Shown: piece by piece, positions 1-64,000 of the stretch
Position numbering within the stretch: the stretch's first letter is position 1
Layout: every line of letters starts with the position of its first letter
From: Cherax quadricarinatus
Taxonomy: Eukaryota; Arthropoda; Malacostraca; Decapoda; Parastacidae
Assembly (NCBI RefSeq): GCF_038502225.1
Contig: NC_091292.1
Location: 51,805,992-51,869,991 of the forward strand
Direction: 5' to 3'
DNA length: 64,000 nucleotides
The notes under the pieces: model-generated
The model's database searches: none
What the model saw: only the letters and a program-made list of their open reading frames with translations
Told to the model about the DNA's origin: nothing
Position numbers and translations under genes: made by a program

Positions 1-2781
1 TCGCAACCACCGCTGGCTTCAGCTGTGGTGGTGAGAGAGAGGAATTACCACTCGCAACCACCGCTGGTTTCAGCTGTGGTGGTGAGAGAGAGGAGTTACC
101 ACTCGCAACCACCGCTGGCTTCAGCTGTGGTGGTGAGAGAGAGGAGTTACCACTCGCAACCACCGCTGCCTTCAGCTGTGGTGGTGAGAGAGAGGAGTTA
201 CCACTCGCAACCACCGCTGGCTTCAGCTGTGGTGGTGAAAGAGAGGAGTTACCACTCGCAACCACCGCTGGCTTCAGCTGTGGTGGTGAGAGAGAGGAGT
301 TACCACTCGCAACCACCGCTGGTTTCAGCTGTGGTGGTGAGAGAGAGGAGTTACCACTCGCAACCACCGCTGGCTTCAGCTGTGGTGGTGAGAGAGAGGA
401 GTTACCACTCGCAACCACCGCTGGCTTCAGCTGTGGTGGTGAGAGAGAGGAGTTACCACTCGCAACCACCGCTGGCTTCAGCTGTGGTGGTGAGAGAGAG
501 GAGTTACCACTCGCAACCACCGCTGGCTTCAGCTGTGGTGGTGAGAGAGAGGAGTTACCACTCGCAACCACCGCTGGCTTCAGCTGTGGTGGTGAGAGAG
601 AGGAGTTACCACTCGCAACCACCGCTGACTTCAGCTGTGGTGGTGGGAGAGAGGAGTTACCACTCGCAACCACCGCTAGCTTCAGCTGTGGTGGTGGGAG
701 AGAGGAGTTACCACTCGCAACCACCGCTGACTTCAGCTGTGCTGGTGGGAGAGAGGAGTTACCACTCGCAACCACCGCTAGCTTCAGCTGTGGTGGTGGG
801 AGAGAGGAGTTACCACTCGCAACCACCGCTGACTTCAGCTGTGGTGGTGAGAGAGAGGAGTTACCACTCGCAACCACCGCTGACTTCAACTGTGGTGGTG
901 GGAGAGAGGAGTTACCACTCGCAACCACCGCTGACTTCAGCTGTGGTGTTGGGAGAGAGGAGTTACCACTCGCAACCACCGCTGACTTCAGCTGTGGTGG
1001 TGGGAGAGAGGAGTTACCACTTGCAACCACCGCTGGCTTCAGCTGTGGTGGTGAGAGAGAGGAGTTACCACTCGCAACCACCCCTGGCTTCAGCTGTGGT
1101 GGTGAGAGAGAGGAGTTACCACTCGCAACCACCGCTGGCTTCAGCTGTTTTGGTGGGAGAGAGGAGTTACCACTCGCAACCACCGCTGGCTTCAGCTGTG
1201 GTGGTGGGAGAGAGGAGTTACCACTCGCAACCACGGCTGACTTCAGTTGTGGTGGTGGGAGAGAGGAGTTACCACTCGCAAGCACCGATGACTTCAGCTG
1301 TGGTGGTGGGAGAGAGGAGTTACCACTCGCAACCACCGCTGGCTTCAGCTGTGGTGGTGGGAGAGAGGAGTTACCACTCGCAACCACCGCTGGCTTCAGC
1401 TGTGGTCGTGAGAGAGAGGAGTTACCACTCGCAACCACCGCTGACTTCAGCTGTGGTGGTGAGAGAGAGGAGTTACCACTCGCAACCACCGCTGGCTTCA
1501 GTTGTGGTGGTGAGAGAGAGGAGTTACCACTCGCAACCACCGCTGGCTTCAGCTGTGGTGGTGGGAGAGAGGAGTTACCACTCGCAACCACCGCTGACTT
1601 CAGCTGTGGTGGTGAGAGAGAGGAGTTACCACTCGCAACCACCGCTGACTTCAGCTGTGGTGGTGGGAGAGAGGAGTTACCACTTGCAACCACGGCTGGC
1701 TTCAGCTGTGGTGGTGGGAGAGAGGAGTTACCACTCGCAACCACCGCTGACTTCAGCTGTGGTGGTGGGAGAGAGGAGTTACCACTCGCAACCACCGCTG
1801 ACTTCAGCTGTGGTGGTGGGAGAGAGGAGTTACCACTCGCAACCACCGCTGACTTCGGTTGTGGTGGTGGGAGAGAGGAGTTACCACTCGAAACCACCGC
1901 TGACTTCAACTGTGGTGGTGGGAGAGAGGAGTTACCACTCGCAACCACCGCTGACTTCGGTTGTGGTGGTGGGAGAGAGGAGTTACCACTCGAAACCACC
2001 GCTGACTTCAGCTGTGGTGGTGGGAGAGAGGAGTTACTACTTGCAAACACCGCTGGCTTCAGCTGTGGTTGTGGGAGAGAGGAGTTACCACACGCAACCA
2101 CCGCTGGCTTCAGCTGTGGTGGTGGGAGAGAGGAGTTACCAGTCGCAACCACCGCTGACTTCAGCTGTGGTTGTGGGAGAGAGGAGTTACCACTCGCAAC
2201 CACCGCTGGCTTCAGCTGTGGTGGTGGGAGAGAGGAGTTACCACTTGCAACCACCGCTGGCTTCAGCTGTGGTGGTGGGAGAGAGGAGTTGCCACTCGCA
2301 ACCACCGCTGGCTTCAGCTGTGGTGGTGGGAGAGAGGAGTTACCACTCGCAACCACGGCTGACTTCAGCTGTGGTGGTGGGAGAGAGGAGTTACCACTCG
2401 CAAGCACCGATGACTTCAGCTGTGGTGGTGGGAGAGAGGAGTTACCACTCGCAACCACCGCTGGCTTCAGCTGTGGTGGTGGGAGAGAGGAGTTACCACT
2501 CGCAACCACCGCTGACTTCAGCTGTGGTGGTGAGAGAGAGGAGTTACCACTCGCAACCACCGCTGACTTCAGCTGTGGTGGTGAGAGAGAGGAGTTACCA
2601 CTCGCAACCACCGCTGGCTTCAGTTGTGGTGGTGAGAGAGAGGAGTTACCACTCGCAACCACCGCTGGCTTTAGCTGTGGTGGTGGGAGAGAGGAGTTAC
2701 CACTCGCAACCACCGCTGACTTCAGCTGTGGTGGTGAGAGAGAGGAGTTACCACTCGCAACCACCGCTGACTTCAGCTGTG
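1..2781. repeat. 51-bp minisatellite, about 54 units
   Basis: A 51-bp unit is repeated head to tail from the first base to about 2781. Because 51 is a multiple of three, reading frames stay open: the plus frame from 25 repeats a 17-residue unit (VVVRERSYHSQPPLASA type) for about 918 residues, and a second plus frame is also open over part of the array. Units differ by scattered substitutions (gagaga/gggaga, ggcttc/gacttc). There is no non-repetitive N terminus, the array runs off the left edge, and the frame continues into antisense LINE sequence, so I treat it as satellite DNA and not as a gene. Confidence 0.9.
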
Positions 2782-5700
2782 GAATTAAATTCCCACCAAG
2801 GCAGGGTGGCCCGAAAAAGAAAAACTTTCACCATCATTCACTCCATCACTGTCTTGCCAGAAGGGTGCTTTACACTACAGTTTTTAAACTGCAACATTAA
2901 CACCCCTCCTTCAGAGTGCAGGCACTGTACTTCCCATCTCCAGGACTCAAGTCCGGCCTGCCGGTTTCCCTGAACCCCTTCATAAATGTTACTTTGCTCA
3001 CACTCCAACAGCACGTCAAGTATTAAAAACCATTTGTCTCCATTCACTCCTATCAAACACGCTCACGCATGCCTGCTGGAAGTCCAAGCCCCTCGCACAC
3101 AAAACCTCCTTTACCCCCTCCCTCCAACCTTTCCTAGGCCGACCCCTACCCCGCCTTCCTTCCACTACAGACTGATACACTCTTGAAGTCATTCTGTTTC
3201 GCTCCATTCTCTCTACATGTCCGAACCACCTCAACAACCCTTCCTCAGCCCTCTGGACAACAGTTTTGGCAATCCCGCACCTCCTCCTAACTTCCAAACT
3301 ACGAATTCTCTGCATTATATTCACACCACACATTGCCCTCAGACATGACATCTCCACTGCCTCCAGCCTTCTCCTCGCTGCAACATTCATCACCCATGCT
3401 TCACACCCATATAAGAGCGTTGGTAAAACTATACTCTCATACATTCCCCTCTTTGCCTCCAAGGACAAAGTTCTTTGTCTCCACAGACTCCTAAGTGCAC
3501 CGCTCACCCTTTTCCCCTCATCAATTCTATGATTCACCTCATCTTTCATAGACCCATCCGCTGACACGTCCACTCCCAAATATCTGAATACATTCACCTC
3601 CTCCATACTCTCTCCCTCCAATCTGATATCCAATCTTTCATCACCTAATCTTTTTGTTATCCTCATAACCTTACTCTTTCCTGTATTCACTTTTAATTTT
3701 CTTCTTTTACATACCCTACCAAATTCATCCACCAACCTCTGCAACTTCTCTTCAGAATCTCCCAAGAGCACAGTGTCATCAGCAAAGAGCAACTGTGACA
3801 ACTCCCACTTTATGTGTGATTCTTTATCTTTTAACTCCACGCCTCTTGCCAAGACCCTCGCATTTACTTCTCTTACAACCCCATCTATAAATATATTAAA
3901 CAACCACGGTGACATCACACATCCTTGTCTAAGGCCTACTTTTACTGGGAAATAATCTCCCTCTTTCCTACATACTCTAACTTGAGCCTCACTATCCTCG
4001 TAAAAACTCTTCACTGCTTTCAGTAACCTACCTCCTACACCATACACCTGCAACATCTGCCACATTGCCCCCCTATCCACCCTGTCATACGCCTTTTCCA
4101 AATCCATAAATGCCACAAAAACCTCTTTAGCCTTATCTAAATACTGTTCACTTATATGTTTCACTGTAAACACCTGGTCCACACACCCCCTACCTTTCCT
4201 AAAGCCTCCTTGTTCATCTGCTATCCTATTCTCCGTCTTACTCTTAATTCTTTCAATAATAACTCTACCATACACTTTACCAGGTATACTCAACAGACTT
4301 ATCCCCCTATAATTTTTGCACTCTCTTTTGTCCCCTTTGCCTTTATACAAAGGAACTATGCATGCTCTCTGCCAATCCCTAGGTACCTTACCCTCTTCCA
4401 TACATTTATTAAATAATAGCACCAACCACTCCAAAACTATATCCCCACCTGCTTTTAACATTTCTATCTTTATCCCATCAATCCCAGCTGCCTTACCCCC
4501 TTTCATTTTACCTACTGCCTCACGAACTTCCCCCACACTCACAACTGGCTCTTCCTCACTCCTACAAGATGTTATTCCTCCTTGCCCTATACACGAAATC
4601 ACAGCTTCCCTATCTTCATCAACATTTAACAATTCCTCAAAATATTCCCTCCATCTTCCCAATACCTCTAACTCTCCATTTAATAACTCTCCTCTCCTAT
4701 TTTTAACTGACAAATCCATTTGTTCTCTAGGCTTCCTTAACTTGTTAATCTCACTCCAAAACTTTTTCTTATTTTCAACAAAATTTGTTGATAACATCTC
4801 ACCCACTCTCTCATTTGCTCTCTTTTTACATTGCTTCACCACTCTCTTAACCTCTCTCTTTTTCTCCATATACTCTTCCCTCCTTGCATCACTTCTACTT
4901 TGTAAAAACTTCTCATATGCTAACTTTTTCTCCCTTACTACTCTCTTTACATCATCATTCCACCAATCGCTCCTCTTCCCTCCCGCACCCACTTTCCTGT
5001 AACCACAAACTTCTGCTGAACACTCTAACACTACATTTTTAAACCTACCCCATACCTCTTCGACCCCATTGCCTATGCTCTCATTAGCCCATCTATCCTC
5101 CAATAGCTGTTTATATCTTACCCTAACTGCCTCCTCTTTTAGTTTATAAACCTTCACCTCTCTCTTCCCTGATGCTTCTATTCTCCTTGTATCCCATCTA
5201 CCTTTTACTCTCAGTGTAGCTACAACTAAAAAGTGATCTGATATATCTGTGGCCCCTCTATAAACATGTACATCCTGAAGTCTACTCAACAGTCTTTTAT
5301 CTACCAATACATAATCCAACAAACTACTGTCATTTCGCCCTACATCATATCTTGTATACTTATTTATCCTCTTTTTCTTAAAATATGTATTACCTATAAC
5401 TAAACCCCTTTCTATACAAAGTTCAATCAAAGGGCTCCCATTATCATTTACACCTGGCACCCCAAACTTACCTACCACACCCTCTCTAAAAGTTTCTCCT
5501 ACTTTAGCATTCAGGTCCCCTACCACAATTACTCTCTCACTTGGTTCAAAGGTTCCTATACATTCACTTAACATCTCCCAAAATCTCTCTCTCTCCTCTA
5601 CATTCCTCTCTTCTCCAGGTGCATACACGCTTATTATGACCCACTTTTCGCATCCAACCTTTACTTTAATCCACATAATCCTTGAATTTACACATTCATA

Positions 5701-6262
5701 TTCTCTTTTCTCCTTCCATAACTGATCCTTCAACATTATTGCTACCCCTTCCTTAGCTCTAACTCTCTCAGATACTCCAGATTTAATCCCATTTATTTCC
5801 CCCCACCGAAACTCCCCTACCCCCTTCAGCTTTGTTTCGCTTAGGGCCAGGACATCCAACTTCTTTTCATTCATAACATCAGCAATCATCTGTTTCTTGT
5901 CATCCGCACTACATCCACGCACATTCAAGCATCCCAGTTTTATAAAGTTTTTCTTCTTCTCTTTTTTAGTAAATGTCTACAGGAGAAGGGGTTACTAGCC
6001 CATTGCTCCCGGCATTTTAGTCGCCTCATACGACACGCATGGCTTACGGAGGAAAGATTCTTTTCCACTTCCCCATGGACAATAGAAGAAATAAAGAAGA
6101 ACAAGGGCTATTTAGAAAAAGGAGAAAAACCTAGATGCATGTATGTATATATCTAGCGTGTTTATGAGACAGAAAAAGACACCAGCAATCCTACCATCAT
6201 GTTACAGGTTTCTGTTTCAAATCTGGCAGTTACAGGTCTTTCTGTTTCACAGTCATCTGCCA
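2782..6262 (-). mobile_element. RTE-like non-LTR retrotransposon, copy A
   Basis: Minus-strand LINE nearly identical to copy D at 42361-45957. It has a 3' UTR (2782-3015), one long ORF (3016-5928) and a 5' UTR (5929 to about 6262). The 5' UTR lacks some blocks present in copy D and carries a short duplication of a gccagat-to-cctgtaac segment. The 3' end stops after ggtgggaat, where copy D continues for about 25 bases into an A-rich tail; here it passes straight into the 51-bp minisatellite. Confidence 0.88.
3016..5928 (-). CDS. LINE A endonuclease/reverse transcriptase, intact ORF
   Basis: About 970 codons without interruption. The N terminus is an APE-type endonuclease: LNVRGC, SETKLKG (about residue 33), GDLNAKVGE (134) and SDHFLVV (226). 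The reverse transcriptase follows: GKAAGIDGI (476), FVAFMDLEKAYDRVDR, GLRQGCVMSP (662) and the catalytic FADDTVLLG (713). The C-terminal part has WFGHVERM and RGRGRPRKGW, typical of RTE-like ORFs; there is no RNase H. It would nick target DNA and prime cDNA synthesis. The frame begins with TTG; no ATG lies at the true N terminus, and the first in-frame ATG is inside the endonuclease fold. About a dozen residues differ from copy D, so both insertions look young. Confidence 0.88.
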   Translation of the reverse strand: MNVRGCSADDKKQMIADVMNEKKLDVLALSETKLKGVGEFRWGEINGIKSGVSERVRAKEGVAIMLKDQLWKEKREYECVNSRIMWIKVKVGCEKWVIISVYAPGEERNVEERERFWEMLSECIGTFEPSERVIVVGDLNAKVGETFREGVVGKFGVPGVNDNGSPLIELCIERGLVIGNTYFKKKRINKYTRYDVGRNDSSLLDYVLVDKRLLSRLQDVHVYRGATDISDHFLVVATLRVKGRWDTRRIEASGKREVKVYKLKEEAVRVRYKQLLEDRWANESIGNGVEEVWGRFKNVVLECSAEVCGYRKVGAGGKRSDWWNDDVKRVVREKKLAYEKFLQSRSDARREEYMEKKREVKRVVKQCKKRANERVGEMLSTNFVENKKKFWSEINKLRKPREQMDLSVKNRRGELLNGELEVLGRWREYFEELLNVDEDREAVISCIGQGGITSCRSEEEPVVSVGEVREAVGKMKGGKAAGIDGIKIEMLKAGGDIVLEWLVLLFNKCMEEGKVPRDWQRACIVPLYKGKGDKRECKNYRGISLLSIPGKVYGRVIIERIKSKTENRIADEQGGFRKGRGCVDQVFTVKHISEQYLDKAKEVFVAFMDLEKAYDRVDRGAMWQMLQVYGVGGRLLKAVKSFYEDSEAQVRVCRKEGDYFPVKVGLRQGCVMSPWLFNIFIDGVVREVNARVLARGVELKDKESHIKWELSQLLFADDTVLLGDSEEKLQRLVDEFGRVCKRRKLKVNTGKSKVMRITKRLGDERLDIRLEGESMEEVNVFRYLGVDVSADGSMKDEVNHRIDEGKRVSGALRSLWRQRTLSLEAKRGMYESIVLPTLLYGCEAWVMNVAARRRLEAVEMSCLRAMCGVNIMQRIRSLEVRRRCGIAKTVVQRAEEGLLRWFGHVERMERNRMTSRVYQSVVEGRRGRGRPRKGWREGVKEVLCARGLDFQQACVSVFDRSEWRQMVFNT

Positions 6263-6589
6263 AATATATCTTTTCTAAAGAACTAAGTAAAATTACTCTG
6301 GTATAACTTTCCTTGTATTCTGGTAGTGGCATCCTGAAACGGAATCTTATTTACCAACCTGTCGGTATTGTACACCATTTTGATATTCATTCTGTCAGAT
6401 ACTGCAACACAATAGGATCTTGGTACAGGAAAGCTTCTTTAAGTGACAATGGTTGAATCTGAGAGGGACGTGACCTCTCAGCAAATACATTCTTTCTTCT
6501 ACTACTCTACACCTCTCCTTCCTACAGTACATAAGTATCCACACTCTAGCTTGATCTTCACATTGTTTCAAACTATGAAACAGAACTCT
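6263..6589. other. Unassigned sequence
   Basis: About 330 bp between the 5' end of LINE A and a hammerhead-bearing unit. It may be the 5' part of that unit, but I see no coding frame or clear repeat boundary. Confidence 0.4.
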
Positions 6590-6770
6590 TCTCCAGGCTG
6601 AGGGACTGACAACTTCAAATCTACATCTGATTGCATCGTCTTCACATCTCTACTGTTCCTGCCTATTTTCTGTACTCGACTGAAGAAGCCTACTGTGTAG
6701 GCGAAACGTTACGGAATAAAGATGCCTAACTGTTGCCAGTGTCTTACTTACCAAGGTAAACTAAAGTTGT
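6590..6770 (+). mobile_element. Hammerhead-bearing retrozyme-like unit, solo
   Basis: It shares with the other units in this window a tgagggactga block (about 6598), a hammerhead motif at 6671-6721 and the following aataaagat. Its 5' limit is not defined. Confidence 0.6.
6671..6721 (+). ncRNA. Hammerhead ribozyme motif, type I
   Basis: Core CTGAAGA at 6680-6686, a helix II hairpin of six pairs (gcctac/gtaggc) with a tgt loop, GAAA at 6703-6706, then CGTT. Helix I is cga against acg: two pairs plus one A-A mismatch beside the cleavage site. C3 and G8 are standard. The mismatch may reduce activity. Confidence 0.65.
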
Positions 6771-6957
6771 ATTCCCTTGTTATCTTAGAGAGCTCAGTAT
6801 CTTAAAATACACTAGCAAAGTAAGTGTATAGCTGTTCAATAGTTGCATTATGTAGTTATCAACGATGCCAGGTTGAGTCCAGTCAGCTGAGACACTCCAA
6901 ATTTATCGCATGAAAAACGGAAGTGTTTCCATTTTCTGAAATCAATTCAGACTTTCC

Positions 6958-7565
6958 TCTTCCACTATTACTACTACTATTACTGCTACTACTCTTACTA
7001 TTATTATTACTACTACTATTACTGCTATTCCAGTTACTACTACTATTACTGCTATTCCAGTTACTACTATTTCTCCTACTACTACTTTTGCTACTATTAA
7101 TACTACCACTATTAATACTAAAACTATTACTATTACTCCTCCTACTACTATTGCTCCTGCTACTAATATTACTTTTACTACTACTACTACTACTATTACT
7201 ACTATTGCTACTACTACCACTCCTACTACTATTACTACTGCTAACTACCACCACCTACTACCGCTCATACTAATACTACTGCTACTACTACTATTGCTAC
7301 TACTACTATAGCTACTACTACTATAGCTACTACTACTATTGCTACTACCACTCCTTCTACTACTACTACTACTGCTAACTACTACCATCTACTACCGCTC
7401 ATACTAATACTACTGCTACTACTACTATTGCGACTACTACTACTACTACTAAGATTACTTTTATTACTACTATTACTACTACTAATGTTACTACTACTAA
7501 TGTTACTACTACTAATGTTACTACTACTACTACTACCATCACTGGTACTACTACTACTACAACCT
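6958..7565. repeat. (TAC/TAT)n trinucleotide microsatellite region
   Basis: About 600 bp of imperfect three-base repeats (tactac, tattac, tactgc variants). Low-complexity frames on both strands (poly-Leu, poly-Ser/Asn, Val-rich) are artefacts. Two near-identical segments around 7235-7300 and 7370-7425 suggest internal duplication. Confidence 0.85.
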
Positions 7566-7639
7566 TTTGCACGGGCCAGCTATGATTATTCAGTGCTAAT
7601 AATTTTTGTAGATGAATGGTTCAGAGAACCGACATGTTG

Positions 7640-7912
7640 ATAAATTAGACACATGTGCAACTCTTGGGTATCTTTATTGAGGAAACGTTTCGCCACACAG
7701 TGGCTTCATCAGTCCATACAAAGGAGAATCTTGAAGAATAGGAGGAGAATGAGGTAATCAGTCCCTCAACCTTGAGTCGATGTGGTCAGTCCATCAATCT
7801 TGAATAGAATACGGCATACGTGCGGAGAAGGAGCTTATAAACCGTTGGCAGGAGAGGTGAAGCAGTCAGAGGCAGTGTAACACTTATTCAATGTTGAAGT
7901 AGGTCGTGCCCA
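7640..7912 (-). mobile_element. Hammerhead-bearing retrozyme-like unit, truncated
   Basis: Minus-strand unit related to the 378-bp unit of the array at 48788-52016. It shares the agacacatgtgcaa end, hammerhead (7672-7723), gaggtaatcagtccctcaa, gtcagtccatcaatctt, a TATA-like cttataaa and gaagtaggtc. It stops at about 7912, where the 13-bp repeats at the 3' end of the neighbouring LINE begin, which suggests that LINE inserted into it. Confidence 0.75.
7672..7723 (-). ncRNA. Hammerhead ribozyme motif, type I
   Basis: On the minus strand: outer helix I cttt/aaag, inner helix I gga/tcc, core CTGATGA, helix II gccac/gtggc with a tgt loop, then GAAACGTT. All core positions are canonical. Stem III is only A-C/G-T with no loop, so a monomer cannot close it, but the palindromic ACGT could pair between two molecules. 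Confidence 0.82.
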
Positions 7913-7990
7913 AGGCTCTATAACCTGGCTCTATAACCTGGCTCTATAACCTGGCTCTATAACCTGGCTCTATAACCTGGCTCTATAACC
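7913..7990. repeat. 13-bp tandem repeat, six units
   Basis: Six perfect copies of ggctctataacct. On the minus strand they follow the 3' UTR of the Tx1/L1-like LINE, so they are probably its 3' tail. Confidence 0.85.
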
Positions 7991-8620
7991 TCTCTGAAAA
8001 AATGTCAATACATAAAGCAAAAACTTACAACAAAACGTCTCAAAACAACAACCAGTAACAGAGTACTAACTTATCATATATAACTTTAAAACAACATTGA
8101 CATTCCCATATTAGGAATGTACTAGAGCCTAACATTTAACAAAGGCTCAAAACTATATATAAAGAGTAACACAAAAGAAAAAAAAAACTGATTTCACAAA
8201 GAAAAAAAAGAAAAACCCATGTACATGCATACATGTACACAAACAAAACAGTATATAAAAATATTTTAATCTACAAAAATCAAACACATATTATGACCTC
8301 ATAACCGATAATAAACATAACCAATTACATTTACCATTAAAAACATATGACTCAAGAATCGGGTCATTACAAGACAGAAACACCTCCAAATACATGACAA
8401 AACATTCGGGGTTGCTCTTTCATACATTACACAAAAGTAACAATAAGTATCAACAACCACACATCCAGGACAACCAGGAAACACAATCCATACCAACATT
8501 CACCACACTCTCATGCCTTTCCCCCCAGGAGACGAGCCCGCTATTGCCCACAGACTTTCACTTAACCATTTTAAATCCCATAAATAAAAAGAACCTTACC
8601 CTTCTTACATTCATATTCAT

Positions 8621-9887
8621 TCACAGATTCACGAGGATTTCTAACGTTAGCCTCCTATATCCTTCCGAAAATACCTGATCCCACTTCTTCCCGTACAACT
8701 CCCTGTTACGACACATCGTACGATAAAACGTTATCGCAAGAACGCGCCTTCGCACCTCACTAACCCCTTTCCCCCTCATCACCCACGATATGTAGATATA
8801 ATCCACCATGATGTAATATCTTATGACTTCCTCTTCTAAACCACCCATGTCAAGACTTAAATTTAGCACGCAGAACCGCCACCCCATTCACTCCCACCCT
8901 CTGCACCTCACTAACCCCTTTCCCCCTCATCACCCACGATATGTAGATATAATCCACCATGATGTAATCTCTTATGACTTCCTCTTCTAAACCACCCATG
9001 TCAAGACTTAAATTTAGCACGCAGAACCGCCACCCCATTCACTCCCACCCTCTGTACTAACCTACCTAACCAACCCCTGACGTCTTCTAACGCTTCACAA
9101 AATAAACTACATGGAACGCCGTGTCGTCCCCTCCACAAAAACCACACCCCCCTCCCTCTACTACTCTCCTGGTTCTTAGTATGGCCCCTGACGGCAAGAT
9201 ACCATGTACAAAACGAAACATAACGTCACGCACCCTAGGCAATAATTTCAGCTTGCTAAATCTATACCAAATGTTTCTCCACGAGCACATGGGGAATAAA
9301 CCCTCAACAGGGGCAATGCACTTACCCACCAGTAACCTACACAAAACCCGTATTCGAATGTTTCTCCGTTCCCTAACCAACAACAAGGCCCGTAGAACAA
9401 TTTCACATTCCCTCAATTCAACGCTTCCATACCACTTCTTCGGCCTCATATATACCTGTTTTATATTTCCCGCCATCACGCCCACACGCAATACCTCCCA
9501 TTTAAGAAACACACATTTAGCCCTCCGTCTTATATCCATCAATCCCAACCCACCCTGGCACACCGGTAACATAACAACCTCTCTTCTTAACCAATCACAA
9601 CTTGATCCCCACAAAAATTTAAACACCCTTCTCAAAATTCCCGCAATCGCCGTCCCTGTAATCGAGAACACAGCCGCAACATGCCAAACCTTACTATACA
9701 ATAAAACATTTACGACAATCACACGTTGGGCCAGAGTGAGATGCTGGGGCCTCAAAACAACCAGACGTCCCACGATCCTTTCTAACAACCTATCCGAGTT
9801 TTCCTCACGCGCCACATCCATGTCATCCTTGTATATAATAGCACAAATCTTTAGCGACACCGCACACTTTTTAACATTACAACTCAC
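8621..9887 (-). pseudogene. Tx1/L1-like ORF2 C-terminal domain
   Basis: From 9887 to 9087 the minus frame gives the part downstream of RT (AVFSITGTAIAGILRRVFKF, then GGLGLMDIRRRAKC) and ends with DVMFRFVHGILPSGAILRT and a CGFC...H motif, as in Tx1/L1 ORF2. The tail is interrupted by a direct 151-bp duplication and resumes at 8760-8621 (VRRRVLAITFYR to LEILVNL, then stop). Frameshifted and not functional. Confidence 0.65.
8755..9056. repeat. 151-bp direct tandem duplication
   Basis: 8755-8905 and 8906-9056 are near-identical copies offset by 151 bp (for example cacccacgatatgtagata ends near 8795 and 8946). It lies in the 3' coding part of the Tx1/L1-like LINE. Confidence 0.85.
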
Positions 9888-10966
9888 CTAACCCTCCCCT
9901 TTCCAAGTGCCCAACCCCATGATCATTGACTTCTCACTGTTTACCTTCATACCCGTGGCATGTTCAAACACTTGCACAACATCGTCCATTACAGTCATAG
10001 ACATCCTTTCACCAACCCGAACAGTCGCATCATCTACATAACCTATTAATCCCGGCCAAAGTATCCCTCCCTCAACCCCACCCTCACCCCGGGTACTGAC
10101 GGTACGTTCAACCATTCTATAAAAGGGGTCCTGAAAATATGCAAATAACATCTGTAACATGGGACACCCCTGCCTGAGACCTCTACCCATCGCAAATTCC
10201 CTCCCCATACACCCATTTATTTGTACCCTCATTTTTGCTCCCCTATACAGCGTATTTACCCAGTCAACTATTTCTTCCCCATAACCTTGTCTCATAAGTA
10301 TAACCTGCAGTACACACCTTTTCACTCTATCATAGGCTGCCTGCCAGTCTAAAGCCAGTAAAGCCACCCCTCCCCCCCTCCTTTTGACTCCACAAAACTT
10401 CTCAGAATCCCGTGTCCTTCAATCATCGACCTTCCGGGCAGCCCAAACTGCGATTTCGAAACAACCCTCCCCACTACACATTTTACCCTATTACCTAAAA
10501 TTTTTACAAAAACCTTATAGTCCGCACATAGCAACGTTACTATCCGATACTCCCGAAGGGTGGGATGCCCCTTACCTTTCGGGACCAGCACCACAACTGC
10601 TGTAGTCTGTTTATCTCCCAACTTACCCTTCTCCTTCATACAATTAAATAACCTAACCATGAAATTTCCTATCAACGCCCAATGCTGTAAATAAAATTCC
10701 ACCAGTAGACCATCAATACCCGGGGCTTTTCCCTTCTTCATGCCCTGTAAAGCAATCTCTATTTCCTCTGCAGTAATAACCCCACCCAAAGCCGTCCTAT
10801 CACTATTACCTAAATTGTACGTTGCATATGTACACACCCTGTCTAACTCCACATCATCCACACCCCCACTTATCCAGTACTTTTCATACCACATGTCCGC
10901 ATATGCACTCATACCCTTCATATTTCTTATCTCCTGCCCTACTCTATAGAACCCCCATCGTCTCAT
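9888..10966 (-). pseudogene. Tx1/L1-like reverse transcriptase domain, frameshifted
   Basis: Two overlapping minus frames. 10966-10349 gives the finger region: GKAPGIDGLLVEFY, VVVLVPKGKGHPTLREYR and SQFGLPGRSMIEG. 10367-9888 gives LLALDWQAAYDRV, RGLRQGCPM and the catalytic box as YVDD (GYVDDATV). The order and spacing match L1/Tx1 RT. A frameshift at about 10349-10367 separates the two parts. Confidence 0.75.
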
Positions 10967-11009
10967 TTACCTCTAATCTCGGGATAGCCGTCAGCGCCTG
11001 CCTTTGCTT

Positions 11010-12093
11010 TTAATGTTGCAACATACACGCTGACGGTTTGTCTCCCCACAAATCTTCTTCTAACCCTGCTTGCACCCTTACCACTTGAAACCGATCATTT
11101 TGCAATGTTCGCAATCTCTCTTTTATGTCAACTATTTCGTCCATGGGAAAAACACCATCAACCATCACCTGCCCATAACAACCTCTTAATCGATCCTCTA
11201 AATAATTCGCAAGCCCATATTTTAAATTGTTTATACGTTTACCCTCCCTCACATAATAATTTCTTATCCTTTCTTTAGCCACATAATTCCATCATGTTAC
11301 AATGTCATCCACCTCCTGAGCTTCCTTGTAAAGCTCTTTCCACAAAATAGAAAAACCCTCCAAACCTTCTTCATCAATCAGCACACTAATGTTCAACTTC
11401 CTGTAAGTTCTATATATTTCCGCAAGCTCCTCCCACTCTACTTCCACCACTACAGCCCTATGATCTGACATAACCGCCTCAACGGTATTAAAAGATTTCA
11501 CGACAACCCCTTGAGAAAGATACACTCTATCTAACCTCACTGCGTATCCCCTCCTAACAAAAGTATATTCTGTTTCCCACACCCCCAAACGCATCACGTA
11601 ACCTAACGTCCGCCATCAAATCCCTGAGAGTTACAAACATATGTCCTGCCCCTTTTGGTTCTACGTCAGCTGCCCTAATAACGCAGTTCCAGTCACCCCC
11701 CACTATTGCTACTTCCGGAAGTGCACGCAAAAAATAGACAAGATCCTCACACACAAAATCCTTCCTTACCTGCATGCTATTCTCCGCAGGCGCATACACA
11801 CTTACAAAAGATACACGCTTACCCATCCACGATCCATCCACACGCAACACCCTCCCCCCTCACTTCTCTGCAAAACAAACGGGCTCGTCTCCTTTATTGA
11901 AATACCCACACCACCTTTTAAACGGGTAGTTGGCAGGGTCATTACTTGATAACCTGCTACCTCTTACACCTTACCCTCCTTGAAATTATGTTCCTGGAGG
12001 AACACAACATCCACTCTATATTAATTAAGAAACACATACAACCATTCTCTCTTTATTCTGCTACATAAGCCATTAACATTGACAGTCATACAC
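11010..12093 (-). pseudogene. Tx1/L1-like APE endonuclease and linker, frameshifted
   Basis: Read on the minus strand from about 12093: MTVNVNGLCSRIKREW, FLQEHNFKEGK and RLKGGVGISIKE. Then 11850-11554 has VSFVSVYAPAENS and IVGGDWNCVI, and 11597-11292 has RLDRVYLS and SDHRAVVVEVEW. These are the APE endonuclease blocks in order. 11282-11010 is the linker to RT. At least three frame changes and one in-frame stop break it. Confidence 0.7.
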
Positions 12094-12340
12094 CGAAGGC
12101 CTTTTAAATTTTCCACCCCTGCCTCTTCTCACTCTTTTCACCACTAGAGTTAGTATTTCTGTATGTTATCTGCACAACACCTTCTTTCCCCCCTCCCTTC
12201 TTCCGATGTCTCCTATCATGACCTCCCCCATCGCCACCTCTTCCCTCTCCTACATAAGCCTTACATAAGTCTTACATAAGTAAGACAGGGGCTGTGTCTT
12301 CTACCACAGGTTCAGGCACGCGTCTTTTCTTCTCACATGC

Positions 12341-12342
<2 letters not shown>

Positions 12343-12416
<74 letters not shown>

Positions 12417-12431
12417 CATACATATATATAT
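12343..12431. repeat. (TA)n microsatellite
   Basis: About 70 bp of TA with a few cata variants at its right end, directly before the MITE-like element. Confidence 0.95.
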
Positions 12432-12964
<533 letters not shown>

Positions 12965-15900
12965 AGGTAGTAGGTTGGTAGACAGCAACCACCCAGGGAG
13001 GTACTACCGTCCTGCCAAGTGAGTGTAAAACGAAGCCTGTGATTGTTTTACATGATGGTAGGATTGCTGATGTCTTTTGTCTGTCTCATAAATATGCAAG
13101 ATTACAGGCATGTCTTGCTACTTCTACTTACACTTAGGTCACACTACACATACATGTACACATTTATTTATACACACTCATCTGAGTTTTCTTTGATTTT
13201 ATCTTAATAGTTCTTGGTCTTATTAATTTTCCTTTTATATCCATGGGGAAGTGGAATAAGAATCTTTCCTCCGTAAGCCATGCGTGTTGTAAAAGTCAAC
13301 TAAAATGCCGGGAACAATGGGCTAGTAACCCCTTTTCCTGTAAAGATTACTAAAAAGAATAAGAAGAAGAAAATTGTCAAAGTGGGAAGTCTGAATGTGC
13401 GTGGATGTTGTGCAGATGATAAGAAAGAGATGATTGTGGATGTTATGAATGAGAAGAAGCTGGATGTCCTGGCTTTAAGTGAAACAAAGCTGAAGGGGGT
13501 GGGAGAGTTTCAGTGGAGAGGAATAAATGGGATTAGGTCAGGGGTTTCAAATAGAGTTAGAGCTAAAGAAGGAGTAGCAATAATGTTGAAGGATAAGCTA
13601 TGGCAGGAAAAGAGGGACTATAAATGTATTAATTCAAGGATTATGTGGAGTAAAATAAAGATTGGATGTGAAAAGTGGGTTATAATAAGCGTGTATGCAC
13701 CTGGAGAAGAGAGAAGTGTAGAGGAGAGAGAGAGATTTTGGGAAATGTTGAGTGAATGCGTGGGGAGTTTTGAATCAAGTGTGAGAGTAATGGTGGTTGG
13801 GGATTTCAATGCTAAAGTGGGTAAAAATGTTATGGAGGGAGTAGTAGGTAAATTTGGGGTGCCAGGGGTAAATGTAAATGGGGAGCCTTTAATTGAGCTA
13901 TGTGTAGAAAGAAATTTGGTAATAAGTAATACATATTTTATGAAAAAGAGGATAAATAAATATACAAGGTATGATGTAGCACGTAATGAAAGTAGTTTAT
14001 TAGATTATGTATTGGTGGATAAAAGGTTGATGGGTAGGCTCCAGGATGTACATGTTTATAGAGGGGCAACTGATATATCGGATCATTATTTAGTTGTAGC
14101 TACAGTTAGAGTAAGAGGTAGATGGGAAAAGAGGAAGGTGGCAACAACAAGTAAGAGGGAGGTGAAAGTGTATAAACTAAGGGAGGAGGAAGTTCGGGTG
14201 AGATATAAGCGACTATTGGCAGAAAGGTGGGCTAGTGCAAAGATGAGTAGTGGGGGGGTTGAAGAGGGTTGGAATAGTTTTAAAAATGCAGTATTAGAAT
14301 GTGGGGCAGAAGTTTGTGGTTATAGGAGGGTGGGGGCAGGAGGAAAGAGGAGTGATTGGTGGAATGATGAAGTAAAGGGTGTGATAAAAGAGAAAAAGGT
14401 AGCTTATGAGAGGTTTTTACAAAGCAGAAGTGTTATAAGAAGAGCAGAGTATATGGAGAGTAAAAGAAAGGTAAAGAGAGTGGTGAGAGAGTGCAAAAGG
14501 AGAGCAGATGATAGAGTGGGAGAGGCACTGTCAAGAAATTTTAATGAAAATAAGAAAAAATTTTGGAGTGAGTTAAACAAGTTAAGAAAGCCTAGGGAAA
14601 ATATGGATTTGTCAGTTAAAAACAGAGTAGGGGAGTTAGTAGATGGGGAGATGGAGGTATTGGGTAGATGGCGAGAATATTTTGAGGAACTTTTAAATGT
14701 TAAGGAAGAAACAGAGGCAGTAATTTCATGCACTGGTCAGGGAGGTATACCATCTTTTAGGAGTGAAGAAGAGCAGAATGTAAGTGTGGGGGAGGTACGT
14801 GAGGCATTACGTAAAATGAAAGGGGGTAAAGCAGCTGGAACTGATGGGATCATGACAGAAATGTTAAAAGCAGGGGGGGATATAGTGTTGGAGTGGTTGG
14901 TACTTTTGTTTAATAAATGTATGAAAGAGGGGAAGGTACCTAGGGATTGGCAGAGAGCATGTATAGTCCCTTTATATAAAGGGAAAGGGGACAAAAGAGA
15001 CTGTAAAAATTATAGAGGAATAAGCTTACTGAGTATACCAGGAAAAGTGTACGGTAGGGTTATAATTGAAAGAATTAGAGGTAAGACAGAATGTAGGATT
15101 GCGGATGAGCAAGGAGGTTTTAGAGTGGGTAGGGGATGTGTAGATCAGGTGTTTACATTGAAGCATATATGTGAACAGTATTTAGATAAAGATAGGGAAG
15201 TTTTTATTGCATTTATGGATTTAGAAAAGGCATATGATAGAGTGGATAGAGGAGCAATGTGGCAGATGTTGCAAGTATATGGAATAGGTGGTAAGTTATT
15301 AAATGCTGTAAAGAGTTTTTATGAGGATAGTGAGGCTCAGGTTAGGGTGTGTAGAAGAGAGGGAGACTACTTCCCGGTAAAAGTAGGTCTTAGACAGGGA
15401 TGTGTAATGTCACCATGGTTGTTTAATATATTTATAGATGGGGTTGTAAAGGAAGTAAATGCTAGGGTGTTTGGGAGAGGGGTGGGATTAAATTATGGGG
15501 AATCAAATTCAAAATGGGAATTGACACAGTTACTTTTTGCTGATGATACTGTGCTTATGGGAGATTCTAAAGAAAAATTGCAAAGGTTAGTGGATGAGTT
15601 TGGGAATGTGTGTAAAGGTAGAAAGTTGAAAGTGAACATAGAAAAGAGTAAGGTGATGAGGGTGTCAAATGATTTAGATAAAGAAAAATTGGATATCAAA
15701 TTGGGGAGGAGGAGTATGGAAGAAGTGAATGTTTTCAGATACTTGGGAGTTGACGTGTCGGCGGATGGATTTATGAAGGATGAGGTTAATCATAGAATTG
15801 ATGAGGGAAAAAAGGTGAGTGGTGCGTTGAGGTATATGTGGAGTCAAAAAACGTTATCTATGGAGGCAAAGAAGGGAATGTATGAAAGTATAGTAGTACC

Positions 15901-16644
15901 AACACTCTTATATGGGTGTGAAGCTTGGGTGGTAAATGCAGCAGCGAGGAGACGGTTGGAGGCAGTGGAGATGTCCTGTTTAAGGGCAATGTGTGGTGTA
16001 AATATTATGCAGAAAATTCGGAGTGTGGAAATTAGGAGAAGGTGTGGAGTTAATAAAAGTATTAGTCAGAGGGCAGAAGAGGGGTTGTTGAGGTGGTTTG
16101 GTCATTTAGAGAGAATGGATCAAAGTAGAATGACATGGAAAGCATATAAATCTATAGGGGAAGGAAGGCGGGGTAGGGGTCGTCCTCGAAAGGGTTGGAG
16201 AGAGGGGGTAAAGGAGGTTTTGTGGGTAAGGGGCTTGGACTTCCAGCAAGCGTGCGTGAGCGTGTTAGATAGGAGTGAATGGAGACGAATGGTACTTGGG
16301 ACCTGACGATCTGTTGGAGTGTGAGCAGGGTAATATTTAGTGAAGGGATTCAGGGAAACCGGTTATTTTCATATAGTCGGACTTGAGTCCTGGAAATGGG
16401 AAGTACAATGCCTGCACTTTAAAGGAGGGGTTTGGGATATTGGCAGTTTGGAGGGATATGTTGTGTATCTTTATATGTGTATGCTTCTAGACTGTTGTAT
16501 TCTGAGCACCTCTGCAAAAACAGTGATAATGTGCGAGTGTGGTGAAAGTGTTGAATGATGATGAAAGTATTTTCTTTTTGGGGATTTTCTTTCTTTTTTG
16601 GGTCACCCTGCCTCGGTGGGAGACGGCCGACTTGTTGAAAAAAA

Positions 16645-16661
<17 letters not shown>
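12965..16661 (+). mobile_element. RTE-like non-LTR retrotransposon, copy B
   Basis: Complete-looking element. The 5' UTR starts with tagtaggttggtagacag, as in copy D; an intact ORF spans 13382-16306; the 3' UTR ends with gggtcaccctgcctcggtgg, about 23 A residues and then (TA)n. It is a divergent subfamily compared with A, C and D but collinear over its whole length, including the 5' UTR block around ctccgtaagccatgcgtg. Confidence 0.88.
13382..16306 (+). CDS. LINE B endonuclease/reverse transcriptase, intact ORF
   Basis: About 974 codons with the same domain order as copies A and D: endonuclease (LNVRGC, SETKLKG, GDFNAKVG, SDHYLVVATV), reverse transcriptase (GKAAGTDGI, FIAFMDLEKAYDRVDR, GLRQGCVMSP, FADDTVLMG) and C-terminal WFGHLERM and RGRGRPRKGW. 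Catalytic residues are present, so it could be active. The frame opens with GTG. In-frame codons run back without a stop to TAA at 13301-13303 and contain no ATG, so initiation is either non-AUG or at an internal Met that would lose the first endonuclease strand. Confidence 0.88.
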   Translation: MGSLNVRGCCADDKKEMIVDVMNEKKLDVLALSETKLKGVGEFQWRGINGIRSGVSNRVRAKEGVAIMLKDKLWQEKRDYKCINSRIMWSKIKIGCEKWVIISVYAPGEERSVEERERFWEMLSECVGSFESSVRVMVVGDFNAKVGKNVMEGVVGKFGVPGVNVNGEPLIELCVERNLVISNTYFMKKRINKYTRYDVARNESSLLDYVLVDKRLMGRLQDVHVYRGATDISDHYLVVATVRVRGRWEKRKVATTSKREVKVYKLREEEVRVRYKRLLAERWASAKMSSGGVEEGWNSFKNAVLECGAEVCGYRRVGAGGKRSDWWNDEVKGVIKEKKVAYERFLQSRSVIRRAEYMESKRKVKRVVRECKRRADDRVGEALSRNFNENKKKFWSELNKLRKPRENMDLSVKNRVGELVDGEMEVLGRWREYFEELLNVKEETEAVISCTGQGGIPSFRSEEEQNVSVGEVREALRKMKGGKAAGTDGIMTEMLKAGGDIVLEWLVLLFNKCMKEGKVPRDWQRACIVPLYKGKGDKRDCKNYRGISLLSIPGKVYGRVIIERIRGKTECRIADEQGGFRVGRGCVDQVFTLKHICEQYLDKDREVFIAFMDLEKAYDRVDRGAMWQMLQVYGIGGKLLNAVKSFYEDSEAQVRVCRREGDYFPVKVGLRQGCVMSPWLFNIFIDGVVKEVNARVFGRGVGLNYGESNSKWELTQLLFADDTVLMGDSKEKLQRLVDEFGNVCKGRKLKVNIEKSKVMRVSNDLDKEKLDIKLGRRSMEEVNVFRYLGVDVSADGFMKDEVNHRIDEGKKVSGALRYMWSQKTLSMEAKKGMYESIVVPTLLYGCEAWVVNAAARRRLEAVEMSCLRAMCGVNIMQKIRSVEIRRRCGVNKSISQRAEEGLLRWFGHLERMDQSRMTWKAYKSIGEGRRGRGRPRKGWREGVKEVLWVRGLDFQQACVSVLDRSEWRRMVLGT

Positions 16662-16738
<77 letters not shown>
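16639..16738. repeat. Poly(A) followed by (TA)n
   Basis: About 23 A residues and then about 77 bp of TA form the tail of LINE B. Confidence 0.95.
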
Positions 16739-18623
<1,885 letters not shown>

Positions 18624-21050
18624 GAGATGTTATGTGAATGTATAGGAACGTTTGAATCAAGAGAGAGAATAATTGTGGTAGGGGACCTAAATCCTAAAGT
18701 AGGAGAAACTTTTAGAGAGGGTGTGGTAGGTAAGTTTGGGGTGCCAGGTGTAAATGATAATGGGAGCCCTTTGATTGAACTTTGTATAGAAAGGGGTTAG
18801 TTATAGGTAATACATATTTTAAGAAAAAGAGGATAAATAAGTATACAAGATATGATGTAGGGCGAAATGACAGTAGTTTGTTGGATTATGTATTGGTAGA
18901 TAAAAGACTGTTGAGTAGACTTCAGGATGTACATGTTTATAGAGGGACCACAGATATATCAGATCACTTTCTAGTTGTAGCTACACTGAGAGTAAAAGGT
19001 AGATGGGATACAAGGAGAATAGAAGCATCAGGGAAGAGAGAGGTGAAGGTTTATAAACTAAAAGAGGAGGCAGTTAGGATAAGATATAAACAGCTATTGG
19101 AGGATAGATGGGCTAATGAGAGCATAGGCAATGGGGTCGAAGAGGTATGGGGTAGGTTTAAAAATGTAGTGTTAGAGTGTTCAGCAGAAGTTTGTGGTTA
19201 CAGGAAAGTGGGTGCGGGAGGGAAGAGGAGCGATTGGTGGAATGATGATGTAAAGAGAGTAGTAAGGGAGAAAAAGTTAGCATATGAGAAGTTTTTACAA
19301 AGTAGAAGTGATGCAAGGAGGGAAGAGTATATGGAGAAAAAGAGAGAGGTTAAGAGAGTGGTGAAGCAATGTAAAAAGAGAGCAAATGAGAGAGTGGGTG
19401 AGATGTTATCAACAAATTTTGTTGAAAATAAGAAAAAGTTTTGGAGTGAGATTAACAAGTTAAGGAAGCCTAGAGAACAAATGGATTTGTCAGTTAAAAA
19501 TAGGAGAGGAGAGTTATTAAATGGAGAGTTAGAGGTATTGGGAAGATGGAGGGAATATTTTGAGGAATTGTTAAATGTTGATGAAGATAGGGAAGCTGTG
19601 ATTTCGTGTATAGGACAAGGAGGAATAACATCTTGTAGGAGTGAGGAAGAGCCAGTTGTGAGTGTGGGGGAAGTTCGTGAGGCAGTAGGTAAAATGAAAG
19701 GGGGTAAGGCAGCTGGGATTGATGGGATAAAGATAGAAATGTTAAAAGCAGGTGGGGATATAGTTTTGGAGTGGTTGATGCTATTATTTAATAAATGTAT
19801 GGAAGAGGGTAAGGTACCTAGGAATTGGCAGATAGCATGCATAGTTCCTTTGTATAAAGGCAAAGGGGACAAAAGAGAGTGCAAAAATTATAGGGGGATA
19901 AGTCTGTTGAGTATGCCTGGTAAAGTGTATGGTAGAGTTATTATTGAAAGAATTAAGAGTAAGACGGAGAGTAGGATAGTAGATGAACAAAAAGGCTTTA
20001 GGAAAGGTAGTGGGTGTGTAGAACAAGTGTTTACAGTGAAACATATAGGTGAACTGTATTTAGATAAGGCTGAAGAGGTTTTGTAGCATTTAGGGATTTG
20101 GAAAAGGCGTATGGCAGGGTGGATAGGGGAACAATGTGGCAGATGTTGCAGGTGTATGGTATAGGAGGTGGGTTACTGAAAGCAGTGAAGAGTTTTTACT
20201 AGGATAGTGAGGCTCAGGTTAGAGTATGTAGGAAAGAGGGAGATTATTTCCCAGTAAAAGTAGGCCTTAGACAGGGATGTGTGATGTCACCGTGGTTGTT
20301 TAATATACTTAAAGATGGGGTTGTAAGAGAAGTGAATGCGAGGTCTTGGCAAGAGGTGTGGAGTTAACAGATAAAGATAATTAAAACTGATTATAGGAAA
20401 GAATAAGGTTATTGGGATAACAAAAAGTTTAGGTGATGAAAGATTGGATATCAGATTGGAGGGAGAGAGTATGGAGGAGGTGAATGCATTCAGATATTTG
20501 CGAGTGGACGTGTCAGCGGATGGGTCTATGAAAGATGAGGTGAATCATAGAATTGATGAGGGGAAAAGGGTGAGCGGTGCACTTAGGAGTCTGTGGAGAC
20601 AAAGAACTTTGTCCTTGGAAGAAAAGAGGGAAATGTATGAGATTATAGTTTTACCAACGCTCTAATATGGGTGTGAAGCATGGGTGATGAATGTTGCAGC
20701 GAGGAGAAGGCTGGAGGCAGTGGAGATGTCATGTCTGAGGGCAATGTGTGGTGTGAATATAATGCAGAGAATTCGTAGTTTGGAAGTTTGGAGGAGGCGA
20801 GGGATTGCCAAAACTGTTTTCCAGAGGGCTGAGGAAGGGTTGTTGAGATGGTTCGGACATGTAGAGAGAATGAAACAAAACAGAATGACTTGAAGAGTGT
20901 ATAAATCTGTAGTGTAGGGAAGGCGGGGTAGCGGTCGGCCTAGGAATGGGTGGAGGGAGGGGGTAAAGGAGGTTTTGTGTGTGAGGTGCTTGGACTTCCA
21001 ACAAGCATGCATGAGGTTATTTGATAGGAGTTAATGGAGACAAATGGTTT
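18624..21050 (+). pseudogene. LINE C endonuclease/RT remnant
   Basis: The longest open piece is 18782-20086 (about 434 codons, from mid-endonuclease to the start of RT). A base loss at about 18798 shifts the frame relative to copy D. Stops follow at about 20084, and an internal deletion near 20355-20390 removes the FADD catalytic box. Later pieces at 20444-20665 and 20684-20893 encode YLRVDVSADGSM-type and CLRAMCGVNIMQR-type C-terminal parts. Not functional. Confidence 0.85.
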
Positions 21051-21310
21051 TTAATACTTTACGTGCTGTTGGAGTGTGAGCAAAGTAACATTTATGAAGA
21101 GATTCGGGGAAACCGGCAGGCCGGACTTGAGTGTTGGAGATAGGAAGTACAGTGCCTGCACTCTGAAGGAGGGGTGTTAATGTTGCAGTTTTATAAACTG
21201 TAGTGTAAAGCTCCCCTTTGGCAAAACAGTGATGGAGTGAATGGTGATGAAAGTTTTTCTTTTTTGGGCCACCCTGCCTTGGTGGGAATCGGCGGATATG
21301 TTAATAATAA
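18624..21310 (+). mobile_element. RTE-like LINE, copy C, 5' truncated and decayed
   Basis: It matches copy D from about D position 43133 onward. It begins abruptly in the endonuclease domain against the PLE and ends with the same 3' UTR and a short ataataaaaaaataa tail. 5' truncation is usual for LINE insertion. Confidence 0.88.
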
Positions 21311-21379
21311 AAAAATAAGAATCAATGACAACACTGCGACTAGCCGAGGGATGAAACCCGTGTTGTTTTAGCCCATCTC

Positions 21380-22050
21380 ATGTATCTATCTCATCTGCTA
21401 GAAAAATCATAGGATGGATAATGAGAACCTTCAAAACTAGGGAGGCCAAGCCCATGATGATTCTCTTCAAATCGCTTGTTCTCTCTAGACTGGAATACTG
21501 CTGTACGCTAACGGCCCCCTTCAAGTTAGGCGAAACTGATGATCTGGAGAATGTGCAGAGAACTTTCACGGCACACATAAGTATAGTAAGGTACCTTAAT
21601 TACTGGGAATGGTTGAAGCGTTTGATCTGTATTCCTGAAACGCAGGCAAGAAAGATACATGATAATATCCTGGAGGGATTAGTACGAAACCTACTCACGA
21701 AAATCACTCCCTACGAAAGCAAAAGACTCGGCAGGAGATGCAACATTCCCTCAGTGAAAAGCAGGGCACCACGAGTACACTAAGAGACAACACAATAAGT
21801 GTCAAGGACCCAATACTGTTCAACTGCCTCTCAGTATAAATAAGGGGGATTACCAATAGACTCCTGGCTGTCTTCAAGAAGGCGCTGGACAGACACCTAA
21901 AGTCAGTACCTGATCAGCCGGGCTGTGGTTCACAGCCTCTTTGAACATACCCTGATCCATCACGAGGCCTGGTCTCAGACCAGTCCGCGGGGGTGTTGAC
22001 CCACGAAACCCTCTCCAGGTAAACTCCAGGTAAACCCCTCTCCCCAACGT
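21380..22050 (+). mobile_element. CR1-like LINE, 3' end only
   Basis: 21421-21783 encodes the region after RT (MMILFKSLVLSRLEYC, then LENVQRTFTAHI and ITPYESKRLGRRC). It is followed by the 3' end with ctggacagacacctaaa, gatcagccgggctgtggtt and a tail with two aactccaggtaaa-type repeats. The same 3' end occurs at 27181-27530 and, in reverse, at 24785-24861. This copy is 5' truncated. Confidence 0.75.
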
Positions 22051-22052
22051 CC

Positions 22053-22455
22053 GGGTTATATAATATGCCACGATTTACTACAGACGTAACATGATGTTCG
22101 GTTCGCAGACACTGGTCGAACGTCACCAGAGCATCACGAGACTCCATGGCATAATAAGCAATGCTGCGATTTTGTGTAACATTGTTGTTTCAGGTTGTGC
22201 ACAATAGACTCCACTAAATAGCTGTTGAGCTTGTTCATATATATAACTCAACATGCATACAACTCAAATTATAGGTTGCACAAGCTCGATATTTATTTAG
22301 TAGAGTCTGTTATGCAAAATCTTAAGCAGCGTTACACAAAATCACAGGATTGTTTATGTCATGGAATCTGGTGATGCTATGGTGACGTTCAACGAGTCTC
22401 TGTTCACTGAACCTCATATTACATCCGTAGTGAATGTCGGCATAATATTTAACCC
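22053..22455. repeat. Imperfect inverted repeat (foldback), arms of about 180 bp
   Basis: 22053-22234 and 22280-22455 are imperfect reverse complements along their whole length. Matching blocks include gttgaacgtcacca, attttgtgtaac, actctactaaata and gagcttgtgc. The spacer is about 45 bp. It would fold into one long hairpin. No coding frame. Confidence 0.75.
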
Positions 22456-22639
22456 GTTTAGCTGCTACTGTATCGTACTTTCATAGGTACACAACGTTAA
22501 GTGGTTGCAATCAGTAATGGCAACATGATCAATATAATATATGAACACTAATAGTAACCAAGTAGGCAGGCGGGTTTGTTCAGGTAGGAATGTGCATGGA
22601 TGCAGTTGCTTGGGCTGTCATACATGGCGGCACGTGTGT

Positions 22640-22640
<1 letters not shown>

Positions 22641-22706
<66 letters not shown>
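22641..22706. repeat. (TA)n microsatellite
   Basis: About 65 bp of TA flanking the second MITE-like copy on its left. Confidence 0.95.
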
Positions 22707-22709
<3 letters not shown>

Positions 22710-23095
22710 GTGCCGAATAGGCAGAACTTGCGATCTTGGCTTAAATAGCAACGCTCATCTTGCCATATAGGACAAGCGAAAATTTGTGTATGCAATAATT
22801 TCGCCAAAATCATTCTGAACCTAACGAAAAAAAATATATTTCATTGTGTTTGTTTAGTATTAAATTACTGTAAACAAATCTAAAATATATTTAGTTGGGT
22901 TAGGCTAAAATAAATTGTTCTTGTTATAATAAGGTTAGGTAAGTTTTCTAAGATTCTTTTGGAGCAAAATTAAAAATTTTTACATTAACATTAATGAAAA
23001 AAATATATCTTTAAACGTATAAGAGAAAATTTTAGAAAGGACTTAATTTTAAATGAGTTCTTGCTAATTGACCAGTTTTACATATTCGGCACGAC
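22707..23095. mobile_element. MITE-like element, second copy, inverted
   Basis: 389 bp, the reverse complement of the element at 12432-12819 with only scattered differences. It begins gtcgtgccgaatagg and ends ctattcggcacgac-like. The terminal inverted repeats agree at about 19 of 22 positions. It has (TA)n on both sides. Confidence 0.78.
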
Positions 23096-23727
<632 letters not shown>

Positions 23728-24594
23728 TCATTAAGTGGTGGTCCACGAGGTCCATGTAGTACTCTCGGAGGTAGAAGTAGTCTGAATGTTCAGTATGTAG
23801 TCCTCATATAAGGCGTCCGTGTGGAGTATACGGACGCCCTGCTGAATCATTAAGAGGAAAAATGTGAAGATGTTAAAAACATCGAAGGCGATGTGGTACT
23901 TGAGTCTACTGAACATGAGGTCTTCTAGACAGCGTCTCTTGTAGATAACTATCTGCTGCATTGTGTTATCAAGGAACCAACATACCCTGTCTGTGGTGGT
24001 ATTGCAGCACGAGGGTGGAAACCTGACGCCCTTCTCGTACCACTCGTATATGTTAAGAACAGCACAACATTCTAACTGTTGGTGGATATCGTCTATTTTC
24101 CTGTGACTCTCCTTGTCGTATTCGTAGTTCGCCAAGAAGTCGTTGTACTGCGTGATGCTCCGTTCCTCGTCTACTAAGGCAATATGCACCACAGAATTAA
24201 ACACAGCTACAATTAAAAACATCAGACATACATTGTCCAAGTAAAAGACTGACCTAACAATGTTCATGATGTAGGGGCTTAGAGCATTGGCTCGCTCGAG
24301 TACGTAGAGCTCTTGCTTGACGTACAGCACCACTAACTACAGAGCCACTACAGTCGCTGTGCAGTAAATAGTCCCCATAGCTACGTTATACAGCTTGTAA
24401 TTATCCAGCTCATAAATAATGGGAGGCACAGTGATAAATACCTTGACTGCTCCTACGAAGAACCCGGCCACACTGAAGCACAGGACGTGGGACATCAACG
24501 TCGACAGCTTAGACAGGGCCTTCACTTTTTTAGATGACTGGGGCCCAACGCCATATAATAATTCTCTTGAGAAATATGTCTTCAATTTCGTCAT
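23728..24594 (-). pseudogene. Tetraspanin-like, intronless, one in-frame TAG
   Basis: Reads as one frame of 288 codons from ATG at 24594 to the final TAA, broken only by TAG at 24334-24336. Four hydrophobic segments fit a tetraspanin: TM1 (LMSHVLCFSVAGFFVGAVKV), TM2 (VAMGTIYCTATVVAL, then the stop, then LVVLYV), TM3 (VCLMFLIVAVFNSVVHIALV) and TM4 (FDVFNIFTFFLLMIQQGV). Between TM3 and TM4 is a large loop with the cysteine pattern ECC, PPSCC, VC and RRC; the usual CCG reads CCA. The upstream frame extends to 24636 but starts TTG. Absence of introns suggests a retrocopy or a single-exon gene. The stop could be a true null, a polymorphism or a base error. Confidence 0.65.
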
Positions 24595-24784
24595 GCTAGA
24601 CTTCTTTTTCTCTCGTTTTGATTTAAAGTAACACAAGTGTTTCAGTGGTTAATGTGTGGTTACGAGCGAGATCATGCAAATTAGGTAGCTGTGGTGTTAG
24701 TTTGGTTGGAATACTCAGTAGTTGGGTAGATAATGGTAGTGGTGGGGTACTGATAATGTTAGTACGTAGTTATAAATGTGGCGA

Positions 24785-24861
24785 TTTACCTGGAGTTTAC
24801 CTGGAGAGGGTTTCGGGGGTCAACGCCCCCGCGACCCGGTCTGAGACCAGGTGATGGTGAT
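24785..24861 (-). mobile_element. CR1-like LINE 3' tail fragment
   Basis: Reverse complement of the 3' end seen at about 21965-22045: tggtctcagacc, a gggggcgttgacc block, accctctccagg and two tccaggtaaa repeats. Confidence 0.75.
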
Positions 24862-24992
24862 GGTAGTTATGTTGGTAATTGTGATGGAGGGATGATAAGC
24901 AATTATACTGGGGATAATGAGAGTAGTAGTTGTGACTGCTGTGATGTAGGCGATGGTGCTATTGATTGTTAACCCGCATATAGAAGAGAGGG
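24862..24992. other. Unassigned spacer
   Basis: Gat/gta-rich sequence with no coding evidence. Confidence 0.4.
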
Positions 24993-25036
24993 GCTTATGA
25001 CGACGTTTCAGTCCAACTTGGACCATTTACAAAGTC
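24993..25036 (-). ncRNA. Hammerhead-like motif, core decayed, beside a PLE
   Basis: On the minus strand: gac, then tttgtaa in place of the core box, a hairpin ggtcc/ggact, GAAACGTC, then gtc. Inner helix I gac/gtc is perfect and the 3' half of the core is intact, but the 5' core box has lost G5 and A6, so cleavage is unlikely. It lies about 320 bp on the 3' side of the minus-strand PLE fragment, where such motifs sit in Penelope elements. Confidence 0.5.
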
Positions 25037-25349
25037 ACACTAACGAGAAGTAGAGCAGGAAGGGTATATATAGGCAGGAAGTGGTAGTGGTAGTAGTAAT
25101 AGTAGTAGTGGAGGTGGAAGGAATTAGTAGTGGGGAAGTAAGAAGGAGGAGGAGCCAGTCAAATGCTAAGAAAGGGAAGCACTGCAAGGGAGCTAGGTGC
25201 CCACAGAGGGAGGATGCAAGAACACAAGGGAGGGGAAATAATAAAAAAAAATAAATAATGAAGGAACAAAAACACAAGGGAGAAGAAAGACAACCCAGAG
25301 GAGAAAAAGGAAAGAGGAAAAGGGAAGGGGGAGAAGAAGAAAATGGAGG
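25037..25349. repeat. Purine-rich low-complexity sequence
   Basis: About 310 bp rich in gtagtag, ggagga and gaaaaag on the plus strand. It is probably the 3' part of the minus-strand PLE. No coding evidence. Confidence 0.55.
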
Positions 25350-25745
25350 AATCAGGTTAGGTCACAGGTGTTCTGAAGTTTGGGGCATTTTACAATGTAG
25401 TGGGAGAGGAAGGCATCTACAGAGATGAAGCCAGGACTAAGATTCATATAAGGAAAGTTGTGTATTAGGGAAGGTTCGACCAGACGGCGACTGTTAAAGT
25501 TGGAAGCAAGGAAGACAGTTTTAGCAGAAGACCAGTCAATAGGATGGCTGTGATCTCTGACGTGACAGAAAAAGAGCATTGTTAAGTGTTGGCAAGCCTA
25601 ACACTATTTTTGTGCTCCCTAAGTCTGTCAGAAAGAGATTGGCCAGTTTCTCCAAAGTATGGAAGAGGACAGGAGGAACAAGAAATAGAGTAGACACCAG
25701 GAGCGAAGAGTGTTAGTCTGGCGGAAAGAAAGCTTGATCAGTAGA
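25350..25745 (-). pseudogene. PLE GIY-YIG endonuclease fragment
   Basis: From about 25745 on the minus strand the frame reads APGVYSISCSSCPLPYFGET, then GQSLSDRLREHKNSVRLANT. After a frame change near 25595 it continues CHVRDHSHPIDWSSAKTVFL to LSPGFISVDAFLS. GVYS and YFGETG are the GIY and YIG motifs and align with the domain at 17212-17520. The RT part is missing, so this is a 3' fragment of a second PLE. Confidence 0.72.
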
Positions 25746-25789
25746 GGGAGGAGAGGTATGAATAAGATCAGTGCGAAGAGTGTTAGTCT

Positions 25790-26512
25790 GGCGGAAAGTA
25801 GTGATGTTACACTTGTAGTGATGTTACATTTGTAGTGATGTACTTGTTGTGATGTTACACTTGTAGTGATGTTACATTTGTAGTGATGTACTTGTTGTGA
25901 TGTTACACTTGTAGTGATGTTACACTTGTTGTGATGTTCCACTTGTAGTGATGTTACATTTGTAGTGATGTTACACTTGTAGTGATGTACTTGTTGTGAT
26001 GTTACACTTGTTGTGATGTTACACTTGTTGTGATGTTACACTTGTAGTGATGTTACACTTATAGTGATGTACCTGTTGTGATATTGCACTTATAGTGATG
26101 TTACACTTGTAATGATGTTGCACTTGTTGTGATAAACTTGTAGTGATCTTACACTTGTAGTGATGGTACACTTATAGTGATGTACTTGTTGTGATGTTAC
26201 AATTGTAGTGATGTTACACTTGTAGTGATGTTACATTTGTAGTGATGTACTTGTTGTGATGTTACACTTTTAGTGATGTACTTGTTGTGATGTTACACTT
26301 GTAGTGATTTACTTGCGATGTTACACTTGCAGTGATGTATTTGTGATGTTACACTTGTAATGATGTTGCATTTGTAGTGATTTTACACTTGTAGTGATGT
26401 GCTTGTAGTAATGTTACACTTGTAGTGATGTTACATTTGTAGTGATGTTATACTTGTAGTGAGGTTATACTTGTAGTGAGGTTATACTTGTAGTGAGGTT
26501 ATACCTAAATTC
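25790..26512. repeat. Minisatellite of 13-17 bp units (ttacacttgtagtgatg)
   Basis: About 40 imperfect units built from gttacacttgtagtgat, with shorter variants (gtacttgttgtgat). The array resumes at 27531 on the far side of a CR1 fragment. Confidence 0.88.
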
Positions 26513-27530
26513 CACCAATATAACGACATTTGTCTTTGCAAACATATAGGGTCTAATACTGTCAACAAACAACAAAATCCCTTAAATCAAGGAACTGTTC
26601 ACGGAGTCAAATGCAATGTTTGCAGCATTCACAGAGACTCACACAAAGAATCATTTTAACAACGAGATATGGATCCCAGGTTCTAACTTATTCAGATGCG
26701 ATAGACTAAACAAGCAACAAAGGGGGGAGGGGTTGTCCTGTACGTCACAGAGTCGATCATTTGCTCAGAACTACTAAACACCTCAAATGATGTAGTTGAA
26801 GTTTTGGCGGTAAAGACTGAAAACCAAAACTTTGTCATTGTGGTTGTGTACAAGCCTCCAGATGCAACTTCCCAGCATTTCCGGGAGCAGATTGGGAAAA
26901 TTTACCACTGTCTGGAATATCTCCCAACTCCTGCCCCAAACATTGGAGATTTCAGCTTGAGACACCTAAAATGGAGGAGTGTAGCAAATAATATTTTAGC
27001 GGAGATCACCCCGGGAGGCAGCTCAGATGAAAATTCACACACACATGAGCTATTAAATCTCTACACCAAATTCAGCTTAAACCAGCAGTTATTAGAGCCT
27101 GCAAGACTAGAAAATACACTGGACCTCATCTTCACTAAGAACAACGATCTAATACGTTATATAACCGTATCGAAGACAATCCACTAGAGGGATTAATACC
27201 AAATCTGCACATGAAAATTGCTCCCTACGAAAGTGAAAGAATCGGCACGAGATGTAACACTCCCTCATTGAAAAGCAGGAGGCCACGAGTACATTGAGGG
27301 ACAACACAATAAGTGTCAGGGTCCCAAGACTGTTTAACTGCCTCCCAGCATGCATAAGGATGATCACCAATAGACTCCTGGCTGTCTTCAAGAAAGCACT
27401 GGACAGACACCTAATATCAGTACCTGACCAGCCGGGCTGTGGTTCGTATGTCAGTTTGCGTGCAGCCAGCAGTAACAACCTGGTTGATCAGACCCTGATC
27501 CACCAGACAAAGCCGCGGGGGCGCTGCAGG
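26513..27530 (+). mobile_element. CR1-like LINE inside the minisatellite, internally deleted
   Basis: The 5' part (about 26540-27180) encodes endonuclease sequence and the 3' part (27181-27530) is the 3' end with ctggacagacacctaa and gaccagccgggctgtggtt. Everything between, including RT, is missing. Minisatellite units lie on both sides. Confidence 0.72.
26540..27187 (+). pseudogene. CR1-like endonuclease fragment
   Basis: 26540-26760 reads in part as FAAFTETHTKNHFNNEIW and SNLFRCDRLNKQQRG. 26804-27187 continues with FVIVVVYKPPDA, a degraded active-site block GDFSLRHLKW, and NQQLLEPARLENTLDLIFTK. These are CR1 endonuclease blocks. The frame changes near 26740. Confidence 0.65.
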
Positions 27531-27605
27531 TATATTACACTTATAGTGATGTTATACTTGAAGTGATGTTACACTTTTAGCGATGTTACACTACAAGTGT
27601 AACAT
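27531..27605. repeat. Minisatellite, right flank
   Basis: Four or five units of the ttacacttgtagtgatg type, ending in an inverted acactacaagtgtaac. Confidence 0.8.
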
Positions 27606-28511
27606 CATTACAATAGAATAACCTGTCAACATTAGTGAAGAAGCTTGAAAAATGTTGGTGACTTTTTCTTTGGCTTGTCACTTGCACACTTTCATCCACC
27701 AAGTCCCACTCCTTGAGCCTTGAAATCAAAAGCTCAACATTTGACCTTGTCAGACCAAGATCTCTGATATGGTTACTGAGGTTTGTTTGGTTTGGGTAGT
27801 AAGGATTCCTCCCAACAGCTGCATCTGTGAGATCATAGTCTTGTTCACTGTTATCTTCATTGTCTGATTTGCTGTTTTCTTCTTCTGACGGTTGACTTCT
27901 TTCTGGAGGTGCAGGTACAGGAAGATCATCACTGTGTGGTACTGGTGCAATAGAAGACGGAAGGACTGGATAAGAAACAGCAGGTGCATTTTTGCAGCTC
28001 GGTGTTTGGAGGGATCCACCAGACAGAAGCAGCAGTTGGTTGAGTGATCAGTGAGTTTACGTCATATTCCAGGAACAGCAAACTTCATGGCTCATTTTTT
28101 TCATCTATACCATCCTGTAAAAGAACAAAAGAATTAGTTTCAGTTACATACATTTCACTTAAAAAATGTTCCTATTCAAGATTTTATCCTTCATATAACT
28201 AATGACTTTCTTACCTTCCAATGTTTTCTTACAATGTTCACAAGCAACATGAGGCGCCCAGGTCTTGTCTTGGTCCCCAACTGTCATGCCAAAATATGCC
28301 TTGTAAGCTTCACAGATTTTTTTTAGATGCTGTTACAGAGAACTTCTTTAGTCTTGTTGTAATGAATTGACCACATATGTAGCAGAATGCATCTGGAGAA
28401 TGATTGCAGCCTCTTGATGCCATTCCACTTCTGATGTGTCTTTTCAGGCAGCCAGAGCTTAACTGAATGCTGGTTTGTGAGTCCTTGTTTTTATATTTGC
28501 CAAGCAAAACC
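27600..28511 (-). pseudogene. CxxC-rich repetitive arthropod gene fragment with one intron
   Basis: Exon 1 (28511-28215) encodes DAFCYICGQFITTRLKKFSV, a frameshift in an A8 run, then CEAYKAYFGMTVGDQDKTW and ACEHCKKTLE, ending at a GTAAGA donor. A 100-bp intron (28214-28115) ends TTTTACAG. Exon 2 carries NCCFCLVDPS, then APVPHSDDLPVPAPPERSQP, NHIRDLGLT, NVELLISRLKEWDLVDESVQ and FFTNVDRLFYC. Three CxxC pairs suggest zinc binding. I recognise the pattern from an uncharacterised multicopy arthropod family, from memory. Several stops in exon 2, and its end in minisatellite, mark it as broken. The retained intron argues against a processed retrocopy. Confidence 0.55.
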
Positions 28512-28689
28512 CTAGAACATAATATTTTTACATGTCTTTATTGAAAGTGTTTCAGAAGTGTCATGACCACAAAAGCAAAGTTCCGGAATCAAAATTACTT
28601 TTTTAAATTTTGTTTAGTTATAAAGAATTGGGAAATGATGCTTATTTCCCAGGAAAATGACAAAAGTGAAATTTTGTTAGTGTAATTAC

Positions 28690-28815
28690 TGATGGGTGAA
28701 CGTGGACAACCGGTGTACCGAAACACGCCGAATGTTTCCCTCTCCCTTTACTGGGAATCGAACCCGGACCCTCACCGTGTGAAGCAAGAGCTTTTGCAAC
28801 TAGGCCATAGGACAC
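28690..28815 (-). mobile_element. tRNA-derived SINE
   Basis: Minus strand: an A-box-like tggcctagttgc (28807-28796) and a B box ggttcgattccc (28764-28753) about 30 bp apart, followed by a non-tRNA tail with cggcgtgtttcgg and cggttgtccacg. The tRNA-like region lacks a paired acceptor stem, so a SINE is more likely than a tRNA gene. Confidence 0.6.
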
Positions 28816-29200
28816 TAAGACAAACTGAGAAAGCTAAAGCAGACTATAAAACCAATGAACAGAAGAGGCTTAGAATCAGGAGTAGGTACACTAATATCCA
28901 GTAAGGAGATTCAAAGTAAAAATAAGAGATAAGACTTATGTAGAGGCCCTATCAGGCCTCAAAAGAGCTCCAGAATAAGTTGAGAAGAGAAAGTTGTATA
29001 CCGCTGGGTACAGGAACAATGGAATTGTAGGTAGGGATGGCGACAGGTCGCCTGTAGAAGCAAGAGATACAGGAATTGGTAAGGGTATCAATGATGGCAA
29101 TCCTTCAAACATACCCAAAGACGTGAAGGGAAAAGCAATTAACAGAAGAGAGGGAGAGGGCAGTTTTTATACATAGCCTTCAGGAAGCCGAGGAGAAGAC

Positions 29201-29551
29201 ATGAAAGAAGGCGAGGAGGACATGACCGAGCTGATAAATTTTCAAAGAATTGGGGCATACCTGAGGGGGAAAAACCAACCAGTCAGATTGGTTTTCAAAA
29301 CAGAAATGGTACAAAACAGGATCCTGCATCAAAACCCCCAGCTAAAGGAAACAAAATACAAGTGGGTGTTCCTCAACCACGACAGAACACGTACAGAATG
29401 GCAAAAACTGAGAGGGAGGATACAAAGACGCAAGGAGAGAGAGAGAGAGACAAGGCTAAAGACAGGCAGGGACACCCAGACTAAACCACACTCTACACTC
29501 ATAGACCTCAGACCTCATCCCCCCCTCCTAGCAAAAACCCCACCTACATAG
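29201..29551 (+). pseudogene. CR1-like ORF1 C-terminal fragment
   Basis: About 116 codons: RIGAYLRGKNQPVRLVFKTE, then KYKWVFLNHDRTRTEWQKLR and a basic, Arg/Glu-rich tail. This resembles the C-terminal RNA-binding part of CR1/L2-type ORF1 proteins. No esterase domain is present here. Confidence 0.55.
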
Positions 29552-29568
29552 CAGCCTCCCATAGTGTC

Positions 29569-30960
29569 ATGCCAGATCTCCCACTCTCCCAGCCTTCACA
29601 ATCTTCCCAGAATACAATCGTGGAAAAGCTGAAGGTGTGGCACACCAACGCAAATAGAATAACAAATAAATGTGAGGAGTGGCATGAAAGAATCATGGAG
29701 GCATTCACAGACATCATAGCACTCACAGAAACCAAGCCTACAGGAATGATAACAGGGGATATCTTTCCAACTGGATATCAGATCATGAGGAAAGATAGAG
29801 AGAACAGAGTTACAGGAGTTGCACTGCTCATCAAAAAACAGGAGTTGGAAAGAGTGGACAGAAGTGAACCAAAAGACTACATAGTTGGAACACTTCAGAC
29901 TTGGGGTTCCCAAGGTGGTGGTAGTATTGATGTACAACCCACCACAGAAAAGGAGAAGGTGAAGACAAGAGTATGAGAACAATAAAACAATGGTAGATTT
30001 ACTAGCGGAGGTTGCCAAAATGGCCAACATTGATAGAGCAAAGTTACTAGTTGAGGGTGATTTCAATCACAAGGAGATTGACTGGGGAAACCTGGTGCCA
30101 CATTGGTGACCAGAAATGTGATATTAGATGAAAACCTCATGCATCAACATGTTAGGGGAACTACCAGCTAGAGAGAGGAGAGGATGAACCAGCAAGACTG
30201 GAAACTTATATTTACTTTCAATACTTCAGACATTGGAGACATCACATGTGAAAGTTCAGTCGGAGCCAGTGATCACATGGTCCTGAGGTTTGAACACATT
30301 GTAGAGTTAAGAGCAGAGAGTGAAGCAGCACGAGAAGCATATGAGAAGCCAAATTATAAAAGAAGGGACTACATAGGTATGAGGAATTTCGTGTATGAGG
30401 TACAGTGGGAAAGAGAACTGGTGTGAAAAACAGTGAATGAAATGATGGAATATGAGACCACAAAATGCAACTAGCCCTTTACCGGTGAGGTTCATACCTA
30501 AAGATATCAGAATCAATGGGAAGACCAGAATGAGCTCTTAGTTTACCCAAAGTGAATGGAAAATGGACTCAGGAAAATAAGGAGATTAGACAAAGAGCCA
30601 GAAATGAATATGCATAAATAAGAAGGGAGACCCAGCGGCAATACGAGAATGACATAACATTGAAAGTTAAATCTGACTCAAATCTATTGTACAGCCACAT
30701 CAGGAGGAAAGCAACAGTCAAGGGCCAGGTAATCAGGCTGAGAAACGACAAAGAAGTATGTGAAGAGTTAAATACGAGATCTAAGGAAGTATTTTCAGTA
30801 GAGACAGACTGGACTGCGGTAGACCAGAATGGTAGGGTACACCAACAAGCTGTGTGTAGAGAGGGAGCAGAGGTGCTGTGTGTGCAACTAACAACAATCT
30901 TCAACACATCTATCAAAACAGGGCAACTACCTGAGATGTGGAAAACAGCAAATGTAAAAC
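29569..30960 (+). pseudogene. CR1-like ORF2 endonuclease and linker, frameshifted
   Basis: 29569-29976 encodes KVWHTNANRITNKCEEWHER, IIALTETKPTG, FPTGYQIMRKDR and GVALLIKK. 30001-30110 gives AKLLVEGDFNHKEIDWGNL. 30184-30426 gives ICESSVGASDHMVL-like sequence. 30660-30960 gives LLYSHIRRKATVKGQVIRLR and TIFNTSIKTGQLPEMWKTAN, just before RT. Multiple frame changes. Confidence 0.68.
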
Positions 30961-30972
30961 CTCCCCCGGACA

Positions 30973-33180
30973 TCATAACACTGACAGGGACAAAGCTCAC
31001 AGGGGTGATAAAAGACGTGACATTCCCAGATCCTGAGGAAAGACAGGGGGAACAGAGTGGGAGGGGTTGCACTGCTCATCAAAAGCGACTAGAGGTTTGA
31101 GGAGATGGGAGGATTAGTCAGAGGTGAAGTGGATGACTACATAGTAGGAATGCTTCTAAATGGGGGGTCCAAAAGTGACGATAGGAATGATGTACAACCC
31201 ACCACCGAACAGCAAGGAGATCAAGACAAGAAACGCTATTAGTAACAGAACTATGGTGACCCTCCCGTGCGAGGTAGCTGGATGGGTCCACATAAGTAAG
31301 GCAAAGTTACTGATCATTGGGGATTTCAACCACAAGGAGGTAGACTGGGAAAATCTGGAGCCACATGTGGAAGTGGTGCTGGAAAGCTTCATGTATCAAC
31401 ATGTTAGGGTCACAACCAGCAAGGCTGGACCTCGTGTTCACCTTCAACAGCTAAGACATACGGGAAATCACATACGAAAGGCCCCTCGGCGCTATCGATC
31501 ATGTTGTCTTGAGATTCGAATACACAGAGTTAACAATAAAGAATGAGGCAGCATGAGAAGGGAGAAACCACACTTCACATATGAGGCGTAACAGAGCTAG
31601 AGGGGAAGACAGTAAACGAAATAATGGAACACGCGACCACAAAGTGCTGGGAGGCAGAGAAGTTCGTGCCAAGGGGGCAACAGAAACAACGGGAAGACCA
31701 GAGTGAGTCCATGGTTTACCCGGAGGTGTGTAGAAGCCAAAGCAAAGTTTGCTAGAGCATGGTAAACAGGGACTTGAGCCGAAGAGCTAGAAATAAATAT
31801 GCATGGACAAGGAGAGAGGCCCAGCGTCAGTAAGAGAATGATTTAGCATTAAAATCCAAATCTGACCTAAAGTTGATATACAGCCACATTAGAAGGAAAA
31901 GAACAGTCAAGGACCGACCAGAAAGTATGTGAGGAGCTCAGCTCAAGAATCAGGGAGGTATTCACAGTGGAGATAGAGAGGCATCCAGCAAACCGAGAGA
32001 GTAAGTGCTGGACACAGTGTACACAACCGAGGAGGTGAAACTGTTAGGTGAGCTAGATAACTCGAAGGAGGTGGGCAAAGATAACATCTTTCCGTGGGTC
32101 ATGAGAGAGAAAGGAGATGAACTATGTGTGCTACTTAGAGTATTCTTCAATAAATCTATTGAAACAAGGCAACTACCTGAGGTGTGGAAGAGAGTATAGT
32201 CTCAGTCAGGCAGCACTAAACTACAGACTAATGCCACTGACATGTATAGTATGTAAAGTTATGGAAACGATTATCAGAAGAGTGGCAGAACACCTAGTAA
32301 GGAATGAGCTCATATATGGCAACCAGCATGGCTTCACGGAAGGAAAATCCTGCATCACAAACCTACTGGAGTTCTACGACAAGGTAAGAAAAGTAAGACA
32401 GGAGAGAGGGATGGGTAGACTGCATATTCTAGGACTGTAAGAAGGCTTTCGATGCAATACCACACAAGAGACTGGTTTAAAAGCTAGAGGAGCAGAGAGG
32501 AATAGCAGGGAGAGGACGGCAATTGACCAGGGAATACTTGTCAGGAAGGATACGACGTATATTGGTATGTGATGAGGTGTCGAGTGGGGTTTCACAAGGG
32601 CCAGTCCTAGGTTCGGTGCTGTTTCTAGTTTATGTGAATGACATGACCGACGGTATAGATTCAGATGATGTGAAGCTAATAAGAATACAAGTGGGCAAGG
32701 AGCAGGTAACTCTTCAAGATCTAGACAGGCTGCAAGCCTTGTCCGACAAATGGGTCCTGGAGTTTAACCCCAGCAAGTGCAAAGTCGTGAAATTAGGGGA
32801 AGGATAAAGGACAGTGTACAGCCTAGGAGGTCAAAAACTGCAAAACTCACTCAAAGAAAAGGATCTTGGGGTGAGCATCATACTGAGCACATTTAAGGCG
32901 TGCATCAACAAAATAACTGCTGCAGCACATGGGCGCCTCGAAAACCTAAGGACAGCATTTTGACATCTATGTAAGGAGTCATTCATGACACTACGCTCTG
33001 TAAGACCCATACTGGAGTATGAAGCACCAGTATGTAACTCACACCTGATGAAACACGTCAAGAAGCTAGAGAAAGTGCAATTTTTTTTCAACGAGAGTAG
33101 TCCCGGAGATAAGGGGTGTGCCCTACGAGGAGAAGTTAAGAGAAATGAACTTTACGACACTGGAGGATAGGGGGGATAGG
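30973..33180 (+). mobile_element. CR1-like LINE, second tandem copy, decayed
   Basis: It starts inside the endonuclease (TGTKLTGVIKDVTFPD) and runs through RT to the C terminus. Same family as the preceding copy, with many frameshifts. Confidence 0.7.
31160..33170 (+). pseudogene. CR1-like endonuclease and RT remnant
   Basis: 31160-31546: VTIGMMYNPPPNSKE and KLLIIGDFNHKEVDWENL. 32005-32199: RT entry, NSKEVGKDNIFPWVMREKGD. 32200-32480: VCKVMETIIRRVAEHL, YGNQHGFTEGKSCITNLLEF and a degraded palm block DCKKAFDAIPHKRLV. 32523-32807: GVSQGPVLGSVLFLVYVNDM, then a deletion that removes the FADD box, then DKWVLEFNPSKCKVVKLGEG. 32830-33170: KEKDLGVS and the C-terminal RSVRPILEYEAPVCNSHLMK. Not functional. 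Confidence 0.7.
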
Positions 33181-33189
33181 GGAAATACA

Positions 33190-33600
33190 CCTTCTGTCTT
33201 ACTGGTCTATCTCTGTTTCAATATAAAAGGTCTATTCATTTTACTGACCACAAGGATATTCTTACCTTTATTATCAGAGGAGTTAGTAGTACCTTTATCC
33301 TCATTGACCACTGAAGTACATTCGTCCTGGAGGACAGAAAAACGGTTTCCTACCCTCAGTTCTGCTCTTCCAACCCTCGTCACTGTTATGTTTCTTCCGT
33401 TACTGGAAACTTCTATCACAACAGCTGCCAATCCACTCCTCACTGCTGATAACCTGTTTCCCCTCACTAACTCAGACCACCTCATATTCATTGCTATATT
33501 TATCCAGGTGAATTTTCGATTTCTTATTTTCATTCTTGAGAAGCAGAACTTTCTCCTTCAACGATACAGTATTCATATGATGCCAGCTAAGTAATAGTTG
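33190..33600 (-). pseudogene. CR1-like ORF1 fragment (esterase-type family)
   Basis: Minus frames give a heptad-like stretch (VSLKEKVLLLKNENKKSKIH) and, after a frame change, NITVTRVGRAELRVGNRFSV and NKGKNILVV. The GKNI(L/V)VV block also precedes the esterase domain of the CR1 copy at 53506-54053, so this is the N-terminal half of the same kind of ORF1. Confidence 0.55.
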
Positions 33601-33639
33601 TATCACATACTTGTAGAAATATAGATTATTATCTTCTGT

Positions 33640-33720
33640 TTGCTTGAATCGAATCTGAATGCCTCCCATTCTATAAGGAGGTGTATGACCCTTAAGCGTT
33701 TAGCACTTTCTTCTGATTAA
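33640..33720 (+). repeat. Dispersed LINE-tail-like repeat
   Basis: A block of about 70 bp (ttgaatcgaatctgaatgcc, then tatgaccctta) that recurs at 46725-46785 (plus) and 63880-63960 (minus). Confidence 0.6.
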
Positions 33721-35499
33721 GATATCAAAATTCTGAACATCAGTCTTCTATAAGTAATGTATCGTAATGAAATAGAATATATTTCACGGGTTAAAGCTGC
33801 GTAGACACTAATGTTGATGGATTCTGCGCAGTAACTAGAGAATGCATCTTTTGGTCAGCTTTAAACGTTGATGTGTTATCCTCAAGGGAAACAATCTCTT
33901 GATGTTACCTTGTGTAAGTTATCATATGCTAGATTTATTAATCAAACTGTTTTTTTTTTTTAATAACTGGAGAATGTCTCTTTTCACCAGAAATAATTTG
34001 GTTATCCTAGGTTAAATCAGTTTAATCTTCTATTATGTATCTGGAACATGGGTGTGCCCTCAAGATCATTCTTAAATAATTGCATGATATATTAGCTAGG
34101 CCTTCATAAAACTTACTTAAAAGCTGGTCAGTCTTACTTTGAGAAAAGTTTGGAACGATTTTAGACTGTGCACATCCCAGGTCGCCTTACTGGACGAAAC
34201 TGGAAACAATGAAATACTTCCTTATGTAATTCCTCGTAACGTGATAATGCAACTTCTGGAGGATTCAAGCTTAATATACTTGTGCATTTAGGATATTGGT
34301 CTCTGAATTCTTTTTTAATAGATTTGAACCACATATAACCTATTTTACAATTTTAATGAAGAAATTTGGATATTTACTTCCATTCCATGACATAAATTTC
34401 GATTCTGATTGCCTTCAAATCTTCAGCTCCAATAAGTAATTGCATTAACAACTTATGTTGCACTCTGCACTATTCCAATCACAATACTTCCTGGGGTCGC
34501 GCAGTGACCGAAATACGATAGTTAATTTTGGTTATTATTGTATATAGGTTTGTTTCTATTTTTAATTTCAGATATTAGAATAATGTATGTTCTTCCTATT
34601 TTTCAGTGTTTTTCGTCAAAGTTTAAAAAAATTAAAATATATAATGGAAATGTGTCATTAATTCAGAGAGGTTGCTCAAGTTCTGAATTATATTAGATTT
34701 TGAATTTCCGGTTATAATAATTATGTACGATTTTTTAGGATTCCAGAATTTTTAAAGCTTTAAATTAACAGTTTCATAACTGGAAATTATGCAGACTTTT
34801 TTATATTCATAATTGATTTATGATTCTGTTTTCATCAGATTACTAAATACGGACATAGATTAAGAATTTTTTTTCAAATTTGTAAGCCTGACGGTGGCGC
34901 CAGTAATTAATAATGAGTAAAAATTGTTATCTCAGAAAAATTAAGTTGCTGAAAGTTTAACCTTTATGTTATTTAATACCCAATGTGGATTACTGATATA
35001 TTGAATACAGTCATTATTATTTTAGAAATAAAAGGATCGGTATCGGTCATCCATCTCTCTCCTCTTTCACGTTTGTCACTGTATCATAGGATTCGAGCAG
35101 GTTAGTAAGACTCCTTCAAGTAGTCAGTATTACGTACACACTGCTGAGTTCCTGCCAGTGTGTACAGATTAGTATTTTTAATGCATGAAATAACTATTTG
35201 TGTAGTAACATTTGAATGTTTTATAATAATTGGAGTTTGGTGTGAGCTATCATGTTAGGTTTAGCTTGTATTTATATGGTATTTGATCCATCTCATATAA
35301 TATAGTAATCATGGTATTCATGTTTTTTTTTTTTTTGTAAATAATTTGAAGTACGTATTGTTGAAAAAGAACACATTTTAGTGTATAATTATAATGTAGA
35401 TAACAACACTCATCTAGTTTCCTTCAGTTAGTCAGTAGTTAATATCTTTTAAAAGGGAGAGGAAAACAGGAGAGTAAAAATAAAACAATTTTAATACTG
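33721..35499. other. AT-rich sequence without genes
   Basis: About 1.8 kb with no coding frame. 33830-33890 shares a ctagagaatgc(a/c)tcttttg block with 46025-46085, so part is dispersed repeat. Confidence 0.5.
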
Positions 35500-36230
35500 T
35501 GATGCTCTTTTGTTTTGTCTCTATGAATGATAAAATTTTGCCACATGAGTGCCTAGTTTATTATGTACCCCGTATCTATCCTGTGGATGTTCGCACGAGA
35601 GTACATGGTTACACAAAAGACCTAGGAACTAGGCCCCAGAAGGGTTTATATGAGTACATCTGGATTTATATCAACAGTTCACTTATCTGTTACAAACAAA
35701 TTTAGAAAATTTTCTTAATAAATCTGGTATTTTATTTTTATTAATAAGATATCTTGACAGGTCACACAGGTTATTATACGGTCTATCTCTATATTCCTCA
35801 ATAACTGGACAATTAAGTACATAATGTTCAAGATAGGGACCATAGGGCTGGCCACATACCTTGCATTTGGTATGATCATCATCTGTATGTCTGCCAAACT
35901 GCCAGAAGTACTTACAACCAAGCCTAAACCTGGCCACTACAACACCTGTCAGTCTGTTCACATTGCAAGTTGTTCCATAAACATACTTATCTATGGTCAT
36001 GTTATCATAGTTGGTTAGAAATCTGCTCAGGCTTCTAATTGAATTCCTGTAACATTCCGTTTCAGTACTTACTTCTCTCCTAATATTATTCCTACTGCTA
36101 GACACAGATATGTCAGTTATTTTCTGCATTTCCTTCAGGGTACTTTTTTTTGGCCGCGTATCAACTTTATCATGAAGGAGTAAACCAATGCTTGATGGAA
36201 TCCATAACAATTGTAAGTAATTTCTTCAGC
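35500..36230 (-). pseudogene. LINE 3' part: RNase H end and zinc-binding C terminus
   Basis: The minus frame 36210-35683 begins LWIPSSIGLLLHDKVDTRPK, which resembles the end of a LINE RNase H (the WxPSHxGxxxxxxAD block, with His replaced by Ser). It continues to a CKVCGQPYGPYLEHYVLNC motif (CxxC, H, C) and NKIPDLLRKFSKFV. 3' UTR-like sequence follows to about 35500. RNase H plus a C-terminal CCHC suggests the I/LOA-like group. The rest of the element is absent. Confidence 0.6.
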
Positions 36231-36671
36231 ATGTGTCACATTAACAGGTACCAAGGTTACACTGGTGTTCTCTGTTGGTACCTCTGGTATAAATCACTCG
36301 TCAGTCATAGTAGGTAGTTCCCGTGCAATTACCTCATCTCCAGCTTTTAACTGGGTCACGTGTGTGGTGTCCGTCTGACTGTTGGAGATGCGTGTGTTGG
36401 GAGGTGTAGTCATAGGTATGATTAGTGGTAGATCAGTAGCTCCGTGTGTGCTAGTAGGGATGGCTAGCTTCTCCACAACTGGTGTATGTGATGGCATTCT
36501 GGTGTTACCAGAATCATTTGCAGGAAGGTTGGGCTCTCACACATTTTGCAGAGGTGGAGGCACAGGTATGGTTGTGTTGGGCTGGCTGGCCTCACACTCA
36601 GTTGCCATTAACGGACTGTTGTCAGGTTTAGATCGTCTATTTAAGAGAGCATTTTACATCATCTATCACTT
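36231..36671. other. Unassigned sequence
   Basis: Contains a Thr/Pro-rich minus frame at 36497-36294 and short frames elsewhere. It is possibly further LINE sequence, but I cannot support a product. Confidence 0.35.
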
Positions 36672-36679
36672 GATCTCTC

Positions 36680-36775
<96 letters not shown>

Positions 36776-36800
36776 TTTCTTTTTCTCTCTCTCTTTCTCT
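36672..36800. repeat. (CT)n microsatellite
   Basis: About 130 bp of CT repeats with ttt interruptions at the right end. Confidence 0.95.
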
Positions 36801-38564
36801 GGCTTGCTGGTAAAGATGGTTGAGCATCACTGTGTCTGCTGGAAAGATTTTCGAGGTTTTCTGGATGGTAGGTTTTGCTTAAATATATTTGACTGCTACT
36901 AAAGTTAACCCCAGAACGGTTGTAATATATACAGAGGCTGTAAGAGGCAGCTAGGGGAGGATATGTTTTAAAGTGAAGCTACCTAAGATGCTGACCATGT
37001 GCTGGTGCTTATTATATTAGACCTTATGTAGAATTTTGTAAGCATGATTAAAAGAAATGTGGAATTAATAAGGTGGACTTACTGTGTCTGGTGCCATGGA
37101 AAATAACACAGCTTGATATTAAATTTAGTTTAATGTACAAATATTGTTATAACATTTAAAGTATATATTTTGTGTACAAGTTTGCCTTGAGCTCTTTCCA
37201 GGTTATTAGTTATGTTTTTTAAAATGACCCATAGACCTTTATTAGGGAAAGATAATAATTTTGCAAACCTGTTAATGCATAGTGTGCCTGATGATTTCAA
37301 AGAGATAGTTACGGTCCCTCACATTTTGTTAGATCTAAGAAGCCATTCTGGGCTAAATGATTTTAATATGAACACCTGTGAGTCTGTAATTGAGAAAAAA
37401 GTTATTATATACTAATACTACAATGCTCACCTAGACTTATTCATGTCAGTATATACAGTATATACAGTATACTACAATACTTATCTAGTTCTCTTTCATG
37501 TAGTCAGAGTATCAGAGGATCCGGTCTCAAACCCCCTCACTATGTCTTCTATAGTAAAGGTATTAAAAGGACCTAAATTGCAGCACTCATGCCGTCTCCA
37601 TCATGAAGTGAGAGTATTAGAGGACCCTCACTACAACACTCGCTCCAGCAACAAGGATCCTCACTACAACACTCGCTCCAGCAACAAGCAGCTTAAGTTG
37701 AACAAGCAAGTGCTAACAAGCATTCAGAAGTGATTAAAACTTTTGCTTCACCGTGAAAAAGTTGGTGGCAGGGAGAGGAAGTTGATATTTGTCCCTACAG
37801 ACACTTAACGTCATATATATAACCTGGTAAGGGAATTCTGTTGTAGACAGAGAAGTCAGTGCACTCTTTCTTATTTAGTGGAGTTTGCCATTTAATCTAC
37901 CGTAGAGTTTATTCTATCGTGGTAAGAGAGCTAGTAGGTAGAGCTAGTAAATTTTGCTGTAGTAATTAAAGCTAGAGGACCTATTAATTATATCCGGTGG
38001 AATGGCCTGACAATTATGAGCAGAAATTACTTCCGCGGTAAGAGTAGTCAGTGGACTTTGTGATGGTAATTGAAGCTGGGGATCTATTTACCACCAAGCG
38101 GATTCTTCAGTTATAGTAGGTACAAGTAGATTGAGCTCTGGTAAGAGTAGTTAGTGGGCTCATTCATGGTACAATGAGCTGTAAGTAGAGTAAAGGTTTG
38201 TAGAGGTGACTTATCATGAAGCTATTTTTATAGCTGTGAATATATTATTTATAAACTTAGATTTGCAGTTTCTTATTTGAGCTTGCTAGGATTGTCATTG
38301 TTAATGTTATTATTTTCATAGGGGAAAGTAACTAAATTTGATCTGAGGAAGGTGAATATAGCTCAAATTCCTTGGATCAAGAGGGTGATGAGCTGACGGA
38401 GTCTGGTTTAGGTAAGTTATTTGTTCATTCCATTTCTTAACCACACTTAACATCCTAACAAACAGAACCCGAAGAGTAATAGTAAAGTGAGCGAAATCAG
38501 TGGTTGCCACGATATAAAGTTGTTTCTCAAGGAGCAGAGCGTTACTGCTCCCCAGATATTCTCA
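36801..38564. other. AT-rich sequence without genes
   Basis: About 1.75 kb. It includes a short tatacag repeat at 37450-37475 and a direct duplication of about 32 bp (cctcactacaacactcgctc unit) at 37623-37686. No convincing coding frame. Confidence 0.5.
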
Positions 38565-38770
38565 GTATGATGAGTAAGACACATGTGCAACAGTTGGGTA
38601 CAACAGATGGGTATCTTTATTGCTGAAACGTTTCGCCTACACAGGCTTCCTCAGTCAAATACAAAGACAGCAGGTGTAGTAGTGAAAAGATGGTGATGCA
38701 ATCAGTCTATTAAAGGATAGTACCTCAGCCTGGGAGTCCAGCTCCATGGTCTGGAAATATGTACCAGTAT
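38565..38770 (-). mobile_element. Hammerhead-bearing retrozyme-like unit, divergent
   Basis: Minus-strand unit with the agacacatgtgcaa end, a hammerhead at 38615-38666 and a diverged body. Its core and helix I define a separate subfamily. Confidence 0.65.
38615..38666 (-). ncRNA. Hammerhead ribozyme motif, type I
   Basis: Minus strand: outer cttt/aaag, inner helix I tga/tca (a compensatory variant of gga/tcc), core CTGAGGA, helix II gcct/aggc with a short loop, GAAACGTT. All invariant core bases are present. Confidence 0.8.
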
Positions 38771-38999
38771 CATATCCGACACCGACAAAACCATAAATCA
38801 TAGCACATTATTTTTATTTCATACCTAACTAACAATAATATGATATTCAACAAGAAAAAGTTTAATTTATTCTGCTATGGAAAAACTGAGAACTATAACG
38901 TGAAACAGCACAAAATCAACTCGAAAGATTCATTATAGCAGAAGTTTAACATTAGACAGTTGGAGATGACAGTATTAAACGATTTCTCATGCAAGGATC
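38771..38999. other. Unassigned sequence
   Basis: AT-rich; no feature seen. Confidence 0.4.
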
Positions 39000-39545
39000 G
39001 CAACAATATTTTTATCTGCATATCTAGAATATTCGAAATAACGTTCTTCAAGTCTTTCTGTTCCCTCTAGACTGGAATATTGTTGCCTTTTAAAGGCCAC
39101 CTTCAAGGCAGGAGAATTTGCAGACCTAGAAAAGATACAGTCTGATCTATTGGGAACACTAGAAATTCCTTGAACTGGACTCCTTCGAAAGTACGCGAGA
39201 AAGATGCATCAAGATTTACACCTGGAAAATTCTGGACAAATTGGTTCCAAATATGCACATTGAAATCACTCCATTTGAAAGCAAAGGGCTTAGCAGATGA
39301 TACAAATCACCGTCTCTGAAAAAAGCAGAAGGGATAGATTCACTTAGAGAGCATTCAACAAGTTTAAGGTGATCACACTCTCTTTGTGCGTAAGGGAAAT
39401 CAGCTAGAGTGAACACACTGGACTACATGCCCTTGGCAACGACAGCCTATTGTATCAGGTAAGGAACCTGGAGGCTGGTCTGGGACCAGGTTGCCGGGCT
39501 ATGACCCTCGAAATTGACTCAGGTTAGACTCCAGGCAGGTAAACA
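39000..39545 (+). mobile_element. CR1-like LINE 3' end, old
   Basis: Degenerate C-terminal ORF2 sequence (ctggaatattgttgcc, atgcacattgaaatcactcc, gaaagcaaagggct) followed by a 3' end with gtctgggaccagg and a ccaggcaggtaaa tail. It matches 21480-22045 with many substitutions. Confidence 0.65.
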
Positions 39546-39924
39546 CTCAAGATATGGTATCAGTTATTACTGTGTGAAATTTTCTATTATATCTCACTGT
39601 TCTTGTTAGATCACTGGTAAATAGCTTTTCATTGTATATCATGTCAGTGTCCGGATTATTTATTTTCCCTTACACATGGTTTTTCAAGAGATGTATGGGC
39701 CAATTCGAGCAGAGTTCTTAATTTACCACATAAAGATATCACATCGGTGCTGTATGCTTAAAGTAGGTGCTATACATACGCTGATGTGGAATTTGAACAA
39801 AACTTTCTCTAGTTTCCTAAATGTCACTTTCACTTTATTATGTTTATGTTCGCTTCATAAAAAAAATAAAATTTTCCTGCAGCCTTTTCTCATCTTCTTC
39901 AGTGTACATTCTCATTATTGTCGC

Positions 39925-40804
39925 ATCATCCTGTAAAATCCATACCTCACCTATGCTATCTGTGCTTGGGGTTCAACTGCAGCAACACACCTAAAGCCAA
40001 TAATAACCCAACAAAAAGCCGCAGTAAGAATAATCATTAAATCCCATCCCTGGCAACCCCCCCCCCCACTCTTCATAGATCTAAACTTACTCCCTGTTCA
40101 GTACATCCACACTTACTACTGTGCAATCTGCATCTACAGGACCTTATATTCCAATATTAACCTTGACCTAAAACGCTTTCTTGATAGTTGTGACAGAACC
40201 CACAGGCATAACACCAGACACAAACATCTCTATGACATTCCCCGTGTCCGACTAAACCTTTACAAAAATTCAATGTATGTCAAAGGCCCTAAATCTGGAA
40301 CACCCTACCTGAAAACTCTAGAACTGCAGACACATTTATCACCTTCAAAACTACCATTAGAAAACATCTTATCTCCCTGATACACCCTGTCAACTAATTA
40401 CACGAATACCACCTGGTGGTTCACACTTACACTCACTCACCCATTTGACCATAAACAGAAATATCAATCTCAATCTTAAAATAATGAATCCTAACTAGTC
40501 ATAAGTTGGCCTGTGATACTCCAATACTGAAACTATGTATTGTGCCAAAACAAAAGCATTCACATTGCTAAACTCACAAACTAGTATTTAGTCACTTAGC
40601 CATAATACCAACTTACCTCATAATTTGTAATATTTTAAATTTAAGATTTAATCTAAGTCTGCCCGAAATGCCTAGCCATGCTAGGTGTTCTAGTGGTACA
40701 CTCTGTAATTAGTATTTTACTACATGTAAACCACACAACCGAATTCTGTAAACTCAGCATTGTAATCCTTATAGAGAATAAACTTTGAATTGAATTGAAT
40801 TGAA
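39925..40804 (+). mobile_element. Non-LTR retrotransposon 3' end with (GAATT)n tail
   Basis: Plus-frame pieces read PTYAICAWGSTAATHLKPII, QQKAAVRIIIKSHPW, LNLLPVQYIHTYYCA, RHNTRHKHLYDIPRVRLNLY and KNSMYVKGPKSGTPY. This is the end of a Jockey/CR1-superfamily ORF2. The 3' UTR runs to gaattgaattgaattgaat. 5' truncated, with frame changes. Confidence 0.65.
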
Positions 40805-41229
40805 TGATCATCAATATGCATTAGAACGATATTTCCCAATATTAGTCCGTGAGTAACCCCGCTAGTTAAATTCTCTCATTCTGACTTATCTTTCCTTACA
40901 GTGATAAGCAACTGATGGACAGTTGGATTAATATAAGTTAAGGAAACTTCTGTACATACAGTACTGTAGTGATGTGGAGTCAGCATAGCCATGGACCCTA
41001 TTACTCTTCTCATAATTCGTTACTTTCAGGATAGAGTGAGATTCTCATTTTAGTGACTTCTTTTTGCTGAAGTATTCCTCTACTCATGTTCGTTACTATT
41101 TTTTTACTCATGCATGCTTCTCCAATTGACTATGTTGAACTACCTACAACTCCATTAGGGTTTAAAGCCACATTCTTGTGTTCATTGAGGGAGTGAGTTC
41201 TTTCAATAGTTAGTTAGGGATGCTAGATT
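40805..41229. other. Unassigned AT-rich sequence
   Basis: No coding frame or repeat recognised. Confidence 0.4.
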
Positions 41230-41850
41230 TTTATTCAGGAATTCTGTCTGTCATATTTCTTGAATATTACATTTGCTATTTTTAGGTTATTTGACACTTC
41301 AGTTATCATTAAAAATATGCGTAAGCTTCTTGCTCAGTATTTCAATTTCGTCACATAATATTTGTGATGATAATCTCTCAGGTCCAGCAGCATTTGATGT
41401 GTCATTTTCCATTTGTAGTCCCCTCACCGCCTCATTAGTTATATCAATGTTTGAGAGTCTTTTTCTGGATTATCCTCCCTTCTGTCTCTTGTACTGACCC
41501 TCTCTCGTTTATAAAAACACAATGGCATCTTCTGTTCAGATCACTGTATTCTTACCTACCATTTTCTGTAAGTGTTCTCACATGTTTTTTCGGTGTTCTC
41601 TTTTGATCTTTTCTTGTCATATTTCTTATGATGTTTCTGTGAACTAGTTTTGCCTCAGGTTTTACTTTCGATGCTTCGTCTGTTTCAAACTATTTTTTAG
41701 ACTCCTTCTTGAACTAGAGATAAAAGATTCAGGAATTTTCATAGTTTGCCTCGTCTATGCATTTGACCAGGTTTCTAACTTTTCCATATTTATTCGTGGA
41801 TTTGTTAGTTCCTTCTTGGCACATTTAGTAAAAAAATCGTTATTTCCTGG
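41230..41850 (-). pseudogene. Old CR1/L2-like RT-entry fragment
   Basis: A minus reading with several stops gives VRGLQMENDTSNAAGPERLS, then SQILCDEIEILSKKLTHIFN, which resembles the block before RT motif 1 (KATGPDGLS-like). Upstream pieces include KREHRKNM and KLETWSNA. Heavily decayed. Confidence 0.45.
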
Positions 41851-42360
41851 GTAGAAAGTCCACTATTTTCTTTTCCATTCTATATATGAGTAATAAAATG
41901 CCTTATGTCCTCATTACTACTGTTTCTCTACGCCTTTTTTTTTATACAGTTTCCGCTTCAGTCTTTAGTTTTTCTTGTAATAAGTAGCAGAATATTCATA
42001 GACAATGATTACTTTCTGCAATAGCCATTTTGTATTTATTATTCTCTGTGTTGGCTCACTGTAGGTAAAAACAATGTTTAGCGTTGCTGATTAACAATTT
42101 CCCTCTTATTTTCTGAGGGTTATAAACTTATTTCATTATAGATACAAAGAAGCTTCCACTTCATGCCTCTGCGAATTTGTGTGGGTCCCTCTTCTGGTCT
42201 TTATCTTCTTGGGTAAAATTTTTAATATTTAGAGTTTATGCTTATGTTTTATTCATATTAGTGTCTTTTGTAATAATCATAAAAAAGCATGAACTCCTCA
42301 ACAGTAATTGTTCAAACTGTTTGATCTGGGTAGTTATGAAGGATTTAGAAATGATAGTTC
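41851..42360. other. Unassigned AT-rich sequence
   Basis: No supported feature up to the 5' end of LINE D. Confidence 0.4.
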
Positions 42361-45300
42361 TGTAGTAGGTTGGTAGACAGCAACCACCCAGGGAAGTACT
42401 ACCGTCCTGCCAGATGACTGTGAAACAGAAACCTGTAACTGTTTTGCATGATGGTAGGATTGCTGGTTTCTTTTTCTGTCTCATAAACACGCTAGATAAC
42501 AGGGATATCTTGCTACTCCTACTTACACTTTGGTCACACTTCACAGACACGCACATGCATATATATATACATACATCTAGGTTTTTCTCCTTTTTCTAAA
42601 TAGCTCTTGTTCTTCTTTATTTCTTCTATTGTCCATGGGGAAGTGGAAAAGAATCTTTCCTCCGTAAGCCATGCGTGTCGTATGAGGCGACTAAAATGCC
42701 GGGAGCAATGGGCTAGTAACCCCTTCTCCTGTAGACACTTACTAAAAAAGAGAAGAAGAAAAACTTTATAAAACTGGGATGCTTAAATGTGCGTGGATGT
42801 AGTGCGGATGACAAGAAACAGATGATTGCTGATGTTATGAATGAAAAGAAGTTGGATGTCCTGGCCCTAAGCGAAACAAAGCTGAAGGGGGTAGGAGAGT
42901 TTCAGTGGGGGGAAATAAATGGGATTAAATCTGGAGTATCTGAGAGAGTTAGAGCAAAGGAAGGGGTAGCAGTAATGTTAAATGATCAGTTATGGAAGGA
43001 GAAAAGAGAATATGAATGTGTAAATTCAAGAATTATGTGGATTAAAGTAAAGGTTGGATGCGAGAAGTGGGTCATAATAAGCGTGTATGCACCTGGAGAA
43101 GAGAGGAATGCAGAGGAGAGAGAGAGATTTTGGGAGATGTTAAGTGAATGTATAGGAGCCTTTGAACCAAGTGAGAGAGTAATTGTGGTAGGGGACCTGA
43201 ATGCTAAAGTAGGAGAAACTTTTAGAGAGGGTGTGGTAGGTAAGTTTGGGGTGCCAGGTGTAAATGATAATGGGAGCCCTTTGATTGAACTTTGTATAGA
43301 AAGGGGTTTAGTTATAGGTAATACATATTTTAAGAAAAAGAGGATAAATAAGTATACAAGATATGATGTAGGGCGAAATGACAGTAGTTTGTTGGATTAT
43401 GTATTGGTAGATAAAAGACTGTTGAGTAGACTTCAGGATGTACATGTTTATAGAGGGGCCACAGATATATCAGATCACTTTCTAGTTGTAGCTACACTGA
43501 GAGTAAAAGGTAGATGGGATACAAGGAGAATAGAAGCATCAGGGAAGAGAGAGGTGAAGGTTTATAAACTAAAAGAGGAGGCAGTTAGGGTAAGATATAA
43601 ACAGCTATTGGAGGATAGATGGGCTAATGAGAGCATAGGCAATGGGGTCGAAGAGGTATGGGGTAGGTTTAAAAATGTAGTGTTAGAGTGTTCAGCAGAA
43701 GTTTGTGGTTACAGGAAAGTGGGTGCGGGAGGGAAGAGGAGCGATTGGTGGAATGATGATGTAAAGAGAGTAGTAAGGGAGAAAAAGTTAGCATATGAGA
43801 AGTTTTTACAAAGTAGAAGTGATGCAAGGAGGGAAGAGTATATGGAGAAAAAGAGAGAGGTTAAGAGAGTGGTGAAGCAATGTAAAAAGAGAGCAAATGA
43901 GAGAGTGGGTGAGATGTTATCAACAAATTTTGTTGAAAATAAGAAAAAGTTTTGGAGTGAGATTAACAAGTTAAGAAAGCCTAGAGAACAAATGGATTTG
44001 TCAGTTAAAAATAGGAGAGGAGAGTTATTAAATGGAGAGTTAGAGGTATTGGGAAGATGGAGGGAATATTTTGAGGAATTGTTAAATGTTGATGAAGATA
44101 GGGAAGCTGTGATTTCGTGTATAGGGCAAGGAGGAATAACATCTTGTAGGAGTGAGGAAGAGCCAGTTGTGAGTGTGGGGGAAGTTCGTGAGGCAGTAGG
44201 TAAAATGAAAGGGGGTAAGGCAGCCGGGATTGATGGGATAAAGATAGAAATGTTAAAAGCAGGTGGGGATATAGTTTTGGAGTGGTTGGTGCAATTATTT
44301 AATAAATGTATGGAAGAGGGTAAGGTACCTAGGGATTGGCAGAGAGCATGCATAGTTCCTTTGTATAAAGGCAAAGGGGATAAAAGAGAGTGCAAAAATT
44401 ATAGGGGGATAAGTCTGCTGAGTATACCTGGTAAAGTGTATGGTAGAGTTATTATTGAAAGAATTAAGAGTAAGACGGAGAATAGGATAGCAGATGAACA
44501 AGGAGGCTTTAGGAAAGGTAGGGGGTGTGTGGACCAGGTGTTTACAGTGAAACATATAAGTGAACAGTATTTAGATAAGGCTAAAGAGGTCTTTGTGGCA
44601 TTTATGGATTTGGAAAAGGCGTATGACAGGGTGGATAGGGGGGCAATGTGGCAGATGTTGCAAGTGTATGGTGTAGGAGGTAGGTTACTGAAAGCAGTGA
44701 AGAGTTTTTACGAGGATAGTGAGGCTCAAGTTAGAGTATGTAGGAAAGAGGGAAATTATTTCCCAGTAAAAGTAGGCCTTAGACAAGGATGTGTGATGTC
44801 ACCGTGGTTGTTTAATATATTTATAGATGGGGTTGTAAGAGAAGTAAATGCGAGGGTCTTGACAAGAGGCGTGGAGTTAAAAGATAAAGAATCACACACA
44901 AAGTGGGAGTTGTCACAGCTGCTCTTTGCTGATGACACTGTGCTCTTGGGAGATTCTGAAGAGAAGTTGCAGAGATTGGTGGATGAATTTGGTAGGGTGT
45001 GCAAAAGAAGAAAATTAAAGGTGAATACAGGAAAGAGTAAGGTTATGAGGATAACAAAAAGATTAGGTGATGAAAGATTGAATATCAGATTGGAGGGAGA
45101 GAGTATGGAGGAGGTGAATGTATTCAGATATTTGGGAGTGGACGTGTCAGCGGATGGGTCTATGAAAGATGAGGTGAATCATAGAATTGATGAGGGAAAA
45201 AGAGTGAGTGGTGCACTTAGGAGTCTGTGGAGACAAAGAACTTTGTCCTTGGAGGCAAAGAGGGGAATGTATGAGAGTATAGTTTTACCAACGCTCTTAT

Positions 45301-45957
45301 ATGGGTGTGAAGCATGGGTGATGAATGTTGCAGCGAGGAGAAGGCTGGAGGCAGTGGAGATGTCATGTCTGAGGGCAATGTGTGGTGTGAATATAATGCA
45401 GAGAATTCGTAGTTTGGAAGTTAGGAGGAGGTGCGGGATTACCAAAACTGTTGTCCAGAGGGCTGAGGAAGGGTTGTTGAGGTGGTTCGGACATGTAGAG
45501 AGAATGGAGCGAAACAGAATGACTTCAAGAGTGTATCAGTCTGTAGTGGAAGGAAGGCGGGGTAGGGGTCGGCCTAGGAAAGGTTGGAGAGAGGGGGTAA
45601 AGGAGGTTTTGTGTGCGAGGGGCTTGGACTTCCAGCAGGTATGCATGAGCGTGTTTGATAGGAGTGAATGGAGACAAATGGTTTTTAATACTTGACGTGC
45701 TGTTGGAGTGTGAGCAAAGTAACATTTATGAAGGGGTTCAGGGAAACCGGCAGGCCGGACTTGAGTCCTGGAGATGGGAAGTACAGTGCCTGCACTCTGA
45801 AGGAGGGGTGTTAATGTTGCAGTTTAAAAACTGTAGTGTAAAGCACCCTTCTGGCAAGACAGTGATGGAGTGACTGATGGTGAAAGTTTTTCTTTTTCGG
45901 GCCACCCTGCCTTGGTGGGAATCGGCCAGTGTGATAATAAAAAAAAAAAAAATGTTA
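42361..45957 (+). mobile_element. RTE-like non-LTR retrotransposon, copy D, full length
   Basis: The most complete copy: 5' UTR from tgtagtaggttggtagacag, ORF 42789-45695, and a 3' UTR ending gccaccctgccttggtgg, then aataaaaaaaaaaaaaa. No clear target-site duplication is visible by eye. Copies A and C belong to the same subfamily. Confidence 0.92.
42789..45695 (+). CDS. LINE D endonuclease/reverse transcriptase, intact ORF
   Basis: 968 codons. Endonuclease blocks: SETKLKG (about residue 33), GDLNAKVGE (134) and SDHFLVVATL (226). RT blocks: GKAAGIDGI (476), RECKNYRGISLLS, QGGFRKGRGCVDQ, FMDLEKAYDRVDR, GLRQGCVMSP (662) and FADDTVLLG (713). C-terminal: WFGHVERM and RGRGRPRKGW (about 923). All catalytic residues seen are intact. 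The frame opens with GTG (42789). In-frame codons run back to TAG at 42732-42734 without an ATG, and they encode a Lys-rich stretch plus LGCLNVRGC, the first endonuclease strand. A true start is therefore unclear. Confidence 0.9.
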   Translation: MRGCSADDKKQMIADVMNEKKLDVLALSETKLKGVGEFQWGEINGIKSGVSERVRAKEGVAVMLNDQLWKEKREYECVNSRIMWIKVKVGCEKWVIISVYAPGEERNAEERERFWEMLSECIGAFEPSERVIVVGDLNAKVGETFREGVVGKFGVPGVNDNGSPLIELCIERGLVIGNTYFKKKRINKYTRYDVGRNDSSLLDYVLVDKRLLSRLQDVHVYRGATDISDHFLVVATLRVKGRWDTRRIEASGKREVKVYKLKEEAVRVRYKQLLEDRWANESIGNGVEEVWGRFKNVVLECSAEVCGYRKVGAGGKRSDWWNDDVKRVVREKKLAYEKFLQSRSDARREEYMEKKREVKRVVKQCKKRANERVGEMLSTNFVENKKKFWSEINKLRKPREQMDLSVKNRRGELLNGELEVLGRWREYFEELLNVDEDREAVISCIGQGGITSCRSEEEPVVSVGEVREAVGKMKGGKAAGIDGIKIEMLKAGGDIVLEWLVQLFNKCMEEGKVPRDWQRACIVPLYKGKGDKRECKNYRGISLLSIPGKVYGRVIIERIKSKTENRIADEQGGFRKGRGCVDQVFTVKHISEQYLDKAKEVFVAFMDLEKAYDRVDRGAMWQMLQVYGVGGRLLKAVKSFYEDSEAQVRVCRKEGNYFPVKVGLRQGCVMSPWLFNIFIDGVVREVNARVLTRGVELKDKESHTKWELSQLLFADDTVLLGDSEEKLQRLVDEFGRVCKRRKLKVNTGKSKVMRITKRLGDERLNIRLEGESMEEVNVFRYLGVDVSADGSMKDEVNHRIDEGKRVSGALRSLWRQRTLSLEAKRGMYESIVLPTLLYGCEAWVMNVAARRRLEAVEMSCLRAMCGVNIMQRIRSLEVRRRCGITKTVVQRAEEGLLRWFGHVERMERNRMTSRVYQSVVEGRRGRGRPRKGWREGVKEVLCARGLDFQQVCMSVFDRSEWRQMVFNT

Positions 45958-46724
45958 CAAGAAATCTTGGATTTCACTTCAAGCTATGTAAGGTTTAGAC
46001 TGATAATTTTATTTGATAAATTTGCTTCCATGTAATAACTAGAGAATGCCTCTTTTGTTCAGCTTCAAACACTAACACATTGTTGTACCCTAATAGGACG
46101 CATTTTTAATTGAATTAGGATTATGTACATGCCAATTTCCCAATTTAAAAGATTTTTTTAATCAAATTGGACTTAAAAACCTTGAATCAGTTTTTTCTTA
46201 GAGGATTGTAGAGAATTTTAAATAGAACTGAACTGTAGAAAGAAAGTTTAGAGATGTTAAAATCTCGCGATTTTTCAGCGAGTTTAGTGAACCCTTAAAT
46301 ACCTGACGCCAGCGCCGGTACAGTGTTGGTACAGCGTTCTCATCTTCCACTAACTTCCTTCAGGGTTATTGTATATAACTTTAGATCGCCTTATTTGACT
46401 AACGTCAAATGTTCAACACCGGTTACTTATTACTAGGTAAAGGTTTATGAAATAATTGACATGTGCAGGTGACCCATGGTCAGTTTTATTCCTGAAATTG
46501 TTTGCCATGAGATTGTTTTACGAAGCCTTTTCTTATCAGCATCAATTAAACACCCGTTTAACCTTAAGAGGTGACTCGCATTGGTAATGGAGTGTGTAGG
46601 TACCAACGCACCAAGATTATACTCGAAATGGCAGCATAAAATGTTGCATTATATGACTGGATTATGCTTTATGCTGGTGAGAGGGCTCTTAATCCAAAAA
46701 ACTGAAGTTATCCATCCCTTTCTT
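45958..46724. other. AT-rich sequence without genes
   Basis: 46025-46085 matches part of 33830-33890. No coding evidence. Confidence 0.45.
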
Positions 46725-46790
46725 GTATCGAATCTGAAAGCCTCCAATTCCATAAGTGCTATATGACCCTTATGGGTTTAGAGATCTCCA
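46725..46790 (+). repeat. Dispersed LINE-tail-like repeat
   Basis: Second copy of the block at 33640-33720 (atcgaatctgaaagcctcc, then tatgaccctta). Confidence 0.6.
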
Positions 46791-46911
46791 ACGTGAAAAT
46801 AAATTTGGACTGATTTTAGCCATTGAAGGTCCTATTATGAATTTTTTTCTGAAGAAATGGGGAAATTTAAAATGTTGCTTTTCATGCAATAATTTCCTGA
46901 TCGGTTATGGG

Positions 46912-46986
46912 ATGAGAGTAAGACACATGTGCAACATCTGGGTATCTTTATAAGTTGTGTACGAATGGTATATAATACCGACAAGA
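46912..46986 (-). mobile_element. Retrozyme-like unit, hammerhead deleted
   Basis: Partial unit with gatgagagtaagacacatgt, gggtatctttat and then a jump to gttgtgtacgaatggta. The hammerhead and the body are missing. It sits directly in front of the next unit. Confidence 0.65.
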
Positions 46987-47019
46987 TGAGAGTAAGACAC
47001 ATGTGCAACATCTGGGTAT

Positions 47020-47066
47020 CTTTATTGTAGACGTTTCGCCATCCAGTGGCTTTATCAATACAAATT
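47020..47066 (-). ncRNA. Hammerhead motif with U3-A8 core
   Basis: Minus strand: inner helix I gta/tac, core TTGATAA (C3 to U and G8 to A), helix II gccac plus its complement gtggc-like (gccatc side ggatggc), GAAACGTC with C17 at the predicted cleavage site. Core changes at 3 and 8 keep the 3-8 pair. Confidence 0.65.
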
Positions 47067-47282
47067 CCAGGACATAACTTGAAGACAGTAGAACTATGTA
47101 CAGAAGATGAGGTAATCAGTCCCTCAACCTAGGAGTAGGTGCGAACAGCACCTACTCCTAGGATTCTTTCTTCTGCTTCAGAATCTCCACGACTATGGTG
47201 CTGTTCGCACCTACTCCTAGGTTGAGGGACTGATTACCTCATCTTCTGTACATAGTTCTACTGTCTTCAAGTTATGTCCTGG

Positions 47283-47329
47283 AATTTGTATTGATAAAGC
47301 CACTGGATGGCGAAACGTCTACAATAAAG
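47283..47329 (+). ncRNA. Hammerhead motif with U3-A8 core
   Basis: Mirror copy in the right arm of the inverted repeat: TTGATAA at 47291-47297, helix II gccac(tgg)atggc, GAAACGTC, then tac pairing with gta. Confidence 0.65.
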
Positions 47330-47404
47330 ATACCCAGATGTTGCACATGTGTCTTACTCTCAAGTGTTTCCTGACGTGGGTCTGAGTCATATGATGACCC
47401 GTTG

Positions 47405-47530
47405 GAACATAAGAACATAAGAAAGGAGGAACACTGCAGCAGGCCTGTTGGCCCATACTAGGCAGGTGCTTTACAATTCATTGCACTAACAAAACATTTG
47501 CCCAACCCAATTTTCAATGCTTTTGGTCAC
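47405..47530. repeat. Dispersed repeat (aacataagaacataagaaag)
   Basis: A block with aacataagaacataagaaag, gcaggcctgttggccc and actaggcaggt. I believe this is a common decapod dispersed repeat, from memory; only one copy is in this window. Confidence 0.45.
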
Positions 47531-47685
47531 CTGACCGAGGTACATGGGGTACATGGAGACTGTCATCAGTGAGTAAGAGAGTAATAAAAGTTTAAAAATT
47601 AAAGGAGGGGATAGTTATTGTATGGTATAAGCAACAGTTTGGAGAAAGATGGGCTAGAGAATGGGTAAATAAAAAGGAAGGGAAG

Positions 47686-47785
47686 NNNNNNNNNNNNNNN
47701 NNNNNNNNNNNNNNNNNNNNNNNNNNNNNNNNNNNNNNNNNNNNNNNNNNNNNNNNNNNNNNNNNNNNNNNNNNNNNNNNNNNNN
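47686..47785. other. Assembly gap, 100 N
   Basis: Exactly 100 N, the usual placeholder for a gap of unknown size. It interrupts the LINE ORF1 at its zinc knuckles. Confidence 0.98.
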
Positions 47786-48382
47786 ACCCTCACGGCCACA
47801 GGTGGAGCAGAACTTCTTGTCCTTGGTAGGACAATCATTTGTGGTGTGTAAGTATGAGTAACAATTATAGCACTGTGAGATATGTTGGAATTTCTCTGCT
47901 TCGATGAAGGCTGGGTTGATGTGGAAATAGTGAATAGCCAGGCCTTCAGCGAGAGCTCTGGCTGCCATGTTGACGTCACTGAAGGTGACCTTCAGCATGG
48001 ATGAAGCATTAGGTATTTTAGTAATGAAGTCCACCTTGGCCCAAGGGTTCTTTGCTTCGATAGATGACTTGATTTCTTCAGTGGCCTGTACAGTGATAAG
48101 GTTGTCGAGTCGCTTGAGGAACACAGTTCTCCTGGCCCTCAGTGCTGGGGAATTCAAGACAAGAAATCCCTGCTCTCGTAGAGTGGTAGTAGCAGTGGTG
48201 GTAAGTAGTTTCTCAGCCTCTGTGTCGTCTGTACAGACGACAACAAAGGCCTCTTTGAGCGATAAAATCGCATTACATTTGACTTGCAGCCTGCCACTAA
48301 CGACAGCTGCAAGTGCTAGTTTGGACGACTCATTGGTTATACCACTCGCTGGTTTGATCTTTACTCTGTTAGAGTAATGCAT
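47786..48382 (-). CDS. LINE ORF1 (Gag-like, zinc knuckle), cut by the gap
   Basis: ATG at 48382 and 199 codons without a stop up to the gap. The middle part (ARRTVFLKRLDNLITVQATE and WAKVDFITKIPNASSMLKVT) looks like an RNA-binding domain. It is followed by FQHISQCYNCYSYLHTTNDC (a CCHC knuckle) and FCSTCGREG, the start of a second knuckle at the gap. This is an ORF1 nucleocapsid protein of a non-LTR element; the matching ORF2 is not visible. A paralogue lies at 57671-58488. The start codon is 38 bp from a retrozyme-like unit. Confidence 0.72.
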
Positions 48383-48410
48383 CGTGAGTAAGCAGTGCCT
48401 GGATGACTGA

Positions 48411-48787
48411 TGACTGAAGATTGAGACACTTATGCAGCATATGGGAATCTTTATTCAGGAAACGTTTCGCCACACAGTGGCTTCATCAGTCCAATACAAA
48501 GAGGAAGGCGAAAGGAGAGGAGGAGAATGAGGTAATCAGTCCCTCAACCTGGAGTCGATGTGTTCAGTCCATCAATCTTGTAGATTGTATAGCATAGGGC
48601 CGTAGACGTGGCTTATATACTGTAGTAAGGTGACGTGAAGCAGGTGGAGGCGGGGTCATAGTGGTACCATCCACTAGTCGAAGTAGGTCTTCGTCCAAAG
48701 GTTGAACAAGTGCTGAAGAATTCTTTGTAACAAGATCCCATGATGCTGCAGTGTCTGACAGTTGTGATGAATGGTTTGAAAAACCGT
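48411..48787 (-). mobile_element. Retrozyme-like unit, inverted relative to the array
   Basis: A nearly full unit on the minus strand of the family that makes up the plus-strand array. It meets the array head to head at 48787/48788 (gaaaaaccg, then tatataagcc). It differs from array units at a few positions (acagtt/acaact, ctgcag/cggcag). Confidence 0.85.
48449..48501 (-). ncRNA. Hammerhead ribozyme motif, type I
   Basis: Minus strand: outer cttt/aaag, inner gga/tcc, core CTGATGA, helix II gccac/gtggc with a tgt loop, GAAACGTT. Identical to the array motif. Confidence 0.85.
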
Positions 48788-51700
48788 ATATAAGCCACGT
48801 CTACGGCCCTATGCTGTACATTCTACAAGATTGATGGACTGAACACATCGACTCCAGGTTGAGGGACTGATTACCTCATTCTCCTCCTCTCCTTACGCCT
48901 TCCTCTTTGTATTGGACTGATGAAGCCACTGTGTGGCGAAACGTTTCCTGAATAAAGATTCCCATATGCTGCATAAGTGTCTCAATCTTCAACTTGTCGG
49001 TTTTTCAAACCATTCATCACAACTGTCAGACACGGCAGCATCGTGGGGTCTTGTTACAAAGAATTCTTCAGCACTTGTTCAACCTTTGGACGAAGACCTA
49101 CTTCGACTAGTGGATGGTACCACTATGACCCCGCCTCCATCTGCTTCACGTCACCTCACTACAGTATATAAGCCACGTCTACGGCCCTATGCTGTACATT
49201 CTACAAGATTGATGGACTGAACACATCGACTCCAGGTTGAGGGACTGATTACCTCATTCTCCTCCTCTCCTTACGCCTTCCTCTTTGTATTGGACTGATG
49301 AAGCCACTGTGTGGCGAAACGTTTCCTGAATAAAGATTCCCATATGCTGCATAAGTGTCTCAATCTTCAACTTGTCGGTTTTTCAAACCATTCATCACAA
49401 CTGTCAGACACGGCAGCATCATGGGGTCTTGTTACAAAGAATTCTTCAACACTTGTTCAACCTTTGGACGAAGACCTACTTCGACTAGTGGATGGTACCA
49501 CTATGACCCCGCCTCCATCTGCTTCACGTCACCTCACTACAGTATATAAGCCACGTCTACGGCCCTATGCTGTACATTCTACAAGATTGATGGACTGAAC
49601 ACATCGACTCCAGGTTGAGGGACTGATTACCTCATTCTCCTCCTCTCCTTACGCCTTCCTCTTTGTATTGGACTGATGAAGCCACTGTGTGGCGAAACGT
49701 TTCCTGAATAAAGATTCCCATATGCTGCATAAGTGTCTCAATCTTCAACTTGTCGGTTTTTCAAACCATTCATCACAACTGTCAGACACGGCAGCATCAT
49801 GGGGTCTTGTTACAAAGAATTCTTCAGCACTTGTTCAACCTTTGGACGAAGACCTACTTCGACTAGTGGATGGTACCACTATGACCCCGCCTCCATCTGC
49901 TTCACGTCACCTCACTACAGTATATAAGCCACGTCTACGGCCCTATGCTGTACATTCTACAAGATTGATGGACTGAACACATCGACTCCAGGTTGAGGGA
50001 CTGATTACCTCATTCTCCTCCTCTCCTTACGCCTTCCTCTTTGTATTGGACTGATGAAGCCACTGTGTGGCGAAACGTTTCCTGAATAAAGATTCCCATA
50101 TGCTGCATAAGTGTCTCAATCTTCAACTTGTCGGTTTTTCAAACCATTCATCACAACTGTCAGACACGGCAGCATCATGGGGTCTTGTTACAAAGAATTC
50201 TTCAGCACTTGTTCAACCTTTGGACGAAGACCTACTTCGACTAGTGGATGGTACCACTATGACCCCGCCTCCATCTGCTTCACGTCACCTCACTACAGTA
50301 TATAAGCCACGTCTACGGCCCTATGCTGTACATTCTACAAGATTGATGGACTGAACACATCGACTCCAGGTTGAGGGACTGATTACCTCATTCTCCTCCT
50401 CTCCTTACGCCTTCCTCTTTGTATTGGACTGATGAAGCCACTGTGTGGCGAAACGTTTCCTGAATAAAGATTCCCATATGCTGCATAAGTGTCTCAATCT
50501 TCAACTTGTCGGTTTTTCAAACCATTCATCACAACTCTCAGACACGGCAGCATCATGGGGTCTTGTTACAAAGAATTCTTCAACACTTGTTCAACCTTTG
50601 GACGAAGACCTACTTCGACTAGTGGATGGTACCACTATGACCCCGCCTCCATCTGCTTCACGTCACCTCACTACAGTATATAAGCCACGTCTACGGCCCT
50701 ATGCTGTACATTCTACAAGATTGATGGACTGAACACATCGACTCCAGGTTGAGGGACTGATTACCTCATTCTCCTCCTCTCCTTACGCCTTCCTCTTTGT
50801 ATTGGACTGATGAAGCCACTGTGTGGCGAAACGTTTCCTGAATAAAGATTCCCATATGCTGCATAAGTGTCTCAATCTTCAACTTGTCGGTTTTTCAAAC
50901 CATTCATCACAACTGTCAGACACGGCAGCATCATGGGGTCTTGTTACAAAGAATTCTTCAGCACTTGTTCAACCTTTGGACGAAGACCTACTTCGACTAG
51001 TGGATGGTACCACTATGACCCCGCCTCCATCTGCTTCACGTCACCTCACTACAGTATATAAGCCACGTCTACGGCCCTATGCTGTACATTCTACAAGATT
51101 GATGGACTGAACACATCGACTCCAGGTTGAGGGACTGATTACCTCATTCTCCTCCTCTCCTTACGCCTTCCTCTTTGTATTGGACTGATGAAGCCACTGT
51201 GTGGCGAAACGTTTCCTGAATAAAGATTCCCATATGCTGCATAAGTGTCTCAATCTTCAACTTGTCGGTTTTTCAAACCATTCATCACAACTGTCAGACA
51301 CGGCAGCATCGTGGGGTCTTGTTACAAAGAATTCTTCAGCACTTGTTCAACCTTTGGACGAAGACCTACTTCGACTAGTGGATGGTACCACTATGACCCC
51401 GCCTCCATCTGCTTCACGTCACCTCACTACAGTATATAAGCCACGTCTACGGCCCTATGCTGTACATTCTACAAGATTGATGGACTGAACACATCGACTC
51501 CAGGTTGAGGGACTGATTACCTCATTCTCCTCCTCTCCTTACGCCTTCCTCTTTGTATTGGACTGATGAAGCCACTGTGTGGCGAAACGTTTCCTGAATA
51601 AAGATTCCCATATGCTGCATAAGTGTCTCAATCTTCAACTTGTCGGTTTTTCAAACCATTCATCACAACTGTCAGACACGGCAGCATCATGGGGTCTTGT

Positions 51701-52016
51701 TACAAAGAATTCTTCAGCACTTGTTCAACCTTTGGACGAAGACCTACTTCGACTAGTGGATGGTACCACTATGACCCCGCCTCCATCTGCTTCACGTCAC
51801 CTCACTACAGTACATAAGCCACGTCTACGGCCCTATGCTGTACATTCTACAAGATTGATGGACTGAACACATCGACTCCAGGTTGAGGGACTGATTACCT
51901 CATTCTCCTCCTCTCCTTACGCCTTCCTCTTTGTATTGGACTGATGAAGCCACTGTGTGGCGAAACGTTTCCTGAATAAAGATTCCCATATGCTGCATAA
52001 GTGTCTCAATCTTCAA
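48788..52016 (+). mobile_element. Tandem array of 378-bp hammerhead units (candidate retrozyme)
   Basis: Nine hammerhead motifs spaced exactly 378 bp apart, with eight full unit intervals and a partial unit at each end. Unit order: hammerhead, aataaagattcccatatgc, cttgtcggttttt, cagacacggcagcatc, gacgaagacctacttcgac (a perfect short hairpin), a TATA-like tatataag, gttgagggactgattacctc, next hammerhead. Units are almost identical (gtgggg/atgggg, cagcac/caacac and tatata/tacata differences). There is no long ORF: the 95-codon frame in each unit is too short and unlike known proteins. The array ends at 52016, inside a CR1 ORF2 on the other strand. Confidence 0.88.
48905..51981 (+). ncRNA. Nine hammerhead ribozymes, 378-bp period
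   Basis: Motifs of 53 bp start at 48905, 49283, 49661, 50039, 50417, 50795, 51173, 51551 and 51929. Fold: outer helix I cttt/aaag, internal loop gtatt/tgaat, inner helix I gga/tcc, core CTGATGA, helix II gccac/gtggc (tgt loop), GAAA, and ACGT as a minimal stem III. Predicted cleavage follows U17, between 48945 and 48946 in the first copy and every 378 bp after it. All nine are identical by eye. Cleavage of a multi-unit transcript would release 378-nt monomers. Confidence 0.85.
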
Positions 52017-53491
52017 TTGCTTCAGTCTTTCTATCTGCTTCACAACCATTTCACTAGTGACTGTGATGTTACATAATTTATCTTCATCTAGCCCACTATA
52101 AAAATTAATTACTGGAATATTGTTAGTGTCTTCCTGTGTAAAAACCGAGAGAAAATAATTATTTAAAATCGAGCACATTTCATTCTCTTTGTCAGTAAGA
52201 TGCCCATAGTTATTTTTAAGGAGACCTATCTTATCTCTAACTTTTGATCTATAGACCTGGAAAAAACTCTTTGGGTTAGTTTTAGAATCCCTAGCAACTT
52301 CAATTTCATAGTCCCTTTTTGCTTTTCTTATCCCCTTTTTAATGTCCCTCTTAATGTCAACATAGTGATTCATAAGATGACCCTCACCTCTTTTGATACG
52401 CCTATAAATTCCTTTCTTATGCCCTAGTAGATATTTCAGCCTATTATTCATCCATTTTGGGTCATTTCTATTTGATCTAAATTCTCTATATGGGATAAAC
52501 GTTCTTTGAGCAGCATGTATTGTGTTCAGAAAACTGTCATATTGATAGCTCTCATCGTTACCCCAGTCAACAGATGATAAGTGTTCTCTAAGCCCATCGT
52601 AATCTGCTAAGCGAAAATCTGGGACTGTTACTGAGTTATCGCTACTATCGTACTTCCATTCAATGCTAAATGTAATTGATTTGTGGTCGCTAGCACCCAG
52701 TTCCTCTGAAATTTCTAAATTATTAACACGGGATTCATTGTTTGCCAGAACTAAGTCAAGCGGGTTATTTCCCCTTGTAGGTTCTGTCACAAACTGCTTC
52801 AAAAAACAATCCTGAACTACTTCTATGAAGTCATATGATTCTAAATTCCCAGTCAAGAAATTCCAATCAATATGACTAAAGTTAAAGTCTCCTAGAATTA
52901 CTACATTATCGTGCCTTGTGGCCTTAAGAATTTCCTCCCATTGTAGTCTCCCTTGGTCCCTATCTAAGTTTGGGGGACGGTATATCACTCTTAAAATCAG
53001 TTTTTCATGCCCCTCTGAAAATTCTATCCAAACAGACTCTGTATGTGTTACTTTAGACTTAATACCCGTTTTTATGCAACAGTTCAAGCGATCTCGGACA
53101 TACAATGCCACCCCACCCCCCTTCTGATACTTCTATCTACTTGGAACAATTTAAAACCCTGAATGTGACATTCCGCAGGCATGTCCCGACTTTTTGAATT
53201 AAACCACGTCTCAGTTAAGGCAAATACATCAATGTTACCTGCACTTGCGACTAATCTCAACTCGTCCATCTTATTCCTAGCACTACGGCTATTAGCATAA
53301 TAAACATTGAAAGACTCTCCTTTCTCTTTACCCTTCCTGCTCATTTCTGTTTTTCTACTAAACCTATTACTGTCCTTATCACCCAATGTCACTGGCTTTT
53401 CAATATCTACCTCGTTCTGCTTATTACTAGTTCCTTTAGAACTCATAATATTACTACACTGGGACTTCACTGTTTTCCTGCCAAAACCCAT
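52017..53491 (-). pseudogene. CR1-like ORF2 endonuclease and linker, one frameshift, truncated
   Basis: 53491-53115 gives FNVYYANSRSARNKMDELRL, VFALTETWFNSKSRD and FQVDRSIRRG. A frameshift in a C-rich run at about 53111-53125 leads to 53111-52017: VALYVRDRLNC, LILRVIYRPPNLDR, VVILGDFNFSHIDW, DLVLANNESRV and GASDHKSITFSI, then the linker (DPKWMNNRLKYLLGHKKGIY, FFQVYRSKVRDKIGLL) to VVKQIERLKQLK, where the array starts. The APE active-site residues (TETW, GDFN, SDH) are present. RT is missing. Confidence 0.85.
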
Positions 53492-53505
53492 ACCACTAAC
53501 TATTC

Positions 53506-54053
53506 CTAGTTTAAAGTCCTAACAGCTCCCTCCTCTGCAGTGGCCAGTGCTCCCACCCCAGACCTAGATAAGTGAACCCCATCCTTGGCATACATGTCAT
53601 TTCTGCCATAGAAGAGGTCCCAGTTGTCAATGAATGTTACCGCATTTTCCTTACAGTATTTGTCCAGCCAGCAATTGACACCAATTGCCCTGGACAACCA
53701 TTCATTTACAACTCCTCTCCGTGGCAAAATACCACATATGACAGGGTTCCCACCCTTCCTCCTAATTATTTCTATTGCTGACCTATACCTGCTAATCAGG
53801 TCTTCACTCCTACGTCTGCCAACATCGTTGCCTCCAGCACTGAGACAGATAATAGGATTGCTCCCATTACCTCTCATGATGTCATCCAGACGGCTAACAA
53901 TATCCTCCATCCCAGCCCCAGGAAAGCAAACTCTCTGTCTCCTACTCCTGTCCTTCAAGCAGAACGCCCTATCCATATACCTAACTTGGCTATCCCCAAC
54001 AACAACAATATTCTTACCTTCCTTGATGTCGTTCGTCGTGACGTTCCCAGTTT
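53506..54053 (-). pseudogene. CR1-like ORF1, SGNH/GDSL esterase domain
   Basis: The minus frame from about 54048 reads KEGKNIVVVGDSQVRYMDRA (GDSQ is the catalytic-serine block). It continues RQRVCFPGAGMEDIVSRLDD, CLSAGGNDVGRR (the GxND block) and YAKDGVHLSRSGVGAL (the DxxH block), ending AVRTLN. All SGNH catalytic blocks are present, as in the esterase of CR1 ORF1 proteins. The N-terminal half is missing at the junction with the retrozyme-like unit. Confidence 0.8.
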
Positions 54054-54471
54054 GATGAAATTAAGACACATGTGCAACATCTGGGTATCTTTATTGTAGA
54101 CGTTTCGCCATCCAGTGGCTTTATCAATAGAAATTCTAGGACATAACTTGAAGACAGTAGAACTATGTACAGAAGATGAGGTAATCAGTCCCTCAACCTA
54201 GGAGTAGGTGCGAAGAGCACCATAGTCGTGGAGATTGTGAAGCAGAAGAAAGGAGCCTGGCGCTTATATAATAACGTCAGGTGTAGCAGACGAAGGCATA
54301 GTCACTGGTAGGCGGGATTCCCCAGTGGAAGTAGGTCCTTCCCAAAGAGATGGGTTAGTAGTAGTAGTAGTTGTCGTAGCCGTGAAGGTTATGTACATGT
54401 CCTCAGAATCAAGATTCCATGATGTTGCAGTGTCTGACAAGTTGTGTAAGAATGGTATATAATACCGACAA
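54054..54471 (-). mobile_element. Retrozyme-like unit, 418 bp, U3-A8 subfamily
   Basis: One full minus-strand unit, bounded by gatgaaattaagacacat at 54054 and again at 54472. It contains a hammerhead motif at 54089-54135, the gaggtaatcagtccctcaac block, a TATA-like cttatataataac, gaagtaggtcc, a short tagtagtagtag run and gtcagacactgcaac (reversed). It is related to the inverted repeat at 46987-47362. Confidence 0.82.
54089..54135 (-). ncRNA. Hammerhead motif with U3-A8 core
   Basis: Minus strand: core TTGATAA, helix II gccac/atggc type, GAAACGTC, then tac. Upstream bases read ttctattgat, so the helix I partner is cta-like or shifted by one relative to the gta of 47283; the outer cttt is also lost. 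Activity is doubtful. Confidence 0.5.
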
Positions 54472-54701
54472 GATGAAATTAAGACACATGTGCAACATCT
54501 GGGTATCTTTATTGTAGACGTTTCGCCATCTTCTGTACATAGTTCTACTGTCTTCAAGTTATGTCCTAGAATTTGTATTGATAAAGCCACTGGATGGCGA
54601 ACGTCTACAATAAAGATACCCAGATGTTGCACATGTGTCTTAATTTCATCATTTCGGTATTATATACCATTCTTACACAACTTGTCAGACACTGCAACAG
54701 T
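54472..54701. mobile_element. Two partial retrozyme-like units in inverted orientation
   Basis: 54472-54529 is the start of a minus unit, broken inside helix II (gccat, then cttctgtacat). 54530-54701 is a plus-strand partial unit. Arms 54473-54529 and about 54594-54651 are inverted copies. Confidence 0.75.
54572..54615 (+). ncRNA. Hammerhead-like motif, one core A missing
   Basis: TTGATAA at 54578-54584, helix II, then GAACGTC where the family has GAAACGTC. Loss of one core adenosine should abolish cleavage. Confidence 0.55.
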
Positions 54702-54784
54702 GCATCACTGAAAGTTTCAGGGCCTGCAGCACCCAGTACCTTCGTCCATCTCCTGCACTCGAAGTTAAGTAAACAGTGACTTGA
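54702..54784. other. Short spacer
   Basis: Unassigned; no feature. Confidence 0.35.
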
Positions 54785-54975
54785 AGAATTGAGACACTTA
54801 TGCAACACATGGGAATCTTTATTGAAGAAACGTTTCGCCACACAGTGGCTTCATCAGTCCAATATAAAGTAGAATTGGGTAAGGAGAGGAGAAGTTTGAG
54901 GTAATCAGTCCCTCAATCTGGAATCGATGTGTTCAGTCCATCATTCTTGTAGGAAGTGCAGCATAGGAACGAACG
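54785..54975 (-). mobile_element. Retrozyme-like unit, truncated
   Basis: Minus-strand unit of the 378-bp family (gagacacttatgcaacacat, hammerhead, gaggtaatcagtccctcaa, gtgttcagtccatcattctt), cut near a short (aacg)n run at 54967-54983. Confidence 0.75.
54817..54869 (-). ncRNA. Hammerhead ribozyme motif, type I
   Basis: Core CTGATGA, helix II gccac/gtggc, GAAACGTT. Inner helix I is gga/tct with a G-U pair; the outer cttt/aaag is kept. Confidence 0.78.
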
Positions 54976-55029
54976 AACGAACGAAAGTTCAGGTAAGATC
55001 CCAAATGGGATGAGCGGGGAAGATGGGAC

Positions 55030-55265
55030 AGACGAAGAATAGTGGAAATATAAACACATATGCAGTATAATGTGATCCTTTATTGACAACGTTTCACCCA
55101 CACAGTGGGCTTTTTCAAGTCATAAACAGATCTACCTGGGGTGGAAGGTACGGGAGTATTTATAGTCATGTTCAGAATGTTGAGGTCAGGTGGAGAATGC
55201 TGCATCTGATGATCTACTGGGTGGGGTTATAGAGTCTTGGATAGCTTGGCAGGGGTATTGGACAA
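55030..55265 (-). mobile_element. Retrozyme-like unit, divergent subfamily
   Basis: Minus strand, hammerhead at 55078-55127 with a diverged body. It lies immediately upstream of the ORF1 at 55440. Confidence 0.6.
55078..55127 (-). ncRNA. Hammerhead motif with U3-A8 core
   Basis: Minus strand: inner helix I gac/gtc (perfect), core TTGAAAA (U3, A8), helix II gcccac/gtgggt with a tgt loop, GAAACGTT. Confidence 0.7.
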
Positions 55266-55439
55266 GTTGTGAGTAGACCTTCTGCAGTGTTCTATGTTCT
55301 TATGTGGGATAGCGATGAAGAAGTTTCTTGGCGAGTGGTTCAGCTATGTTATAGAAGACGTTGTTCTGGTTGAAACAACAACTTTTTTGTACGCACAGTA
55401 CACTTCAGCATCACAGTCCAGCACCACGTGGACAGACAC

Positions 55440-56890
55440 ATGGCTTCTGCCGAAAGGAAGAGGTCACGATGTTCCAGGGACACGACGGATGACTCGGATT
55501 TAGAAATGGACGACTCGGATTTAGAAATGTGGGGCGCAATCCTAGCGAAGAAGTTGCGAGACCACTCCGTGTCATCAGAGGAAAAGTCTCCAGTTCTGAC
55601 AAGCCTAACCATGCAGCCAGAGAATACGGAAGGATGGATCAGTGTGAACAGTAAGACACGCCGTCCCTCCAAGGAGCAGGTAAACCAGCTCAAATCACCT
55701 TCCAGATTCAAGGTAAAGGCTTATGGGGAACACAAAACCCACTACGGCGTGGTTACACACCTGGAAACACGGCACAAACTGAGGTTCAAGATATGGTTCA
55801 ACCTGAGGGGAGAACCAATACTGACTCCTATCAACAGGGAAATGCATATCACCTTGAAGAAAGTCATGGAGACAGACCGCTCCTTCACCCTGGAGGAACT
55901 GGATTCTCGGCAGGTCACCAAGGGTGTAGTGATGCGATACCCGCTGATGATGCCCATCGAGGCTGTAGCAGCTCACCCTAGTGTCGTGTCAGCTCAGCGT
56001 CTCAAGGCAAAATCGGCAGGCAATGCACCAACCCGGCAGGTCCTCATTCAGCATGTAGGACCGCTGCCATCCCAGCTGGACCTTGGTTCTTGGGGCAGGT
56101 ACGATGTTAGGACCTTCACGGCAGAACCAGTTCGCTGTTTCAAGTGCCAGCGTTACGGACACCTGGGTGCACTCTGTCCGAACAGAGTAATCTGCGGTGT
56201 CTGCAGCCAGCCCCACCCTACCGAGGAATGCATCGCCAAGCTGAAGAATGCATCGCCACCCACTCCACGATACCCGAATTGCAGGCAGAAACACCATGCC
56301 TGGAACCCTCGATGCCCTGAGAGGCTCACTAGAATTCGTGAGACCTGGAAGACACCAACGACGAGACAGCAGGCTACGGCAAAGCATCACCCTCAGCAGA
56401 TGATGGGTGCAGAGAATCCTGCCATATTGCAGAACTCATCAGGCAACCCAACTCAATACCCAGGAATTTCCGACCCTTGAAGACTCAGCCAGGCGTCATG
56501 AACAGGAGCATCCTCCCCCACTACCGCAACGAAGAAACAAAAAACATGAGGAACAAGCGGCGCCAACAGGAAACATCTGGGGAACGCAATCAGCAGACGG
56601 CACTACACGAGCCCCCACCGGCCTCCTTGCCAGGCACAGCCACTATGCAGGCTGTGGCTGCACCTCACCAGCAGATGCCGGATACACAACCTGGCATACA
56701 GCAACAGCCCACGGTGTGCACAGTGAAGAAATACAACCGTCAGCAGTCCCCACAGATTACGACAGCCCATATAATGTCCACTGCTTCGAACCCACCGACA
56801 ACGCAGGCCCTCAACAGAGAGGATCTCTTAACACTCATCAAGGCATTCACGGATATTATCTGCAACACAATCACCTCCACGGAACAATAG
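55440..56890 (+). pseudogene. LINE ORF1 (Gag-like, I/Jockey type) with zinc knuckles, frameshifted
   Basis: ATG at 55440; the frame is open to 56480 (about 346 codons). An acidic repeat near the N terminus (DDSDLEM twice) is followed by a central domain (FKVKAYGEHKTHYGVVTHLE and SFTLEELDSRQVTKGVVMRY) and then zinc knuckles CFKCQRYGHLGALC (from 56135) and CGVCSQPHPTEEC. A third knuckle (PNCRQKHHAWNPRC) has lost its first Cys (Tyr). The Pro/Gln-rich tail continues in other frames to 56890 (EDLLTLIKAFTDIICNTI), so about two frameshifts lie between 56400 and 56500. It would package LINE RNA. ORF2 is not visible downstream. Confidence 0.75.
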
Positions 56891-57059
56891 AGCATGTTCC
56901 GGCAGATGGTCAGCACACTCCTGAGGGTATGCCTACTGACAGAGCAGGAAGCAGTGGATGCCATGAATCCGCAGATTATCAGAGAGGACAGAGCCCAGTC
57001 CCCAGCTCAGGAAACAGCTGAGATGGAGTAACTTCAGTCGCTTATGAGGCACACTAGCT
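56891..57059. other. Unassigned sequence after ORF1
   Basis: Short stretch without a supported frame; possibly the ORF1-ORF2 spacer. Confidence 0.35.
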
Positions 57060-57310
57060 GAACTGACCGGAACTGTGCTTGAAAGAATAGTGAAATTCCA
57101 AACGCTTATATGCTGCAACAGTGAAGAATCAATTCTCCTTCAGGAGCCAGAGAAGGGTCATCTCAAGATTAAGACCCGTGCCAGGACCCTGGTCTTGGCG
57201 AACATTATACATATACATATACTGTTTGTATCGGCTTGACAAAGCTCCTGGGGAGCGAAACGTTGCCACAATAAAATGTCACATTAGTACTGCATTTCCA
57301 TTGTGTGTCC
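57060..57310 (+). mobile_element. Retrozyme-like unit, divergent subfamily
   Basis: Plus strand, hammerhead at 57224-57276 followed by aataaaatgtcac. It has little body similarity to the 378-bp unit. Confidence 0.55.
57224..57276 (+). ncRNA. Hammerhead motif with U3-A8 core
   Basis: Core TTGACAA at 57236-57242 (U3, A8), helix II gctcc/ggagc, GAAACGTT, inner helix I ggc/gcc (perfect). The tttgtat upstream and acaataaa downstream match the conserved loop and outer-helix region of the other motifs. Confidence 0.7.
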
Positions 57311-57670
57311 TTTCCACGAAGAATACTTTACATATTGTCAGTAATTGAGAACACACATACCAACATTGAGTGGGGAATTACTACGCTTCAGGCTGAGGTG
57401 AAGAGCTGGTTTGGACGTCAGGTGTCAGGAGGCTCACGTTATGTGTTGCGGAAGTGTGTTGTGTGTTTGGCTACACTTCACTGGTGATGGAGCCACTCTA
57501 GAGTCTTTTGAAGTCTCTCTTGGACATGTGGAATAGTTGCATTCTGAGGTTGTAGCAGTTCAGATTCGTCACGAGGTAAGATAGTGCGTTTTCAAAAGGA
57601 ATTTGGTGAGGTTTGGTGCAGGTGTACTTAACAGCTCCTTCTTTCATTAAGTGGAGCATATCAGCTGCTC
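57311..57670. other. Unassigned sequence
   Basis: No supported gene; probably LINE sequence downstream of the minus-strand ORF1. Confidence 0.35.
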
Positions 57671-58488
57671 TCATTTCGGTTGGGAGGTTGGGGTGGTGTA
57701 GAAGGTTAGAGACCCATTAAAGGTTTGGCTTAGGTAACGGTTACCTGTGGTTTCTTCGTCGGTTACTTCTTCGACTACTACTTCGTCGTTGTCCGAGGGT
57801 TGGTCATAATGTTCCGGTTCTATTTCGTCTTCTGTGACTGTGTTGAGAGGAAGCAGGGAGTGTTGGTCGGTTGTGGTTTGTTGGGCTGGTGGTGGGTGGT
57901 GAAAGGTGGCAGTGGACGGTGGTGTTGGTTCTGGAGTAGAGTCTTGGTCAGAGATACGAGTAGGACCAGGGGTTGAGGTGAAGTTAACAATGTCTGGAAT
58001 TAGCTTGAGGAGGTCTTGTGATGATGGCGAGTCTGGAAAGTTGAAGTTTGGCATGTTGTTAAGGCGAAACAGTTCATCGATTGTTGTGTTGAATGAGCCA
58101 GGGTTTGCAGCATTAGTGAGTGTGCATACATCATACAGTATAGCATCTTGGATGGAGCAGCATCAGGAAGAGTAGAGAGGGACTGACTGGGAGATGATTG
58201 TTGTGTAGCTTGAAGGAGTTCAGTGGTATCTAATTGAATTTTTGCAATGGCGGCGTATGTTGGCGATTTAGGGTTGTTCTTCTTGGTTTCTTCAATGATT
58301 TTCTTAGACAGGACATCTTTACGTAAAGGGCATTTTGCTGCAAGGGTGTGGCGAGTACCCTTGCAGTTGAGGCAGGTAGGAGAGGTAGTGGTAGTAGAAC
58401 ATTCCTTGAAGTCATGGCCGTCTTTACCGCAGTTTGTGCAGTACTTCTTCCCTTTCAGAGGACAGTCAGGCGTTGAGTGGTGATAGGA
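57671..58488 (-). pseudogene. LINE ORF1 C-terminal half with zinc knuckles, N terminus replaced
   Basis: From 58488 the minus frame reads SYHHSTPDCPLKGKKYC, TNCGKDGHDFKEC and TCLNCKGTRHTLAAKCPL, then SPTYAAIAKIQLDTTELLQA. After a frame change near 58150 it continues VCTLTNAANPGSFNTTIDEL, FNFPDSPSSQDLLKLIPDIV and a Thr/Pro/acidic tail ending at 57671. It parallels the ORF1 at 47786-48382 (STPDCPLKGKKYC against TTNDCPTKDKKFC). Upstream of the first knuckle the sequence becomes the 33-bp minisatellite. Confidence 0.7.
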
Positions 58489-60305
58489 AGTAGTAGTGGT
58501 AGAGGTAAGACTGGTAGTGGAAGTAGTAGTGGTAGAGGTAAGACTGGTAGTGGAAGTAGCAGTGGTAGAGGTAAGACTGGTAGTGGAAGTAGTAGTGGTA
58601 GAGGTAAGACTGGTAGTGTAAGTAGTAGTGGTAGAGGTAAGACTGGTAGTGGAAGTAGCAGTGGTAGAGGTAAGACTGGTAGTGGAAGTAGTAGTGGTAG
58701 AGGTAAGACTGGTAGTGGAAGTAGTAGTGGTAGAGGTAAGACTGGTAGTGGAAGTAGCAGTGGTAGAGGTAAGACTGGTAGTGGAAGTAGTAGTGGTAGA
58801 GGTAAGACTGGTAGTGTAAGTAGTAGTGGTAGAGGTAAGACTGGTAGTGGAAGTAGCAGTGGTAGAGGTAAGACTGGTAGTGGAAGTAGTAGTGGTAGAA
58901 TTAAGACTGGTAGTGGAAGTAGTAGTGGTAGAAGTAAGACTGGTAGTGGAAGTAGTAGTGGTAGAAGTAAGACTGGTAGTGGAAGTAGTAGTGGTAGAAG
59001 TAAGACTGGTAGTGGAAGTAGTAGTGGTAGAAGTAAGACTGGTAGTGGAAGTAGTAGTGGTAGAAGTAAGACTGGTAGTGGAAGTAGTAGTGGTAGAAGT
59101 AAGACTGGTAGTGGAAGTAGTAGTGGTAGAAGTAAGACTGGTAGTGGAAGTAGTAGTGGTAGAGGTAAGACTGGTAGTGGAAGTAGCAGTGGTAGAAGTA
59201 AGACTGGTAGTGGAAGTAGTAGTGGTAGAAGTAAGACTGGTAGTGGAAGTAGTAGTGGTAGAAGTAAGACTGGTAGTGGAAGTAGTAGTGGTAGAAGTAA
59301 GACTGGTAGTGGAAGTAGTAGTGGTAGAAGTAAGACTGGTAGTGGAAGTTGTAGTGGTAGAAGTAAGACTGGTAGTGGAAGTAGTAGTGGTAGAAGTAAG
59401 ACTGGTAGTGGAAGTAGTAGTGGTAGAAGTAAGACTGGTAGTGGAAGTAGTAGTGGTAGAAGTAAGACTGGTAGTGGAAGTAGTAGTGGTAGAAGTAAGA
59501 CTGGTAGTGGAAGTAGTAGTGGTAGAAGTAAGACTGGTAGTGGAAGTAGTAGTGGTAGAAGTAAGACTGGTAGTGGAAGTAGTAGTGGTAGAAGTAAGAC
59601 TGGTAGTGGAAGTAGTAGTGGTAGAAGTAAGACTGGTAGTGGAAGTAGTAGTGGTAGAAGTAAGACTGGTAGTGGAAGTAGTAGTGGTAGAGGTAAGACT
59701 GGTAGTGGAAGTAGTAGTGGTAGAGGTAAGACTGGTAGTGGAAGTAGTAGTGGTAGAAGTAAGACTGGTAGTGTAAGTAGTAGTGGTAGAGGTAAGACTG
59801 GTAGTGTAAGTAGTAGTGGTAGAGGTAAGACTGGTAGTGGAAGTAGTAGTGGTAGAGGTAAGACTGGTAGTGGAAGTAGTAGTGGTAGAGGTAAGACTGG
59901 TAGTGTAAGTAGTAGTGGTAGAGGTAAGACTGGTAGTGGAAGTAGTAGTGGTAGAGGTAAGACTGGTAGTGGAAGTAGTAGTGGTAGAGGTAAGACTGGT
60001 AGTGGAAGTAGTAGTGGTAGAGGTAAGACTGGTAGTGGAAGTAGCAGTGGTAGAGGTAAGACTGGTAGTGTAAGTAGTAGTGGTAGAAGTAAGACTGGTA
60101 GTGGAAGTAGTAGTGGTAGAGGTAAGACTGGTAGTGGAAGTAGTAGTGGTAGAGGTAAGACTGGTAGTGGAAGTAGTAGTGGTAGAGGTAAGACTGGTAG
60201 TGGAAGTAGTAGTGGTAGAGGTAAGACTGGTAGTGGAAGTAGCAGTGGTAGAGGTAAGACTGGTAGTGTAAGTAGTAGTGGTAGAGGTAAGACTGGTAGT
60301 GGAGG
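58486..60305. repeat. 33-bp minisatellite, about 55 units
   Basis: Nearly perfect 33-bp units (agtagtggtagaggtaagac core) with a gaggt/aaagt-type variant in the central third. Since 33 is a multiple of three, plus frames (SSSGRGKTGSG, about 610 codons) and minus frames (SYLYHYYFHYQ) stay open. These are not genes: they have no unique N or C terminus. Confidence 0.92.
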
Positions 60306-61435
60306 GTAAGACTGGTGGTGAGTGGTAGTGTAGAGTGGGAGACTGGTGAGGTGGAGTAGTGGCGGTGGAGATGGACTGGTAGTGAAGTAGTGGTGTGAGA
60401 CTGGTGGTAGATGGCAGGTGGAGTAGACATGGTGGTGAAGTAGACTGGTGGAGGTGGAGTGGTAGTGGTGAGGTGGACTGGTGGTGGAAGTAGTGGTGGT
60501 GGGAGTGGACTGGTAGTGGAGGTGGTAGGGGTAAGACTGGTAGGTGGAAGTAGTGGTGGTGGAGGAGGTAAGGACTGGTAGGTGGAGTAGTGGTGGTGGA
60601 GGTGAAGACTGGTGGTGGAGTAGTGAGGTGGTGGGGATGGACTGGTGTGGAGTAGTAGTGGTAGAGGTAAGGACTGGTGGTGGAGTAGTAGTGGTGAGTG
60701 ACTGGTAGTGGAAGTAGGGTGGTGAAGTAGGACTGGTAGTGGAGTAGTGGTGGTAGAGGGGTGAGACTGGTGAGTGGAGTAGTGGTGGTGGGAGGTAGGA
60801 CTGGTGGGAGGTGGTAGTAGTGGTGGTGGGGTAAGACTGGTGAGTGGAGTAGTGGTGGTGAGGGTGGAATGGTGGATGGACTAGTGGTGGTGGGGTGACT
60901 GGTGGAGTAGTGGTGGTGGTGGAGTGGACTGGTAGGTGGGGAGTGTAGTGGTGGAATGGACTGGTGTGGAGTGATAGTGTAGTGGTGGAAAGTAAGGACT
61001 GGTGGATGGAGTGTGGTGGTAGAGTGGGAGGACTAGGTAGTGGAAGTGGGGAGGACGGTGGTGGAGAGGGGTAAGACTGGTAGTGTAAGTGTAGGTAGTG
61101 GTAGAGGTGGGAAGTGGACTGGTGAGTGGAGTAGTAGGTGGTGAGTAAGACTGGTGGTGGAGTAGTAGGTGGTGAGGGGTAAGACTGGTAGTGGAGTAGT
61201 AGGTGGTGGGGTGACTGGTAGTGGAGTAGTGTGGTGGAGGTAAGACTGGTAGGTGGAGTAGCGGTGGTGGGATAAGACTAGGTGGTCTGGTGTAGGTAGT
61301 GGAAGTAGTAGTGGTAGAGGTAAGACTGGTAGTGGAAGTAGTAGTGGTAGAGGTAAGACTGGTAGTGGAAGTAGTAGTGGTAGAGGTAAGACTGGTAGTG
61401 GAAGTAGTAGTGGTAGAGGTAAGGCTAATAGTGGA
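60306..61435. repeat. Indel-rich continuation of the minisatellite, then clean units
   Basis: 60306-61290 uses the same vocabulary as the array but with frequent one- or two-base gains and losses, so the 33-bp period is lost. 61295-61435 returns to clean units. An abrupt change of this kind is more typical of unpolished long-read consensus than of natural decay. Confidence 0.7.
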
Positions 61436-61582
61436 AGAAGTAGTGAATTAGTGGTAGTTTAGACTCCTATACCAACCACCTCTTTTCTAGAAAATTTGAG
61501 AGGGTATGATTTAATGCTTATTGAGTAAAGTGTTTGACCTTATCTTATATTTGACTCTACACCTACATCCTTCTTCCGGCAG

Positions 61583-61702
61583 GTATGGGAAGGCGGAAGT
61601 GTGGTCTGTGTTGGTGGAAATCGTGGCAATGCCTGCTGACGCTGGCACTGGTGGCACTGGTGGCACTGATGCTTCTCTCTCTCTTCATCGTATACCCAAC
61701 TG
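61583..61702 (+). CDS. Candidate exon: N terminus of a type II membrane protein
   Basis: A pyrimidine-rich acceptor (ttcttccggcag) ends at 61582 and a GTGAGA donor starts at 61703. Between them an ATG at 61585 opens 39 codons plus one base: a short basic Cys/Trp-rich head (MGRRKCGLCWWKSW), then a strongly hydrophobic span (CLLTLALVALVALMLLSLFI) and VYPTG. Positive residues before a single long hydrophobic segment fit a signal anchor, as in Golgi glycosyltransferases or sulfotransferases. The family cannot be named from this. No matching next exon was found. Confidence 0.4.
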
Positions 61703-63879
61703 GTGAGATCACATTATCTTATAATCACTGTAAGAAACATTTCTATGTGATGAATGTTACTCTTCCTTCTCTGTCTTTTATTTTTGCCTTTTTTGCAATA
61801 ATTTGTCATTATATCGAAATATATAATCAAAATATTTTCTTATTTTTGTTGATCGTTCAAGGAGGTTAGCCACTGTTGTTTACGGAGATATTCTAGTAAG
61901 AAATATACATCTTAGCTTCCAAACAACTACACTATCCTATATTCTAATAGAATCAAATGATTCCCAATGGTTATAATTATAACCAAAATTTTTAGAAGGT
62001 TGGACCGGTAAGCCAGCGGAACGGCTTGGTCAGATGTCAGGAACCACTTGTCCTGTTTCCTGACATCCCTTAACTAAACTAACCTAACTACACTAATGTG
62101 TACGTTTAGATAATTGCTAATATGAAAATGTAAAAAAAATGAGATACAGTGTTCTTAAATGCTAGATTATATTCTATAGCTGATAATTCATTGGGATGAT
62201 TGTTTCAGGGTAATGATGGGCTATTGTTCAGCAGCTGAGCCCAAAATACAGGTTCCTGGTGTCAGCATTTTCAGTTTCATTTTTTTGGCATTGCCTCTGG
62301 AAATTCCAGCTATAAGAAACTCACAATAACATTTAACTATAAAAGATATATTCATGTCATGCCAAATGACATGACAAGGGGAAATAATTACTGGGGACTG
62401 TTACCTCCCTTGAAAAACCAAACTGTAAATTATATAATAATTTCTAAGTTACTGTAACAGAACCTTTTACTTTTCGAAGGATCATCATTGCAAGATTTTT
62501 TCACTCTCCTAAAGTGTTTTCTCTAGACCAGAAGAGTTATTTAAATGTAATATTGATAGTAGCAGATCTACTCTACCTGCTAGCAGATGGAAATTGGAAA
62601 TTTATGGTTGCTACATCTAAATACTTGACATTTCTCCTACTTCTTACAGTCAACATGATAAATCATATAATATTTATTAAATACATTAACTTTTAAGTAT
62701 ATTGTTCATACTCGAAATCAATAATAATGAATAGTAACTCTGGTCATTATCAAAAATACTTCCTAAGTAAAATTATAAAGATTATTTTTTTTTCTTTTAC
62801 TACACTGGCTGCTTCCCACCATGATCTTGCCAGAAGTGTGTTCATCACAATGCAAAATAAAAGTATTTCGGTCGAGGGTATCCCCGTATTCCGCAATCCC
62901 AGTCTCTTGAGCTCCAATACACGCGACTGGAATAGTGCAGAGTGCGACAAAAGTTGACAGTTCAGTTAAATATTAATGCTGAAGATTTGAAAGGAATCAG
63001 GAAAGACATTCATAAGTCACATGGAAACTATCATTCAGGTTTCTTCTATATCAACTGTAAATTAGGACAAGCAAAGTCCAAATTTAATTCAGACCTTTCA
63101 AAATGACCAAAATTTTGAAATACACGAGCACATTAATCATGAAACATCTCAGGAGCTTCATATGACGTTTGAGCATCGAAAGCTAAAGATAGTCAGATGC
63201 AGCAATCAGAAATTATCATGTAAAGAGCAGTAATTCAAGTTTTCCGGTGTCTTTCAAAAAAAAAAAACGAATTGTAACGTGCTAAAATCAATCGAAACTT
63301 TCTTCTAAGTCAGACTGATCAGCATTTAAGAAAGTAAGGAATTAAGTTTTATTTAAGCCCAGTGAACATAACATACATATCCTTTAGAATGGTCTTGAGG
63401 GAACTTTAATGTCATTGGCACATAAATGAGCATTAAGGTGATTTAACCGAGGGTAACCAAATGAAGTCAAACACTGTGACTTATTTCTGATCAGAAAAAG
63501 TATTCATAAACTGTTTCAGAGAAACCAATTGCTTTGATAAAACTGGCAAATGAGAACATACACAATCTAACATCAAAATATTGTTTACTGTGGAGGAAAC
63601 ACATCGGTACCAAAAGTTTAAAGGCCAGAAGATGCATTTTCCAGTTATTGCACAGAATGCAACTAAATTTGTGCATAAATAAGTAAGTTTATTCAGGTAT
63701 ACACAAATACAGTTACATAGATTATCATACATAGCAGCATATGTGTAGAGAACCTGGGATAACCCAAAAAGTCAGGCATATACAGCCTTAACCCGGGAAA
63801 TGATCCATCCATTTTATGCGCTGCATCAGCCACTGAATATTGATGCTTATATTTTTTTTTAATCAGAGGAAAGTGTAAT
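61703..63879. other. AT-rich sequence without supported genes
   Basis: If the exon at 61583-61702 is real, this is its downstream intron. It contains short frames only. Confidence 0.45.
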
Positions 63880-64000
63880 CCCGTAGTCATATAGCACCTA
63901 TAGAATGGGAGGCATTCAAATTCGATTCAAGCATATGAAGGATAAGTCAAGTTCCTTGGATCAAGAGCCCCTCACCAAAATCAAGGGAAAAAATGCAATA
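63880..64000 (-). repeat. Dispersed LINE-tail-like repeat
   Basis: Minus-strand copy of the block at 33640-33720 (gcttgaatcgaatttgaatg, then gctatatgac). Downstream, ccttggatcaagag also occurs near 38370. Confidence 0.6.

What the first reader, a model, noticed from the sequence alone, without database searches (positions are those of the whole stretch)
48788..52016. 378-bp tandem array with one hammerhead ribozyme per unit: a candidate animal retrozyme
Nine identical hammerhead motifs recur at exactly 378-bp intervals in a non-coding tandem repeat. Each unit also has a TATA-like tatataag about 150 bp before the ribozyme and a perfect short hairpin (gaagacctacttc region). Known metazoan retrozymes are short tandem non-autonomous elements whose transcripts self-cleave at hammerheads and circularise. 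Unit size, ribozyme type and neighbouring Penelope-like elements all fit. That the array makes 378-nt circular RNA is inference.
Basis: partly seen in the sequence, partly recalled or inferred. Interest (0 to 1): 0.88.

Follow-up and report, generated by a model that had tools for sequence, protein, structure and literature searches.

The report
Ribozyme-bearing Penelope-type tandem repeat
A short 378-base repeat that carries a minimal hammerhead ribozyme and exists in many thousands of copies in this animal's genome has spread by the copying route of Penelope retrotransposons, and the insertion scars that were sampled suggest that the RNA copied into DNA had usually not been cut by the ribozyme first.

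Summary
In detail: nine identical hammerhead cores at exact 378-bp spacing. Rfam finds no hammerhead, but the inner stem I and the C3-G8 core pair covary over nine representatives of about seven families (36 of 36 cells; 0 of 20,000 shuffles). It is the minimal, helix-III-less type known from Penelope-like elements (PLEs), not the canonical type of metazoan retrozymes. The 31-mer core occurs 46,664 times in the genome. Sampled copies, all from contig C1, show the PLE insertion signature: arms joined head to head (26 of 26 opposite-strand neighbours), target duplications peaking at 12 bp (26 of 29 inserts), and a ~31-nt tail extension on exactly one outer end (26 of 29, my reading). The two arms share a haplotype (22 inserts). 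cDNA 5' ends pile up 20-50 nt past the TATA box (21 of 62), with no clear peak at the cleavage site. Best reading: a PLE derivative without the PLE ORF, retrozyme-like, copied mostly from uncleaved linear RNA by double-ended target-primed reverse transcription. Circular RNA, cleavage and the partner PLE remain untested. The window's own array lacks a target duplication.

The parts
48786..52016 (+). Direct tandem array, 8.5 copies of a 378-bp unit; first copy starts at the TATA box, last ends at the tail end (reverse-transcription start site 1)
48415..48786 (-). Inverted near full-length monomer (element positions 7-378) joined head to head to the array; 7 differences from the direct units
48905..48957 (+). 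Minimal type I hammerhead of unit 1 (stem I CUUU/AAAG and GGA/UCC, stem II GCCAC/GUGGC, no helix III loop); the same at +378 x 1 to 8; predicted cut 48945|48946
49283..49335 (+). Hammerhead of unit 2
49661..49713 (+). Hammerhead of unit 3
50039..50091 (+). Hammerhead of unit 4
50417..50469 (+). Hammerhead of unit 5
50795..50847 (+). Hammerhead of unit 6
51173..51225 (+). Hammerhead of unit 7
51551..51603 (+). Hammerhead of unit 8
51929..51981 (+). Hammerhead of unit 9
48787..48794 (+). TATATAAG, candidate promoter; repeated each 378 bp (TACATAAG in the ninth unit); cDNA 5' ends of sampled genomic copies pile up about 20-50 nt downstream of its start
48971..48991 (+). Tail GCATAAGTGTCTCAATCTTCA; its end is the usual 3' end of inserted copies (reverse-transcription start site 1)
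48999..49011 (+). Covarying hairpin GGTTTTTCAAACC directly after the tail, inside the ~31-nt extension seen on one end of most sampled inserts; in eight units, each 378 bp
49022..49023 (+). Approximate reverse-transcription start site 2 (end of the ~31-nt one-sided extension)
46915..47360 (.). Second, diverged family (U3-A8 hammerhead) in the same head-to-head arrangement
7606..7842 (-). Subfamily B copy with hammerhead and tail extension
6355..6744 (+). Diverged relative (CTGAAGA core) with head hairpin and tail
38601..38707 (-). Diverged relative (CTGAGGA core, stem I TGA/TCA)
54056..55128 (.). Cluster of relatives, including U3-A8 cores
57222..57295 (+). Relative with TTGACAA core (U3-A8), stem I GGC/GCC, stem II GCUCC/GGAGC
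17212..18620 (-). Broken Penelope-like ORF fragment, upper end approximate (RVT_1 match below Pfam's cut-off; C-terminal part related to proteins some of which carry GIY-YIG); a possible family of the partner enzyme, not shown to be the partner

Best explanation
The array is a non-autonomous derivative of a Penelope-like element (PLE) that lacks the PLE ORF. Each 378-bp unit holds the cis-parts of a PLE terminal repeat: TATA box, minimal hammerhead, tail, and a hairpin just beyond it. RNA starts about 20-50 nt past the TATA box and can run through one or more units (inferred from cDNA 5' ends). PLE reverse transcriptase supplied in trans (inferred) starts internally at two sites about 31 nt apart, on either side of the hairpin. 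The target is cut with a stagger of about 12 bp. One DNA end primes at site 1 and the other at site 2, on RNA of the same haplotype, and the two cDNAs are joined head to head (footprints shown in sampled genomic copies; order of events inferred). Templates with several units give tandem arrays; later unequal exchange probably enlarges them (inferred). The hammerhead has covarying structure, so it was selected; it has no closed helix III and probably works as a dimer or with protein (from the literature). Its product is not the main template of insertion.
For: Head to head: 26 -+ against 0 +- neighbours within 1 kb among the first 100 listed 31-mer sites; 25 against 2 among the first 100 listed tail sites. 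Target duplications of 7 bp or more in 26 of 29 inserts, 9 bp or more in 22 of 29; flanks of different loci reach 7 in 2.8% and 9 in 0.3% of 1,116 pairings (one of the 26, L073, is a simple ATAT run). Exactly one end with the tail extension in 26 of 29 (my reading; both ends in L082, none in L059 and the window). Arms of one insert differ by 0.9-1.6% on average against 3.8-5.2% between inserts, 0 of 5,000 re-pairings as low (22 inserts). 5' ends: 21 of 62 at element 195-225 against 5.6 expected if uniform, TATA at 174. Of 52 tails sampled without requiring the core, 36 extend upstream past the whole core. Three inner pairs of stem I plus C3-G8 form in 36 of 36 cells over 9 representatives; C3-G8 98, U3-A8 12, mixed 0 in a pattern that allowed mixed. 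Published PLE features: inverted pLTR, 9-10 bp duplications, 31-bp optional tail, TATA (PMC3846280, passages); RT starts at two internal sites whose interval is the tail, both target strands cut and extended, hammerhead mutants still inserted (PMC11167929, passages). PLE coding pieces are plentiful in this genome (58,196 first-look candidates, of which 147 were scored, giving 152 matches).
Against: No autonomous PLE with this unit's terminal repeat was found; 120 PLE homologues gave no match to the unit at E <= 0.001. The window's own insert has no target duplication and no tail extension, its two arms are different haplotypes, and its direct arm starts at the TATA box, upstream of the inferred start, so it is probably rearranged. 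Some cDNAs end at element 6-9 (the hairpin base), which a promoter start does not explain. Of the 52 tails, 16 stop inside or past the core (positions 307-356), some only because of indels; arms at 335, 337 and 338 (L091 twice, L110) lie 3-6 nt past the cut, and L105 at 336 I judged by eye to be an indel, so a minority of cleaved templates is not excluded. No RNA was examined.
Confidence: 0.78

Rival explanations
1. A metazoan retrozyme in the strict sense: tandem transcripts self-cleave at each hammerhead, the 378-nt monomers are circularised, and circles are reverse transcribed into new tandem arrays.
For: Unit size, tandem structure and ribozyme in each unit fit. Units within one array are nearly identical while arrays differ (L057: three units identical to each other, 12 differences from the window), as rolling-circle copying would give. 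A few unit-length arms end close to the start site, and a few arms end close to the cut (L091, L110). PMC7229834 reports such circles in coral, mussel and axolotl (parts 1-2 of 6 and passages read).
Against: The hammerhead lacks helix III and is of the PLE type that PMC7229834 sets apart. Many cDNA 5' ends lie upstream of intact hammerheads near a promoter start; 0 of 62 at 332-340 (a sample that required the core); of 52 tails chosen without that requirement none ends at 333, three at 335-338 (one of them, L105, judged an indel), and 36 run past the whole core. The window array mixes variants in non-adjacent units, which one monomeric circle would not give. No RNA tested.
Confidence: 0.15
2. 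A plain satellite DNA spread by unequal exchange; the ribozyme-like core is a relic of an old PLE.
For: Large arrays exist, e.g. C1:24,560,458 to at least 24,572,930 with mixed 378 and 375/376-bp spacing, as unequal exchange would leave.
Against: Dispersed single and few-unit inserts with target duplications and one-sided tails; covarying stem I and core pair over diverged families.
Confidence: 0.05
3. Terminal repeats left behind by autonomous PLEs (solo pLTRs), not an element with its own propagation.
For: PLE copies are organised in tandem or partial tandem with pLTRs (PMC11167929, passages); the same hammerhead type lies near PLE ORF pieces (L031, L032, L046).
Against: Two subfamilies (378 and 371 bp) have complete units with head and tail and no PLE ORF, and multi-unit inserts with duplications (L053, L058, L063, L076); the unit itself is what multiplies. 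A non-autonomous pLTR element and a solo pLTR are hard to tell apart when only one unit is present.
Confidence: 0.2

Closest known systems
Penelope-like elements (Penelope/Poseidon type), pLTR with minimal hammerhead; PAc of Anolis (PMC11167929, passages) and Adineta vaga Penelope (PMC3846280, passages; no ribozyme is mentioned there)
   Same: Head-to-head inverted terminal repeats, one optional ~31-nt tail, target duplications near 10 bp, TATA box, minimal hammerhead (PAc), two internal RT start sites beside a stem-loop (PAc)
   Different: No PLE ORF in the unit; multi-unit arrays of the terminal repeat alone; duplications peak at 12 bp; start sites 46 and about 77 nt past the cut (in PAc the stem-loop site is 111-118 nt into an ORF whose cut is at 26)
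Metazoan (non-LTR) retrozymes (PMC7229834, parts 1-2 and passages; PMC7761336, passages)
   Same: Short tandem repeat of 150-450 bp with one type I hammerhead per unit and low GC (45.8% here; the paper says below 50% in the text and below 45% in a legend), dimers to long arrays, dependence on another element's enzyme
   Different: Hammerhead minimal, without helix III; a TATA box with cDNA ends to match, whereas PMC7761336 says retrozymes seem to lack promoters; circles not shown
Small PLE-associated hammerhead variants that cleave as dimers (Lunse, Weinberg and Breaker 2017; title only, seen in reference lists of PMC7761336, PMC11014351 and PMC10085705; the paper is not held)
   Same: Minimal hammerhead tied to Penelope; palindromic ACGU in place of helix III, which would allow a double hammerhead
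   Different: Their consensus could not be compared, so whether the extra A before stem II is part of it is unknown
Natural U3-A8 hammerheads (Perreault et al. 2011, PMC3088659, passages)
   Same: C3-G8 replaced by U3-A8, reported there as natural covariation, active in vitro
   Different: Here four U3-A8 families lie in one genome beside C3-G8 families, in PLE-type repeats

Membership tests
Metazoan retrozyme | Tandem units of 150-450 bp with one type I hammerhead each | tested here: met
Metazoan retrozyme | Canonical type I hammerhead with closed helix III and loop I-II contacts | tested here: not met
   Helix III reduced to palindromic ACGU with no loop; no Rfam hammerhead match; loop contacts not tested
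Metazoan retrozyme | Unit-length circular and linear RNA in tissues | not testable with these tools
   no RNA data
Metazoan retrozyme | Target-site duplications where present | tested here: met
   26 of 29 sampled inserts, not the window's own
Penelope-like element (non-autonomous) | Head-to-head inverted terminal repeats | tested here: met
Penelope-like element (non-autonomous) | Optional 30-40 nt tail on one inverted end | tested here: met
   26 of 29 with exactly one (read); absent in the window insert
Penelope-like element (non-autonomous) | Minimal hammerhead in the terminal repeat | tested here: met
   the association is known from PMC6155905 and PMC7761336 (passages)
Penelope-like element (non-autonomous) | RT plus GIY-YIG ORF (autonomous members) | tested here: not met
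   No PLE protein match to the unit, longest open frame 98 codons; this excludes an autonomous PLE only
Penelope-like element (non-autonomous) | Shared terminal sequence with an autonomous PLE of the same genome | tested here: inconclusive
   Hammerhead copies lie next to PLE fragments in L031, L032, L046, but no intact partner was found in 20 PLE loci
Hammerhead ribozyme | C3-G8 pair, stems I and II, GAAA, U16.1-H17 | tested here: met
   (GAAACGT or a one-A-shorter form and the A before stem II were required by the pattern, so their constancy is not evidence)
Hammerhead ribozyme | Self-cleavage | not testable with these tools
   needs transcription assay

The most novel reading that the evidence does not exclude
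The hammerhead is kept as an RNA-RNA dimerisation device: two template RNAs from one locus pair through the palindromic ACGU into a double hammerhead, so that both ends of a staggered target break are primed on sister RNAs, one at each start site. This would explain the palindrome without helix III, the head-to-head inserts with one tail each, and why the two arms share a haplotype although they end at different points. Cleavage would then be a late or side reaction.
Probability: 0.12. Interest if true: 0.85.

Novelty: new variant of a known kind. Interest (0 to 1): 0.58.

Why it matters
PMC7229834 and PMC7761336 (parts and passages read) propose PLEs as likely movers of hammerhead tandem repeats and call the role of the minimal PLE hammerhead unknown. 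This genome offers tens of thousands of copies of a hammerhead-bearing repeat without the PLE ORF, and the sampled ones carry the full PLE insertion signature. They allow statistical reading of the mechanism (two start sites, one per target strand; same-haplotype double priming; 5' ends near a promoter start more than at the ribozyme cut), so both open questions become testable on a large scale.

Tried and rejected
Rfam models: no hammerhead at gathering score on the window, at E <= 1 on 4 kb or at E <= 10 on 131 bases; uninformative, because the minimal form lacks helix III. IMG/VR scan for the core: nothing. Whole-genome DNA search with the unit: nothing, because common words are skipped; pattern searches replaced it. 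I first noted that the cut 26 nt after the ATG inside CTGATGA matches PAc exactly; I dropped this, since in PAc C3 and G8 precede the start codon, so the two ATGs are not equivalent, and here that frame stops after 11 codons. The MAFFT alignment of the nine representatives misaligned stem I, so pairs were counted by script; the single-copy core variants of L082 and L084 were not among the nine, and L082's has a broken stem II pair. Pair 4 of stem I forms in only 5 of 9. Single-sequence folding prefers a non-hammerhead fold (-16.3 against -11.4 kcal/mol; z -0.88), which argues against strong monomer activity. The pile-up of 5' ends at 291-310 sits at the limit of the sampling condition, so no weight is put on it; several ends at 292-293, and L103 and L107 at 356, look like alignment breaks, not ends. 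Ends listed at el 1-4 for L062, L071, L076 and L064 continue into a previous unit. Own-genome searches for Rfam RF00163 and for three core variants (TTGANAA, CTGANAA, TTGANGA contexts) did not complete.
Full report
What is there. The window (64 kb) lies at C1:51,805,992-51,869,991 of a 3.95-Gb genome of 7,334 contigs, unnamed here. It is eukaryotic and rich in retrotransposons; the only named one of 120 listed homologues of a PLE protein of this genome is from a mantis shrimp, which suggests but does not prove a crustacean. The array at 48786-52016 has 8.5 units of 378 bp, pairwise differences 0-3 among the eight full units. Each unit has one copy of the core; exact matches number 12 in the window and none in 100 shuffles. 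To the left, head to head, lies an inverted near full-length monomer (48415-48786). The array's right end appears to interrupt an ORF for a non-LTR endonuclease on the minus strand (51900-53132) at the tail end. The unit's longest open frame is 98 codons (84 from ATG) and 62 in subfamily B.

Is the ribozyme real? Rfam models do not match. But the window and the fetched loci hold several diverged families with the same layout. With a pattern that left stem I free and allowed C or U at 3 and G or A at 8, 110 copies were found in the window and L031-L085: 98 C3-G8, 12 U3-A8, no mixed. Most of the 98 lie in loci chosen for the C3-G8 31-mer, so the weight lies on the unselected families. In nine representatives, of about seven families, the three inner pairs of stem I and the 3-8 pair form in 36 of 36 cells, with 2 to 4 pair types at each; random re-pairing reached at most 34 in 20,000 trials. 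The fourth pair of stem I forms in 5 of 9, and stem II pairs 1-4 in 34 of 36 cells (all). PMC3088659 (passages) reports natural U3-A8 hammerheads, active in vitro. Helix III is only the palindrome ACGU, the minimal form that PMC6155905 and PMC7761336 (passages) describe for PLEs, and which may act as dimers. The copies have an extra A before stem II; the pattern required it, but the looser pattern, which did not, found no copy of the repeat without it in the window.

How many, and how arranged? The 31-mer occurs 46,664 times (23,410 + 23,254), its reversed control 0. The A-subfamily tail occurs 20,673 times and the tail-to-head junction 11,434 times; the latter count includes one-sided tail extensions, so it is not a count of tandem junctions. 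Among the first 100 listed core sites, neighbours within 1 kb are 26 head to head, 0 tail to tail, 11 same strand; among the first 100 tail sites 25, 2 and 20. Spacing of 378 recurs at unlinked loci, and one array runs from C1:24,560,458 to at least 24,572,930. All listed sites are on the first part of contig C1, so the sample is not random over the genome.

Insertion signature. Of 35 small loci fetched (L051-L085), 28 with readable ends plus the window were tested for duplications; L056, L057, L066, L077, L078, L080 and L081 were left out because ends were outside the stretch, nested or unclear. Ends were set by me, with 8 bases of play. 26 of 29 have a direct repeat of 7 bp or more at both ends (one, L073, is an ATAT run), 17 of 29 have 12 bp or more; mismatched flanks reach 7 bp in 2.8% and never 10 in 1,116 trials. 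L055, L082 and the window have none. In 26 of the same 29, exactly one outer end runs on past the tail, by 26-47 aligned nt, mostly 30-36 (my reading). This is the picture published for Penelope: inverted pLTR, 9-10 bp duplications, an optional 31-bp tail at one end (PMC3846280, passages), the tail being the interval between two RT start sites (PMC11167929, passages). The extension contains a hairpin, GGTTTTTCAAACC in A and GGTTCTCTGAACC, GGTATTTTATACC and GGTATTATATACC in relatives, which covaries; one further copy has a mismatch.

What served as template? In 22 head-to-head inserts (of the 28; L054, L059, L064, L072, L083 and L085 were not used) the two arms differ by 1.6% (A) and 0.9% (B) on average, against 5.2% and 3.8% between inserts; none of 5,000 re-pairings is as low. 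In L069 the arms are identical over 288 bases although they differ by about 6-7% from the B reference. The arms end at different points and carry different outer ends, so they look like separate copies of RNA of one haplotype rather than a fold-back of one cDNA; later conversion between arms is not excluded. Of 62 5' ends, 21 fall at element 195-225, with the TATA box at 174. In a second sample, 40 stretches around tails listed and chosen without requiring the core, 52 exact tails were walked: 36 extend upstream past the whole core, 16 stop at 307-356, none at 333, the first base after the cut. Arms at 335 and 337 (L091) and 338 (L110) lie close to it; L105 at 336 looks like an indel. Arms with a promoter-side start can hold more than one unit (one arm each of L053 and L063). 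So most inserted RNAs were probably uncleaved linear transcripts, a minority of cleaved ones not excluded. PMC11167929 found in vitro that hammerhead mutants still insert and that cleavage needs the protein. The evidence does not say that the ribozyme never acts.

Array growth. L057 has three units with no difference among them and 12 from the window; L063 and L076 share variants between inverted and direct units. The window array mixes variants in non-adjacent units. This fits copying of multi-unit RNA and later unequal exchange; rolling-circle copying of circles would explain the first two but not the last.

The window's own insert. It has no duplication and no tail extension, and its inverted arm differs by 7 bases from the direct units, some shared with other loci. 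It is probably two events or a rearranged one.

What is missing. The unit has no match to 120 PLE homologues. PLE fragments lie in the window at 17.2-18.6 kb and between 25.0 and 26.0 kb; the genome has very many PLE pieces. No intact PLE with this terminal repeat was seen in the 20 PLE loci read. The partner is therefore inferred. No RNA data were available.

Verdict. Observation confirmed; interpretation partly supported. It works like a retrozyme in being a hammerhead-bearing parasite repeat without enzymes of its own; by signature it belongs with PLEs as a derivative without their ORF. In print: of 10 allowed paper searches 8 were used; I saw no listed title or abstract on such a PLE-type hammerhead array in a crustacean, but two key papers (MBE 2014, RNA Biol 2017) are not held, so I do not claim that it is unpublished.

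Noticed in passing
window 46915-47360, 54056-55128, 57222-57295; L034, L057, L069: Natural U3-A8 hammerhead cores in four families of one genome, beside C3-G8 families, with matching stem I; no mixed pair seen in 110 copies
   Followed up: partly
window 25000-25999 (-): A second Penelope-like fragment, matched by about 100 of 120 PLE homologues
   Followed up: no
L053, 1044-1409: A subfamily B monomer inserted singly, in one orientation, inside an A array, with a short stretch of the A sequence repeated on both sides: one family jumping into another's array
   Followed up: no
C1:24,560,458 to at least 24,572,930 of the own genome: Very long head-to-head array with stretches of 378-bp and of 375/376-bp spacing
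   Followed up: no
L053, L060, L063, L069, window 48786: Several cDNA arms end at element 1-9, at or just before the 5' base of the hairpin after the tail; not explained by a promoter start
   Followed up: partly
plus strand of the subfamily A unit, from inside the hammerhead across the tail-head junction: A 98-codon open frame crosses the tail-head junction of A; in B the related frame is 62 codons and shares LSDTA.SW; coding was not tested
   Followed up: no
window 58000-61445: A 33-bp minisatellite of about 55 copies read through by a long minus-strand frame that ends in a zinc-knuckle-like segment
   Followed up: no
window 1-2782: 51-bp satellite of 54 copies at the window edge
   Followed up: no
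window 3016-5976, 13304-16306, 42735-45695: Three open non-LTR retrotransposon frames of 986-1000 aa (Pfam run on the first only), suggesting recent activity
   Followed up: no
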